A stretch of DNA of 49,697 nucleotides from Rhodoferax sp. OV413 (GTDB lineage Bacteria; Pseudomonadota; Gammaproteobacteria; Burkholderiales; Burkholderiaceae_C). Below, piece after piece: positions 1 through 49,697 of this stretch. The number at the start of each line of letters is the position of its first letter. Within the stretch, counting starts at the first letter, position 1. The translations under genes and the position numbers were made by a program. The notes under the pieces were generated by a model. It saw nothing but the letters and a program-made list of their open reading frames with translations, was not told where the DNA came from and made no database searches. The DNA lies in contig CAMAWD010000042.1 of NCBI GenBank assembly GCA_945861785.1, positions 1 to 49,697 on the forward strand. The letters run 5' to 3'.

Positions 1-93
1 AGCACCACCATGATTTACACCCATGTGCTCAAGCTGGCGGCTGGCGGCACGGCGAGCCCGCTGGATGCATTGGCGGCACTGGCTCCGGCTTGA
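1..93 (+). CDS. intI: Integron-type tyrosine recombinase IntI, C-terminal end (partial)
   Basis: Only the last 30 residues and the stop codon are inside the window; the 5' part lies off the left edge. The visible piece begins STTMIYTHVLK, which contains the catalytic tyrosine of tyrosine recombinases. It ends with SPLDALAAL, a tail typical of integron integrases rather than XerC/XerD. Integron integrases are normally transcribed away from attI and the cassette array, so attI and any cassettes should lie to the left, outside this sequence. The gene is followed by an AbrB-type antitoxin on the other strand and then dinB. Assignment to the tyrosine recombinases is firm; the integron subtype rests on the short tail. 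Confidence 0.8.
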   Translation, partial: STTMIYTHVLKLAAGGTASPLDALAALAPA

Positions 94-105
94 CGACAAT
101 GCCCG

Positions 106-312
106 TCAGATGCGCTCTGCTGCATCCTCCAGCGTGCTACCGCTGCCCTTGAGCTCTGCCTGCAGCTCGTCCAGCGTGGGTACAAGTACCAACTTGATGG
201 CCTTGCCGTTCTGGGTGACGAGCAGCTGCATCCCGGGTGCCAACCCCATCGCCTGGCGCGCGGCCAGTAGTTTCACGACCTGAAACCTGGGCGACTTGGT
301 GACTATGTTCAT
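106..312 (-). CDS. AbrB/MazE-type antitoxin-like small protein
   Basis: A 68-residue protein with the layout of a SpoVT/AbrB swapped-hairpin DNA-binding domain: TKSPRFQVVKLL near the start, then GLAPGMQLLV and KAIKLVLVP. Such domains occur in antitoxins of MazF- or PIN-type toxins. The C-terminal tail (DELQAELKGSGSTLEDAAERI) would be the toxin-binding part. No toxin gene is next to it: the integrase end lies 12 bp downstream and dinB is divergent with its likely start 35 bp away. It therefore looks like an orphan antitoxin or a stranded cassette-type gene. The family call is from pattern recognition and its role is inferred. Confidence 0.6.
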   Translation of the reverse strand: MNIVTKSPRFQVVKLLAARQAMGLAPGMQLLVTQNGKAIKLVLVPTLDELQAELKGSGSTLEDAAERI

Positions 313-347
313 ATCGACAATTTAGCGGATTGCGAGACACACCGGTC

Positions 348-1598
348 ATGCCTCCCCTACCCCGCCGCATCGCCCACCTCGACATGGACGCGTTCTACGC
401 GTCCGTCGAGCTGCTGCGTTACCCGCAGCTCAAGGGCCTGCCGGTCGTCATCGGCGGCGGGCGACGGGCGGTGGACGATGCACTCTCTTTGCTGGAGGCC
501 TCGCCCGCGGCGCAGGCCAGTGGCAACCCGCGCGCCTTCATCCCCATCGACGCGTTCGCCCGCCTGAAAGACTACGCCGGCCGCGGCGTCATCACCACCG
601 CCACCTATGCGGCGCGCCAATTCGGCATCGGCTCGGCGATGGGGTTGATGAAGGCCGCCAAACTGTGCCCGCAGGCGATCCAGTTGCCGGTGGACTTCGA
701 GGAATACCGCCGCTTCTCGCGCCTGTTCAAGGCCACCATTTTGCAGATCGCGCCGCAGCTGGAGGACCGCGGCGTGGACGAGGTCTACATCGATTTCACC
801 AACGTGCCTGGAGGCCAGCGCGAGGGCGGTCGCGTGCTGGCGAGGCTGATCCAAAAGAGCATCTTCGACGCCACTGGCCTGACCTGCTCGGTCGGGGTGG
901 CGCCCAACAAGCTGCTGGCCAAGATGGCAAGCGAGTTCAACAAGCCCAACGGCATCTCCATCGTGTTTGAAGCCGACCTGCAGACCCTGGTCTGGCCGCT
1001 GGCCTGCCGCAAGATCAACGGCATCGGCCCCAAGGCCGACGACAAGCTGCTGGGCCACGGCATCCGCACCATCGGCGAGCTGGCCGCCAAGGACCTGCAG
1101 TGGCTGATTGACAATTTCGGCCAGAGCACCGGTGCCTGGATGCACGCCGCCGCCTGGGGCCGCGACGAGCGCCCCGTGGTCACAGAGAGCGAGCCGGTCT
1201 CGATGAGCCGCGAGACCACCTTCGAGCGCGACCTGCACGCCGTGCACGACCGCGCCGAGCTGGGCGCCATCTTCACCCGGCTGTGCGAGCAGGTGGCGGG
1301 CGACCTGCAACGCAAAGGTTACGTGGGCAAGACGATTGGCATCAAGCTGCGCTTCGACGACTTCAGAATAGCCACCCGCGACCAGACCATCGACCATTTC
1401 ACCGCCGACGCGCACACCCTGCGCCAGGTGGCCGGCCAGTGCCTCAAGCGTGTGCCGCTGCAGCAGCGCCTGCGACTGATCGGTGTGCGGGTCGGCACGC
1501 TCGCCAAACGCAGCGAGGTGTTTGCTGAAAACGCGCCGGGCGCGCCACAACTTGCGCGCGAGCAGCAAGCGGTGCCGCAAACCGGGCAGCTGTTTTGA
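348..1598 (+). CDS. dinB: DNA polymerase IV (Y-family translesion polymerase)
   Basis: A 416-residue Y-family polymerase that copies past damaged template bases. Catalytic motifs are visible: HLDMDAFYASVE at the N-terminus (first metal-binding Asp) and VDEVYIDF around residue 150 (second acidic pair). A thumb segment with SVGVAPNKLLAKMAS and a helix-hairpin-helix region (INGIGPKADDKL) follow, then the little-finger domain. An insertion of about 45 residues after GGGRR, before RGVITTATYAAR, is not in E. coli DinB; it seems to be a lineage feature. The open frame extends to a TTG at 330, but ATG 348 gives the normal N-terminus. I see no LexA box in the short gap upstream. The crotonase gene follows after 85 bp. 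Confidence 0.93.
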   Translation: MPPLPRRIAHLDMDAFYASVELLRYPQLKGLPVVIGGGRRAVDDALSLLEASPAAQASGNPRAFIPIDAFARLKDYAGRGVITTATYAARQFGIGSAMGLMKAAKLCPQAIQLPVDFEEYRRFSRLFKATILQIAPQLEDRGVDEVYIDFTNVPGGQREGGRVLARLIQKSIFDATGLTCSVGVAPNKLLAKMASEFNKPNGISIVFEADLQTLVWPLACRKINGIGPKADDKLLGHGIRTIGELAAKDLQWLIDNFGQSTGAWMHAAAWGRDERPVVTESEPVSMSRETTFERDLHAVHDRAELGAIFTRLCEQVAGDLQRKGYVGKTIGIKLRFDDFRIATRDQTIDHFTADAHTLRQVAGQCLKRVPLQQRLRLIGVRVGTLAKRSEVFAENAPGAPQLAREQQAVPQTGQLF

Positions 1599-1683
1599 AT
1601 TGACACGCGGCAAGCCGGCCAGCGGCGTCGCGCAGTACAGTGGCGACTGGCTCCGCACAACCAACCTCAACCCTGACCCCACC

Positions 1684-2523
1684 ATGCATTGCTTCACCCT
1701 CACCACCACCGACCACATCGCCCACCTGGTGCTCAACCGCCCGCAGGAGATGAACACCATGCACGCCACCTTCTGGCGTGAGCTCGACGCCGCGCTGAAC
1801 CAGGTCAACAGTACCGGCCAGGCGCGGGTGCTGGTGATCTCCAGCACCGGCAAACATTTCAGCGCTGGCATGGCGCTGGAGGTGTTTGGCACCGGAGGCG
1901 TGCAGATGGACGACACCAGCCCCGAAGGCCGCAGCGCCATGGTCGACCTGATCCTGCAGCTGCAGGGCACCTTCACCCGGCTCGAATCGTTGCGTATTCC
2001 GGTCATCGTGGCCATCCAGGGCGGCTGCATCGGCGGCGCGGTCGACATGGCCACCGCCTGCTGCCTGCGCTACGCCACGGCCGACGCGTTCTTCTGCATC
2101 CAGGAGATCAACATCGGCATGGTGGCCGACGTGGGCACCCTGCAGCGCCTGCCCAAGCTGATTCCCGAGGCGGTGGTCAAAGAGCTGGCCTACACGGGTC
2201 GGCGCCTGCCAGCTGCACGCGCCCTGGCGCTGGGCCTGGTGAACGAGGTGTTCGACACGCCCGAAGCGCTGCTGGCCGGTGCCATGCAGGCCGCGCGCGA
2301 AATTGCGTCCAAACCGCCGGTAGCCATCTGGGGCACCAAGCAGGCGATCCACTACACGCGGGACCACTCGGTGGACGATGCGCTCAAACACATGGGTCTG
2401 CTGCAATCCGCCATCTGGAGCAACCAGCATGTGCGTGAGGCGGTCACCGCCATGAGGGAAAAGCGGGCTGGCAGTTTTTCCGACTTGCCGGCGCTGCAGC
2501 AGTTCGGCGAGCCAGCGGCCTGA
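1684..2523 (+). CDS. Crotonase family protein, delta3,5-delta2,4-dienoyl-CoA isomerase-like
   Basis: A 279-residue crotonase (enoyl-CoA hydratase/isomerase fold). STGKHFSAGM and QGGCIGGAVDMA provide the two oxyanion-hole peptides. The active-site stretch has QEINIGMVADVGTLQRLPK. The Glu before NIG and the Asp in ADVGTLQ are the arrangement known from dienoyl-CoA isomerases (ECH1), which shift double bonds during beta-oxidation of unsaturated fatty acids, so isomerase is preferred over plain hydratase. ATG 1684 matches the family N-terminus; the open frame upstream overlaps the dinB end and is not coding. It stands alone on the plus strand between dinB and the convergent queF operon. Substrate preference cannot be read from sequence. 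Confidence 0.85.
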   Translation: MHCFTLTTTDHIAHLVLNRPQEMNTMHATFWRELDAALNQVNSTGQARVLVISSTGKHFSAGMALEVFGTGGVQMDDTSPEGRSAMVDLILQLQGTFTRLESLRIPVIVAIQGGCIGGAVDMATACCLRYATADAFFCIQEINIGMVADVGTLQRLPKLIPEAVVKELAYTGRRLPAARALALGLVNEVFDTPEALLAGAMQAAREIASKPPVAIWGTKQAIHYTRDHSVDDALKHMGLLQSAIWSNQHVREAVTAMREKRAGSFSDLPALQQFGEPAA

Positions 2524-2598
2524 CACCCGAAGGCGGCTGCTGCAAAGGGTAACTTGCGGCCCGGCCAAACACGCGGCCGTCACCCGCCCACCGGGGCC

Positions 2599-3447
2599 CT
2601 ATTGCCGCGCCGTGCGCACGTTTTTTGGCAACGCCTGCGGGTAACTTGTGCGAAACGGGTTGATGTCGAGCCCGCCACGGCGCGTGTAACGCGCATACAC
2701 CGCCAGCCTGGTCGGCTGGCAGCGCGCACGGATGTCCATGAAGATGCGCTCCACGCATTGCTCGTGGAACTCGTTGTGGTTGCGAAAACTCACCAGGTAC
2801 TGCAGCAGTCCTTCCTGGTCGATCTGCGGGCCCGAATAGACGATCTGTACGCTGCCCCAGTCCGGCTGGCCTGTCACCAGGCAGTTGCTCTTGAGCAGGT
2901 TGCTGGTCAGCACTTCGGTCACGGGCTGGTCTGCGACGTTGGCCCGCAACAGGTCGGGCGCCGGTGTGTAACGCGTGCATTCGATGTCCAGCCGGTCCAG
3001 GCTCAGGCCGTCGAGTTCGTGGACCGGCTCGCGATCGAACATCTCGGGCAGCAGGATCTTCACACCCACACCGGATTGCATCGCCGGCGCCCCTCGCCAC
3101 AGGGCCTCGTTCAGGTCAGCCCGCAGGCGGGCCAGCACCTGCGCCACATCGGCGAATGGCGTGTTGGTGAAGCTGCCCAGGTAGAGCTTGAAGGACTTGC
3201 TCTCGATGATGTGCGGGGTTTCGCAGGGCACCGTGAAATGGGCTATCGCCACCTGTGGTTTGCCGCGCGGGTTGAGCCAGGACAACTCGAACGATGTCCA
3301 CAGATCGGCCCCAAAAAACGGCGGCGTGTCTACCACGCCGATCTCGCGGCGCTTGTCCGCCCGCGGGATCGGAAACAGCAGTGTCGGGTCGTAGTGGTCG
3401 GTGTAGGCCGTGGCCTTGCCCAGCGGGGATTGCTCCGGGGCCGGCAT
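2599..3447 (-). CDS. queF: NADPH-dependent 7-cyano-7-deazaguanine reductase (preQ0 reductase)
   Basis: Reduces preQ0 to preQ1 in queuosine tRNA modification. At 282 residues it is the long, two-domain E. coli type. The QueF motif [12 protein letters not shown] starts at residue 82. The catalytic cysteine, which forms a thioimide with the nitrile, is Cys189 in [15 protein letters not shown]. The gene is last in a minus-strand run, 4 bp after the stop of an alpha/beta hydrolase gene, so the two are probably co-transcribed. No preQ1 riboswitch-like leader was seen upstream, as expected for a distal gene. Confidence 0.96.
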
Positions 3448-3451
3448 GGCG

Positions 3452-4357
3452 TCAGGCAGTGCGTGGCTGGGCGCCGAGGAACCGTGTCAGGTGCGGGAGC
3501 AACTGGTCCACCACGCCCGGCGCCAGGTCATGGCCCATGCCGTCGATGCCGACCATTTCAGCACCAAAGATGCGCCGCGCAGTATCTTCGCCGCAGGCAT
3601 ACGGCACCAGTGGATCGGCGCGGCCATGCAGCACCAATGTCGGGGTGCGTATGTCGGCCAGGGCCTGCGCCCGGTGGTCGGTGTCGGCCACGATCGACAC
3701 CATCTGGCGCATCGTGCCGGCAGGGTGAAAGCTGCGCTCCAGCGCGGTGCGGATGCGCAGTTTCATGTCACGCTCGGGGATGGGGTAGGCCGGGCTGCCG
3801 ATGGTCTTGTACAGGTGCACGTAGTGGGCCACGATGTCTTCCACCGCCAGGCTCTTCGGTCGCCCCAGCAGGGCTCTTCGGACCTTGCCGCTGGCCTCTG
3901 GCAAGCCGCGTGCCCCGCTGCTGCTCATGATGCTGGTGAGGCTGCGAACACGTTTGGGCGCAGCAATCGCCACCCGCTGCGCAATCATGCCGCCCATGCT
4001 CACCCCCACCACATGGGCCTTGTCCACACCCAGCGCATCGAGGACACCCACAGCGTCCAGCGCCATGTCGCCCACCTTGTAGGCGGGCTGGATCGAAGCC
4101 CGCAGCTTGTGCTTGATCACGGTCCAGACAAGGTTTGGCAGGCCGGCATGGTCAAAGTGCTGCGACAGGCCGATATCGCGGTTGTCGTGACGGATCACGC
4201 GGTAACCGGCGTCCACCAGCGCGCGCACAAAGGCCGGCGGCCACGCAATCAGCTGCATGCCCAGACCCATGATGAGCAGGACCACCGGGCGGTCTTCGCC
4301 GGCCACCGCGCCAGTGTCCTCGACCTCGATCCCGATGCCGTTGGCCTTGATTTTCAT
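3452..4357 (-). CDS. Alpha/beta hydrolase (RdmC/methylesterase-like)
   Basis: A 301-residue single-domain alpha/beta hydrolase. The nucleophile elbow is GVSMGG with Ser120. An oxyanion segment LIMGLGMQL is near residue 30, the acid is Asp in HGRADPLVP, and the histidine is in GMGHDL near residue 275. The sequence resembles the aclacinomycin methylesterase/RdmC group, which is widely used as a label for esterases of unknown substrate. No signal peptide is present, so it is cytosolic. It lies 12 bp downstream of yaaA and 4 bp upstream of queF in a compact minus-strand run. Neither neighbour tells the substrate. Confidence 0.82.
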
Positions 4358-4369
4358 GGCGGATACTGG

Positions 4370-5149
4370 TTAGGTGGTGGCGCCACGGCGAAACACCAGG
4401 CGCTCAGGGAGGGACAGGGCCGGCTCGAAAGCGTAACCTTCAGCGGCAAAGGCTTCCAGCTGGTTTGGGGTCTCAATCCGGTGGGTGATTGCATACCGCG
4501 CCATCAGCCCGCGGGCGCGTTTGGCCATGAAGCTGATGATCTTGAATTCGCCGTTCTCGCGCTGTTCTTCGAACACACATTCGATCACGCGGGCCTTCAG
4601 GGTTTTCGTATCGACCACCTTGAAGTACTCTTGTGAAGCCAGGTTGACCACCACCGGCAGCGCTTCGCCCTCCTGGCGTTGATTGAGGTGTTGGGCGATC
4701 CGGCGGCCCCAGAACTGGTACAGGTTGGTGCCGTGCGGATTGTCGAGCCGGGTGCCCATCTCGAGCCGGTAGGGCTGCATGCGGTCGAGCGGGCGCAATA
4801 CACCGTACAGGCCGCTGAGCAGGCAAAGGTGCGCCTGCGCCCACGCCAGGTCGTCCGCAGGCAAAGTTCGAGCTTGCAAGCCGCCATAGACATCACCATC
4901 GAAAGCCAGCGCGGCCTGGCGCGTGGAGGCCGGGTCGGGGTTGCGCCGCCAGGCCTTGTAACGCGCCACGTTGAGCCGTGCCAACGGCTCGCTCAGGTCC
5001 ATCAACGCGGCAACATCAGCGGCTTTGTGCTTGCGCAGCAGCGCGATCAGCTTGACGGCGTCCTTGACAAACAGGGGGTCGGTGGCGGGCACGTCACCCA
5101 GCGGCGTTTCAAAATCGAGGGTCTTGGCGGGTGACAGCAGAAAGAGCAT
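4370..5149 (-). CDS. yaaA: Peroxide stress protein YaaA (UPF0246)
   Basis: A 259-residue protein beginning MLFLLSPAKTLDFE, the hallmark start of the YaaA family. ATG 5149 is chosen because it gives that start; the frame continues upstream to 5278 without family residues. Internal features include LSGLYGVLRPLD and EMGTRL, and a basic C-terminal half. In E. coli, YaaA limits intracellular iron and Fenton damage during peroxide stress and binds DNA. Here it follows a DUF3501 gene by 11 bp, in a run that begins with a rubrerythrin, so the whole unit fits a peroxide-defence theme. Confidence 0.93.
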   Translation of the reverse strand: MLFLLSPAKTLDFETPLGDVPATDPLFVKDAVKLIALLRKHKAADVAALMDLSEPLARLNVARYKAWRRNPDPASTRQAALAFDGDVYGGLQARTLPADDLAWAQAHLCLLSGLYGVLRPLDRMQPYRLEMGTRLDNPHGTNLYQFWGRRIAQHLNQRQEGEALPVVVNLASQEYFKVVDTKTLKARVIECVFEEQRENGEFKIISFMAKRARGLMARYAITHRIETPNQLEAFAAEGYAFEPALSLPERLVFRRGATT

Positions 5150-5160
5150 GGGCACCGAGT

Positions 5161-5754
5161 CTAAGCGAGGTCGCCGGCGAGCGAGGCCAGCGCCTCGGGC
5201 GGTATCGCCATGTGGGCCGGATAATTGGTATGGTCGCAGCCCAGCTTGACACCGGCTCCGGCCTTGACGGCGGCGCACATGGCCGGCGTGAGTTCGAACC
5301 GCACAAAATGCACGGCGGAGGTTTTTTCATCGTTCTCGCGGTCAAGGTCTTCGTCGGCAATTGCGTACACGCGGGGCTGGCCTTCGACCTCGACGAACAT
5401 GCGGTCTTCCACACCTATCAGGCGCGCCAGTTCGCGTTTGCGTTCGTTCACGTCAGGGTATTCGATCAGCATGGTGGCCTTCCAGTTGCTGCCCTCTGGC
5501 ATCAGCGGGGCGTAGGCCTCGATCTCCTGCACGATGCCCTCCTCTTCGAAGATCTTTTCGATGCGCAGCATCTCCTGGATCTGGTAACGGATGGTGGTCT
5601 CGCTCTCGAACTGCAGCGTGATGTGGTCGCCCAGGCCCACGGAGCGCAGCTTGCGGTGCGCGATGACCTCTGCCTTGTGCGCCTTGCGGAACTTGCTGTA
5701 GGCCTCCAGGCCCATCAGATTGTCGGGGGTGATGTGTCGGGTGAGTTGCATCAT
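5161..5754 (-). CDS. DUF3501 family protein
   Basis: A 197-residue protein of the DUF3501 family, recognised by its N-terminus (LTRHITPDNLMGLEAYSKFR) and the segment RKLRSVGLGDHITLQFE. It has no cysteine cluster and no signal peptide; many charged residues and a mixed alpha/beta composition suggest a soluble protein. Its function is unknown. It starts 12 bp after the stop of the CCG-type Fe-S protein gene, and yaaA follows after 11 bp. Such proteins commonly sit next to rubrerythrin and Fe-S genes in related bacteria, so a role in the same redox unit is the best guess. A second ATG at 5751 is an equally plausible start. Confidence 0.82.
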   Translation of the reverse strand: MMQLTRHITPDNLMGLEAYSKFRKAHKAEVIAHRKLRSVGLGDHITLQFESETTIRYQIQEMLRIEKIFEEEGIVQEIEAYAPLMPEGSNWKATMLIEYPDVNERKRELARLIGVEDRMFVEVEGQPRVYAIADEDLDRENDEKTSAVHFVRFELTPAMCAAVKAGAGVKLGCDHTNYPAHMAIPPEALASLAGDLA

Positions 5755-5766
5755 GGTGGGGTGCTC

Positions 5767-7116
5767 CTATTTGAGTCCGTAGGCTTCGCGGATCAGGGTG
5801 AGGGGATGTTTTTGCGGCACTGCCCCGAGGCTGTTCACATCGAAGCCCTGGGCGATGTGGTGGCCGCCCAGCGGGCAGTCGGAGCTCAGCACGTCGGGCG
5901 CGCCGCCGTCCTTGTGGTTGGCCATGGCCTTGAACAGCGGTTTGCCGATCTTCATGGCCTGCTGGTGCGTGGCCTTCTTCACGCCGAAAGTGCCCGCATG
6001 GCCCGAACAGCGCTCATGCGTGTGCACGCTCGTGCCTGGCACCATCTTGAGCATTTCCTCGGTCTTCTTGCCGATGTTCTGCACCCGGCCGTGGCAGGGG
6101 ATCTGGTAGCTGACCTTGCCCAGCGGCTGCGGGAACTCGGTCTTGAGCAGGCCGTCGCGCTTGCGCGCCATCATGTACTCGAACGGGTCCCACATGGCGT
6201 CCTGCACCAGCTTGACGTCGGCATCCAGCGGGTACATCAGAGGGATCTCCTGCTTGAACATCAGGGTGCAGCTGGGCACCGCACTCAATATGGCGTAACC
6301 CTCGCGGGCGTAACGCGCCAGGATGGGGATGTTCACCTCCTTGCTGGCGTTCACGGAATCCATGTCGCCAAGTTCGAGTTTGGGCATGCCGCAGCATTTC
6401 TCCTTCTCTACCAGCAGGTAGGGAACGGCGTTGTGGTCGAGCAGCTTGAGCAGGTCCAGGCCGATGCCGGGCTCGTTGTAGTTGATGAAGCAGGTGGAAT
6501 AAATCACCACCTTGCCGGGAGTCTTTGCGCCGTTGCGCACCGCATGGGGCTTGCTCTTGGGCGCCTTCGAACGGAACTTGCGTGTGGCCAGCGACGGCAG
6601 CCAGGCATCCTTGTCGACGCCGAGAACGTCTTCCATCACACTGCGGGCCGCCTTGGTGTTGTTCACCGCGTTGACCGCCTGCACCACGATCGGTATGCCG
6701 GCAAACTGGCCGTGCACGTCGGTGGAGGCCAGCAGCTTTTCACCAAACCCGACTTCACCCTTCTTGAACTTGATCGCCTTGGCGCGCAACATGGTGTGCG
6801 GAAAGTCGAGGTTCCATTCGTGCGGCGGCACGTAGGGGCACTTGGTCATGTAACACAGGTCGCACAGGTAACACTGGTCGACCACCTTCCAGTAGTCTTT
6901 TTTGTCGACGCCGTCGACCTCCATGGTCTTGCTTTCGTCGACCAGATCGAACAGGGTTGGGAAGGAACCGCACAGACTTACACAGCGGCGGCAGCCGTGG
7001 CATATGTCAAAAATCCGCTCCAGTTCATGGAACGTAGCCTCTTCGTTGTAGTAGTCGGGGCCCTGCCAGTCGATCGGGTGGCGGGTGGGGGCTTCCAGGT
7101 TGCCTTCGCGTGCCAT
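5767..7116 (-). CDS. Fe-S oxidoreductase with CCG domains (HdrD/GlcF-like)
   Basis: A 449-residue cytosolic protein. Two ferredoxin-type motifs come first: CHGCRRCVSLCGSFP near residue 40 and CYLCDLCYMTKCPYVPP near residue 82, each able to hold a 4Fe-4S cluster. Two cysteine-rich domains of the heterodisulfide reductase D/glycolate oxidase F type follow: KEKCCGMPKLE near residue 240 and ERCSGHAGTFG near residue 370. Such proteins move electrons between a flavoprotein or thiol substrate and another carrier. No flavin partner is adjacent; the neighbours are rubrerythrin upstream and DUF3501 downstream, so it may deliver electrons to the rubrerythrin. That pairing is inference. Confidence 0.85.
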   Translation of the reverse strand: MAREGNLEAPTRHPIDWQGPDYYNEEATFHELERIFDICHGCRRCVSLCGSFPTLFDLVDESKTMEVDGVDKKDYWKVVDQCYLCDLCYMTKCPYVPPHEWNLDFPHTMLRAKAIKFKKGEVGFGEKLLASTDVHGQFAGIPIVVQAVNAVNNTKAARSVMEDVLGVDKDAWLPSLATRKFRSKAPKSKPHAVRNGAKTPGKVVIYSTCFINYNEPGIGLDLLKLLDHNAVPYLLVEKEKCCGMPKLELGDMDSVNASKEVNIPILARYAREGYAILSAVPSCTLMFKQEIPLMYPLDADVKLVQDAMWDPFEYMMARKRDGLLKTEFPQPLGKVSYQIPCHGRVQNIGKKTEEMLKMVPGTSVHTHERCSGHAGTFGVKKATHQQAMKIGKPLFKAMANHKDGGAPDVLSSDCPLGGHHIAQGFDVNSLGAVPQKHPLTLIREAYGLK

Positions 7117-7188
7117 GGCGTCCTTTGGGTAATCTTGGTGGAATGGGGGAGTAGCTTGTCGAAGAGGTCGCAGACCACTTGGAAAAGC

Positions 7189-7206
7189 CGGCTGCCGGAG
7201 CAGCCG
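7189..7206 (-). terminator. Hairpin terminator after rubrerythrin gene
   Basis: A perfect 7-bp stem (CGGCTGC/GCAGCCG) with a 4-nt loop. Read on the minus strand it is followed by GCTTTTCC. It lies 20 bp after the rubrerythrin stop and about 70 bp before the Fe-S gene start. It could end or attenuate the rubrerythrin transcript, giving that gene higher expression than the rest of the run. Confidence 0.55.
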
Positions 7207-7226
7207 TCTTTCAGTCCGTCAGGGAA

Positions 7227-7649
7227 TCAATCCACCAGTTCGTTCAGGGCCTTGACGTAACGGTTCGCATGGCTGCGTTCCGCTTTGGCCAGGGTCTCGA
7301 ACCAGTCGGCGATTTCGTCATGGCCTTCGGTGCGGGCCGTCTTGGCCATGCCGGGGTACATGTCGGTGTATTCGTGCGTCTCGCCGGCCACTGCGGCCTT
7401 GAGGTTGTCACGGGTGGGGCCGATCGGCAGGCCGGTGGCCGGGTCGCCGCACTGCTCGAGCCACTCGAGGTGGCCGTGCGCGTGGCCGGTTTCGCCCTCG
7501 GCGGTGGAGCGGAACAGGGCCGCCACGTCGTTCTGGCCTTCGATGTCGGCCTTGTTCGCGAAATACAGGTACCGGCGGTTGGCCTGGGACTCGCCTGCGA
7601 AGGCGGCCTTCAGGTTGTCTTCCGTCTTGGAGCCTTTGAGTGCTGCCAT
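7227..7649 (-). CDS. Rubrerythrin (diiron ferritin-like domain only)
   Basis: A 140-residue ferritin-like diiron protein with the family start [20 protein letters not shown]. Iron ligands are visible in the repeated helices: AGES near residue 17, [11 protein letters not shown] near 50, AGETHEY near 87, and AKAERSHA near 120. The C-terminal rubredoxin domain of classical rubrerythrins is absent, so electrons for peroxide reduction must come from another carrier, possibly the adjacent Fe-S protein. The start at 7649 is supported by AGGAGAT just upstream; the frame continues to 7898 without family content. It is the first gene of a minus-strand redox run and shares an upstream region with the divergent VOC gene. 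Confidence 0.92.
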
Positions 7650-7897
7650 GGAAATCTCCTTAGGGTTAAGAATCGAAACATGTCGCCCAGCACGGCTCAC
7701 CGTACGGCGACCCGCATAGGTTAGCCGGCCGTGGCGGATCCGTCCAATTGCCACAATCAATGCCTTGCATTCAAAATGCCTATGAACATAAACCAATTGA
7801 TAACCGCTCTCAACCGAAATTCCCCAAGCCGCCCGGGCGGGATTACGATAGCGAAGATCGACCCCGCCTTGACCGATCCGCAGACCAGGAGACCACA

Positions 7898-8530
7898 ATG
7901 ACCAGCCCCTCCACCAACCGCGCCGCCATGCCGGCGCCCCCGCCGATCCAGCAGTTGCACCACTATGCCTACCGCGCCCGGGACGCCGAGGAGACGCGCC
8001 GTTTCTACGAAGACATCCTGGGCCTGCCGATGTACCACATCATCCAGAGTGACCACGTGCCCAGCACCGGTGAGTACTGCCCCTACACGCATTTCTTCTT
8101 CCGTCTGCAGGACGGCTCCTTCATCGCGTTTTTTGACCTGGGCGATGACGAAGCCGCGCTGCCCTCACCCAACACGCCCGCGTGGGTGAACCACGTGGCC
8201 TTCCGGGTCAACAACGTGGCCGAGTTGGAAGCCATGAAGTCCCGGTTGCAGGCCCATGGTGTCGACGTGATTGGCATCACCGACCACCACATCTTCAAGA
8301 GCATCTATTTCTTCGACCCCAACGGCGTACGCCTGGAGTTGTCGGCCCAGGTGGCAAGCGAGTTCCAGATGCTCAAGGAGAGCACAAGCGCCCACGCGCG
8401 GCTGGACGAATGGACAGCCCGCAAACAGCAATGGCGCGCGGAACGCGCCCAGGGGCGCGCCCCTGAAAAACTCAAGCCACAGCAGAACGACCGGCCTGAG
8501 GCGGCCGCGCGCGTGGCGGCAAATCCCTGA
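7898..8530 (+). CDS. VOC-family protein (glyoxalase/extradiol dioxygenase fold)
   Basis: A 210-residue vicinal-oxygen-chelate protein. The first beta-alpha-beta unit has LHHYAYRARDAEETRRFYEDILGL. The second has WVNHVAFRVNNVAELEAMKSRL followed by YFFDPNGVRLELS. The likely metal ligands are His in HHYAY, His in WVNHVAF and Glu in RLELS. AGGAGA upstream fixes the ATG at 7898; upstream in-frame codons lack the family pattern. The C-terminal 45 residues are charged and low-complexity. It is 15 bp upstream of an aromatic-type FAD monooxygenase, so a ring-cleaving dioxygenase or lyase role in the same pathway is likely; the substrate is unknown. Confidence 0.85.
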   Translation: MTSPSTNRAAMPAPPPIQQLHHYAYRARDAEETRRFYEDILGLPMYHIIQSDHVPSTGEYCPYTHFFFRLQDGSFIAFFDLGDDEAALPSPNTPAWVNHVAFRVNNVAELEAMKSRLQAHGVDVIGITDHHIFKSIYFFDPNGVRLELSAQVASEFQMLKESTSAHARLDEWTARKQQWRAERAQGRAPEKLKPQQNDRPEAAARVAANP

Positions 8531-8545
8531 GCCAGCCGCAGCGCC

Positions 8546-10288
8546 ATGCGTGCCACAGTCACCCCTTTTGGGGATACCCCTTTCACCAACGGGTACGAGT
8601 TCACCCAGGGCAGCGGTTACACGCTCCCGGAATATCCGTTTGTCGCGCCGCCGGAGCTGACCAGCGGCGAGCGCCCGCGCCACCCGGTGGTGATCGTCGG
8701 TGCCGGCATCACCGGCCTCACGTTGGCGTGCGCGCTGGCGCAGCGGGGTGTGCCTGCTGTGCTGCTGGACGAAGACAATTCGGTAGGGGTCAAGGGGGCG
8801 TCGTCGCGCGGCATCTGTTACACCCAGAAGTCGCTGGAGATCTTCCACCGCCTGGGCATCTATGGACGTATCGCGGCCAAGGGCATTCAATGGAGTGTCG
8901 GGCGCACCTTTGCCGGACAAGATGAGGTCTATTCCTTCGATCTGCGCCAGCAAAGCAACTTCCAGTTGTCGGCCCAGCCGCCTTTCATCAACATCCAGCA
9001 GTTCTACATAGAGGGCTACCTGGTGGAGCGCATCGCCGAGTTGTCGCGCACCGATGCCGGCGTCGACATGCGCTGGATGTCACGCGTGGTCGGTTTCGAA
9101 CAATGCGACGGATTTGCCACCCTCACCGTTGCCACCCCGGACGGCAGCTACAAGCTGGAGGCCAGCCACGTGGTCGATGCCAGCGGCTCGCACACGCCGT
9201 TCCACGCATGGTGCCAGGCCGGCATGCAGGCCAGGCGCGGCGACGACCGCTGGTGCATCGCCGACGTGCGGTTTGCCAAGCGTCCGCCCGCCGAACGCCA
9301 CACCTGGATCGAGGCCCCATTCAATGACAACCGCGCCGTCTGGCAGCATCTGATGGCTGACGACGTGTGGCGCATCGACTACCAGATGGAGCCCGACGCC
9401 GACCCTGCCCATGTCAGTAGCGAAGCGCAGGTGCGCGCGCGCCTGCAGCGGCAGTTCGGCCCCGACATCCAGTGCGAAATCGTCTGGGTTGGGCCTTACG
9501 CCTACCGCAGCCAATGCCTGAACCAGTTGCGCATCGGCAGTGTGTTTTTCATGGGCGACACCGCCAAAATCGTCAGCCCGTTCGGCGCCCGGGGCGGCAA
9601 CACCGGTGTCGCCGATGCCGACAACCTGGCCTGGAAACTCGCCGCCGTGCTGCGTGGGCAGGCCAGCCCGGCGCTGCTCGACAGCTACAACGACGAGCGG
9701 CTGGAAGCCGCCCGGCAAAACGTGCTGGTGACCAACCGCACTGCGCGTTTTTTGCGCCCGGCCGACGGCATGGAGCGCATCTTCCGCAGTGCCGTCATCG
9801 GGCTGGCGCGCCAGTACCCGTTCGCCCGCCAGCTGGTCAATACCGGGCGCATGGCGGTGGCCAATACGTACACCAAATCGAGGGTGTGCGACAAGCACGG
9901 CGGCCTGTCGGTGCAGAACGTCGGATTCCAGTGGGCCGACGGCAGCAGCGGTTGCGTCAACGACCTCGTCTTGTGGGCCGATGGCCACTTGCTGTTGCTG
10001 GTGTTTGGCGAGGTGTCGCCCGCCGCCTGCCAGCGGTTGGCCACCCTCGCCCGGCATGCTCCGGTGCGCAGCGTGCAGGTGCTCGGGCAGGAGGACGGTC
10101 GCGCGCATGCACTGGAAGCCGTGCGCGACCCGCTGGGCCATCTGCAGGGTGCATGCCACGTGTTCGGCCACGCCTGGGCGCTGGTGCGGCCCGACACCTA
10201 CCTGGCCGCAACCGGTGAGGCGGTCGACGGCTCGCTGATCACCGCCATCGAACACGCCCTCGGACTGAAGGCGGGAGACGCAGCATGA
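8546..10288 (+). CDS. FAD-dependent aromatic monooxygenase (class A, MhpA/PheA-like)
   Basis: A 580-residue class A flavoprotein hydroxylase. The dinucleotide fold VVIVGAGITGLTLACALA (Gly52, Gly54, Gly57) lies after an unusual 47-residue N-terminal extension. The second FAD motif is FFMGDTAKIVSPFGARGGN near residue 335, followed by GVADADNLAWKLAAVL. A C-terminal thioredoxin-like region (about 430-575) matches the phenol hydroxylase/MhpA layout. These enzymes use NAD(P)H and O2 to hydroxylate phenolic rings. The gene lies between a VOC protein and a DUF2783 gene with which it overlaps by 4 bp, forming a three-gene unit for an unidentified aromatic compound. Confidence 0.88.
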   Translation: MRATVTPFGDTPFTNGYEFTQGSGYTLPEYPFVAPPELTSGERPRHPVVIVGAGITGLTLACALAQRGVPAVLLDEDNSVGVKGASSRGICYTQKSLEIFHRLGIYGRIAAKGIQWSVGRTFAGQDEVYSFDLRQQSNFQLSAQPPFINIQQFYIEGYLVERIAELSRTDAGVDMRWMSRVVGFEQCDGFATLTVATPDGSYKLEASHVVDASGSHTPFHAWCQAGMQARRGDDRWCIADVRFAKRPPAERHTWIEAPFNDNRAVWQHLMADDVWRIDYQMEPDADPAHVSSEAQVRARLQRQFGPDIQCEIVWVGPYAYRSQCLNQLRIGSVFFMGDTAKIVSPFGARGGNTGVADADNLAWKLAAVLRGQASPALLDSYNDERLEAARQNVLVTNRTARFLRPADGMERIFRSAVIGLARQYPFARQLVNTGRMAVANTYTKSRVCDKHGGLSVQNVGFQWADGSSGCVNDLVLWADGHLLLLVFGEVSPAACQRLATLARHAPVRSVQVLGQEDGRAHALEAVRDPLGHLQGACHVFGHAWALVRPDTYLAATGEAVDGSLITAIEHALGLKAGDAA

Positions 10289-10485
10289 AAACCACTCTGC
10301 ACCTGCAGGACGCCGACACCTTCTACGAGCAACTGCTCGATGCCCATTCCGGCCTGAGCCGCGAACAGTCCGAACTGCTCAACGCGCGTTTGATCCTGCT
10401 GCTGGCCAACCAGTTGGGCGACGCGCGGGTGCTGGCGGATTGCATCCAGGCGGCAAGACTGGAAGAGGAACCGCCGTTGCGCTGA
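10285..10485 (+). CDS. DUF2783 small protein
   Basis: A 66-residue protein with the DUF2783 pattern (DADTFYEQLLDAH, LNARLILLLANQ, LADCIQAAR). Its start overlaps the monooxygenase stop as ATGA, so the two are translationally coupled. The family is repeatedly found behind class A flavin hydroxylases; its function is unknown and an accessory or stabilising role is a guess. The protein is all-helical in appearance with no cysteines other than one near the end. Confidence 0.85.
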   Translation: MKTTLHLQDADTFYEQLLDAHSGLSREQSELLNARLILLLANQLGDARVLADCIQAARLEEEPPLR

Positions 10486-10549
10486 CACCCCATGCGAAAG
10501 ACGCCGCCTTACGTCGACGAGTTGCTGGACCTGGTTGGCTCGCAGATCT

Positions 10550-10672
10550 TCACATTCCACCGGGAGTCGGGCACCATCGCGTGACGGTCGTCACCAGATC
10601 ACTCTGGACGTCCAGATAGTGCGCATGGCTGGCCCGCGGATTCGGATTTCGGTAGACGTCGAAGCGCGGCAT
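10550..10672 (-). pseudogene. CcdB-like toxin, N-terminal remnant
   Basis: The frame starts MPRFDVYRNPNPR and continues to YLDVQSDLV, which is the N-terminus of the CcdB family (F1 CcdB has VDVQSDI at the same place). After about 27 residues it runs into unrelated sequence (TTVTRWCPTPGGM) and stops. CcdB proteins are about 100 residues, and the C-terminal residues that contact gyrase are missing; I found no continuation in another frame. It starts 5 bp after the stop of the antitoxin-like gene at 10678-11001, the normal ccdA-ccdB order. This appears to be a dead toxin left beside its antitoxin. Confidence 0.7.
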
Positions 10673-10677
10673 GGCAA

Positions 10678-11001
10678 TCAGCCGGCGGTGGCATCCGGGT
10701 TGGCGGCGAGGTAGGCGTGTAATTGCTCTGCCGCCGTACCCTGCTCTGCAACGCGCTGTGCATAAGCTTCCAACGCGGCGCGGTTGTCAGATGCCCAGGT
10801 GTTTGATTGGGTATAGCCGCCCGGTGGCAGCCAGTCCGCATCCACGGTGGCGTCGATTGCGAGGCCCATTGACCTGTGGGGCACGACCTTCATGGGTACC
10901 AGTTCGAACCGGCCATCCGGGTGCGCACGCACGTCAAACAATTGCCCGGCAAATTTCTTGCCGAGGGATATTTGGCCGCTGGTACCGACTTCCTTCAACA
11001 T
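10678..11001 (-). CDS. Ccd-type antitoxin with AbrB-like N-terminus
   Basis: A 107-residue protein (start at ATG 11001; a longer form from 11028 is possible). The N-terminal half (EVGTSGQISLGKKFAGQLFDV) looks like an AbrB/looped-hinge DNA-binding fold rather than the ribbon-helix-helix of classical CcdA. The C-terminal part (NRAALEAYAQRVAEQG) resembles the toxin-binding tail of CcdA proteins. The cognate ccdB-like gene directly downstream is truncated, so this gene is probably an orphan. It is divergent from valS. The AbrB/CcdA hybrid reading is from pattern comparison only. Confidence 0.6.
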   Translation of the reverse strand: MLKEVGTSGQISLGKKFAGQLFDVRAHPDGRFELVPMKVVPHRSMGLAIDATVDADWLPPGGYTQSNTWASDNRAALEAYAQRVAEQGTAAEQLHAYLAANPDATAG

Positions 11002-11120
11002 AGTGCAACCCCACAAAATTTCATGCAACCATGCCGCATGAAATTGCAGAAGTCAACGGCTGCTGGCGTCACGTTCCGGCACGACAAGGGGTGCTGCGAC
11101 GCGCCCCCTAAAATCGGTCC

Positions 11121-14078
11121 ATGACCGACCCTCTGCAGCAACCCGGCCTCGAGAGCCTCTCCAAATCCTTCGAACCCACCGCCATCGAGGCCCGCTGGGG
11201 CCCTGAATGGGAGCGCCGCAACTACGCCGTGGCCGGCCATCGCGGCACGGGGTCGCCCGATACCAGTGCGCCGTCCTTCGCCATCCAGCTGCCGCCGCCC
11301 AATGTGACCGGCACGCTGCACATGGGGCACGCCTTCAACCAGACCATCATGGACTCGCTGACGCGTTACCACCGCATGCGGGGCGACAACACAGCCTGGA
11401 TCCCGGGCACCGACCATGCCGGCATCGCCACGCAGATCGTGGTCGAACGCCAACTGCAAGCCCAGGGCATCAGCCGCCACGCGATGGGCCCCACGCCAGC
11501 CGAGGCGCGCAAGAACTTCGTCGCCAAGGTCTGGGAATGGAAGGAGAAGAGCGGCAACACCATCACCACCCAGATGCGCCGCATGGGCGACAGTGTCGAC
11601 TGGAGCCGCGAGTACTTCACGATGGACCCGAAGCTGTCTACCGTGGTGACCGACACCTTCGTCAAGTTGTACCAGCAAGGCCTGATCTACCGCGGCAAGC
11701 GCCTGGTCAACTGGGATCCGGTGCTGCAGAGTGCGGTCAGCGACCTGGAGGTGGAAAGCACCGAGGCCGACGGCCAGATGCATTACATCTGCTACCCGTT
11801 CGCCGACGGCCCGCAGCTGATCGACGGCACACTGCAACAAGGCATGACGATTGCCACCACCCGCCCCGAGACCATGATGGCCGACGGCGCGCTGGCGGTG
11901 CACCCGGAGGATGCGCGTTACGCGCACCTGGTGGGCAAACTGGTCGATCTGCCGCTGTGCGACCGCCGCATTCCGATCATTGCCGACGATTTTGTGGACC
12001 GCGCCTTCGGCTCGGGCTGCGTCAAGATCACCGGGGCGCACGACTTCAACGACTACGCCTGCGCCCAGCGCCATGGTCTGCCGCTGATCACCATTTTCAC
12101 CCTGGACGCCAAAGTCAACGGCAACGGCCCGGCACCGTACCAGGGCATGGACCGTTTCGATGCCCGCAAGGCCGTATTGCGCGACCTGAAAGCCCAAGAC
12201 CTGCTGTTGGAAAGCAAGCCCCACAAGCTGATGCTGCCAATCTGCGCGCGCACCGGCCAGGTGGTCGAGCCCATGCTGACCGACCAGTGGTTCGTGGCCA
12301 TGACCAAGATCGGTGCGGGCGACCCTAACGGCAAGTCGATCGCCCAGAAGGCCATCGACGCAGTGCAATCGGGCGAGGTGCGTTTTGTGCCCGAAAACTG
12401 GGTCAACACCTACAACCAGTGGATGAACAACATCCAGGACTGGTGCATCAGCCGCCAGCTTTGGTGGGGCCACCAGATCCCCGCCTGGTACGGCAGCGGC
12501 GACGAGTTGTTTGTGGCGCTCAACGAAGACGATGCGCGTGCCCAGGCCACTGCGGCCGGTTACAGCGGGCCGCTGCGCCGCGACGATGATGTGCTCGACA
12601 CCTGGTATTCGTCGGCGCTGGTGCCGTTCTCCACCGTGGGCTGGCCAGATGCCGCGGCTTCGGCGAAACCTGGCGGCGCGCAGGACTACGACCTGTACCT
12701 GCCCTCCAGCGTGCTGGTGACCGGTTACGACATCATCTTCTTCTGGGTCGCGCGCATGATCATGATGACGACCCATTTCACCGGGCGCGTGCCGTTTCGG
12801 CATGTGTACATCCACGGTCTGGTGCGCGACGCCCAGGGCCACAAGATGAGCAAGTCCGAGGGCAACGTGCTCGACCCGGTGGACCTGATCGACGGCATCA
12901 CGCTCGAACCCCTGCTGGCCAAACGTGTGGAAGGCCTGCGCAAGCCCGAGACGGCACCGCAGGTGCGCAAGAACACGCAGAAGGAATTCCCCGAGGGCAT
13001 CCCGGCATTTGGCGCCGACGCGTTGCGTTTCACCTTTGCGGCACTGGCATCCCTCGGCCGCAACATCAACTTCGACACCAAGCGCTGCGAGGGTTACCGC
13101 AATTTCTGCAACAAGTTATGGAACGCCACGCGCTTCGTACTGATGAACTGCGAGGGCCAGGACTGCGGCCTGAAGGAACACACCAAAGCCGAATGCGCAC
13201 CCGGTGGCGCGGCCCATGGTTACCTGCGCTTCAGCCAGTCGGACCGCTGGATAACGTCGATCCTGCAACAAGTGGAAGCGGACGTGGCCAAAGGCTTCGA
13301 GGAATACCGCCTGGACAACGTCGCCAACACCATCTACCAGTTCGTGTGGGACGAGTTCTGTGACTGGTACCTGGAAATCGCCAAGGTCCAGATCAACACC
13401 GGCGCCGACGCTGAAAAACGCGCCACCCGCCGCACGCTGATCCGCGTGCTTGAAACCATCCTGCGCCTGGCACACCCGGTGATCCCGTTCATCACCGAGG
13501 AACTTTGGCAAAAAGTGGCGCCGGTGGCGGGGCGTGCGGGCAATTCGGTCAGCATCGCGGCTTACCCCGTCAGCCAACCAGAGCGGATCGACGCACAGGC
13601 GATCGCCTATGTGGCCAAGCTGAAACAACTGGTGGACGCCTGCCGCAACCTGCGCGGCGAGATGGGTGTGTCACCGGCTACACGTTTGCCGCTCTTCGTG
13701 GTGGCCAACCACGCAGAAGAAGCCGCTTTCCTGCGCCAGGCTGCGCCAGTGTTGCAGGCATTGGCCAAGCTGAACGAAGTGCGGGTGTTCGACGACGAGG
13801 CCGCCTGGTCTGTTGCGGCACAGGCGGCACCCGTGGCCGTGGTGGGCGAGGCAAGGGTGTGCCTGCACATGGAGATCGACGTCGCCGCCGAGAAACTGCG
13901 CCTGGGCAAGGAATCGGCGCGGCTGGAAGGTGAAATCACCAAGGCCAACGGCAAGTTGTCGAACGAGGCCTTCGTGGCCAAGGCCCCTGCAACCGTGATC
14001 GAGCAGGAGCGCAAGCGGGTGGCGGATTTTGTCGCGACACTGGCGAAGGTGAAGGAACAACTGGCGCGCCTGGGCTGA
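11121..14078 (+). CDS. valS: Valyl-tRNA synthetase
   Basis: Class I aminoacyl-tRNA synthetase of 985 residues. The HIGH signature is HMGH at residues 67-70 ([16 protein letters not shown]). The KMSKS signature is around residue 575 ([14 protein letters not shown]). The editing domain lies between them ([17 protein letters not shown]). The C-terminal anticodon-binding domain and a coiled-coil arm ([19 protein letters not shown], about 920-985) are present. Full length and uninterrupted. Start at ATG 11121 gives a normal N-terminus with the family's [10 protein letters not shown] segment. Core gene; the divergent upstream gene is the Ccd-type antitoxin. Confidence 0.98.
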
Positions 14079-14158
14079 TCAGCGCACATCAGCCCCGCTC
14101 TCGCAAGGCCTGGCCTGGTTTCGGGCAGACTCTCGCGCTGATGGAGTAGCTGCGCGGG

Positions 14159-14389
14159 CTACCGCCGGCGCATGAGGTGGATGAACTCGGCACCTACCGC
14201 CTGCTGCTCCACCAGTTCATTGCCGGTCTGCTTGGCAAACGCCTGGAAGTCGCGCACGGAACCCGCATCGGTCGCCACCACGCGCAGGGTCTGGCCACTT
14301 TGCATGGTGTTGAGCGCCTTCTTGGCCTTGAGGATCGGCAGCGGGCAGTTCAGGCCCCGGGCGTCGACTTCGATATCAGCTTGCATCAC
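14159..14389 (-). CDS. TusA/SirA-family sulfur carrier protein
   Basis: A 76-residue protein with the TusA signature VDARGLNCPLPILKAKKAL; the Cys in NCPLP is the sulfur-carrying residue. In E. coli, TusA passes persulfide sulfur toward tRNA 2-thiolation and also influences molybdenum-cofactor assembly. The next gene upstream on the same strand encodes a molybdenum hydroxylase, which fits, but the 50-bp gap leaves co-transcription uncertain. Starts at 14389 and 14386 (second Met) are both possible. Confidence 0.9.
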   Translation of the reverse strand: MMQADIEVDARGLNCPLPILKAKKALNTMQSGQTLRVVATDAGSVRDFQAFAKQTGNELVEQQAVGAEFIHLMRRR

Positions 14390-14441
14390 ATTTCCTTCGG
14401 TTGCCCCGATTCTAGGCAGCTATTGGGGGCCATCGGCCAGA

Positions 14442-16658
14442 TCAGGCCAACGCGGCCTTGACCCGCGCCGCCGTGAACGGCACTGTGCGCAGCCGCACCC
14501 CGGTGGCGTCGAAAACCGCATTCGCCAGCGCCGCCGGCACCGGGCTGGATGCTGCCTCGCCGGCACCCAGTGGGGGTTGGTCGCGCCGCTCGACCAGGTC
14601 GATGTCGATCAGCGGAACCTCGTTGAAACGCAACAGCGGGTACCCCGCCCAGTCGACACTGGTGACGCGGCTGCGGTCGAAAGTGGTTTCTTCATGCAGC
14701 GTGCGCGACAAGGTCTGCAGCAGATTGCCCTCGACCTGGGCCCGTACCGCGTCGGGGTTGATCATCAGCCCGCAATCGTGCGCACAGGCAATGCGGCGCA
14801 CGGTGATCTGGCCGGTGTCACGCCGCACCTCGACCTCCATACCGACGGCGACATAGGTCTCGTTGTGCTTGTAATGGATATAGGCCATGCCCCGACCGGT
14901 CAACAGCCGTGCATCTGAGCGCGGCTGGGGCGATGGGCGGGCCACCCAGGCCATGCGCCGGGCCATGCGCCCGATCACTTCGCGCCCGCGCGGATTGGCA
15001 AGGTCGCGCAGGCGGAACTCCAGCGGATCGGTCTTTGCGCGGGCCGCCAATTCGTCGGTAAAACTCTCCACGGCAAAGCAGTTGGCAACCTTGCCCGGGG
15101 CCCGGATGTTGGACGGTCGCAGCGGTGCTGCGCCGAGCCAATGGACGGAAACCTTGACAGCCCGCGCGGCATAAGACGGGTCGCCATTTTGCGTCACCAT
15201 GCCGGTCGACTGGCCGGTCGGTTGCCGGAGCCCCGCAGCCAGCGGTGACAGCAGCGGAATCCATTCGAGGTTGGCGGTGGCACGTGGCAGCCACATCTCG
15301 GTTTCCCAGGCATCTATGCGCCCTTCGGGTGTCAGGCTGCCCCTTATCTCCAGCAATTGCGGCGGGCCCTTCGGGTCCCAGCCGAGTTCGTCCTCGCGGC
15401 TCCATTGCACGCGCACCGGCTGCCCGGCCATTTGCGACAACATCGCTGCTTCGACAGCCGCATCGTCATGGCCGTTCATGCCATAACAGCCGGCCCCGTC
15501 CAGGTAGATGGTTCGCACCTTTTCACGGGGCATGTCGAGTGCCGCTGCGCAGGACCCGGCCAGTCGGTGGCTCGCCTGCGATGCGGTCCAGACCAGCGCG
15601 CTGTCGGCCCGGACATCGGCCACCGCACACGAAGGGCCCATCGACGCGTGGGACTGGATCGGCCACACATAGGTTGCGCTGAGCTTGTCAGGCGCCTGCG
15701 CCAGGGCGGCGAGCCGGGTTGCGTCGCCCTTGCTGACCACCGTGTCGTGCGACAAAAAGGGCCCCCGGCGCGCCCAGTCAACCACGCCCTCATGGGTCAC
15801 CAGCGGTGCACTGTCACTCCATTGCACCTTGAGCTCGCGCGCCGCGCGCAATGCAGCCCACTCGTCGCGGGCCAGCACGGCCACAAAATCGAGGCGCCGG
15901 ACCACGCGCACGCCAGGCAGATGCCCGACCGAGGCTTCGTCCACCGACTGCACGCGGGCGCCGACCGCTGGCGGGCGGACCACCCGCGCGTGCAGCATGC
16001 CCGGCAGCACGAAATCATGCACGTAACCATGGGTGCCGGTGACCTTGGCGGGAACATCCGGGCGCGGGAGCGACTGGCCCACCAGCGTGTAGTGCGCCGG
16101 GTTCTTCAGTGCTGCCTTGGGATTCATTGCGAGCCTGAAGCTGCGACCGCCTGCCAGTTCACCCACACCGAACCGCGCGCCGTCCGCGGCAAGGACGTTT
16201 CCATTTTGGAGCGTCAATTCCGCAGCCGGCTTCTGCATCCGGCTGGCGCCCCGCGCCAGCAGACCCTCCCGCGCAGTCGCTGCGGCCTGCCGCAATTCCA
16301 TGCCACCACGCATCACCCCGGAGCTGCCCGCTGTCGGCCCCTGGTTGGGCGTCAGCGCACTGTCACCTTCGATCAGGTCGATGCGCTCCACTGGCAGGGA
16401 CAACTCCTCACCCACGATCTGGCGCATGGCGATGCGGTGACCGGTGCCCAGATCGACCTTGCCGGAATACACGACGCACGACCCGTCCGGCCGGATCGCG
16501 AGGAAGGCGTCCACCTCGGTCAGGGCCAGCGTGCGCGCCGGTGCTGCCGTTGTCTGGGCGCGCGGCTTGCCGGCCATCGAAAAACCGACCACGACCGCAG
16601 CGGCCTTGAGCACATCGCGTCGGGTCGGGGAAGCCACAGGAACAAGGGTCTGGTGCAT
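14442..16658 (-). CDS. Molybdopterin-binding subunit of a two-subunit xanthine-dehydrogenase-family enzyme (IorB/aldehyde dehydrogenase-like)
   Basis: A 738-residue large subunit binding Mo-molybdopterin cytosine dinucleotide. The N-terminus has a Tat-type signal (TRRDVLKAAAVVVGFSMAG), so the complex is probably exported folded to the periplasm. Family segments include KVDLGTGHRIAMRQIVGEEL, GPTAGSSGVM, and near the C-terminus ACAHDCGLMINPDAVRAQVEG. The start at 16658 lies just after the stop of the small 2Fe-2S subunit gene. No FAD subunit gene is present, which is the two-subunit type (isoquinoline 1-oxidoreductase or membrane aldehyde dehydrogenase) that passes electrons to a cytochrome rather than NAD. 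Substrate unknown. Confidence 0.88.
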   Translation of the reverse strand: MHQTLVPVASPTRRDVLKAAAVVVGFSMAGKPRAQTTAAPARTLALTEVDAFLAIRPDGSCVVYSGKVDLGTGHRIAMRQIVGEELSLPVERIDLIEGDSALTPNQGPTAGSSGVMRGGMELRQAAATAREGLLARGASRMQKPAAELTLQNGNVLAADGARFGVGELAGGRSFRLAMNPKAALKNPAHYTLVGQSLPRPDVPAKVTGTHGYVHDFVLPGMLHARVVRPPAVGARVQSVDEASVGHLPGVRVVRRLDFVAVLARDEWAALRAARELKVQWSDSAPLVTHEGVVDWARRGPFLSHDTVVSKGDATRLAALAQAPDKLSATYVWPIQSHASMGPSCAVADVRADSALVWTASQASHRLAGSCAAALDMPREKVRTIYLDGAGCYGMNGHDDAAVEAAMLSQMAGQPVRVQWSREDELGWDPKGPPQLLEIRGSLTPEGRIDAWETEMWLPRATANLEWIPLLSPLAAGLRQPTGQSTGMVTQNGDPSYAARAVKVSVHWLGAAPLRPSNIRAPGKVANCFAVESFTDELAARAKTDPLEFRLRDLANPRGREVIGRMARRMAWVARPSPQPRSDARLLTGRGMAYIHYKHNETYVAVGMEVEVRRDTGQITVRRIACAHDCGLMINPDAVRAQVEGNLLQTLSRTLHEETTFDRSRVTSVDWAGYPLLRFNEVPLIDIDLVERRDQPPLGAGEAASSPVPAALANAVFDATGVRLRTVPFTAARVKAALA

Positions 16659-16660
16659 GC

Positions 16661-17131
16661 TCAGGCACTCCCTTGGCCAGAAGCACGGGCGACGGCCTTC
16701 AACACCCGGTCGTGGGAGCCGCATCGGCAAAGATTACCTGCCAACGCAGCCTGGGCCTGCGCGCGTGTCGGTTTGGCTGTCTGGGCCAGCAGGCCCACCA
16801 CGGACATCACCATCCCATTGGTGCAATAGCCGCACTGCGCCGCCTGCTCGGTGATGAAGGCGGCCTGCACCGGATGCGGTTTGTCGGGTGTGCCCAGGCC
16901 CTCGGCCGTAGTGATGCGCCGCCCGGTGGCGTCCGACACACGCAGCAGGCAGGACCGCGTCGGCACGTTGTCCACCAACACGGTGCAGGCACCACACTGG
17001 CCCAGACCACAACCGAACTTGGCTGCGTGCAGCCCGAGGTCGTTGCGCAAGGCATACAAAAGAGGCATGTCCGGGTCCCAGGCATCGACCGACCGGGCGA
17101 CGCCGTTCACATTGAATTGGTACTGCGGCAC
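16661..17131 (-). CDS. 2Fe-2S subunit of the molybdenum hydroxylase (IorA-like)
   Basis: A 156-residue protein with two iron-sulfur cluster regions: CGLGQCGACTV with a later Cys (plant-ferredoxin type) and CGYCTNGMVMS with CRCGSH (helical domain). The start is GTG at 17131, fixed by a strong AGGAGG 8 nt upstream; the frame goes on to 17263 but lacks family residues. The stop is 2 bp from the large-subunit start, so the pair is co-translated. It relays electrons from the Mo site to an external acceptor. It lacks a signal peptide, as is usual when it is co-exported with the Tat-bearing large subunit. Confidence 0.92.
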   Translation of the reverse strand: MPQYQFNVNGVARSVDAWDPDMPLLYALRNDLGLHAAKFGCGLGQCGACTVLVDNVPTRSCLLRVSDATGRRITTAEGLGTPDKPHPVQAAFITEQAAQCGYCTNGMVMSVVGLLAQTAKPTRAQAQAALAGNLCRCGSHDRVLKAVARASGQGSA

Positions 17132-17159
17132 GGAACGCCTCCTCTCAAAAATTTCCGGC

Positions 17160-17687
17160 TCATCGCCGTGACCAATCGGCAAATTTCGGTTCGTACCCGC
17201 GCGACGTGAGCCAGTCGGCCAGTGCGTAACCGGTGCCGGCGGGCCAGCACAAAACGTCTTCATGGCGCGTCAACTTGTAGTCGACCAGTTCGGGCGACAG
17301 GCGCACCTCGCCGCTGCACACCGCGTGGTAGGCAATGATGACCTGGTTCATGCGCTGAAAGTCGTAGACGCCGATCAGGTTCAACTCGCTGGCCTGCAGG
17401 CTGGTTTCTTCCTGGATCTCGCGGGCGATGCCGTCCTTCGGGGTCTCACCGGCCTCCATGAAACCAGTGATCAGTGCATAGGCCTTGGCCGTCCAGGCAG
17501 CATTGCGGGCCAGCAGAATCATGCCTTCGTATTCGATCACTGCCGCGAGTACCGGCGTGGGATTGTTCCAGTGGGTGTAACCACAGGCCACGCACCGCAG
17601 CCGTTCCTTTGCGCCACCGTCCTCGAGCGCGGCGATCAGCTCCAGTGGCGCGGCGCAGTTCGGGCAGAATTTGAATTCGTGGGCCAT
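17160..17687 (-). CDS. Nudix hydrolase with N-terminal zinc ribbon (NudC-like)
   Basis: A 175-residue protein. A zinc ribbon of four cysteines (FCPNC and RCVACGY) precedes a Nudix domain with box GFMEAGETPKDGIAREIQEE near residue 85. The zinc ribbon relates it to NADH pyrophosphatase NudC, though it is shorter and lacks the N-terminal NudC domain. It would hydrolyse a nucleoside diphosphate derivative. It starts 6 bp after the stop of cysM, so it is probably in the cysM transcript. The exact substrate cannot be assigned. Confidence 0.88.
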   Translation of the reverse strand: MAHEFKFCPNCAAPLELIAALEDGGAKERLRCVACGYTHWNNPTPVLAAVIEYEGMILLARNAAWTAKAYALITGFMEAGETPKDGIAREIQEETSLQASELNLIGVYDFQRMNQVIIAYHAVCSGEVRLSPELVDYKLTRHEDVLCWPAGTGYALADWLTSRGYEPKFADWSRR

Positions 17688-17693
17688 GGCGGG

Positions 17694-18596
17694 TCAGGCG
17701 GGAAAAACGCCGGTGGACAGGTACCGGTCACCGCGGTCACACACGATGAACACGATGGTGGCGTTCGATTCACGCCGGCTGATCTCCTGCGCCACCCAGC
17801 ACGCGCCGGCGGCCGAGATGCCGGCAAAGATGCCCTCTTCGCGCGCTAGCCGGCGGCACATCTGCTCGGCGTCGACCTGGCTGACGTAGACCAGTTCGTC
17901 CACGTTGGACGGGTCATAGATCTTGGGCAAGTATTCGGTGGGCCATTTGCGGATGCCGGGAATGCGCGAGCCCTCCGAGGGCTGGGCCCCGATGACCTTG
18001 ATCGCAGGGTTTTTTTGCTTGAGGAAACGCGATACGCCGGTGATGGTGCCGGTGGTGCCCATCGCGCTGACGAAATGGGTGACCTGGCCCTGGGTGTCGG
18101 CCCAGATCTCCGGCCCGGTGGTCTCGAAATGGATGCGCGGGTTGTCCTCGTTGGCGAACTGGTCCAGCACCACGCCCTTGCCAGCAAGCTCCATCTGGCC
18201 CGCCAGATCGCGCGCGTATTCCATGCCGCCGCTCTTGGGCGTCAGGATGAGCTCAGCGCCGAAGGCCTTCATGGTCTGGACGCGCTCGACGGACAGGTCC
18301 TCGGGCATGATCAACACCATGCGGTACCCCTTGATCGCCGCCGCCATCGCCAGCGCGATACCGGTGTTGCCCGAGGTGGCTTCGATCAAGGTGTCGCCGG
18401 GTTTGATGCGTCCGCGCTCCTGCGCCCGCTGGATCATCGACAGTGCGGGGCGGTCCTTGACGGAGCCTGCCGGGTTGTTGCCCTCGAGTTTGCCGAGCAC
18501 CACATTGCCACGGGTAGCAGCTTCTGCCGCCCCGATACGTTGCAATACGGCCAGGGGCGTCTTGCCGATGGCGTCTTCAATTGTTGGGTATTTCAT
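17694..18596 (-). CDS. cysM: Cysteine synthase B (O-acetylserine sulfhydrylase, CysM type)
   Basis: A 300-residue PLP enzyme that makes cysteine from O-acetylserine (or phosphoserine) and sulfide or thiosulfate. The PLP lysine is Lys47 in NPAGSVKDRPA; the substrate loop is EATSGNTGIALAM; the phosphate-binding glycine loop is MGTTGTITGVSRFL. The EGNNPAGSVKDRPA wording is typical of CysM rather than CysK. ATG 18596 gives the standard start MKYPTIEDAIGKTPL; the frame continues upstream over the tRNA-Leu gene and is not coding there. The divergent tRNA gene begins 40 bp away. Confidence 0.95.
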   Translation of the reverse strand: MKYPTIEDAIGKTPLAVLQRIGAAEAATRGNVVLGKLEGNNPAGSVKDRPALSMIQRAQERGRIKPGDTLIEATSGNTGIALAMAAAIKGYRMVLIMPEDLSVERVQTMKAFGAELILTPKSGGMEYARDLAGQMELAGKGVVLDQFANEDNPRIHFETTGPEIWADTQGQVTHFVSAMGTTGTITGVSRFLKQKNPAIKVIGAQPSEGSRIPGIRKWPTEYLPKIYDPSNVDELVYVSQVDAEQMCRRLAREEGIFAGISAAGACWVAQEISRRESNATIVFIVCDRGDRYLSTGVFPA

Positions 18597-18636
18597 AGCC
18601 TGCACTGTGCCATAATTCTCGCCTTGTCTGTCCGCT

Positions 18637-18723
18637 GCCGGAGTGGTGAAATTGGTAGACGCACGGGACTCAAAATCCCGCGGGGTAACACCCGTGCCGG
18701 TTCGATTCCGGCCTCCGGCACCA
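18637..18723 (+). tRNA. tRNA-Leu (anticodon CAA)
   Basis: Complete cloverleaf. The acceptor stem GCCGGAG pairs with CTCCGGC. The anticodon stem CGGGA/TCCCG encloses loop CTCAAAA, with anticodon CAA at 18671-18673. A long class II variable arm follows (GGGGTAACACCC). The T arm is GCCGG-TTCGATT-CCGGC, and the CCA end is encoded. Its 3' end is directly followed by a region of decayed accessory DNA, so it may have served as an integration target. Confidence 0.97.
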
Positions 18724-18769
18724 GCATTCATGCGGAATTTTTCAGCAGTGGTCGCTAACATATACTGAA

Positions 18770-18804
18770 TCGTAGGCGCATCCGTTGGCGCATCGTAGGC
18801 GCAT
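18770..18804 (+). repeat. 12-bp direct repeat pair next to tRNA-Leu
   Basis: TCGTAGGCGCAT occurs at 18770-18781 and again at 18793-18804, 50-80 bp past the tRNA-Leu 3' end. Together with the inverted-sense pair at 19251-19272 they resemble integrase arm-type sites, but no integrase gene is left. Confidence 0.6.
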
Positions 18805-19250
18805 GAATTAAGCGGCGGGGTGCTTTCTAGATTGCGTCGCTTATGGATCAGCGACCTCACGGTGTGGTTTCCTAGTCATGGTTCAAACTCAAGGACCATA
18901 CACCGACCGCAATCTAAACCGGTGCACTAACCCGCTTGGGTGGACGCGTAACGGTTGCCAACGTCGGGTTCGATGACGATCCCAACAAGTAGCGATATGC
19001 CGACCGTATCGAGACCGCCACCGTGGACTCGGTGTTCCCATGGCGGCAACGATCCGGCCTGGGCACCGCAGCGGCAATCCTGATCCAGTGATGCGTTTTA
19101 AGCATTCATCACAGCGAGTTCCAGGAACTCCGTCAAATGCTCCAGTCAGGTGTTGCGTGCAAAGCCAACGAGATAGTGCCCATCGGCGGGCTGGCAGAAA
19201 TTCAATGGCAGAACGGAGCCGCACAGGGAAAATTACAATTTTCTGCGAAT

Positions 19251-19272
19251 AACCTACGCCAAAACCTACGCC
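19251..19272 (+). repeat. 10-bp direct repeat pair AACCTACGCC
   Basis: AACCTACGCC at 19251-19260 and 19263-19272. Read on the other strand the motif gives GGCGTAGG, close to the core of the repeats at 18770-18804. The shared GTAGGCG-like core and opposite orientation suggest both pairs belong to one element. Confidence 0.5.
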
Positions 19273-19432
19273 GGAGTCAGCACTGTAATAGGCTGAATAC
19301 GCTGTGTCGCCGTCCAATCCGACGTGAGTCACTATGGCGAAGAGACCGGGCTTGATCGCAACAGGCGACACCCTGCCAGTTGATCAAGACCGCTTGAAAA
19401 TTGCAATTGATGCCCATACAATAAACATCACA

Positions 19433-19710
19433 ATGCAATTCACGTTCGACCCGCGCAAGGACGCTGCCAACATCGTCAAACACGGGCTTTCACTGAGTGA
19501 CGCGCCGCTGGTTTTCAATGCACCCAACAAACTGACGCTTGAAAGGCCAGATCCGACGAAGCCCGATGGATGGATGTGGCGCTTATGGAGGTGATTGGCA
19601 TGGTGCTGGTGCTGGTCTATGTGATGCGCGACCTCGACGAAGTGCGAGTTATCTCGCTGCGCCGGGGATCCAAACAGGAAAGGAAGTTGTATGCCGAAAA
19701 CCTCCGCTAA
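19433..19710 (+). pseudogene. brnT: BrnT-type toxin gene, frameshifted
   Basis: The gene begins MQFTFDPRKDAANIVKHGLSLSDA, the BrnT N-terminus. That frame ends at 19594 after LERPDPTKPDG. The C-terminal half (VALMEVIGMVLVLVYV, DEVRVISLRRGSKQERKLYAE) continues in another frame and stops at 19710. A one-base loss (or two-base gain) around 19540-19570 explains this. BrnT is a ribonuclease toxin of about 90 residues; here it is probably dead unless the shift is a sequencing error. The start of brnA overlaps the end of the restored frame by 20 bp, the normal brnTA layout. Confidence 0.8.
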
Positions 19711-20011
19711 ACAAAAGGTCACCGATTGGGACCGCGTGAAGCGTGATGCCGCGCAGGATGCGCACATTGCACACACTGCGACCGATGGCCACTACGACCC
19801 CAACGATGCCGCCGCCGTGTCGGCCTACTGGCAACAGGCAAGCATCAGGCGTGGCCGAGGCAGACCCGTCGCGGCAGTGAAGCGGCCGACCCTGAATATG
19901 CGTGTCGACCCTGATGTATTGGAAGCTTTCAAGGCGACCGGGCAAGGCTGGCAAACCCGCATCAATGCCGCCCTGCGGGATGCGGTGTTGCGTGGCATAG
20001 CGAAGGCTTGA
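19691..20011 (+). CDS. brnA: BrnA-type antitoxin (DUF4415)
   Basis: A 106-residue antitoxin with the DUF4415/ribbon-helix-helix C-terminus RPTLNMRVDPDVLEAFKATG then GWQTRINAALRDAVLRG, typical of BrnA. BrnA neutralises BrnT and represses the operon. The frame is intact while brnT upstream is frameshifted, so this is a toxin-free antitoxin. It lies in decayed accessory DNA between tRNA-Leu and an IS701-like element. Confidence 0.88.
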   Translation: MPKTSAKQKVTDWDRVKRDAAQDAHIAHTATDGHYDPNDAAAVSAYWQQASIRRGRGRPVAAVKRPTLNMRVDPDVLEAFKATGQGWQTRINAALRDAVLRGIAKA

Positions 20012-20396
20012 AGCGAATGGGACTGACTTTGTCTTCAATGCGTGACGTGGCGTTCGTTCTATCGCCGAGCCTGGTCGCGCAATCCTCAACCACGGGTCGT
20101 GGTGGCAAGAAATATCCACCGCATTGGAGCAATCCTGTGGCAACACGAGCAAGAGCGCGCGAAGAGGACGACGAACTATGCCGACCGAGACACGACCTAC
20201 AAGCTGGCCGCGTAGCAAAGCGCGGGCGAAGCCCCTTCTTGACGACAGGATTGCAAAAATCCGGGGCTACGCTCGCCCGAAAACCGCAACATCGCGCATG
20301 GCGACCGCGAAAATGCACGCCCGAGCCCTTGCGAGCGTGACAATTCCAGAAAACCACCGCGAGCCCGAAATTTTGGGATCGGCAGTTTTTTAATCA
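20012..20396 (+). other. Region without a recognisable gene
   Basis: Several overlapping short open frames run through these 385 bp. One reads NIHRIGAILWQHEQERAKRT and TNYADRDTTYKLAA in the plus strand, and another frame holds a 71-residue basic peptide from ATG 20177. None is recognised. The base composition is coding-like in places, so this may be a decayed gene cut by the IS at 20397. Confidence 0.4.
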
Positions 20397-21833
20397 TACT
20401 GTGTTATGTGTTCTTTTCACCTTCTTTGTGTCTTTCCTTTTGCAGGTTCGCCGAGGGTGGATCGACATCATTTGAGCGAGAGCGGCGGCGATGTACCAAC
20501 GCAGGGTTGGGATCGAGTCCAGGACGTGGCGCTGCGGTCGCACCGGCGCCCCGTGGGGCGTAACCAACGGGTAGGGCAGGTTGCGTGCGCCAAACGGAGT
20601 TTTTTTTGTGCCCTGGCCGTGCAGCAGACGCTGCCCGATCAGAAAAGCGTAGGCGGTTATGCAAAGCGTTGCGTGGTGGTGAAAGCCGCGCCAGCTTCGT
20701 CCCTCGAAGTTGTCTAATCCGAATTCTTGCTTGAGCTCCTGGTAATCGCGCTCGATGCGCCCGCGACTCTTGACGGCGTGCACGAGTTGCTTGCGTCCGA
20801 TGTCCGCAGGCAGCGTGCTGAAGAAGTACTTGGTGGGCTCGGGTTCAACGCTGGGCCATTCGATGAGCAGCCACTCTTGATCGCGTGGCACGTCGCCCAA
20901 GTAGTCGCGATGCGCCGCTGAGACGCGCACGGCGGCAAAGCGCGAAGAGAGCTTGGTATTGGTTCCCTCGCGCCACGTGATCTTGCGGTAGGCTGATGAA
21001 GGCAACGACAGCGCCATCTCCTTGACCGAAACCGGAAGATGCTGCGCGTCGCGGCGTAGCCGGGTGGGCTTCTTGCCCCGACCCGACCAAGGCTTGGGCG
21101 GCAGTGGCCCGGTGCCATCAGCCCAGACCGTGGTCCCCGGCTTGATGCCCACCACGTACAAGAGCCCCAAAGCGCTGATGCCGTCGCGGTAGTGGGTGTC
21201 GTCGCCGTAGCCGGCGTCAGCGGCGACGACATCGCCGGGCACACCGACTGCCTTGGCCTGCTGGATCTGCAACAGCGATATCTGCGGCTTGGTCAGGAAC
21301 GTGAGGTCGCCTGGTACGCCAGCTTGCTTGCAACGCGCCTTGTCATCGATCCAGACCTGGGGCAAGTACAGCCGGTACTTGATCGGCAGGCTGGCCTGCT
21401 CTGTGGCGAGCGACAGGCTGACTGCGACTTGGCAGTTGTCGGTCTTGCCCAGTTGGCCGCAATACTGGCGTGCCACGCCCACCGAGTGGGTGCCTGCCTT
21501 GGGCATGCCAGTGTCATCGGCAATCAGGAACACCCGACCCTTGTGCCCCGAGTCCATCCTGGGCAGCACCCAGCTTTGCACGTTGCCCAGAACGGTCTCA
21601 TCCGACCAGGGCGAATCTGCGATGAATTGCTGCAGCGCCTGGTGGCGCGCGCTCACGTGCATGGCGTCGAGCGCGGCCGCCAGCGGCTCCATGCTCTTGC
21701 GCTTCAAGGGCAGCTCAAGCCTTGACAGTAGTCCCTCAGGCTGGCCTTGCGCTCGGAGCGACCGATCCCCTGGCTCACATGCTCGAGATACGTTGCGAAC
21801 TCCTGGATCACATCCATTGCGCGCTCCTTCATC
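20394..21833 (-). pseudogene. IS701-family DDE transposase, frameshifted near N-terminus
   Basis: The intact frame 20394-21707 carries DDE features: IADDTGMPKAG, VVAADAGYGDD, and RIERDYQELKQEFGLDNFEG with the catalytic Glu. The N-terminal part is in another frame: reading from ATG 21833 gives MKERAMDVIQEFATYLEHVS, then RKASLRDYCQGLS, and stops at CP. One base is missing around 21722-21725, between QGLS and the continuing LKRKSMEPLAA. Unless this is a sequencing error the transposase is inactive or lacks about 40 residues. The stop codon lies just outside the proposed left inverted repeat. Confidence 0.85.
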
Positions 21834-22458
21834 GAAGTCAAGTTTCTGCGGTTAGGTTTGATATTGCATTCTAAATCGTACTAATATAAAATTAGGAAAA
21901 AGTTTTTAAACGACATGGATAGAAGCTACACATGGCCCGACCAGCGCACTACCAAGACGAGGAACTGGCGTGGGCCAAGCTCTTGATCGAAACGGCCACC
22001 ACGGTGCAACAACTCAAGCGCGGCCAAGCGATGCTGCTGCCCGCGTTAACGGGCGCATCAATGGACACCACCGCTACGCTATTGGGCCTGGGGCGCAATC
22101 AGGTGTACGTGCTGCGCCGCCAGTTTCGAACGCCGGGACAAGCGCCACTATTGGGCGATCAGGATCAACGTGGAGGACGAAGGCGGGAGTTGCTGAGCCT
22201 GGAGGAAGAGGCGCGATTTGTGCGGGGCTTCATCGAGCAGGTCAAGCAAGGAGATGCGCCGACCATAGCGCTGATTCACGTTGCGCTGGAGGAGAAGGTG
22301 GGCAAGCGGGTCCCGCGCTCAACAGTCCATCGCATGCTTGGTCGACACGGCTGGCCAAAACTCTCCGCGGACGCATGAGTCCAAGCTTGGAGATATATAG
22401 TAGCTTTTTGAATGCAAACAATTGGATTGGACGGACTTAAAACTCAAGTAACACAGTA
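20397..22458 (-). mobile_element. IS701-like insertion element (putative ends)
   Basis: A perfect 10-bp terminal inverted repeat, TACTGTGTTA at 20397-20406 and its complement at 22449-22458, brackets the transposase and a divergent helix-turn-helix gene. The outer flanks TAATCA (20391-20396) and AAATCA (22459-22464) match at 5 of 6 positions, as expected for an aged target duplication. At about 2.06 kb it is longer than a usual IS701 element. The transposase reading runs through the left repeat into the flank. The ends are proposed from these repeats only. Confidence 0.5.
21932..22378 (+). CDS. Winged helix-turn-helix protein (IS630-type N-terminal domain)
   Basis: A 148-residue protein with a helix-turn-helix (ATLLGLGRNQVYVLRRQFRT) and a second winged-helix unit (APTIALIHVALEEK, then STVHRMLGRHGWPKL). 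This is the bipartite DNA-binding part of IS630/Tc1-type transposases; the catalytic DDE part is absent and the frame stops soon after GWPKLSADA. It is divergent from the IS701-like transposase and inside the same inverted-repeat boundaries. It is either a truncated IS630 transposase caught in the element or a regulator carried by it. Confidence 0.65.
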   Translation: MARPAHYQDEELAWAKLLIETATTVQQLKRGQAMLLPALTGASMDTTATLLGLGRNQVYVLRRQFRTPGQAPLLGDQDQRGGRRRELLSLEEEARFVRGFIEQVKQGDAPTIALIHVALEEKVGKRVPRSTVHRMLGRHGWPKLSADA

Positions 22459-22998
22459 AAATCAATATTTCCAAGATTCAGTGATGCCAAAGCTGTGATC
22501 TGGAGTCTAGGGTTCTATTACCTTTAATGATCAGGACTTACTGTCCAACATAAGGTAGTCAATGACCACCATCGAGAAAACCACCACCTCTGGATCGAAA
22601 AATACTCTGTCGCCGGTGGATGTCCGCTTTGGATATTTCGGGTAACTGGATGAAGGAATTGGATGTGCGACTGGAACGAGCGGTCAGGAGAATTCGACAG
22701 AAATTTTTAACTTGCAGCGAGCGAGTGCTCCTACGCTGTTCAAGAGACGCCCAAGGTCATATTCCTCTTTGGCAGACTGAATGACCGGTCTGGAGAATTC
22801 GCCTCAGCTGAAGGGTACTAACGGGCGACGACCTGCGATGACTGCATTTGGTCGATGGCGGGTGCCCACTTTGTCAAAACGGCAGCCATAAATCCGACCG
22901 TCGATCCCTAGTTGTCAAAGACCGCAATGGAGCAGGTAGATCGTAAATCACTAAGACCGGATACGCTGCAAAAGAGACGATGAAGTATGCCTATGGTC
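22459..22998 (+). other. AT-richer gap without a gene
   Basis: About 540 bp with no supported coding region. A 28-residue frame from ATG 22561 (MTTIEKTTTSGSKNT...) is not recognised. The stretch contains a near-perfect repeated motif (see the repeat at 22681-22801). It separates the IS from the higBA pair. Confidence 0.5.
22681..22801 (+). repeat. 16-bp direct repeat pair, one mismatch
   Basis: CGGTCAGGAGAATTCG at 22681-22696 and CGGTCTGGAGAATTCG at 22786-22801, start-to-start distance 105 bp. The origin is unknown; they may be remnants of mobile element ends or of a duplicated decayed frame. Confidence 0.55.
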
Positions 22999-23319
22999 TC
23001 AGGCTGCTACCGAGTGTGCTGACAGGCTGACCTGCAGCTGCTCGCGCACTGCTCGAAAAATGGCCGCTAGGTTGTCCATGCTGGGGTTGCCAGTGGGCGA
23101 CAACATACGGTGCAAACTCTTGCTCGGCTTTGCGGTCAGCGTTGCGAGTTGCTCGAAACCGATGGTGGCGTTCACCAAGTCACGCAAAATCAGTCGGGCT
23201 GTTTCCGGCTCACCATTGAGAAATAGTGTCGCAGCTTCATCAAGCAGCGCCTGCGCAAATGACGCGTCGCTCTGCACACGCTGGATGACGGTTTCTTTAA
23301 AATTTCTGGTCAATGCCAT
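22999..23319 (-). CDS. higA: HigA-type antitoxin (helix-turn-helix)
   Basis: A 106-residue antitoxin with a Xre-like helix-turn-helix in its second half (GFEQLATLTAKPSKSLHRML, then GNPSMDNLAAIFRAV), the form found in HigA-like addiction-module antidotes. It starts 4 bp after the stop of the RelE-type toxin gene; toxin-first order is the HigBA hallmark. It would bind and neutralise the toxin and repress the pair through the palindrome upstream of higB. Both frames are intact. Confidence 0.85.
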   Translation of the reverse strand: MALTRNFKETVIQRVQSDASFAQALLDEAATLFLNGEPETARLILRDLVNATIGFEQLATLTAKPSKSLHRMLSPTGNPSMDNLAAIFRAVREQLQVSLSAHSVAA

Positions 23320-23323
23320 TCTG

Positions 23324-23680
23324 TTACCCCTTGTGTTTGCTGCCAGGTTTGGCAGTTATCGCCTTTTTGCGAGCCTTGTACTCAACCAACAATGCCCGGG
23401 CTTTGTCGATGTCCCGTTGCTGACCGCGTTTGGTTCCTCCACCGAACAGGACGATGAGCGTGTCGCCATCTTTGGCGAGGTAAATCCGGTAGCCCGGTCC
23501 CCAGTCAATCACATATTCACCCATGCCGTCAAACCACTTGATGCTGGAGGTATTACCCAAAGTCATTCGAAGTTTGGCAACGGTCACCTTGGCCGCAGCC
23601 TGCGCTGACAGGCTGTCAAACCATTGCTTGTACGGGTTGGATGCGTCCTCACGGATGTACTCTTCGACTTTGATTGCCAT
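23324..23680 (-). CDS. higB: HigB/RelE-type mRNA interferase toxin
   Basis: A 118-residue basic toxin of the Gp49/HigB-like branch of the RelE/ParE superfamily. Signature stretches are SNPYKQWFDSLS, WGPGYRIYLAKDGDTLIVLFGGG and TKRGQQRDIDKARALL. Such toxins cleave mRNA at the ribosome when the antitoxin is lost. It is first in a two-gene operon with higA. A 16-bp palindrome lies 9 bp upstream of its start. This is the only toxin-antitoxin pair in the window with both partners intact, so it may stabilise the surrounding accessory DNA. Confidence 0.88.
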   Translation of the reverse strand: MAIKVEEYIREDASNPYKQWFDSLSAQAAAKVTVAKLRMTLGNTSSIKWFDGMGEYVIDWGPGYRIYLAKDGDTLIVLFGGGTKRGQQRDIDKARALLVEYKARKKAITAKPGSKHKG

Positions 23681-23688
23681 GCGTTATG

Positions 23689-23704
23689 GTAACACATGTG
23701 TTAC
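23689..23704. promoter_or_regulatory. Palindromic operator of higBA
   Basis: GTAACACATGTGTTAC is a perfect 16-bp palindrome 9 bp upstream of the higB start codon. Position and symmetry fit the autorepression site bound by the HigA or HigBA complex. Confidence 0.75.
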
Positions 23705-23800
23705 TTTTGACACGGGGGCGATTTTGATGCAGGGGGACCCCTGAGGTTGGCTGCAATGGTTAAAACTGGACTGCCGTATAGCTACCGGTCGTCAATACCC

Positions 23801-23949
23801 GCTTACGCCAGATCAGGCGGATCCTGGAGCACATCGGTGTGGACGCCCTGGCGCCGCCCATCACCCCGGCGAACAAAGGGCCAAGGGCGTGGGGTTCACC
23901 ATATGGTGACAGTAATTGGTGCTATCGAAATTCGCCAAAAGGCGGCTAA
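23801..23949 (+). pseudogene. IS91-family transposase, C-terminal fragment
   Basis: In one plus-strand frame the sequence reads RQIRRILEHIGVDALAPPITPA and continues to a TAA at 23947-23949. The segment IRRILEHIGVDA..PP..P is the C-terminal signature of IS91-type (Y2, rolling-circle) transposases. An in-frame stop at 23780 and absence of upstream family sequence show that only the tail is left. A 14-bp palindrome (23896-23909) and a short hairpin CGCC-AAAA-GGCG (23933-23944) lie within it. It sits 100 bp left of the tRNA-Asn fragment. Confidence 0.65.
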
Positions 23950-24050
23950 GAAAAACGGTGAACTTCCAAATTTATGACTCGCTACACTAGCCCTGCAACC
24001 GAATCCATCACTTTCATTATGATTCGATACTTCTGAATTGCAACACTAGT

Positions 24051-24093
24051 TGGCTCCTCGACCTGGGCTCGAACCAGACCTGCGGACTAACAG
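24051..24093 (-). other. 3' half of tRNA-Asn (attachment-site duplicate)
   Basis: Read on the minus strand the 43 nt match the 3' half of a tRNA-Asn. They begin in the anticodon loop (CTGTTAG with GTT anticodon, then TCCG) and continue through the T arm (CTGGTTCGAGCCCAG) to GAGGAGCCA. No 5' half is present to the right. Integrases that target the 3' end of a tRNA leave such a copy at the far end of the element. With this orientation, the element would extend rightward to an intact tRNA-Asn outside the window. Confidence 0.72.
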
Positions 24094-24218
24094 CCCCGGC
24101 CCAGACTCCGCAAGCCCTGACGACATCCCAAAGTCCACGGGTCGCAAAGTGGCCAACTGTCGGACGGCAACACCGGCGGTTCGATTTCGGGTCTGACTGG
24201 CGCCCTCGCGCTGGCAAG

Positions 24219-25574
24219 TTATTGCCCCGAACCTAGCAACACGCCTGCCGCGATCTTGCGGATGTCTTGCTCCGATACGCGCCCGCCGCTCTTGGTCATC
24301 GCGTCCCAGCATTGCTCGAGGATGGGCATCACGTGCTCGCGTTGCACGGTGATTCCCAGTTGTTCCAACTTGTTCCACATGCCCAGCGGTCCTGTGACTA
24401 CGCCGACCTCGATGCGACGGCTCAGGCCCACCGCTTCGGGGACGAATGATCCGTGGATGAGCGGGTCGAACAAGGCCTCCAATTCGAATTCATCGGGCTG
24501 CGCTGAATCTAACGTTGCCGATCCGATCACGGGCTCATTCCATGGTGTGGGCACCCCGGTCATCCGGGCCGCTACGTCGGATGTGTGCGCAAGTTTGGAC
24601 AGGTCTACGCCGGTGTCCACCCCGTACAGTGCTTGCAGCGCCACTGCCATTCCGGTCAGGCTGGCCTGGCATCCTGCCGGGCCGACCTCATAGCCGTTCA
24701 CCGACACTTCTATGACTTCTGCGCCGGCGCGTGCACCGGCCACCGAGCACGCAGCGCCCAGGCCGTAGAGATTGTGGGCATGAATGCAGATCTGAAGCCC
24801 GGGTGCCGCTTCCTTGATGGAATGCACGATGCGGCTGAAGGCCTCGGGTGCGGTGCCAGCGGTGGAGTCGGCTAGCATGATCTCAAACGCGCCAGCGTCC
24901 CGACTGGCCCGGGCATAGCGTTTGACGAAGTCTTCGTTGGCAAGCGCCAGCAGGTTCAGGCCCATGCTGACTTTGAGCCCCTGTTGCACAGCCTCTCTGA
25001 TGAGGCGGCAAGGTCGGTCGATGAATTCCTGCTCTGAGGCGGGAAATTTCAGGTCGTGCCAGTCTTGACCTTTCCACACCCTGTGGTACACCGCACCGGC
25101 AAACAATGGGATGGCTCCGCCCAGGTATGCCGCGGTCCAGGATTGCAAAATGTCGTAGCCTGCCTCAATGGCTTGGTCCATGTCTTCGCGCTTGACCAGG
25201 CCACCATAGACCATCTGGCAATGGGGATTGATGCTCTTGGCCAAGCGAACTTCTGCGCGCATCTCCTGCATGGTGTGTCCGCGCCTGAAGGCGGAGGTTT
25301 GCACTTCTGGAACGCCGGCTTCAACAAGGGCTCTGAGCAAGTCGAGCCGTTGCTCCGCAGTGTTGGCCACGCCGGGCATCTGTTCCATGGTTCGCAGCGT
25401 GATGTCGCGAAGCTTTACCCGCGTCTGAAAATGTCCCTCGTCGCGACCGATGCTGCGATTGAGCGGATTGACCATCCATTTCCCGGGTTCGTGGGATCCG
25501 GCCGGACGCCGCAGGTCTAACTCATTGCGGAAGTGTGCCAGCTCTTGTGCGGTGAAAATGTCTTCGGGTTGCAT
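24219..25574 (-). CDS. DRE-TIM (HMG-CoA lyase-like) protein, module A
   Basis: A 451-residue TIM-barrel protein of the HMG-CoA lyase/isopropylmalate synthase superfamily. The HxHN metal motif is intact (IHAHNLYGLG, His265, His267) and SVNGYEVGPAG follows near residue 291. In the first strand, where the family has Arg-Asp-Gly-x-Gln, this protein has Arg61-Thr62-Met63-Glu64-Gln65; the metal-ligand Asp is therefore missing. An upstream RD (56-57) is out of register. It aligns without gaps over the first 300 residues with the paralogue at 33964-35313. It is last in an operon with an acyl-CoA synthetase (12 bp upstream). It is probably a lyase or acyl transferase acting on a CoA ester; the reaction is unknown. 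Confidence 0.8.
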   Translation of the reverse strand: MQPEDIFTAQELAHFRNELDLRRPAGSHEPGKWMVNPLNRSIGRDEGHFQTRVKLRDITLRTMEQMPGVANTAEQRLDLLRALVEAGVPEVQTSAFRRGHTMQEMRAEVRLAKSINPHCQMVYGGLVKREDMDQAIEAGYDILQSWTAAYLGGAIPLFAGAVYHRVWKGQDWHDLKFPASEQEFIDRPCRLIREAVQQGLKVSMGLNLLALANEDFVKRYARASRDAGAFEIMLADSTAGTAPEAFSRIVHSIKEAAPGLQICIHAHNLYGLGAACSVAGARAGAEVIEVSVNGYEVGPAGCQASLTGMAVALQALYGVDTGVDLSKLAHTSDVAARMTGVPTPWNEPVIGSATLDSAQPDEFELEALFDPLIHGSFVPEAVGLSRRIEVGVVTGPLGMWNKLEQLGITVQREHVMPILEQCWDAMTKSGGRVSEQDIRKIAAGVLLGSGQ

Positions 25575-25586
25575 GAAAGATGCGTT

Positions 25587-27692
25587 TCAGGAAGATGAGG
25601 AAGCGGCCGCGCCAGGGTCGGCACGCGTCACCAGAGCATCGAGTGCCACGAAGCGGTCAGGCGCAGCGACGGCGAGGGGGTTGAATTCAACTTCAAGCAA
25701 CTCGGGCCGGGCGGCAACGCGTTGGGTCAATTCAAAAATGCAGTCGGCAAGGCGCTTGAGATCTACCGCCGGGCGGCCCCGCCATCCCTTGAGGCGAGTG
25801 GTCATGCGCAGAGTTAGCAAGGCGGCCTCAATCTCGTGCGCTGTGACCGGCAGCAGGCGCAGGCAGGTGTCTGGCTGGTCTTGCGATTCGACGCCACCCC
25901 TGCCCAGCAAGAGCAGTGCACCGAACACCGGGTCTTGCCGGATTCCAACAATCAGTTCGTGCTCGTGCTGCACCATCTCCTGCACCAGGATGCCATCGAG
26001 CGCGAGGTCGAGTTCGATGGCCCGTTTGAACAAGTCATCAACGGCGGCCCGGGTTGAGATCGCATCGCCCAAGCTCAGCACGATGCCGCCATGCTCAGTC
26101 TTGTGTGGCAATTGAGCACTTTGTATCTTGGCCACCAGCGGAAACTTCAAACCACGCAAGGCTTCATCCAGTTGGCTGGCGTGGGTGATGAGCCGGCCGA
26201 TGGGCCAAGTCAGGCCTTGCACTTGGCCCAGGGCATCGCGGCCCCTGACTTCGGACAAGAACGAACCAGCGCAAGACAGTCTGGGCCGGCCGGGTGCAAG
26301 CCCATTGCCCTGCACCGGCTGGCGCGCGCTGATGGTGTTCCACGCTGCGAGTGCGCCAATCGCCTGCGGAATGTCTTCATAGAAGGCCAGCCGGGCTTTG
26401 CGCAGCGCGGCGATCACCTGTGGCTGGGCCGCTACCCAGATCACCAGCACCGGCTTTCCCGTGGGTAGAAGGTGTTCAATGATCGCGTCAATGATGGACT
26501 GGTAGCCCTGCGAGATCAGCCCAAAATATAGAACAAATGAGTCGAAAGCCGGGTCGTGGCACACCGCTTTGGCCGCATCCACGAAGATGGCCGTATTGAT
26601 GACGCACGAGCCCGTCAGGTCCAGCGGATTTCCTACTTTGCCAAAACTGGGCAGGGCCGCTGTCAACGCAGGGAGGGTCTGCTCAGAGATGGGTGGCAGT
26701 TCGATGCCCTTGGGCTCAGCCGCATCGCTGATCAACGCCGCGCCGCCGCCCGATACTGACAGCACCAGCGCACGTCCGGCAGACGGCAGGGGTTCGCTGG
26801 AGATCAGTTTTGCTGCATCGATCATCTCGCGCAACGAGTCAAAGGCCAGCACGCCCGTCTGCTCGAACAACGCCGACCACACTTGGTCTTGCGCCGCCAT
26901 GGCGCCGGTGTGGGAGAGCGCAGCGGCGGCGCCCAGCGTCGTCCTGCCTGCGCGCAAGGCCAACACCGGCTTGTTGGCGCGCTGTGCGCTTTCCAGTGCG
27001 CGGCGCAACGCGGGCCCATCGCGCACGCCTTCAATGTAGATGCAGATCGCGCGCGTCGCCGCATCGCCGACAAGATAAGTCACGAAATCGTCTATACCCA
27101 GATCGGCCTCGTTGCCTGTGGGCAGCCAGGTGCTGAAGCCGAAATTGTCCTGCACCAAAATCTGCAACCAGTACGCTGCCATGGCGCCACTTTGGCCGAC
27201 AAACGCCACCGGACCGGTTCGCAGTTCGGGCATGTTGATGCCGGCCATGGTCGCGCACATGCGCGCATGGGTATTGATGACGCCATTGCAGTTCGGGCCC
27301 AGGATGGCCACATCGTGCTTGCGGGCCAATGCAAGCAGTGCCTCCTGGCGGTGTCGTCCTTGGGCGTCCAGCTCCGCGAAGCCGCTGGCGTAGATGGCAA
27401 ATGCGCGTGAACCGGCTTGAATGCCCTGAGCCACTGCATCCACCACTTCAGATGCTGGCGTCATCACGATCGTCAGGTCAATGGGCTGACCGATGTCGGT
27501 GAGCGACGGATAGGCCTTGAGTCCCATCACTTGCTGATGCCGCGGATTGACCGGGTAGATGGGACCCTCATAGCCATATTGGAGTAGGTTGGCGAGGGGC
27601 CGGCCTGATTGCTTTGAACTGTCGCTGGATGCACCGATGATGGCGATGGAGCGGGGCTGCAGCAACGCCCTGATGCGATCTGTCTTGGGCAT
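25587..27692 (-). CDS. ADP-forming type acyl-CoA synthetase (acetate-CoA ligase family), module A
   Basis: A 701-residue fused enzyme. The N-terminal CoA-binding domain has RSIAIIGASSD. The ligase domain has LGPNCNGVIN, FVGQSGAM and the phosphorylated histidine His261 in LSHTGAMA. A C-terminal ATP-grasp domain (about 480-701) has PLVAKIQSAQLPHKTEHGG and ILVQEMV. Such enzymes make an acyl-CoA from a free acid and ATP, giving ADP and phosphate. It sits between an acyl-CoA dehydrogenase (12 bp) and the DRE-TIM gene (12 bp), so it likely activates the acid that the cluster degrades. Its paralogue in module B is at 31805-33967. Confidence 0.88.
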   Translation of the reverse strand: MPKTDRIRALLQPRSIAIIGASSDSSKQSGRPLANLLQYGYEGPIYPVNPRHQQVMGLKAYPSLTDIGQPIDLTIVMTPASEVVDAVAQGIQAGSRAFAIYASGFAELDAQGRHRQEALLALARKHDVAILGPNCNGVINTHARMCATMAGINMPELRTGPVAFVGQSGAMAAYWLQILVQDNFGFSTWLPTGNEADLGIDDFVTYLVGDAATRAICIYIEGVRDGPALRRALESAQRANKPVLALRAGRTTLGAAAALSHTGAMAAQDQVWSALFEQTGVLAFDSLREMIDAAKLISSEPLPSAGRALVLSVSGGGAALISDAAEPKGIELPPISEQTLPALTAALPSFGKVGNPLDLTGSCVINTAIFVDAAKAVCHDPAFDSFVLYFGLISQGYQSIIDAIIEHLLPTGKPVLVIWVAAQPQVIAALRKARLAFYEDIPQAIGALAAWNTISARQPVQGNGLAPGRPRLSCAGSFLSEVRGRDALGQVQGLTWPIGRLITHASQLDEALRGLKFPLVAKIQSAQLPHKTEHGGIVLSLGDAISTRAAVDDLFKRAIELDLALDGILVQEMVQHEHELIVGIRQDPVFGALLLLGRGGVESQDQPDTCLRLLPVTAHEIEAALLTLRMTTRLKGWRGRPAVDLKRLADCIFELTQRVAARPELLEVEFNPLAVAAPDRFVALDALVTRADPGAAASSSS

Positions 27693-27704
27693 GAATCCGC
27701 AATG

Positions 27705-28868
27705 TCAGTAGGATTTGGGCATGCCCAGTTCCCGCTCGGCGATGTAGCACAGTGCCAGACTTTGGGCCACCGGCGCCAGCACAGGGATCATGATTTCGCG
27801 CAGCAGCCGCTCCACATGGAACTCCTTGGCAAAGCCAAAGCCGCCGTGTGTGATCATGGCTTGCCGGCAAGCCTTCTGCGCCGCTTCGGCGGCGAGGAAT
27901 TTGGCCGCGTTCGCTTCAACGCCGCAGGGCAGGCCCGCGTCATACATGGCGGCGGCTTTGTACACCATGAGATTGGCGGCCTCCAGTTCGGCCCAGCACT
28001 GTGCCAGCGGCAGCTGCACCGCCTGGTTCTGTCCGATGGGTCTGCCGAACACGACACGCTCGGTGGCATAGACCGAGGCCTTCTTCACCACGAAGCGGCC
28101 CACGCCCACAGCCATCGCTGCCGCGGTGACCCGCTCCGGGTTGAGTCCGTCCAGGAGGTAGCGAAAGCCTTTGCCTTCCTCGCCGATGCGGTCCTGCACG
28201 GGAACGGGAAGGTCGTTTATCAGGACTTGGCACGATGCATTGGCCTGGTAGCCGTGCTTCTTGATGGGGCGCACGTCCACATAGCGTCTGTCGATGGCGG
28301 TGTAGAACAGCGTCAGCCCGTCAATGGGGCGCGGGGTCTCCTGCACAGGTCGTGTGCGGGCCAGCACCAGCATCCGGTCGGCAATCATTGCGCCGGTGGT
28401 CCAGACCTTCTCGCCATTCATGATGTAGTGATCGCCCGAGCGCAGCGCGCGCGTGGACAGGCGCGTGGTGTCAAGCCCGGTATTGGGCTCCGTCAGTGCC
28501 ATGCAAGGCCGTTCAATGCCCTGGGCAAGCGGCGGCAGAAACCGGCGCTTTTGCTCAGGTGTGCCGTACACCACAATGGGATGCGGTGTAAACAGATAGT
28601 GATGAATCGAGCCGCCGCCGGTCCAGCCGGAGCCGGATTCGGCGATCGCCTGGATCATCGTGACCGCTGCGGTGAAACTAGAGCCTGAGCCTCCGAACTC
28701 CTGCGGAAAGTAAATGCCCGTCCACCCGCCCTCACGCAGGGCCGCGAAGAACTCCGTGGGAAAGCGCTCGTCGTTGTCGCACTCAAGCCAGTAGTTGAGC
28801 CCGAATGAGTCGCACAACTTGAAAATGGCTTCGCGGATCTCGGGGTGCGGGTCGGTGTCGAACTGCAT
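27705..28868 (-). CDS. Acyl-CoA dehydrogenase, module A
   Basis: A 387-residue FAD-dependent acyl-CoA dehydrogenase. Recognised segments are GWTGIYFPQEFGGSG, MALTEPNTGLDTTRL, NGEKVWTTGAMIADRML and, near the C-terminus, ITHGGFGFAKEFHVERLLRE. The usual arginine-rich FAD contact VFGRPIGQNQAVQ is present. It introduces a 2,3 double bond into an acyl-CoA and passes electrons to ETF. The gene is 21 bp downstream of the TctC-type binding protein gene and 12 bp upstream of the synthetase. No enoyl-CoA hydratase is in the operon, so the next step must use another gene or the DRE-TIM protein. Confidence 0.9.
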   Translation of the reverse strand: MQFDTDPHPEIREAIFKLCDSFGLNYWLECDNDERFPTEFFAALREGGWTGIYFPQEFGGSGSSFTAAVTMIQAIAESGSGWTGGGSIHHYLFTPHPIVVYGTPEQKRRFLPPLAQGIERPCMALTEPNTGLDTTRLSTRALRSGDHYIMNGEKVWTTGAMIADRMLVLARTRPVQETPRPIDGLTLFYTAIDRRYVDVRPIKKHGYQANASCQVLINDLPVPVQDRIGEEGKGFRYLLDGLNPERVTAAAMAVGVGRFVVKKASVYATERVVFGRPIGQNQAVQLPLAQCWAELEAANLMVYKAAAMYDAGLPCGVEANAAKFLAAEAAQKACRQAMITHGGFGFAKEFHVERLLREIMIPVLAPVAQSLALCYIAERELGMPKSY

Positions 28869-28889
28869 TTTTTTCCCGATGCCACAGCC

Positions 28890-29861
28890 TCAATTGGTCT
28901 TGATGCCCGTGGCTTGAACCATCTGGGTCCAGCGCTTGACCTCTGCGTCAAGCTTCACGCGGAACTCATCCGGTGTGTCTCCGACCGCGCTGGCCCCTCG
29001 CTTGCTCAGCCACTCCCTGGTTTCCGGCTCAGCCATCACCGCCCGCACGTCACTGCTCAAGCGGGCTTGCACGTCCTTGGGTGTGGCAGCCGGGACAAAC
29101 AGGCCCAACCAGAGGGATGTGTCGTAGCCGGGCACCGTGTCGCCGATGGCGGGTAGCTCTGGCCAGAATTCGCTGGGCGCGGCCGTGGTCACGGCCAGTG
29201 CCCGTGCCTTGCCCGCCGCAACAAGCGTCCTGGCGGTGGGCAGCGGATCGATGATCATCTGGATCTCTCCGGTGGCCAATCCCTGGTAAGAGGGCGCACC
29301 ACCTTTGTAGGGGATATGGACGATGTTCACACCGGCCATCGATTTGAAAAGTTCCCACGAGAGGTGAATCGAACTGTTGATGCCGGGCGAGCCGTGATTG
29401 AGTTTCCCAGGGTTGGCTTTGGCATAGGCAATCAACTCGGCCATTGATTTCACCGGCAAGTCCGGACGCACCAGCAGCACGTTCGCGCCGATGGTGACCA
29501 TGCTCACAGGCGCCAGGCTCTTGCGCATGTCGTAGGGAAGGTCATCGCGCATGGCCACCTCGGTGGCGATGGCCGGGCTGTGCAGAAGCATCGTGTAGCC
29601 ATCGGCAGGCGAAGCGATCACGGCCTGAGTGCCGACCGCGCCACCGGCACCGGCCCGATTTTCAACGATCACGGGCTGCTTGAGCCGCAAGGACAGACGC
29701 TGCCCTAGAAACCGCGCGCTGATGTCGCCATTCGATCCTGCCGGGTAGGGCATGACGATCCGAACCGGTCTCTCCGGAAACTGCGCCTGCGCGGGTGCCG
29801 TTGCACACAGAAGCAGCAGGCTTGCACCAAAGCCGGCCACGATGTGGCGAAAGATGTTCAT
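28890..29861 (-). CDS. TctC/Bug-type extracytoplasmic solute-binding protein
   Basis: A 323-residue binding protein with a signal peptide (MNIFRHIVAGFGASLLLLCA, ending APAQAQ). The family start is FPERPVRIVMPYPAGSNGD, followed by NRAGAGGAVGTQAV. These Bug proteins bind carboxylates in the periplasm, sometimes feeding tripartite tricarboxylate transporters and sometimes acting as sensors. No TctA/TctB membrane genes are here. It is the first gene of minus-strand module A, so it probably captures the substrate of the pathway. The upstream region (29862-30118) is shared with the divergent IclR gene. Confidence 0.92.
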   Translation of the reverse strand: MNIFRHIVAGFGASLLLLCATAPAQAQFPERPVRIVMPYPAGSNGDISARFLGQRLSLRLKQPVIVENRAGAGGAVGTQAVIASPADGYTMLLHSPAIATEVAMRDDLPYDMRKSLAPVSMVTIGANVLLVRPDLPVKSMAELIAYAKANPGKLNHGSPGINSSIHLSWELFKSMAGVNIVHIPYKGGAPSYQGLATGEIQMIIDPLPTARTLVAAGKARALAVTTAAPSEFWPELPAIGDTVPGYDTSLWLGLFVPAATPKDVQARLSSDVRAVMAEPETREWLSKRGASAVGDTPDEFRVKLDAEVKRWTQMVQATGIKTN

Positions 29862-30118
29862 TGAAGGTCTCCTGGATGACTGGGAAGAATCGGTTTATTG
29901 AATGAAATCTCTGGTGGTCTGCGTGCCCAACTCCGCTCGCGTTGGATTCTGCAGATGGATCATTATGGGTGTCGGATATATGAGAGTCAACGGGGTATAC
30001 GTGAGAAAGCCGTGGATCTGTTCCGCCGTTTCACTCAGCAAAATTGCTCTACTGGTGCGGCATACAATGAGTCCCAGTCATTGAACCCAGGTTGAACCGG
30101 CTCTGCCCATGCCGCTCC

Positions 30119-30946
30119 ATGCCGTCCATGCCCGTCGCTCCTGATTCGCTTCCACCGTCGTCGGTACGAAAGGCCTGCCAGATTCTGCGGGCAGTTTGTG
30201 GGCATGACGCTTGTGCGCTGGGCGTAGTCGCCGTGCACGCCGGCGTGGATAAGGCCACTGCATTGCGTCTGCTCGGTGTCTTGGCCCAAGAAGGGTTTGT
30301 GGTGCGCAACGAAAGCACCAAGCGCTACGCCATCGGACCGGAGCTACAGGCACTGGGCGCCATGGCCCTTGCGCGCTTTGATCCCTCCGCCATTGTTCGA
30401 CCGAGCTTGCTTCGCTTGGCCGATGAACTCGAAGACACGGTGGTGCTGCTGGTGCCTCGCGGGCATGAATCGCTTTGCCTTGCGACGCAGGAGGGGCGCT
30501 TTCCAATCCGCGCCAACTACCTGCCCGTGGGCGGGCGACGTCTGTTAGGCCTGGGGGCGGGCAGCCTGGCATTGCTGGCCTGGTTGCCCGCACGCGAAGC
30601 GCAGGCGGTGCTGGAATCTCTGGCGGTGGCACTGCGCGGCCATCCACGCGTGACCCCGGCCCTGGTGGAGAGCATGGCGGCTCAATCTCGCAGCCAGGGT
30701 TATGCGCTGTCGCTGGACATCGTGATTGATCGTGTCGGCGGTGTCGGCGTGCCCATACTGGGCCACGATGGCCGGCCCTTGGGCGCACTGAGCGTTTCGG
30801 CGCTGAGCGATCGCATCACTTCACGCCTGGACCAAATCGTCGCTGCGCTGCAGCGCGAGGCTATCGTGTGCCAACACATCTGGCGCAAGCAACTCCAACC
30901 CGGCACCCCCTTGGCGCCAGGGCAAGAGCCTTCGCAGCGACGCTGA
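30119..30946 (+). CDS. IclR-family transcriptional regulator 1
   Basis: A 275-residue regulator. The N-terminal winged helix-turn-helix spans about 15-75 (VRKACQILRAVCG, then VDKATALRLLGVLAQEGFV). The effector domain has the family pattern with LGLGAGSLALLAWL and SLDIVIDRVGGVGVPILG. The frame opens at a TTG (30092); ATG 30119 or 30128 is the likely start. It is divergent from module A (257 bp of shared upstream DNA), the classic place for a local repressor or activator. The second IclR gene follows after 21 bp, so they are one transcript. Confidence 0.9.
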   Translation: MPSMPVAPDSLPPSSVRKACQILRAVCGHDACALGVVAVHAGVDKATALRLLGVLAQEGFVVRNESTKRYAIGPELQALGAMALARFDPSAIVRPSLLRLADELEDTVVLLVPRGHESLCLATQEGRFPIRANYLPVGGRRLLGLGAGSLALLAWLPAREAQAVLESLAVALRGHPRVTPALVESMAAQSRSQGYALSLDIVIDRVGGVGVPILGHDGRPLGALSVSALSDRITSRLDQIVAALQREAIVCQHIWRKQLQPGTPLAPGQEPSQRR

Positions 30947-30967
30947 TTCATTCTCAGTATCAAATCC

Positions 30968-31789
30968 ATGCTATCAAGCAAGAAGGCGGCCGCGCAAGCT
31001 ACCTTGGTCGACTACCACCGGCCCGCCTGGCTCAGTCGCATCAATCGCAAGGCGGTTGGCGCGGTCATTCACGCCCTGCGAATTCTCGAGTACCTGAGCA
31101 CCTTGCCCTCGCCCGTGCGTGTCACTCACGTTGCGAAGGAGCTGGGTATGCACTTGAGCACATGCTTCAACATTCTCAACACGCTCGTACTGCAAGGGTA
31201 TGTGCAGTTCTCACCCAGGGGGAAAGGCTATTCCATCAGTTCGCAGGTGGCGAATCTCGCCCGGGGGGCGGTCGATCCAAAGGGTGCGCTGGCTGCGGCA
31301 CAGCCCGAAATGCGCCGAATCGCGCAGACCCATGACTTGATCATCACGGTCTGGAAGCGCTCGGCGATTGACCGCATGACACTGGTCGCGGCCTCGGAAA
31401 GCGATGCCGCTGTGCGTTTGCATCTGACTGTGGGCCACACCATCCGGCTGCTGCTGGGCTCGGTGGGCCGTGTGATGGCAACCCGGGTAGAGATGGACCG
31501 CGATGAGTTGCGCCAGTCTTTCCAGAATGTGCGCTGGAACAAGCCGATGGATTTCGACAGCTTCATGCTCGAAGCACAAACGGCACGTGCGCAAGGCTAC
31601 GCCGTGGACGATGCGGTCGCGAACAAGGGGCTGCTCTCCATTGCGAGTCCGATCATCACGGACAGCGCGTACTGCGATACCGTCTGTTGCGCGTCAATGT
31701 TTGTGGGCACCTATCCGGACGCTACCATCAAGGTCATCGCGCACGATCTTGTCGGGTTGTGCCGCTTGATCGCCCACATCGGCAACTGA
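30968..31789 (+). CDS. IclR-family transcriptional regulator 2
   Basis: A 273-residue regulator with a winged helix-turn-helix (VIHALRILEYLS, VTHVAKELGMHLSTCFNIL) and an IclR effector domain (HTIRLLLGSVGRVMATR, GYAVDDAVANKGLLSIASP). It differs clearly from its upstream neighbour, so this is not a recent duplication. Its stop is 15 bp from the stop of the convergent acyl-CoA synthetase of module B. Two regulators for two modules suggests each controls one, but that is inference. Confidence 0.9.
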   Translation: MLSSKKAAAQATLVDYHRPAWLSRINRKAVGAVIHALRILEYLSTLPSPVRVTHVAKELGMHLSTCFNILNTLVLQGYVQFSPRGKGYSISSQVANLARGAVDPKGALAAAQPEMRRIAQTHDLIITVWKRSAIDRMTLVAASESDAAVRLHLTVGHTIRLLLGSVGRVMATRVEMDRDELRQSFQNVRWNKPMDFDSFMLEAQTARAQGYAVDDAVANKGLLSIASPIITDSAYCDTVCCASMFVGTYPDATIKVIAHDLVGLCRLIAHIGN

Positions 31790-31804
31790 GCCCCGCCTGT
31801 CACA

Positions 31805-33967
31805 TCATCCAGGTGCCTGGGCGCGCAGCGTGACAACTGCATCCACGGCGCACGAGCCGCTGGGCCGCAGCATGAAGGGATTGATCTCCACCTGCACCAA
31901 TTGCGCACCTGCGCGATGGGGGGGCCGAGTGATTGCCTTGGACAGTTTCACCATGGCATCGACCAGCTCAGACTGATTTGCCTTCAAGCCATTGCGGTGA
32001 TGGGACATGGAGCGCCAACTTCTCAGGCGCAGCAGCATGGCCAGGGCCTCCTGGGGCATGATCGGAGCAGGGGCCACGACCAGATCCTGGACGCGTTCGG
32101 TCAGAGTGCCGCCCGCGCCCACGGTGATGAACGGACCGAGTAAGGGATCGACAAATGCAGACAGCAAGACTTCGCTGACAACGTCCTCGACCATCGCCTC
32201 CACCAAGACCCGCGTAGCGCAGCCATGGCGCACGCAAATCGCGGCCAGCTCGCGCCAGGCGGCCTGGGCGACCGCTTCATTGCCCAGGCCGATCCTCACC
32301 GCACCGATCTCGGTCTTGTGGGTGACACCCGCGATGACTGCCTTCATGGCAACCGGGCTGGGTAGTTCGCACAAGGCCGCTGCCAGTTCGCTCTCTTGTG
32401 CGACAAGGCGGCGGGCCACGACCGGGATGCCGATGTCCAGCTCGACCCAGTCAAGAGCGTCATCCTCCGCAAGTAGGTGCCCGGACTCTTCCATCTTCTG
32501 AACCGAGGACTGCGCCATTGGCATGGAGCTCTCGCGCGGTTCATGCGACGGGTCGACGTCCAGCACGCCCATCGCTCTGACCAGTGCAACGCCGTCGTCG
32601 AACACGGGTACACCGGCCTTGGCCATTGCGGCACGGATGTCAGCGTCAACCATGCCGACGAACAGAATGCGCTTGTCTGGGTAGCGCGTGGCCATGGCGA
32701 TCAGGGCGGCGCTGATTTTTTCGGCGCGGTCTCGCCATAACATGGACGCCCCGTGAATCATGACCATGCAATCAACTTCGGGCTCGTCCAACACGGCCGA
32801 AAAGAACGCCGGTAACATGGCCGGATTCTGGTTGGTCGCGCCGGTCACATCGATCGGGTTATTGGGAGAGCACGCGGGTACCAAGGCGCGCATGCGAACT
32901 CGGCCTGACTCGGAAATCTGCGCCATAGGAACCTGGCTAAGCCAGGCGGCATCAGCCGTCATGGCCCCGCTGCCGCCTGACGAAGTCACGATGGCCAAGC
33001 CCGAGGGCCGGTGCGGCATGCACACGGCCAAGCGCAAGACGTCGATGAGCTCGCGCTGACCATCCACCCGCAGCACCCCCAGCTTGCGAAACAGCGCCTC
33101 GTACAACACGTCACCCGTGACCATGGCCGCAGTATGTGACTGCACAGCGCTGGCACCCGCGGGTGTGCGGCCGGGACGAATGGCAACCACGCGCTTGCCA
33201 AGTTCGCGTGCTTGCAGGGCTGCCGCGCTGAAAGCGTGGACATCCTTGAGGCTTTCGAGATAGAGCGCAATCACCTTGATCGACTCCATGGCACAAGCAA
33301 ACTCGATGCAATCGGCGACGCATAGGTCGGCCTCGTTGCCGGTAGAGACCCAGAAGCTTGCCCCCATGTCCTCAGCGGCAGCGCGTGCCAGCAGATCGGC
33401 CGCCACCGCGCCGCTTTGGCTGATCAGTGCGAGCGGGCCGCCGCGTGGCCATACGATCTCGAATACGCTGGCAGGACTGGCGTAGACGCACTGTGCCACA
33501 TTCACAAAGCCCAGGCAGTTCGGACCCAACACGCGCATGCCCGCTGCGCTGGCCAAGCCGGTAATGCGACTTTGCAGCAACTCGCCTTCCGGCCCGATTT
33601 CACTGAATCCGCCCGACAGCACGGAGACGGTACGCACACCGGCCGCAATGCTGTCCTCCAGCAGCGCCGGCACAGCATCGGCTCGCACCAGGAAAATGGC
33701 GTGATCTATGGAACGGCCGTACTCGGCGGCGCTACGATACCAGGTCAGTCCACCGCTGGTCTGGCCGGCATGGCGGGGGTTGATGGGAACGATCACGCCT
33801 CCAAACCCACCTTTGCGCAGGTTCTCGATGGCACGAGCGCCCATGCTGCCCGATTCCATCGATGCGCCATAGACGGCGATGCATGCGGGTGCAAACACGG
33901 CGCCAAGATCCAGCCGACGCGGCGGCGTACCCGAGGCCTGGGGCATGTCCTTGCTGCCGACGCTCAT
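31805..33967 (-). CDS. ADP-forming type acyl-CoA synthetase, module B
   Basis: A 720-residue paralogue of the module A enzyme with the same order of domains. CoA-binding is at ACIAVYGASMESGS; the ligase domain has LGPNCLGFVN and LISQSGAVAAD, with His278 in QSHTAAMV as the phosphohistidine. The ATP-grasp half has PVAMKAVIAGVTHKTEIGA. The two synthetases diverge substantially, so they may activate different acids. Its start overlaps the stop of the DRE-TIM gene as ATGA, so the two are translationally coupled. It is the last gene of module B. The order of synthetase and DRE-TIM genes is reversed relative to module A. Confidence 0.88.
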   Translation of the reverse strand: MSVGSKDMPQASGTPPRRLDLGAVFAPACIAVYGASMESGSMGARAIENLRKGGFGGVIVPINPRHAGQTSGGLTWYRSAAEYGRSIDHAIFLVRADAVPALLEDSIAAGVRTVSVLSGGFSEIGPEGELLQSRITGLASAAGMRVLGPNCLGFVNVAQCVYASPASVFEIVWPRGGPLALISQSGAVAADLLARAAAEDMGASFWVSTGNEADLCVADCIEFACAMESIKVIALYLESLKDVHAFSAAALQARELGKRVVAIRPGRTPAGASAVQSHTAAMVTGDVLYEALFRKLGVLRVDGQRELIDVLRLAVCMPHRPSGLAIVTSSGGSGAMTADAAWLSQVPMAQISESGRVRMRALVPACSPNNPIDVTGATNQNPAMLPAFFSAVLDEPEVDCMVMIHGASMLWRDRAEKISAALIAMATRYPDKRILFVGMVDADIRAAMAKAGVPVFDDGVALVRAMGVLDVDPSHEPRESSMPMAQSSVQKMEESGHLLAEDDALDWVELDIGIPVVARRLVAQESELAAALCELPSPVAMKAVIAGVTHKTEIGAVRIGLGNEAVAQAAWRELAAICVRHGCATRVLVEAMVEDVVSEVLLSAFVDPLLGPFITVGAGGTLTERVQDLVVAPAPIMPQEALAMLLRLRSWRSMSHHRNGLKANQSELVDAMVKLSKAITRPPHRAGAQLVQVEINPFMLRPSGSCAVDAVVTLRAQAPG

Positions 33968-35313
33968 TCCCGATCCTTGACGGCCCGCGCCAAGCCGCGA
34001 ATTTCCTCATCTGCCAGCGGCCTTCGCACTTGCAGCATCAGATCGAGACAAGCTTTCAAAATCGGCTCGACCAGAGGTTTGTCGATCTGCAGGCCAAGTT
34101 CATTGAGCTTTTCCTGCATGCCCAACGGACCCGTCGTGATGCCGATGCCGCTGCTTCGCACCGCGCCTGACAATGCGGCAGTCACCGCACTGTGAATCAG
34201 AGGGTCGAAGCGGGCCTCTTGTTCATATTCGTCTGCGCCGGCAGTCTCCAGAATGGCAGAGCCAAGAATCGGCTCGTTCCACGGAATCGCGATGCCAGTG
34301 AGCTTTGCACCTCGTTGCGCAATGCTGTACATGCGACTCAAGTCAATATCAGTGCTCACCCCATACAGTGCCTCCAGCGCGGCGGCTGTCGAAGCCAGAC
34401 TCGCTTGCACACCTGCCGGGCCGACTTCATACCCATTGACAGAGACCTCGATGATCTGGGCCCCAGCGCGCGCTCCGGCCAATGATGTCGCCACCGCCAG
34501 GCCGAACAGGTTGTGCGTGTGTACGCCTATAGGAATGTCCGGGGCGGCCGCGCGGGCGACCTGGACCAGTCGCGCGATGGCCTCTGGCCCGCAGCCGCCC
34601 GATGAATCTGCCAGGATGACCTCGCAAGCACCGTCGCCGGCCATGGCCTTGCAGAACTCCGCTATGTAATCCTCATTGGTGTAAGTGATGAGGTTGACCA
34701 GCGCTGAAACTTGCAGGCCGCATTCACGGCCTGCGGCAACCAGGCGGCGTGCACGGCCGATGTGCTCGGTGGCGTCGGCGGGGAAGCGCAGGTCGCGCCA
34801 ATCTCGTCCCTGCCAGACACGGTGGTAGACCGCGCCCGCAGATGCGGGCATGGCCTTGCCCAGATATGTGGCGTTCCAGATTTGAACCAGACCGTAGCCG
34901 GACTCCGCCGCCAGCTGCATTTCCTGCGCACGGACTGGGTTGCCGTACATCAGGCGGCTGGCTGGGTCAATGCGGCGCGCGGCCTCGATCTCTGCGCGCA
35001 TGGTCTGCACGCTGTGGCCGCGCCTGAAGCACGAGGTCGCCACGTGCAATACGCCGGCGCTGATCAACTCACATAGGTATTCAAGCCGCTCCTCGGGCGA
35101 GTTGACCACGCCCGGCATCTGCTCCATGGTGCGCATACTGATGTCGCGCAAATCCACCCGCCCAGGGAAGGCACCGGGGCGGGTCCCCCACTGGCGATTG
35201 AGCGGGCTGACCATCCACTTGCCTTGGGCGTAGCAATCGGCGGGACGATAGGACTGCAATGTGTCACGCATGGTGCGGATCTCGTCCGCAGTAAAAATTT
35301 CTTCAGGCTGCAT
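33964..35313 (-). CDS. DRE-TIM (HMG-CoA lyase-like) protein, module B
   Basis: A 449-residue paralogue of the module A protein, starting with the same MQPE.IFTA. The motif region is again Arg61-Thr62-Met63-Glu64-Gln65 in place of Arg-Asp-Gly-x-Gln, while His265 and His267 of HTHN and the SVNGYEVGPAG loop are kept. Conservation of the substituted motif in two diverged copies argues that it is functional and not decay. It overlaps the upstream acyl-CoA dehydrogenase by 11 bp and the downstream synthetase by 4 bp, so expression is tightly linked. Confidence 0.8.
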   Translation of the reverse strand: MQPEEIFTADEIRTMRDTLQSYRPADCYAQGKWMVSPLNRQWGTRPGAFPGRVDLRDISMRTMEQMPGVVNSPEERLEYLCELISAGVLHVATSCFRRGHSVQTMRAEIEAARRIDPASRLMYGNPVRAQEMQLAAESGYGLVQIWNATYLGKAMPASAGAVYHRVWQGRDWRDLRFPADATEHIGRARRLVAAGRECGLQVSALVNLITYTNEDYIAEFCKAMAGDGACEVILADSSGGCGPEAIARLVQVARAAAPDIPIGVHTHNLFGLAVATSLAGARAGAQIIEVSVNGYEVGPAGVQASLASTAAALEALYGVSTDIDLSRMYSIAQRGAKLTGIAIPWNEPILGSAILETAGADEYEQEARFDPLIHSAVTAALSGAVRSSGIGITTGPLGMQEKLNELGLQIDKPLVEPILKACLDLMLQVRRPLADEEIRGLARAVKDRE

Positions 35314-36259
35314 GAGTGATCTCCTGTTCTTGCAAAGCCGCTTCGTTAAGCCGCATCAGCATTTTTCGAACAGCCATGATGTGACGCGCATGGAAGTGAA
35401 GACCTGCGTCCCATGTGAAACCAATGCCGCCGTGAATCTGAATCGACTGAGCCACCACCCTTTGTGCCACGGCGGTGCAGTGCAAGGCCAGGGCGATCCA
35501 GTCGTTCTCTATCAATGCACCGACCAGTCCGCTGCGGATCAGCTCGACGTCGCGATACATGTCGGCCATCATGTGGCGCACTGCCTGAAAGCTCCCGATC
35601 TGAGCGCCATAGGCCTTGCGTTCACGTGAATATTCGACGGACCTCTCAAGACACCGCGCGGCGCACCCCACGGTGGTGGCCGAATGCATCAGGGCTACTT
35701 CACGCACACCGGGGTTCGCCAGTGCCGAAACGCTCGCGTGGCCCGACACCCGCACGAAGGCAAGAGGGAAGGTGCTCGCGTAGTCGTCATGGTCGGCATA
35801 GGCGCCGAGATCGGCTGGCTGACCGATGGCCTCCGGTGTCGGTATCAGTGCGCAAGCGTTAGCAGCAAACGGCACCACCATGCGATGGCCCGAAGCCGGC
35901 AGCGCCAGACTGGCGGCCTGCAACGGCTCCCATCGCCCGGCCGCGGGCGGATCACTGCGGTGAAGCCAGCGCAAGGCCCCAACCGTCGCCACCAGCGGCA
36001 AGGCTAACAATTCCCTCCCGCAAAGTTCAGACAGCGCCAGTAGGTCGCAGCCAGAGGTCGGATTTTCACCGTCAATGGTGATGCCAAAGCGATGCCAGCC
36101 CGCGCTTGTCAGTTGGCGCCATTGGTCCGTGTCGCCAACGGGTGCGTGCGGCACCGACTTGTTGTCTTTGCGCCAACCCTGAATCATCTTGCCGAGCTCG
36201 TGCAAGGAGGACTGACCATCGGCCGAAACTGTCAGTGGAATGCTCACATCATTGCTCAT
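35303..36259 (-). CDS. Acyl-CoA dehydrogenase, short partner subunit, module B
   Basis: A 318-residue, short acyl-CoA dehydrogenase-like protein. The C-terminal half is family-typical (SRERKAYGAQIGSFQAVRHM, IQIHGGIGFTWDAGLHFHAR) while the N-terminal domain is degenerate and lacks the usual FAD-loop residues. ATG 36259 overlaps the stop of the neighbouring dehydrogenase as ATGA. This long-plus-short overlapping pair is like the alpha2-beta2 acyl-CoA dehydrogenases known from actinobacterial sterol catabolism (FadE28/FadE29 type), where each subunit supplies half of the active site. It is probably a heterotetramer subunit. Confidence 0.85.
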   Translation of the reverse strand: MSNDVSIPLTVSADGQSSLHELGKMIQGWRKDNKSVPHAPVGDTDQWRQLTSAGWHRFGITIDGENPTSGCDLLALSELCGRELLALPLVATVGALRWLHRSDPPAAGRWEPLQAASLALPASGHRMVVPFAANACALIPTPEAIGQPADLGAYADHDDYASTFPLAFVRVSGHASVSALANPGVREVALMHSATTVGCAARCLERSVEYSRERKAYGAQIGSFQAVRHMMADMYRDVELIRSGLVGALIENDWIALALHCTAVAQRVVAQSIQIHGGIGFTWDAGLHFHARHIMAVRKMLMRLNEAALQEQEITHAA

Positions 36260-37404
36260 CGCGGCAACTCCAGTACGCGGTCTGCGATCAGGTTGCGCTG
36301 AATCTGCGCGGTGCCGCCATGAATGGTGACGGAGCGGGTATCGAGATATCGAAAGCGCCAGTAGTCCTCGTGCGACTCGCAACCTGTGGCGAAGCCGCAT
36401 TCGGTGATGGCTTGCCAGAGCTCTGACCATTCAAGCCGCAGCACCTGGGTAGAGTGGAGCCAGTCGGCATCCTGCGCCATCAGTTCGGTGGTGCGCATCA
36501 TGTGCCAGCGCAGCGCAGCCGCGCGCGCCTGAAGATCGATCAACTGTTGCCGATATCTCCATTGGGTAGCGGCGACGCAGTGGGCCAACTGATCCAGGGT
36601 TTCGCCGATCAGCACGTACCAGCGAACCGCATCGAAGATGCGTCGACGCTGCCGAAAACCCGACAAACCGATGATTTCCCAGCCCTTGTTTTCAACCCCG
36701 AGCAGTTGATCGTCGGCCGCGAAGGCGCCGTCAAAGAACACCTGGTTGAATTCCGCTCCCTCGCTGATCTGGTTGATCGGCTGCACCACGATGCCCGGCT
36801 GGTGCATGTCCACCATCATCACGCTGAGATTCCTGCGGCGTGGACCGTCGGAGGTCTTCACCGCCAGGAAAATCCAGTCAGCGAACTGCGCCCGGCTGGT
36901 CCAGATTTTCTGGCCATGAATACGCCATCCACCCTCAACCTTTTCCGCGCGAGTTGCCACGGCCGCCAGATCAGACCCCGCGTTCGGTTCCGACAAGCCC
37001 TCGCACCACAGATGTTCAGCCGAGATGATGCGCGGAAGAAACCGCGCGCGCTGCGCCGCTGTGCCAAATTCCATCAGGGCTGGGCCGGTCAAGTCCAGAC
37101 CGATGGCGTTGGCGGTGTTGGGCGCATGGGCTCGTGTCGCTTCCTGATAAAAAAGATACTCCTCGATGGGCCCTTCACCGCGTCCGCCGTATTCTCGCGA
37201 CCAGACAATGCCCGCATAGCCGCCTACAGCCATCAAGCGGTCCCATTCACGCCTTCGTCGGATTTCCTCCTCAAAATCCGGGCGCGGCCCCGATTGCCAT
37301 TGCCGAGGCAACGTGGCATCTATCCACTCGCGAGCTGCTTCGCGGTACTTCTTTGCCCGGGGGTCGGCAAAGCTCTTGATCGGCTGCTGTACTGATTCAG
37401 TCAT
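36256..37404 (-). CDS. Acyl-CoA dehydrogenase, long partner subunit, module B
   Basis: A 382-residue acyl-CoA dehydrogenase with GYAGIVWSREYGGRG, LSEPNAGSDLAAVATR, HGQKIWTSRAQFADWIFLAV and a C-terminal IHGGTAQIQRNLIADRVLELPR-type FAD-contact segment. The catalytic Glu of medium-chain enzymes (YEGT) is replaced by IHGGT, as in heteromeric enzymes. ATG 37404 is preferred over a TTG at 37428. It is the first gene of module B, and the short partner overlaps it by 4 bp. The upstream region of about 340 bp carries an IS91-end copy, so the promoter may be close to the gene. Confidence 0.87.
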   Translation of the reverse strand: MTESVQQPIKSFADPRAKKYREAAREWIDATLPRQWQSGPRPDFEEEIRRRREWDRLMAVGGYAGIVWSREYGGRGEGPIEEYLFYQEATRAHAPNTANAIGLDLTGPALMEFGTAAQRARFLPRIISAEHLWCEGLSEPNAGSDLAAVATRAEKVEGGWRIHGQKIWTSRAQFADWIFLAVKTSDGPRRRNLSVMMVDMHQPGIVVQPINQISEGAEFNQVFFDGAFAADDQLLGVENKGWEIIGLSGFRQRRRIFDAVRWYVLIGETLDQLAHCVAATQWRYRQQLIDLQARAAALRWHMMRTTELMAQDADWLHSTQVLRLEWSELWQAITECGFATGCESHEDYWRFRYLDTRSVTIHGGTAQIQRNLIADRVLELPR

Positions 37405-37746
37405 ATGAGTTTGGACTCCATGGGGCAATACTAAGGAGTCTGAGATGAGAATTCTTCTCTATGGAAAACAAATCGTGGTTTCCGGCTCTTTGGGGTAAGG
37501 GTCCGCGCAAAAATTAGCTCACATTTTCGGCCCATGTGGAAACGAGTGTGTAGTTCCACATTGGCAGAACCTTATGCTGGCGCATGTTGACGCGGTTCAT
37601 CTGCGCCTGTCATACCTTGATGCCAGTTGGGTAGCGGGAATAGGATTTTCAAATGCCATAGGACGTCCCAAGAATGGGCCTGAAAAAATAGGCCGCAACC
37701 CGCATGCATGCTGGGTTAGGGCCCAGTCAAAGGCGAACAATTCGGG
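37405..37746. other. Intergenic region with an IS91-end copy
   Basis: No gene in 342 bp between module B and the GntR gene. The left part should hold the promoter of module B. The right part holds the 51-bp repeat copy (37636-37686), which marks the left border of the dioxygenase unit. Confidence 0.6.
37636..37686 (+). repeat. 51-bp IS91-end-like repeat, copy A
   Basis: Identical at 44 of 51 positions, without gaps and in the same orientation, to 42988-43038. The most conserved parts are GCCATAGGACG and GGGCCTGAAAA. Copy B lies just beyond the 3' end of an IS91-type transposase remnant, so this looks like the terminal sequence of the same element family. It lies 60 bp beyond the GntR gene stop. 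Confidence 0.75.
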
Positions 37747-38517
37747 CTAGGTGGAAACCACGGTGATCCAGTTTGTTGTCCGGGGCACTGCTGCCCGCTG
37801 CGCCATCAGCAGCCCTCCTTCGTGTGAGTAGCTGTACATGCACCAGTCGATTACCTGCGCGGACGCTTCGAGTCCCAGCGAGCTGCCCGCATGCTCACTC
37901 ACGGCCGCTATGCGCAAGCAGTGTTCGGTGCGCGCAGTGGGCGCGTTAAATTTTTCCTTCAGCAAGGTTGATAGCGAAATCCCGTGCACATCCGACGGAC
38001 GGACGTGCAACAGGGAACCAAAGCGGTCGGCAGGCAGGAATGTTTCCAAGTAAACGCGAAATTCGGCATTAATGGTGCACAGTCGCCGCACCCGTACTAG
38101 GTCGCCCACAGCCACCAGTGCCGGGCCGAGGTTCGTTGTATTTTCCTCGACCCTGGCAATGTCGATCACGCGCACGGTCACCGGCGCTAGCGTATCCTGC
38201 CCCGGAGCAATGAAACGCAGGTGCCGGATTTCCGAATGAACCTCAATGTCCCGCACGAAAGTGCCGATCCGATAGCGGCGCTCCAAGACGCCAATTTGGA
38301 CCAGCTTGCGCAATGCTTGCTGGATCGTTCCAAGGCTGAGTGGCAGTGCCTGCTGGAACACCGAATCCGCGGGCAGTCGCGCTCCGGGCTTCCAGGCTCC
38401 GGCCTCGATCTGCACGAGGAGCGCGCGAGCCAGGTGCTCGTACTTAGGGCCGGGAGCGTTGCTCGCTTGTGCGAGGGTGCTCGCGAGACGTGCGATAACT
38501 CGATCCGGGGTATTCAT
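37747..38517 (-). CDS. GntR-family regulator with UTRA domain (HutC subfamily)
   Basis: A 256-residue regulator. The winged helix-turn-helix is at 25-90 (YEHLARALLVQIEAGAWKPG, LPLSLGTIQQALRKLVQIGVL) and a UTRA effector domain fills the rest (FRVYLETFLPADRFGSLL, TARTEHCLRIAAVSEHAG). ATG 38517 is preferred to the TTG at 38526. It is divergent from the TauD pair with two short inverted repeats between them, so it probably controls the dioxygenase unit in response to a small-molecule ligand. Confidence 0.9.
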   Translation of the reverse strand: MNTPDRVIARLASTLAQASNAPGPKYEHLARALLVQIEAGAWKPGARLPADSVFQQALPLSLGTIQQALRKLVQIGVLERRYRIGTFVRDIEVHSEIRHLRFIAPGQDTLAPVTVRVIDIARVEENTTNLGPALVAVGDLVRVRRLCTINAEFRVYLETFLPADRFGSLLHVRPSDVHGISLSTLLKEKFNAPTARTEHCLRIAAVSEHAGSSLGLEASAQVIDWCMYSYSHEGGLLMAQRAAVPRTTNWITVVST

Positions 38518-38692
38518 AGCGGGCAATTCTAAAAGAAGGGTCAGCTCCGCTCAGCGCGACGCGCGGCCTGCAGTTCCCGGTTGTTAACGCGAGCGCGTGA
38601 ATTGCGCCAAGCTGGGCGGGCGGGCGGCTCAGGAAAAATGCTTACACATCTTCGTCCAAGCCGAGGGAATTCCCTATGTTCACGTGGTAACT

Positions 38693-38725
38693 TCTAACCT
38701 ATATTAGATAAGCGTACATAACGCT
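38693..38725. promoter_or_regulatory. Two inverted repeats between gntR and the dioxygenases
   Basis: TCTAA-N6-TTAGA at 38693-38708 and AGCGT-N5-ACGCT at 38711-38725 lie 30-60 bp upstream of the first dioxygenase start, in the only region shared with the divergent GntR gene. They are candidate operators for the GntR protein; neither has been matched to a known site. Confidence 0.4.
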
Positions 38726-38754
38726 AGTCAGCGCCGAAGCGCCGGAGATTCAAT

Positions 38755-39684
38755 ATGGCAGATCAGCAGACTGCGGACATCCGCATCACTCCTTTTACCG
38801 CTGCGCTCGGCGCACTGGTTGAGTGCGGCGCCGTGCGGAAACTCGAACAACGCGGCCGGCACCGCCTCCTCAAAGCCTTGTCGGAACACCTGGTGCTGGT
38901 CATTCAGGGGCAGCGCCTCGACGCTGTCACGCTTCTCGAATTAACTACCGTGTTCGGCACGCCCACGGTTGCCGCGGTCACGCCAAAGGATGGGGTCTAT
39001 CAGGATGTGACAATCATCTCGAATGTAGTAGAAAACGGCAAGCCCATCGGCGCCCTCGGTTCTGGCGAAGTGAACTGGCACAGCGACCACTCGTTCCAAG
39101 AGGAACCGCTCGGTGCCGCGCTGCTGTATGCGGTGGAGGTTCCAGCCGTAGGTGGCGACACTCACTTCGCCAACATGTATCTTGCGCTGGAATCGCTTGA
39201 GCCAAAACTGCGCCGCCGCATTGAGTTGCTCACGATAAAGAATGATGGCACGTACAACAGTGCCGGAGAGCGGCGCACGGACCAGGTTGTCACGGACGTG
39301 AGAGTTTCCCCCGGCGTGAGCCACCCCATCATTCGCACGCATGCGACGACGGGGCTGGACTGTCTGTATTTGGGCCGCCGTCGCAATGCCTACGTCAATG
39401 GACTTTCTCTCGGCGAATCGGAGAGCCTACTGGACCAACTGTGGGCGCATGCGACCCAGGAGGCGTTCATCTGGTCCCACCGCTGGGCGGTTGGGGACGT
39501 GGTCGTCTGGGACAACCGGTGCACGATGCACCGCCGTGGCGACTTCGATCCGCGCGCGCGCCGCGTCATGCATCGCGGGCAGTGCGCCGGAGAAAGGCCC
39601 TCCCTCGACGCGCATGCGCGAAGTCGCGGATCGCACGCCCGCGGCCGCATCATTCTGGATTCCCTGGAGGCAAGCTCAGCATGA
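38755..39684 (+). CDS. TauD/TfdA-family Fe(II)/2-oxoglutarate dioxygenase 1
   Basis: A 309-residue dioxygenase. The iron triad is His109 and Asp111 in NWHSDHSF, and His259 in WDNRCTMHRR; Arg270 in RRVMHR would bind 2-oxoglutarate. The family hydroxylates substrates such as taurine, 2,4-D and phenoxypropionates, often releasing a leaving group. The last 40 residues are low-complexity and Arg/Ser-rich. It overlaps the second dioxygenase gene as ATGA. It is the first gene of the plus-strand unit after the divergent GntR gene. Substrate unknown. Confidence 0.9.
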   Translation: MADQQTADIRITPFTAALGALVECGAVRKLEQRGRHRLLKALSEHLVLVIQGQRLDAVTLLELTTVFGTPTVAAVTPKDGVYQDVTIISNVVENGKPIGALGSGEVNWHSDHSFQEEPLGAALLYAVEVPAVGGDTHFANMYLALESLEPKLRRRIELLTIKNDGTYNSAGERRTDQVVTDVRVSPGVSHPIIRTHATTGLDCLYLGRRRNAYVNGLSLGESESLLDQLWAHATQEAFIWSHRWAVGDVVVWDNRCTMHRRGDFDPRARRVMHRGQCAGERPSLDAHARSRGSHARGRIILDSLEASSA

Positions 39685-40595
39685 GTAGTGTCAAAAACCA
39701 GCGAGCGACCGAAGCGCCCCCCGTTGTTCCCCTGTCTTCCGCCCTAGGCGCTGACATAGTCGGCCTAGACCTCAGTCAACATCTAGGCGATGCCGCACTA
39801 CAACTGATCCGTGACGCATGGGCGCGCCATCTGGTGCTACGTTTTCGCGGTCAGAAATTGACTGATCTCCAACTAGAGCGCTTCTCCGCGCGGCTGGGGC
39901 CCCTAGATCGGGTCCCCCCTTACAGCCCAGGAGTGAAGTCGCACGTCCAGAGCGACTATGTTACTGTGATCTCCAATGTCATGGAGAACGGCAGCCCTAT
40001 CGGTGACCTCGGCGACGGCGAGGCGTTGTGGCACACAGATATGTCTTATGTGGAGGTGCCGCCGGCCGGCAGTGCGCTGTATGCGCTCGAAGTCCCGGCG
40101 AGCGGCGGTAACACTGGGTTCGACAACATGTACTTGGCGTACGAGACACTGCCGGCAGACGTCCGCCACAGCATCTTGGCCTTGCAGTGTAAGCATGACA
40201 TCACGCGCAACAGTGGCGGTGGAAAGCGCAGCGGCTACGAGGGGGAGTATTCAGCCAGGGGGGCCCCTGGGGCGCTGCATCCGCTCGTGCGTACCCACCC
40301 CGTCACTGGGCGCAATGCGTTGTTCTTGGGCCGCCGCAGGAACGCGGACATTCCTTCGCTTCCCGAGAAGGAAAGCGAGGAACTGCTCGACCAGTTATGG
40401 GCGCACGCCACCAGCCCGCAATTCACTTGGCACCAGCAATGGAAGGTGGGGGACCTGGTTCTCTGGGACAACCGCTGTGTCATGCACCGTCGAGATGCCT
40501 TCGATGGTAAAGAGCGGCGGATCATGCACCGAACGCAGATCGGCGGCGAAAGGCCGATTCCGGCTCAGCCGGCGGGCGAGTCAACCACGCACTAG
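39681..40595 (+). CDS. TauD/TfdA-family Fe(II)/2-oxoglutarate dioxygenase 2
   Basis: A 304-residue paralogue of the preceding dioxygenase. The iron triad is His118 and Asp120 in LWHTDMSY, and His269 in WDNRCVMHRR; Arg280 is the 2-oxoglutarate anchor. The WHTDMSY wording is that of TfdA/RdpA/SdpA-type herbicide dioxygenases as well as TauD. ATG 39681 overlaps the upstream stop by 4 bp; a longer open frame from 39441 lies over the first gene and is not coding. All catalytic residues are intact in both copies, so they may act on two enantiomers or form a mixed oligomer. A 286-bp gap follows. Confidence 0.9.
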   Translation: MSSVKNQRATEAPPVVPLSSALGADIVGLDLSQHLGDAALQLIRDAWARHLVLRFRGQKLTDLQLERFSARLGPLDRVPPYSPGVKSHVQSDYVTVISNVMENGSPIGDLGDGEALWHTDMSYVEVPPAGSALYALEVPASGGNTGFDNMYLAYETLPADVRHSILALQCKHDITRNSGGGKRSGYEGEYSARGAPGALHPLVRTHPVTGRNALFLGRRRNADIPSLPEKESEELLDQLWAHATSPQFTWHQQWKVGDLVLWDNRCVMHRRDAFDGKERRIMHRTQIGGERPIPAQPAGESTTH

Positions 40596-40881
40596 GCTTC
40601 AGCGTGCAGCGGAATCGCCGCTTACGGCTCCTGCCTTGGTTGGTGAACGATCAAACGTTGGTTCGAGTGGGATGGCAGATACGCACCGGAGGTAACCAAT
40701 GGGGGATGGGTACGCACATCCGTTTCCCATGTCTGGTGCTTGGTCTGGCTGCGCGTGCACAGCGTTCGGCAGTCATTGCGAATGTGTCCGCATGGCTTGG
40801 GGGCAGTGTAGCCGGCTAAGTTTTCAATATGACTCTTTCATTTACAACACTTTGCCGGTAATACGGCGCACGGAGACCATC

Positions 40882-41883
40882 ATGGCTAATGTTTTCGCTC
40901 CTCGTCCATCATTGGTGCTGCGGGTTCTGGCGGCGGTTGGCCTTGCATTCGCCTCGGCTACCGCTCTGGGACAGACAGGCACATACCCCGATCGCCCAGT
41001 CACCATCGTTTCCGGGTTTGCAGTTGGGGGCAGCCTTGACCTGACGGCCCGACTGCTTGCAAAGGAACTTGCACAGCGGCTCGGGCAGAACTTCGTCGTC
41101 GATGTAAAGGCCGGGGCGGGGGGTGCCATCGCTGCAGCCAACGTGGCAAAGTCCAGCCCCGATGGCTACACACTCCTTCTCGGATTCGATGGCACGCTCG
41201 CCATTTCGCCCAACCTCGTTGCCAAACCGGCCTACGACCCCATCAAAGACTTTGAGTCAATCTCCAAGCTGGTGGACGTCCCGTTGATGGTGTCGGCGCA
41301 TCCTTCCTTGGCGGCCCGGACCATTGGCGAACTTGTCGCCTTATCGGTGAAGAAGCCTAACTCGCTCTCATACGCATCTTCAGGACTTGGGACCACGCCG
41401 CACCTGGGTGGCGAGTTGCTGCGCGCCCGCGCCGGAATGGACTGGACGCACGTGCCGTACAAGGGGGGCGGGCAGTCCGTGAGCGACGTCGTTGCGGGCA
41501 CGATTCCCCTGATGTATTCCTCCATTGGGCCGGTGCTTTCCTTTCTCAAGGCGGGAAAGCTGGTGGGCATCGGCGTCGCGAGTGCAACGCGCATTCGGGC
41601 CATCCCCGATGTGCCGACATTTCGGGAAGGCGGCGTGACGAACAGCGATGTGGTTTCCTGGTATTCGCTGATGGCACCGGCGGGCACACCCAAGTCCATC
41701 GTGCAAAGGCTTAACGCGGAAGTCGCCGGGATAATGCGCAATCCGGAGATCGTGGAACGCCTTGCGAGTGCCGGTCTGGAAGCTTCCCCCTCCACTCCGC
41801 AGGTGATGGAGGAGATCCTCAAGGCCGACCTGGCGCGGTGGAAACAGATCATCGATGTTGCCGGCATTCGGCAGAGCAACTAA
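40882..41883 (+). CDS. TctC/Bug-type extracytoplasmic solute-binding protein
   Basis: A 333-residue binding protein with a signal peptide (VLRVLAAVGLAFASATALGQ) then YPDRPVTIVSGFAVGGSLD, the Bug family start. KAGAGGAIAAANVAKS and HVPYKGGGQSVSDVVAG follow. ATG 40882 gives a proper signal peptide. The frame also opens at 40699 behind a good GGAGGT, but that extension has no signal character; a 37-residue peptide in another frame (40706-40819) also starts there. It likely supplies the substrate of the dioxygenase unit. No membrane transporter genes are adjacent. Confidence 0.9.
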   Translation: MANVFAPRPSLVLRVLAAVGLAFASATALGQTGTYPDRPVTIVSGFAVGGSLDLTARLLAKELAQRLGQNFVVDVKAGAGGAIAAANVAKSSPDGYTLLLGFDGTLAISPNLVAKPAYDPIKDFESISKLVDVPLMVSAHPSLAARTIGELVALSVKKPNSLSYASSGLGTTPHLGGELLRARAGMDWTHVPYKGGGQSVSDVVAGTIPLMYSSIGPVLSFLKAGKLVGIGVASATRIRAIPDVPTFREGGVTNSDVVSWYSLMAPAGTPKSIVQRLNAEVAGIMRNPEIVERLASAGLEASPSTPQVMEEILKADLARWKQIIDVAGIRQSN

Positions 41884-41899
41884 TGAGCCGCGCAGTCGC

Positions 41900-42904
41900 A
41901 TGTCAGCGATGAAGGCGATCCAGATCACCGAGTACGGTGGTCCGGATGTGCTGGTGCTGCGGGAGGTCCCGAGGCCGCAGCCGGGCGCGAACGAAGTGCT
42001 GGTGCGTCTAGACTATGTCGGCGCCGGGTTTGGTGACACCTACATGCGCAAGGGCTATTACCGGCCGCCGCATACCTATGCGACTCACCTGCCCTTCATC
42101 CCCGGCATCGATGGCGTGGGCGAGGTGGTGGCGCTCGGCGAAGGCGTGACCGATATCTCCATCGGCGAGCGCGTTACTTACGCGCTCGGACATCACAGCT
42201 ATGCAGAGTATGCTGCGGTTCCGGCTTGGAAGATCGTCAAGGTGCCCGCCGACGTGAACTCGCAGGTCGCTTGTGCACTGATGATCACCGGGCTCACCGC
42301 CTATTATCTGAGCCACCTGCTCTACCCGTTAGGGACCGGAAGCACTTGCCTGGTGCACGCCGGCGCCGGTTCGGTAGGCCAGATCCTCATCCAGCTCGCT
42401 CACAGTCTCGGAGCGCAAGTCTGGACGACCGTAGGTTCAGTGCAGAAGAAGGCCGTTGTGGAGGCGCTCGGCGTGCGCAGCGCAATTCTGTACCAAGAGG
42501 AGAATTTCGTCGAACGCGTGCGTGACGAAACCGGTGGCCGCGGCGTCGATGTGGTGTACGACTCAGTCGGCCTGGAAACCTACCGGCGCAGCATGCAGTG
42601 CTTGCGGCCCAGGGGCGTCTGCGCGCTTTACGGAGCTGCTTCAGGAATACCCGAATGCGTGCGCCCCATGCAAGACCTGGCGGAGAATGGATCGATTTTC
42701 GTTACGCGCTCACACTTGGCGCATTACATAACGCGCCGGGAGGAACTGGAGAAGGCGAGTTCAAGCCTCTTCGAGTTGTACCGCAACCGCAAGGTGAGAG
42801 TGGAGTTAAATCACAGGCAGTTCGCGCTTTCTCAAGCTGCTGACGCACATCGCGCATTGGAAGCCCGGGAGACTACGGGCAAGATTCTGCTGAAAGTGCG
42901 ATGA
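41900..42904 (+). CDS. NADPH:quinone oxidoreductase-like (zinc-independent MDR family)
   Basis: A 334-residue medium-chain reductase. It starts MSAMKAIQITEYGGPDVL and has the nucleotide fold HAGAGSVGQILIQLAHSLGA, which is the QOR-type AGAGxVG motif. No zinc-binding cysteines are present. It would reduce a quinone or an enone/enoyl derivative with NADPH. It is 16 bp after the binding protein stop and is the last gene of the unit. An IS91-end copy lies 83 bp downstream. Confidence 0.9.
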   Translation: MSAMKAIQITEYGGPDVLVLREVPRPQPGANEVLVRLDYVGAGFGDTYMRKGYYRPPHTYATHLPFIPGIDGVGEVVALGEGVTDISIGERVTYALGHHSYAEYAAVPAWKIVKVPADVNSQVACALMITGLTAYYLSHLLYPLGTGSTCLVHAGAGSVGQILIQLAHSLGAQVWTTVGSVQKKAVVEALGVRSAILYQEENFVERVRDETGGRGVDVVYDSVGLETYRRSMQCLRPRGVCALYGAASGIPECVRPMQDLAENGSIFVTRSHLAHYITRREELEKASSSLFELYRNRKVRVELNHRQFALSQAADAHRALEARETTGKILLKVR

Positions 42905-42987
42905 AGGAACCGACCTGCCGTAGCGATCTGAACAGTTATTGCGCGCAGCACCCATGCTTTGTAGGTTCCGCAGTTGATGCAGGCGCT

Positions 42988-43038
42988 GGGAAAAGGAATT
43001 TCAAACGCCATAGGACGCTGCAAGAAAGGGCCTGAAAA
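42988..43038 (+). repeat. 51-bp IS91-end-like repeat, copy B
   Basis: Direct copy of 37636-37686 (44 of 51 identical). It lies about 115 bp beyond the 3' end of the IS91-type transposase remnant, where an element end is expected. The two copies enclose 5.3 kb holding gntR, both dioxygenases, the binding protein and the quinone oxidoreductase. Confidence 0.75.
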
Positions 43039-43154
43039 GGCGCTCGGCCGAGCCCGCAGAGGGCCGAAGTACGCAAGTCCGGGCGTCTGCAGGCTCGGGG
43101 CTGGCGAGTTGGCAGGTCTTTGAACGTTCACGGCGCGCAGGATTGGACCAGGTC

Positions 43155-43660
43155 TCAGGGTTGACCCTGATGTTGGCCATGGCTTGCCGACACAGTGCGC
43201 AGCGCCACCGGCGGCTGAGGGTCCAAGCCCAGGTGGGCGAGGATCATCTCGATCACCGGCCGCTCCAGGATGGCGGCGATGATCTTGAGCTCCCTGGCGC
43301 CGCAGTTCGGGCAGTACTGCATGTCGATATCGGACACCCGCTTGAGCAGCCGCGCCCACCTGCGGGATGACGTGCTCCACCAGGTGGGCCGACGGCTGCG
43401 CCGTGCGCCGGGCCTCGCACGAGGGGCAAAAGCCACGGCGCTTGGCAAGCTGAACGCGACCAGCTTGTCGTGCCCGCACTCCCCGCAGCGCAGGCGCAGG
43501 AAGCCGTGGGCCAGAATGCCGCACTCCAGGAAGGCGTCGAACTGGTCACGGACGAATTGCGGCAGCCCCGCACCAAGTCCATTGCATCCTTCGGCGGTGG
43601 CGGCAATTGCGGACACCACCAGGTCACCTCCGGATGCCGCGCCGCCACGCGCGCCGCGAC
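43155..43660 (-). pseudogene. IS91-family transposase, internally deleted and frameshifted
   Basis: Parts of both ends of an IS91-type (Y2, rolling-circle) transposase survive. The N-terminal zinc-binding region has LPQFVRDQFDAFLECGILAH and RLRCGECGHDKLVAF; it continues in another frame with KRRGFCPSCEARR and HLVEHVIPQV. The C-terminal part has RLLKRVSDIDMQYCPNCGAR, ELKIIAAILERPVIEMILAH and LGLDPQPP. The central part, including the catalytic tyrosines, is deleted. It cannot act by itself. It lies between the dioxygenase unit and the GntR/FCD gene. Confidence 0.82.
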
Positions 43661-43751
43661 GACGGTGGCCTTGGTGGACCTTGGCGAGGAGCGAAAGCCG
43701 GCAGGTAGAGCAGGTGGGTGGTGGTGCCGGGCATGAGCCGCTTATGGATTT

Positions 43752-44708
43752 CTAGGCGGCGCGACGGCGTGCGCCGTTCACGCGTTTGGCGACAAGCGCC
43801 GACTCCGGCTTCGCGGCACCAGTGCTGCGCTCCAAGGCCGGCCGCGCCGCACCGGCGGAGCCGCGCTGCTTCAGCTGCGGTTCCTCGGCAATGGTGAGTT
43901 CCGCCTGGCGGCGGAAGTGCTCGGCCAGCAGCGCGGTGGCGGCATCAGCATCGCGGGCCAGCGCGGCCTGCCCGATTTCGTCATGCTGGTCGTCGGCGCC
44001 GCGCGCGCGTTCGCCATAGCGCCACAGGTGGCGCCGGTAGCGCTCAAGCTGGTCGTACAGCGTGTCGAAGAAATGCAGCAGCCAGGGCGAGCCGCAGGCG
44101 CTGCATAGCGCGTAGTGGAAATCGCGATGGCGCCGCTCCCATTCGTCCTTGGCAGCTTTGAGGTTGTCGGGTGTGGCCTTCAGCAATCGCGCATCGGCCG
44201 ATTTGAGCCGGTGGTCGGCAACCAGCACCGCCGTCTCCCATTCCTCGTCGCCGCTGGCGATCGACTGGCGCAGCGCGTGAATCTCCAGGTACGCGCGCAG
44301 CGAAGAGACGTCGAGCATCTCTTCGCGCGACAGCGGCGCCACGACGAAGCCCTTGTGGTCTTCGACCAGCACCAGGCCCTCGCCGGCGACCTGGAACAGC
44401 GCCTCGCGCAGCGGGCTGGTGCCCACGCCGTAGCGTTCGGCCAGCTTTTCGTTGGTGAGGCGTTCGCCGGCGCTGAACTCGTTGCGGATGATGTCCTGGC
44501 GCAGGCGCAGCGCGGTCTGGCCGGCCAGTGTGCGTGGATTAGCATCGCGCAAGGCGCTGGCGCGCGGGCCCCAGCGCCCAGCCGCTACCGGCAGCATGCC
44601 CTCATCGGCGGGTGCCGGTGTGGCGGTTGTCGGCGCTGCTGCCGGTATTGCCGCAGGTGTTGACGCCTTGCGCGTCACGCGGCGTGCGGAAGCCGTGGTT
44701 TGCTTCAT
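43752..44708 (-). CDS. GntR-family regulator with FCD domain (FadR subfamily)
   Basis: A 318-residue regulator. It has an Ala/Pro-rich N-terminal extension of about 55 residues, a winged helix-turn-helix (ALRLRQDIIRNEFSAGERLT, YGVGTSPLREALFQVAGEGL) and an FCD effector domain (RRHRDFHYALCSACGSPWLL, HDEIGQAALARDADAATALL). FCD regulators usually sense carboxylates. Its start overlaps the class II aldolase stop as ATGA, so it is the last gene of the minus-strand operon and is co-expressed with it, giving feedback control. Confidence 0.92.
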   Translation of the reverse strand: MKQTTASARRVTRKASTPAAIPAAAPTTATPAPADEGMLPVAAGRWGPRASALRDANPRTLAGQTALRLRQDIIRNEFSAGERLTNEKLAERYGVGTSPLREALFQVAGEGLVLVEDHKGFVVAPLSREEMLDVSSLRAYLEIHALRQSIASGDEEWETAVLVADHRLKSADARLLKATPDNLKAAKDEWERRHRDFHYALCSACGSPWLLHFFDTLYDQLERYRRHLWRYGERARGADDQHDEIGQAALARDADAATALLAEHFRRQAELTIAEEPQLKQRGSAGAARPALERSTGAAKPESALVAKRVNGARRRAA

Positions 44709-45544
44709 GTTTTGATTCTATTGAGGTTTGAGATGCTTGAAGCCGTCACACCGGCGCGGCGCAGCATGCCGTAGAACAGCAGCTCGCCCTGGCCTGCGCC
44801 CTGCGGCGTCATGCGCGCAGCCTGTTCGCCGATGCGAGCCAACACATCGGGTGCAACCGGCAGGTTCGCTCCGGCCATGCTGTCGCTGGCCAGTTGCACG
44901 TCGCAAGCGCGCTGGAAAGTCCACAGCTGCTCGAACGCCGCGGCGATGCTCGCGCCGACCACCACGACGCCGTGGTTGCGCAACAGCAATACCGGATGCG
45001 TGCCCAGGCTGGCGACCAGCCGCGGGCCTTCATCCGAGGAGGTGGTGATGCCTTCGAACGGATGCAGGCCCACGCGGCCCTTGAAGTAGGCGCTGTAGAA
45101 GTTATCGTCGCGCAGTCCGCTTTGCTTGCAAGCCAAGGCCATCACGCTGGTGGTGTGGGTGTGCATCACGCAGTGGGCGTCGGCGCGCGCGCCATGCACG
45201 GCTGAATGGATCACCAGCCCGGCGGCGTTGACGCTGTAGGGCGAGTCGTCGAGCTTGCGGCCTACGGAGTCGATCTTCAGCAGGTTGGCGGCGCTGACCT
45301 CGCCGTAGTGCAGACCGTACGGATTGATCAGGAACACCGGCTGTACGCCGTCCGCGTGTGGCCCGTCCACCTGCGGCGTGTCCAGCCGCAGCGTGATGTG
45401 GTTGTAGATGCCTTCGGCCCAGCCCAGCCAGTCGAACAGCCGGTAGCACGCCGCCAGTTCCAGCCGCGCCCGCCATTCGGCCGCTGCGCAGCCCGCTGGT
45501 GCCGGGCCTGCCAACGCAAAAAAATCCTCGCGTGGTGCGAACAT
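44705..45544 (-). CDS. Class II aldolase/adducin family protein
   Basis: A 279-residue zinc aldolase-fold protein. The metal site is CVMHTHTTSVMAL with a third histidine in LLLRNHGVVV. The N-terminus has EWRARLELAACYRLFDWLGW and NHITLR, which is the family start. Such proteins cleave or decarboxylate sugar or hydroxy acids. ATG 45544 gives the normal start; upstream in-frame codons overlap the dehydrogenase gene. It is 2 bp after the dehydrogenase stop. With a hydroxyacid dehydrogenase and an esterase it fits degradation of an oxygenated carboxylic acid. Confidence 0.88.
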   Translation of the reverse strand: MFAPREDFFALAGPAPAGCAAAEWRARLELAACYRLFDWLGWAEGIYNHITLRLDTPQVDGPHADGVQPVFLINPYGLHYGEVSAANLLKIDSVGRKLDDSPYSVNAAGLVIHSAVHGARADAHCVMHTHTTSVMALACKQSGLRDDNFYSAYFKGRVGLHPFEGITTSSDEGPRLVASLGTHPVLLLRNHGVVVVGASIAAAFEQLWTFQRACDVQLASDSMAGANLPVAPDVLARIGEQAARMTPQGAGQGELLFYGMLRRAGVTASSISNLNRIKT

Positions 45545-45546
45545 GG

Positions 45547-46500
45547 TCAGTACTCCGCTTGCCGGTCGATGGTATGCAGCAGCGGCGCGCCATCGCGCAG
45601 CCGGCACAGGTTGTCGAGGAACTGGTGCACTGTCACCGCTACCGACGGGTTGGCCGCGATATGCGGCGTGAGCATGATTTTCTCGTGGCGCCAGAGCGGG
45701 CTGTCGAGTGGCAATGGTTCTTCGGCGAACACGTCGAGCGCGGCGCCGCCCAAGTGGCCCTCATCGAGCAGCGCCACCAAGGCGGTTTCGTCGACGATGC
45801 CCCCGCGCGACACATTGATCAGGAACGCACCGGGTCGCAACCGGCGCAATTGGCTCACGCCGAGCAGTCCCCGCGTCTGCCGCGTGCCGGGCAGCAGGCA
45901 GAGCAGGCAGTCGCAGGCCGAAAGGAATTCGTCGAGTTGCACCGGGCCGGCAAATACCCCGGCGAGTTCCGGAAACGCCCGGCCACTACGCGACCAGCCG
46001 ATCACGGGTAAGCCCAGCTGGTGCAAGGCGCCGGCCACCGGTCGCGCGATGTGGCCCAGGCCCAACAGCCCCACCTGGCAGCCGGCCGCGTCGCGCGCCG
46101 GCCAGCGCTGCCATAGCCCTTCGCGTTGCTGGTCGCGGTAGCGCTCGAACTCGCGGAAGTGCCGCAACAGCTGGCCCACCACATACTGCGCCACGCCGCC
46201 AGCCTGCGCCGGGTCGACCACGCGTGTCACCGCCACATGCGGCACCAGCTCGCCGCTGGCCAGGATGTTGCTGACACCGGCGCCGACCGAGGCCACCAGC
46301 CGCAGCCGGGGCAACCGCGCCGCTAGGCCCGCCGCAAGCCCGAAGCACAGGATCGCCTCGGTGCGGTGCGGGTCGCAGGCCGCCGGTTCGGTGGCAATCT
46401 CCAGCCGCGGCGCCAGTGCGCGCAGCGCAGCCAGTTGTTCGGCCACGTGGTCGCTGGCCGGGAACATGGCCACGGCCGGGAGCGTGCTGCCATCTCCCAT
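45547..46500 (-). CDS. D-2-hydroxyacid dehydrogenase (GhrA-like)
   Basis: A 317-residue NAD(P)H-dependent dehydrogenase. The nucleotide fold is VGLLGLGHIARPVAGAL. The catalytic Arg is in INVSRGGIVDE, Glu in VFAEEPLP, and His in LTPHIAANPS. The overall pattern is that of glyoxylate/hydroxypyruvate reductase A. ATG 46500 is preferred to the TTG at 46509. It lies 15 bp after the esterase stop and 2 bp before the aldolase start. It would interconvert a 2-oxo acid and a 2-hydroxy acid in the same pathway. Confidence 0.9.
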   Translation of the reverse strand: MGDGSTLPAVAMFPASDHVAEQLAALRALAPRLEIATEPAACDPHRTEAILCFGLAAGLAARLPRLRLVASVGAGVSNILASGELVPHVAVTRVVDPAQAGGVAQYVVGQLLRHFREFERYRDQQREGLWQRWPARDAAGCQVGLLGLGHIARPVAGALHQLGLPVIGWSRSGRAFPELAGVFAGPVQLDEFLSACDCLLCLLPGTRQTRGLLGVSQLRRLRPGAFLINVSRGGIVDETALVALLDEGHLGGAALDVFAEEPLPLDSPLWRHEKIMLTPHIAANPSVAVTVHQFLDNLCRLRDGAPLLHTIDRQAEY

Positions 46501-46515
46501 CGCCCGCAACTCCGT

Positions 46516-47481
46516 TCAGCCGAGGCGCTTGTGCAGCCAGCCGATGATGCGCTGCAGTTCCGGACCGGCCTCCTCGACGATGTGAGGCAGCTTCAGGAAC
46601 TCATGGTCAGCGCCGGCCACCACGGACACGGTGGTCGGCACATCGGCCTGTGTCAGCGCATTGGCCATGGCCAGCGTGTGGCTCAGGAACGCGTCCTCGT
46701 CGCCGCAGCTCAAGTAGACCGGTGGCAGTTTGGCCAGGTGCGGGCTGTGCACCGGACTCACCAGCGGATGGCGAAAGCGGTCACTGAAGTTCTGCCCCAG
46801 GTAGGACATCACATAAAGCTCGGAGGCGCCGGCATAGTAGTGCGGCTCGTTGATCCAGCGCGGCACGTCGAGCACCGCGAACTGCGGCACCAGCGCGCGA
46901 ATGGCCACGGGGGCGCCGGCCAGGTCGCCACCGTCCAAGCCCTCCTCGCTGCCGAGCAGCGCCAGTGCTGTACATACCGTGAGGTTCCCGCCGGCCGAGC
47001 CGCCGCCAATGGCCAGCCGGGTAGGGTCGCCCTTGTACTGCGCGATGTTGCGCACGATCCAGCGCGCGGCGTAGATGCAGTCCTGCAGCCCCTGCGGAAA
47101 CGGGTGCTCGGGCGCCAGCCGGTAGTCGATATTGACCACCACCATGCCGGCATGGCAGAACTGCATGCCGAGTTTGCGCTCGCCCTTGGCGCTGCCCGTG
47201 AACCAGCCGCCACCGTGAATATGCAGCAGCACCGGAAACGGGCCGGGGCCCTCGGGCACGTAGATTTCGGCCGACGGCGCGCCGCTGCCATCGGGCCGCA
47301 GCACCACGTGCTCGTGGAAGGTGCCGACCTGCAGTGGGTCGATCGCCGCCAGGTCCTCGAGCATCTTCATCCCACCGGCGCGCCGGTTGCGCAACTCCTC
47401 CACCGAGTCGGGGCGTGCGTAGTCGGGCAGCGCATGGCCGTGGACCTGGGCGCGCCAATGGGCTGAGCTGGCGTGGGGCAT
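46516..47481 (-). CDS. Alpha/beta hydrolase of the hormone-sensitive-lipase family
   Basis: A 321-residue esterase. The oxyanion motif is HIHGGGWFTGSAKG near residue 90 and the nucleophile is in AIGGGSAGGNL near residue 155. The acid is in LSCGDEDAF and the histidine in AGADHEFLKLPH. HGGG plus GxSAG places it in the HSL (family IV) group. No signal peptide. It sits between an FAD oxidoreductase (57 bp upstream) and the dehydrogenase, and may release an acid from an ester at the start of the pathway. Confidence 0.9.
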   Translation of the reverse strand: MPHASSAHWRAQVHGHALPDYARPDSVEELRNRRAGGMKMLEDLAAIDPLQVGTFHEHVVLRPDGSGAPSAEIYVPEGPGPFPVLLHIHGGGWFTGSAKGERKLGMQFCHAGMVVVNIDYRLAPEHPFPQGLQDCIYAARWIVRNIAQYKGDPTRLAIGGGSAGGNLTVCTALALLGSEEGLDGGDLAGAPVAIRALVPQFAVLDVPRWINEPHYYAGASELYVMSYLGQNFSDRFRHPLVSPVHSPHLAKLPPVYLSCGDEDAFLSHTLAMANALTQADVPTTVSVVAGADHEFLKLPHIVEEAGPELQRIIGWLHKRLG

Positions 47482-47538
47482 GGGAGTCTCCTTGGGTGAA
47501 TGTTTTTACGGGTTCGGTGCCGGGGCTGATTGCAGGCT

Positions 47539-49011
47539 CTAAATTCGCCCCGGCGGGCGCGGCAGGCTGGCATTGGCGTAGCCGGCCAGCAGCCGGTCCA
47601 GCCGGCTGGCTCCGCGCCCCTCCTGCTCGGTCTGCTCCTTGCGCGCCACCGCCGCGCGGATGGTGTGCGCCGCGATGCTGCGCAGCGGCTCAATCGGGTA
47701 GTAGCCGCCGCGCGCGCGCTGCAGGCAGCGGCCGAGTTCGCGCCACTCGTCCTCACGCTGCAGCAGCTGCGCGGTCAAGATCCGCCCGCCGAGTGCCGAA
47801 GCGGCAACGCCGTGGCCCGAGTAGCCGATGCCGTAGTGCACGCGCGCATCCTCGGCCAGGCACCCGAACCAGGGCAGGCCCGAAGGTGTGCGGTCGATCG
47901 GGCCGGCCCAGCTGCGCTCGATCGGCACCTCGGCCAGTTCCGGATAAAGGTAGCGCAGGTCGCCCTCGACCTCGGCCGCGCGGCGCGCCGAATAGTCGAA
48001 CGCGGCCGTGATGCGATTGCCGTAGGCGATGCTGCCGCCGCCGCGCCCCACGTAGACGCGGCCTTCTCGTGTGAGGCCGCCGTAGTTGACCATCTGGCGC
48101 GCATTCAGGCCGGCCGGTCGGCGCGTCAGGCCGTGTTGCTCTAGCAGTTGGGGAATGGGCCCGGTCATCACGATGTCGCTGGAGACCACGGCGATGTAGG
48201 GCCGGAACGCCGGCAGGTGCGCCATCCACGCGTTGGCGGCCAGTACCACCTGCGCCGCCAGCACCGCACCGGTGGGCGTCTCCACCCGCACGCCCTGGGC
48301 GCCGCCGGCAATGCGCGTCACCGGCGAATGCTCGTGCACGCGCACGCCCCGGGCGAGCGCAAGACGGCGCAACTGGCGCGCGAAGCGGGCGGGTTGCATG
48401 CGCGTGGACGTGTCCTCGATGATGCCGCTGTAGGCCGGCGCGGCGCCGAACAGGGCGCGCAGTTCGTCGGCACCGAGCACACGGTGGGGCGGCTGCAGCC
48501 CGACGCTTTGCGCGGCCTTGAACATCGGCGCCCACGGCTCCGGCTGGCCGCGCATGGTGGTGGTCCAGGCCGAAGGCTCGCGGCGCAGGCCAGCGTCGAT
48601 GCCGTGCCGCGCCGCGAAGTCGTGAATGTCCTGCACCGCCTGCACGCTGTGCGCCAGTACGTTGCAGGCGTCATCGCGCCCGAGCAGGCGCAGCAGCAAG
48701 GGCAGCTTGGTCCACCAGTGGCCGGTGCCGCCACTGTTGCGTCCGCTGGCGCCGCTGCCGCAGACATCGGCCTCGACGATCACCACCTGCAACGAGGGAG
48801 CCTGCTCCAGCAGGCGCAGCGCAGTCCACAGGCCGGTGAAGCCGCCGCCGACGACGCAGACATCGGCGCGCTGCTCGCCTGCCAAGGGCGCGCCGCCTTG
48901 CGACGGTTCCAGCGCCAGCGCCTCGTCGAGCCAGTGCGAGCGGTGCACCGGCGCCGCCGGCGAGCCGGCGCGCCAGGGCTGCATGCGCAGTTCCAGCGAA
49001 GCGCTCATCAA
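47539..49011 (-). CDS. FAD-dependent amine/amino-acid oxidoreductase (DAO/PuuB-like)
   Basis: A 490-residue flavoprotein with CVVGGGFTGLWTALRLLEQA, the dinucleotide fold, and VEADVCGSGASGRNSGG, which is the second FAD segment of the D-amino-acid-oxidase-like group. The middle has VVLAANAWMAHLPAF and the C-terminus GIGYSGHGVAASALGG. Closest known roles are gamma-glutamylputrescine oxidase and related amine oxidases. It starts 3 bp after the binding protein stop, so transport and oxidation of a nitrogen compound are linked. The last 35 residues are polar and unrelated to the family core. Confidence 0.88.
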   Translation of the reverse strand: MMSASLELRMQPWRAGSPAAPVHRSHWLDEALALEPSQGGAPLAGEQRADVCVVGGGFTGLWTALRLLEQAPSLQVVIVEADVCGSGASGRNSGGTGHWWTKLPLLLRLLGRDDACNVLAHSVQAVQDIHDFAARHGIDAGLRREPSAWTTTMRGQPEPWAPMFKAAQSVGLQPPHRVLGADELRALFGAAPAYSGIIEDTSTRMQPARFARQLRRLALARGVRVHEHSPVTRIAGGAQGVRVETPTGAVLAAQVVLAANAWMAHLPAFRPYIAVVSSDIVMTGPIPQLLEQHGLTRRPAGLNARQMVNYGGLTREGRVYVGRGGGSIAYGNRITAAFDYSARRAAEVEGDLRYLYPELAEVPIERSWAGPIDRTPSGLPWFGCLAEDARVHYGIGYSGHGVAASALGGRILTAQLLQREDEWRELGRCLQRARGGYYPIEPLRSIAAHTIRAAVARKEQTEQEGRGASRLDRLLAGYANASLPRPPGRI

Positions 49012-49014
49012 CGG

Positions 49015-49697
49015 CTACTTGAAGTTGGCATCCACCGCCTTGCGCAGGTTGCCCAATGCAGCCATGTATTCCTCGCCGGACAGCGGCTTGAGGGCTTCGG
49101 CAATAGGCGCCAGCGCCGGCCAGTCGGCCTTGTTATCGGGCAGCGCCACGGCCGGCGCCAGCGCGTAGCTGTTGCCTTTGGTGATGATGGCGTTCTGCGC
49201 CTCGGGCGTGATGAACCAGGCCTGGAACAGGCGCGCGGCCGCCGGGTGCGGCGCCTTGCTGAGGATGACCGTGCCGGCGTACGAGGGCGTCGCCATGCCG
49301 GGCAGTGCCTGGAAGCCGACCGGCGCGCCGGCCTGCTTCAGGCCGAGGAAGCGCGCATGCCCGACCCACGGGATCATGGTGATGGTGCCGGTGGTCAGCT
49401 GGTTCAGCATCGGTACCCAAGACGGCACCGAGTTGGCCTGCGCCTTCATCGCGCGGATCCAGGCACCGTCGATCTTGCCGCTGTTGTAGAGCTCGTTCCA
49501 GACCAGGTCGGTGGCGCGCGCGCTGTTCGGCTCGTCGATGATCAGGCCCTTGTACTTGGGCGCCAGCAGGTCGGCCGGTGTGCGCGGCAGCTCGGCGGCC
49601 TTGAGCTTGTCGGTGTTGTAGACCACGCCGAAGATCTCGGCATAGTTCACGACGAAGCGGCCCTGCGCGTCGTGGTAGCGGCGCGGGATGTTGGCGA
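49015..49697 (-). CDS. ABC transporter substrate-binding protein (Fe/polyamine type), C-terminal part
   Basis: The last 226 or so residues of a periplasmic binding protein; the 5' end is cut by the window edge. The visible part has GVVYNTDKLKAAELPRTPAD, TTGTITMIPWVGHARFL and TVILSKAPHPAAARLFQAWF, which is the pattern of family 1/8 binding proteins for iron or polyamine-like compounds. Transporter membrane and ATPase genes are expected to the right. It heads the visible part of the minus-strand operon. Confidence 0.9.
   Translation of the reverse strand, partial: ANIPRRYHDAQGRFVVNYAEIFGVVYNTDKLKAAELPRTPADLLAPKYKGLIIDEPNSARATDLVWNELYNSGKIDGAWIRAMKAQANSVPSWVPMLNQLTTGTITMIPWVGHARFLGLKQAGAPVGFQALPGMATPSYAGTVILSKAPHPAAARLFQAWFITPEAQNAIITKGNSYALAPAVALPDNKADWPALAPIAEALKPLSGEEYMAALGNLRKAVDANFK

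Follow-up and report, generated by a model that had tools for sequence, protein, structure and literature searches.

The window, i.e., the whole stretch of 49,697 nucleotides from Rhodoferax sp. OV413 which was analysed, harbours two gene modules (A and B), each encoding a DRE-TIM (HMGL-like) protein together with an ADP-forming acyl-CoA ligase and one or two acyl-CoA dehydrogenases, with two IclR-type regulator genes located between the modules (Table 1). In module B, the DRE-TIM gene and the ligase B gene overlap by 4 bases, and the start of the small dehydrogenase subunit was set to 36259 because this yields a 4-base overlap with the preceding gene. Proteins A and B are 50% identical, while the two ligases share 31% identity and two of the window's acyl-CoA dehydrogenases share 26% over 201 aligned columns; as the gene order differs as well, a simple duplication of one operon, considered as the origin of the two modules, is not supported.

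Table 1. Positions of the module genes and of selected active-site codons within the window
Feature	Position	Strand	Remark
Asp-less DRE-TIM (HMGL-like) protein A, 451 aa, last gene of module A	24219..25574	-	
His374 of protein A, clade-invariant; Tyr in MAMS and LeuA	24453..24455	-	counted from start codon
HAHN (residues 265-268) of protein A, kept metal-site motif	24771..24782	-	counted from start codon
Thr62 codon of protein A, metal-ligand Asp position	25389..25391	-	counted from start codon
ADP-forming acyl-CoA ligase A, 701 aa	25587..27692	-	
Acyl-CoA dehydrogenase A, 387 aa	27705..28868	-	
TctC/Bug-type solute receptor, head of module A	28890..29861	-	
IclR-type regulator 1, between modules A and B	30092..30946	+	
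IclR-type regulator 2, between modules A and B	30968..31789	+	
ADP-forming acyl-CoA ligase B, 720 aa	31805..33967	-	31% identical to ligase A
Asp-less DRE-TIM (HMGL-like) protein B, 449 aa	33964..35313	-	
HTHN (residues 265-268) of protein B	34510..34521	-	counted from start codon
Thr62 codon of protein B	35128..35130	-	counted from start codon
Acyl-CoA dehydrogenase, IpdE2-like small subunit	35303..36259	-	likely start 36259; ORF open to 36430
Acyl-CoA dehydrogenase, large-subunit type, first gene of module B	36256..37428	-	

Family placement and the residue at position 62

Both window proteins match PF00682 above its gathering score of 29 (at 100 and 89.8 bits), and the predicted AlphaFold2 model (pLDDT 84.2, pTM 0.87) displays the TIM barrel of the HMGL-like fold, a feature of the DRE-TIM superfamily; residues 345-357 fall below a pLDDT of 50 and the region of the second subdomain is partly ill modelled. 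Foldseek returned homocitrate, methylthioalkylmalate and isopropylmalate synthases as top matches and HMG-CoA lyase at rank 24, whereby superposition of the whole chain on the two-domain synthases gave a high rmsd (17.7 Å for 6ktq). The family models matched best likewise bear the names of isopropylmalate and homocitrate synthases; every one of them scores far below cut-off, and the NCBIfam HMG-CoA lyase model was not reached either (41.9 and 32.6 bits, cut-off 246). An initial sequence-only reading had described the two proteins as HMG-CoA lyase/isopropylmalate synthase-like; isopropylmalate/homocitrate-type synthases are indeed the closest solved relatives, but HMG-CoA lyase is not.

The motif Arg61-Thr62-Met63-Glu64-Gln65 was found in both open reading frames where that reading had placed it, with Arg61-Thr62 encoded by CGA ACC and CGC ACC. 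Its assignment of Thr62 to the position of the metal-ligand Asp was confirmed by phmmer against solved structures, in which LRTMEQMPGV aligns ungapped with LREGEQTPGV of 6ktq (homocitrate synthase) and with LRDGEQSPGA of 6e1j and 3rmj. For protein B, the same register was obtained from a stretch which by itself scores just 1.0-4.8 bits, and it was confirmed by the clade profile alignment. The residues aligned with Arg61-Thr62 are Arg-Asp/Glu in homocitrate synthase, isopropylmalate synthase and HMG-CoA lyase. In DRE-TIM superfamily chemistry, the Asp ligand is generally regarded as a constant element.

As control, all open reading frames readable by the profile were taken from the own genome and 11 related genomes, and position 62 was found to be acidic in 47 of 47 (Asp 44, Glu 3). 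Because some loci overlap, a few proteins are counted more than once, and in five rows scoring no more than 4.3 bits the reading rests on the visible RD motif. The profile alignment covered 44 of 46 control loci, and the two missing ones (L035 and L088) also display RD. Thr at position 62 is thus beyond chance, and the possibility that canonical HMG-CoA lyases commonly carry Thr here, which had been named as a potential refutation, found no support. Across 22 Asp-less sequences from Pseudomonadota and Actinomycetota the residue is Ser (15), Thr (5) or Ala (2). As position 62 varies in this way, the trait is the missing carboxylate and not a Thr motif. An invariant Thr62-Glu64 pair, which the earlier reading had suggested looking for across the subfamily, was consequently rejected as clade signature, since Glu64 is also replaced in two members (by Gly in L021 and Asp in L098).

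Active-site residues and extent of the clade

The name DRE refers to Asp, Arg and the Glu of strand 2. Residue 92, at the end of this strand, is Gln in one window copy and Ala in the other, as had been noticed from the sequence; 13 of 14 canonical rows have the strand-2 Glu (E72 of HMG-CoA lyase), and none of the 20 clade rows does. The metal histidines of the HxHN motif, by contrast, were correctly read as kept: HAHN in protein A, HTHN in protein B, and HAHN, HTHN or HPHN in all 20 full-length clade rows. Arg61, at the end of strand 1, is likewise kept in 20/20 rows, D236 is retained, and the column of the fourth ligand holds a carboxamide (Asn in 16 actinobacterial rows, Gln in 4 proteobacterial rows). 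The roles of the canonical residues, including the MAMS general base H388 and its partner Y399, were taken from PMC11532901, with MAMS numbering transferred via the 6e1j alignment. The strand-5 column of the catalytic Glu (MAMS E227, position 207) is occupied by N, L, M or S in 20/20 rows, Thr of the MAMS T257 column is replaced by Ser or Gly, the HESGIH motif of the general-base His is absent, and Tyr of the Y399 column (subdomain I) is His374 in every one of the 20 rows. Two residues, Arg56 and His374, have newly become invariant; Asp57 does not vary and Glu64 hardly does, Gln65 was lost in the actinobacterial members, and Asp361 is Ala in L023. The real clade signature is hence that several active-site acids were lost together while Arg and HxHN stayed.

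Compared with the Claisen-condensing synthases (homocitrate, isopropylmalate and methylthioalkylmalate synthases; 6ktq, 3rmj, 6e1j), which are the clade's best matches in sequence and fold across barrel and second subdomain, Arg61, D57, D236 and HxHN are shared and the EQxPG motif recurs in the proteobacterial branch, but metal Asp/Glu, strand-2 Glu, catalytic Glu and the HESGIH base motif are missing, and the clade possesses an N-terminal extension with W-x-V-x-PLN. With HMG-CoA lyase (2cw6) the clade shares the PF00682 domain, HxH and Arg, and its proteobacterial branch the catabolic context with acyl-CoA enzymes; however, of the Mg ligands D42, N275, H233 and H235 described together with E72 in PMC6941031, only two His and a carboxamide are retained. 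The GGCPY loop with its catalytic Cys is absent from the clade as well, yet present in own paralogues (L029, L030, L033). The intact-Asp protein scoring best with the clade profile across 190 genomes (G521; L027/L045/L047) carries GKWWVSPYN, close to the N-terminal motif of the clade, but differs in having LRDGEQTPGV and the strand-2 Glu; the tree does not place it with the clade but joins it to L048 on long branches (support 85/33).

In a tree of 34 proteins, the 20 Asp-less rows used formed a single clade (support 100/96; 99% of 200 bootstrap trees), and the change marks this whole group. Its genes evolve under purifying selection (dN/dS 0.17-0.40, 8 pairs), which argues against decay, and proteins A and B are supported as old paralogues having the change in common, in line with the earlier impression that it was selected. 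The two window proteins are members of a rare, old branch of the DRE-TIM superfamily. A single-sequence scan of genome contigs identified no relatives; scanning with a three-sequence alignment yielded 19 loci. Searching plasmid proteins with protein A gave 40 records, all below 60% identity, and the four that were read (L041-L044) have Asp; their loci resemble phosphonate clusters. An actinobacterial member found no plasmid match at 1e-40, and among the best 10 of 136 plasmid matches to module A DNA only the dehydrogenase was hit. No description of the Asp-less clade was found in the literature searched, which misses most subscription papers.

Gene context and candidate function

The gene context of the clade is catabolic. 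Genes for CoA activation accompany the clade gene in both window modules and in two betaproteobacterial MAGs (L007 and L023), where a CaiB-type transferase is found in place of the ADP-forming ligase; acyl-CoA dehydrogenases occur in both modules and in L007, with no match in L023, and in L022, which comprises 4,360 bases only, the TctC receptor alone was matched. Actinobacterial loci encode a LigI-like lactonase (14/16), an SDR (15/16) and an FAD oxidase (13/16). An ABC importer belongs to the lactonase/SDR-linked gene set. In the actinobacterial loci L015 and L018, the clade gene lies near FAH-family and ACMSD-like genes in a ring-cleavage-like cluster, a likeness to 4-hydroxy-2-oxovalerate aldolase (DmpG type), to which the clade shows a weak profile match. 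Canonical aldolases of this type, to our knowledge, keep the Asp ligand, and their aldehyde dehydrogenase partner was not seen among the genes scanned, which cover part of each clade locus.

Considering this, we suggest that the proteins are candidate C-C lyases (retro-aldol or retro-Claisen) of catabolism, with an altered two-His metal site and a polyanionic substrate, a reading given a probability of roughly 0.45. In the suggested mechanism, His265, His267 and the Asn/Gln carboxamide would bind a divalent metal, whose empty coordination place the substrate may occupy through a carboxylate or carbonyl. Arg61 would stabilise the enolate, and the clade-specific His374, possibly together with an acid at 361 or 366, might replace the canonical Glu and His base. 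In the window modules, the ADP-forming ligase (in the related MAGs, the CaiB-type transferase) would form a CoA thioester, which after desaturation by the acyl-CoA dehydrogenase would serve as substrate; in Actinomycetota, the product acid of the LigI-like lactonase may take this role. As the contexts of the branches thus differ (CoA pathway and lactonase pathway), one common reaction is uncertain.

The joint loss of several catalytic residues is also compatible with lost catalysis, i.e., with a pseudoenzyme serving as scaffold or regulatory partner of the neighbouring CoA ligase and dehydrogenase, or as metabolite sensor. The clade has neither the metal Asp nor the strand-2 Glu, the Glu of the condensing enzymes and the His-base motif have gone as well, and the overlap of the DRE-TIM and ligase genes in module B suggests coupled translation; however, a scaffold would not need Arg61, HxHN, D236 and the fourth-ligand carboxamide, which are kept in 20/20 full-length rows from two phyla, and the conserved partners differ between branches, making this explanation unlikely. 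About equally unlikely is a hydratase, isomerase or similar enzyme in which the altered barrel was reused to add water to an enoyl-CoA or an unsaturated acid: the modules of the window would each supply an acid that is activated and desaturated, and none of their scanned genes (ligase, dehydrogenase(s), receptor, DRE-TIM protein) encodes an enoyl-CoA hydratase, yet genes for such enzymes can sit elsewhere in the genome, and the invariant Arg61 corresponds to the enolate-stabilising residue of superfamily C-C chemistry, as given in PMC11532901. An ordinary metallolyase of unchanged chemistry, its metal site completed by Asp57 or Glu64, is very improbable in spite of the conservation of both residues. 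Asp57, suggested earlier as a possible occupant of the metal site, was rejected as substitute ligand because in the alignments it matches a separate acid which canonical enzymes carry too, beside the metal Asp (D 12, E 2 of 14 rows); Glu64 is canonical in condensing enzymes as well and is G or D in two clade members, the register is fixed by the ungapped alignment, and the base and relay residues of the canonical enzymes have also disappeared. Neutral drift or a sequencing artefact in the two window genes is refuted, with practically no likelihood left, by the selection values given above and by the missing acid in 22 sequences, most of them from different assemblies and forming one clade.

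Returning to the proposed lyase, an uncharacterised reaction class, as put forward in the sequence-only reading, is plausible. More tentatively, and with the odds against it, the clade may represent a new functional class which binds metal with two His and Asn/Gln in place of a protein carboxylate, has its site completed by a substrate carboxylate and breaks C-C bonds in intermediates, either polycarboxylates or acyl-CoAs, of catabolic routes that have yet to be described in Proteobacteria and actinomycetes. The conserved Asp-less clade constitutes a natural experiment, in which either a two-His site drives the same chemistry or a new reaction evolved. Concrete leads to the substrate come from the linked genes (a CoA ligase and dehydrogenase in one case, a lactonase, SDR and ABC importer in the other), so that a single purified protein would suffice to test this; these proteins, having lost the metal-holding acid, may perform an undescribed reaction.

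Position 62 in the window proteins and in control proteins

Both open reading frames assigned by the sequence-only reading to the DRE-TIM superfamily (DRE stands for Asp-Arg-Glu) were recovered on the minus strand (table). Proteins A and B are 50% identical in a nearly gap-free alignment and share the stretch LRDI[TS][LM]RTMEQMPGV around position 62 (numbering of the window proteins). In phmmer searches against solved structures, the stretch of protein A matched LR-E/D-GEQxPG of 6ktq (homocitrate synthase), 6e1j and 3rmj ungapped, which bears out the claim that Thr occupies the metal-ligand Asp position; the register of protein B is the same, its piece on its own scoring just 1.0-4.8 bits, and a profile search concurs. 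As metal ligands, PMC11532901 gives Asp90, His288 and His290 for methylthioalkylmalate synthase (MAMS), and PMC6941031 gives Asp42, Asn275, His233 and His235 for human HMG-CoA lyase. The proviso that Asp57 (LRDI) might fill the metal site is not supported by the alignment, in which it pairs with a separate acid of the 14 canonical rows (Asp in 12, Glu in two), and therefore Asp57 is not a shifted ligand.

Coordinates of features in the window
Feature	Coordinates	Strand	Length	Location
DDE transposase and helix-turn-helix ORF	20394-22378			left flank of catabolic region
RelE/ParE-type toxin gene, then small ORF	22999-23680			
Protein A (DRE-TIM A)	24219-25574	-	451 aa	module A
Protein B (DRE-TIM B)	33964-35313	-	449 aa	module B
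TauD-type dioxygenase, second TctC receptor, zinc-type dehydrogenase	38755-39684 and 40699-42904			right of module B

The further proviso, that canonical enzymes commonly carry Thr here, found no support either: the profile alignment of 47 control ORFs from the own and 11 related genomes (44 of 46 loci taken, a subset of the matches, with some ORFs counted in two overlapping loci) has Asp in 44, Glu in three and another residue in none, whereby the reading of five rows at <=4.3 bits depends on the visible RD motif. The own genome holds 13 PF00682 matches and, besides the two window copies, ten proteins (L039 being counted as part of the L037 protein), with Asp at position 62 in nine and Glu in one. 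In three HMG-CoA-lyase-like proteins Glu takes the place of the ligand Asp, and the strand-2 Glu column is Ala (L033, L091) or Gln (L089). Own-genome contig C1 carries several carboxyltransferase-like PF00682 proteins with VDT[TS][LV]RDG[NQ] (L034, L035, L037, L038 and L040, at 0.3 kb, ~66.9-74.7 kb and 114.7-115.5 kb), FHTHCN being visible in most; the one scanned comes closest to models of pyruvate carboxylase subunit B, though below their cut-offs, and an acyl-CoA dehydrogenase-like ORF adjoins one of these genes.

An Asp-less clade of the superfamily

A contig scan with a three-sequence alignment collected 19 loci, all of which contain the N-terminal W-x-V-x-PLN motif; as this is one of the two scan patterns, selection on residue 62 was not required. 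L006, which stems from the search across the window's order, lies on the same 13,204-base contig as L023, and this assigns the window to the order of a betaproteobacterial MAG. Together with the window proteins and the second Nonomuraea copy (L098), 22 sequences were obtained, in which Thr62 and Glu64 are not invariant: position 62 is Thr in five (both window proteins, L007, L023 and L022, a fragment whose MAG bears the title Candidatus Odyssella), Ser in 15 and Ala in two (L018, L098), while Glu64 is replaced by Gly in L021 and by Asp in L098. The Nonomuraea copies (L008 record; L092, L098), one Arg-Ser and one Arg-Ala, lie ~7 kb apart in one genome, another instance of pairing like that in the window.

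In a 34-row tree, which took in 20 Asp-less rows (L022 and L098 left out), these fall on one side of a branch supported by 100/96 and by 99% of 200 bootstrap trees; the L023 branch is long, and L007 (54%) rather than protein B (50%) stands nearer to protein A, although the fork is weak (82/50). The clade was found in the own genome only among 100 relatives at 1e-40, in the own and one other among 399 genomes of the order at 1e-60, in the own only among 274 genomes of the class at 1e-60, and in the centre genome only among 296 genomes of Nonomuraea's class; these samples overlap one another, and the counts are lower bounds, as the larger searches scored the best 4 to 9 candidates per genome. 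The second match of a 398-genome search, G521, is an Asp-bearing cousin, in whose class 6 of 190 genomes matched at 1e-40, all six proteins bearing Asp.

Catabolic gene neighbourhoods

Each DRE-TIM gene of the window belongs to a minus-strand module, transcribed as TctC receptor, acyl-CoA dehydrogenase, ADP-forming CoA ligase and DRE-TIM A (module A) or as two acyl-CoA dehydrogenase subunits, DRE-TIM B and ADP-forming CoA ligase (module B, with overlaps of 4, 11 and 4 bases, given an inferred start of the second gene at 36259), with two IclR regulators in between. A single recent block duplication is not supported, as the ligases are 31% and two of the dehydrogenases 26% identical (over 201 aligned columns). 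Scanning of genes in the two modules turned up no enoyl-CoA hydratase. The transposase and helix-turn-helix ORF beside the region hint at a mobile origin; the toxin gene scores above cut-off with TIGR02683, and the small ORF after it, which has no family match, may be its antitoxin.

Among proteobacterial relatives, L007 neighbours a dehydrogenase pair and a CaiB-type CoA transferase. At L023, where no dehydrogenase matched, a pair of CaiB-type transferases accompanies two TctC receptors, and L022, on a short contig, has a TctC receptor only. The 16 actinobacterial loci contain a LigI-like lactonase (14; the one tested has 2-pyrone-4,6-dicarboxylate hydrolase as closest solved relative, E 1.6e-67), an SDR (15, at >=70% identity in 14, that of L021 being 32% identical and 8 kb distant), an FAD_binding_4 oxidase (13, two types pooled), NMT1-type ABC importer parts (11), FAH-family proteins (5) and an ACMSD-like amidohydrolase (2), and look like uptake and breakdown sets for organic acids or ring-derived lactones.

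Active-site composition and proposed function

An AlphaFold2 model (21 clade sequences as input) reached a mean pLDDT of 84.2 and a pTM of 0.87, with residues 345-357 below 50. Foldseek ranked homocitrate, methylthioalkylmalate and isopropylmalate synthases on top and HMG-CoA lyase from rank 24, the whole-chain rmsd being high on two-domain synthases (17.7 A, 6ktq) as compared to 4.0 A on HMG-CoA lyase 2cw6_C. The window proteins lie inside the fold superfamily, two hallmark residues being absent, and qualify neither as condensing enzyme nor as HMG-CoA lyase.

Comparison of 20 clade with 14 canonical rows in the 34-row alignment, with MAMS numbers carried over by counting residues in the 6e1j line of protein A's phmmer alignment, revealed that the clade departs in concert at several active-site positions. 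No clade row has an acid at position 62 or at position 92 (E72 of HMG-CoA lyase), whereas at the latter all but one of the 14 canonical rows have Glu; position 207 (MAMS E227) holds N, L, M or S, 17 rows have Gly and three Ser in the MAMS T257 column, and the HESGIH motif with H388, the proposed general base of MAMS, is missing. His374 (MAMS Y399 column) and Glu366 occur in all 20 rows, Asp361 in 19 (Ala in L023), and R56 is newly invariant. D57, R61 and D236 are kept, as are H265, H267 and N268, in agreement with the earlier statement that the HxHN histidines are retained. The fourth-ligand column, which aligns with N275 of HMG-CoA lyase, contains Asn in the 16 rows from Actinomycetota and Gln in the four from Proteobacteria; Gln65 is retained in the second of these branches and replaced by Thr or Ala in the first. 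Met fills the fourth-ligand column in the canonical row L033, and L041-L044, from apparent phosphonate clusters, likewise have Met where most canonical enzymes have the Asn ligand and retain Asp.

The clade is under purifying selection (dN/dS of 0.17 to 0.40 in eight pairs, synonymous sites being near saturation in the most distant pairs) and sited in catabolic clusters. Its members form an old superfamily clade in which the carboxylate after Arg is missing and further active-site acids are lost, while Arg and HxHN are conserved. The metal would still be bound, through two His and a carboxamide, and its site would be completed by the substrate, a polyanionic or CoA-bound intermediate whose C-C bond the enzyme may cleave. 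Less likely alternatives are that the members are pseudoenzymes or that they catalyse a hydratase-type reaction. A more anionic substrate would be in keeping with the neutralisation of several acids and with the new Arg56.
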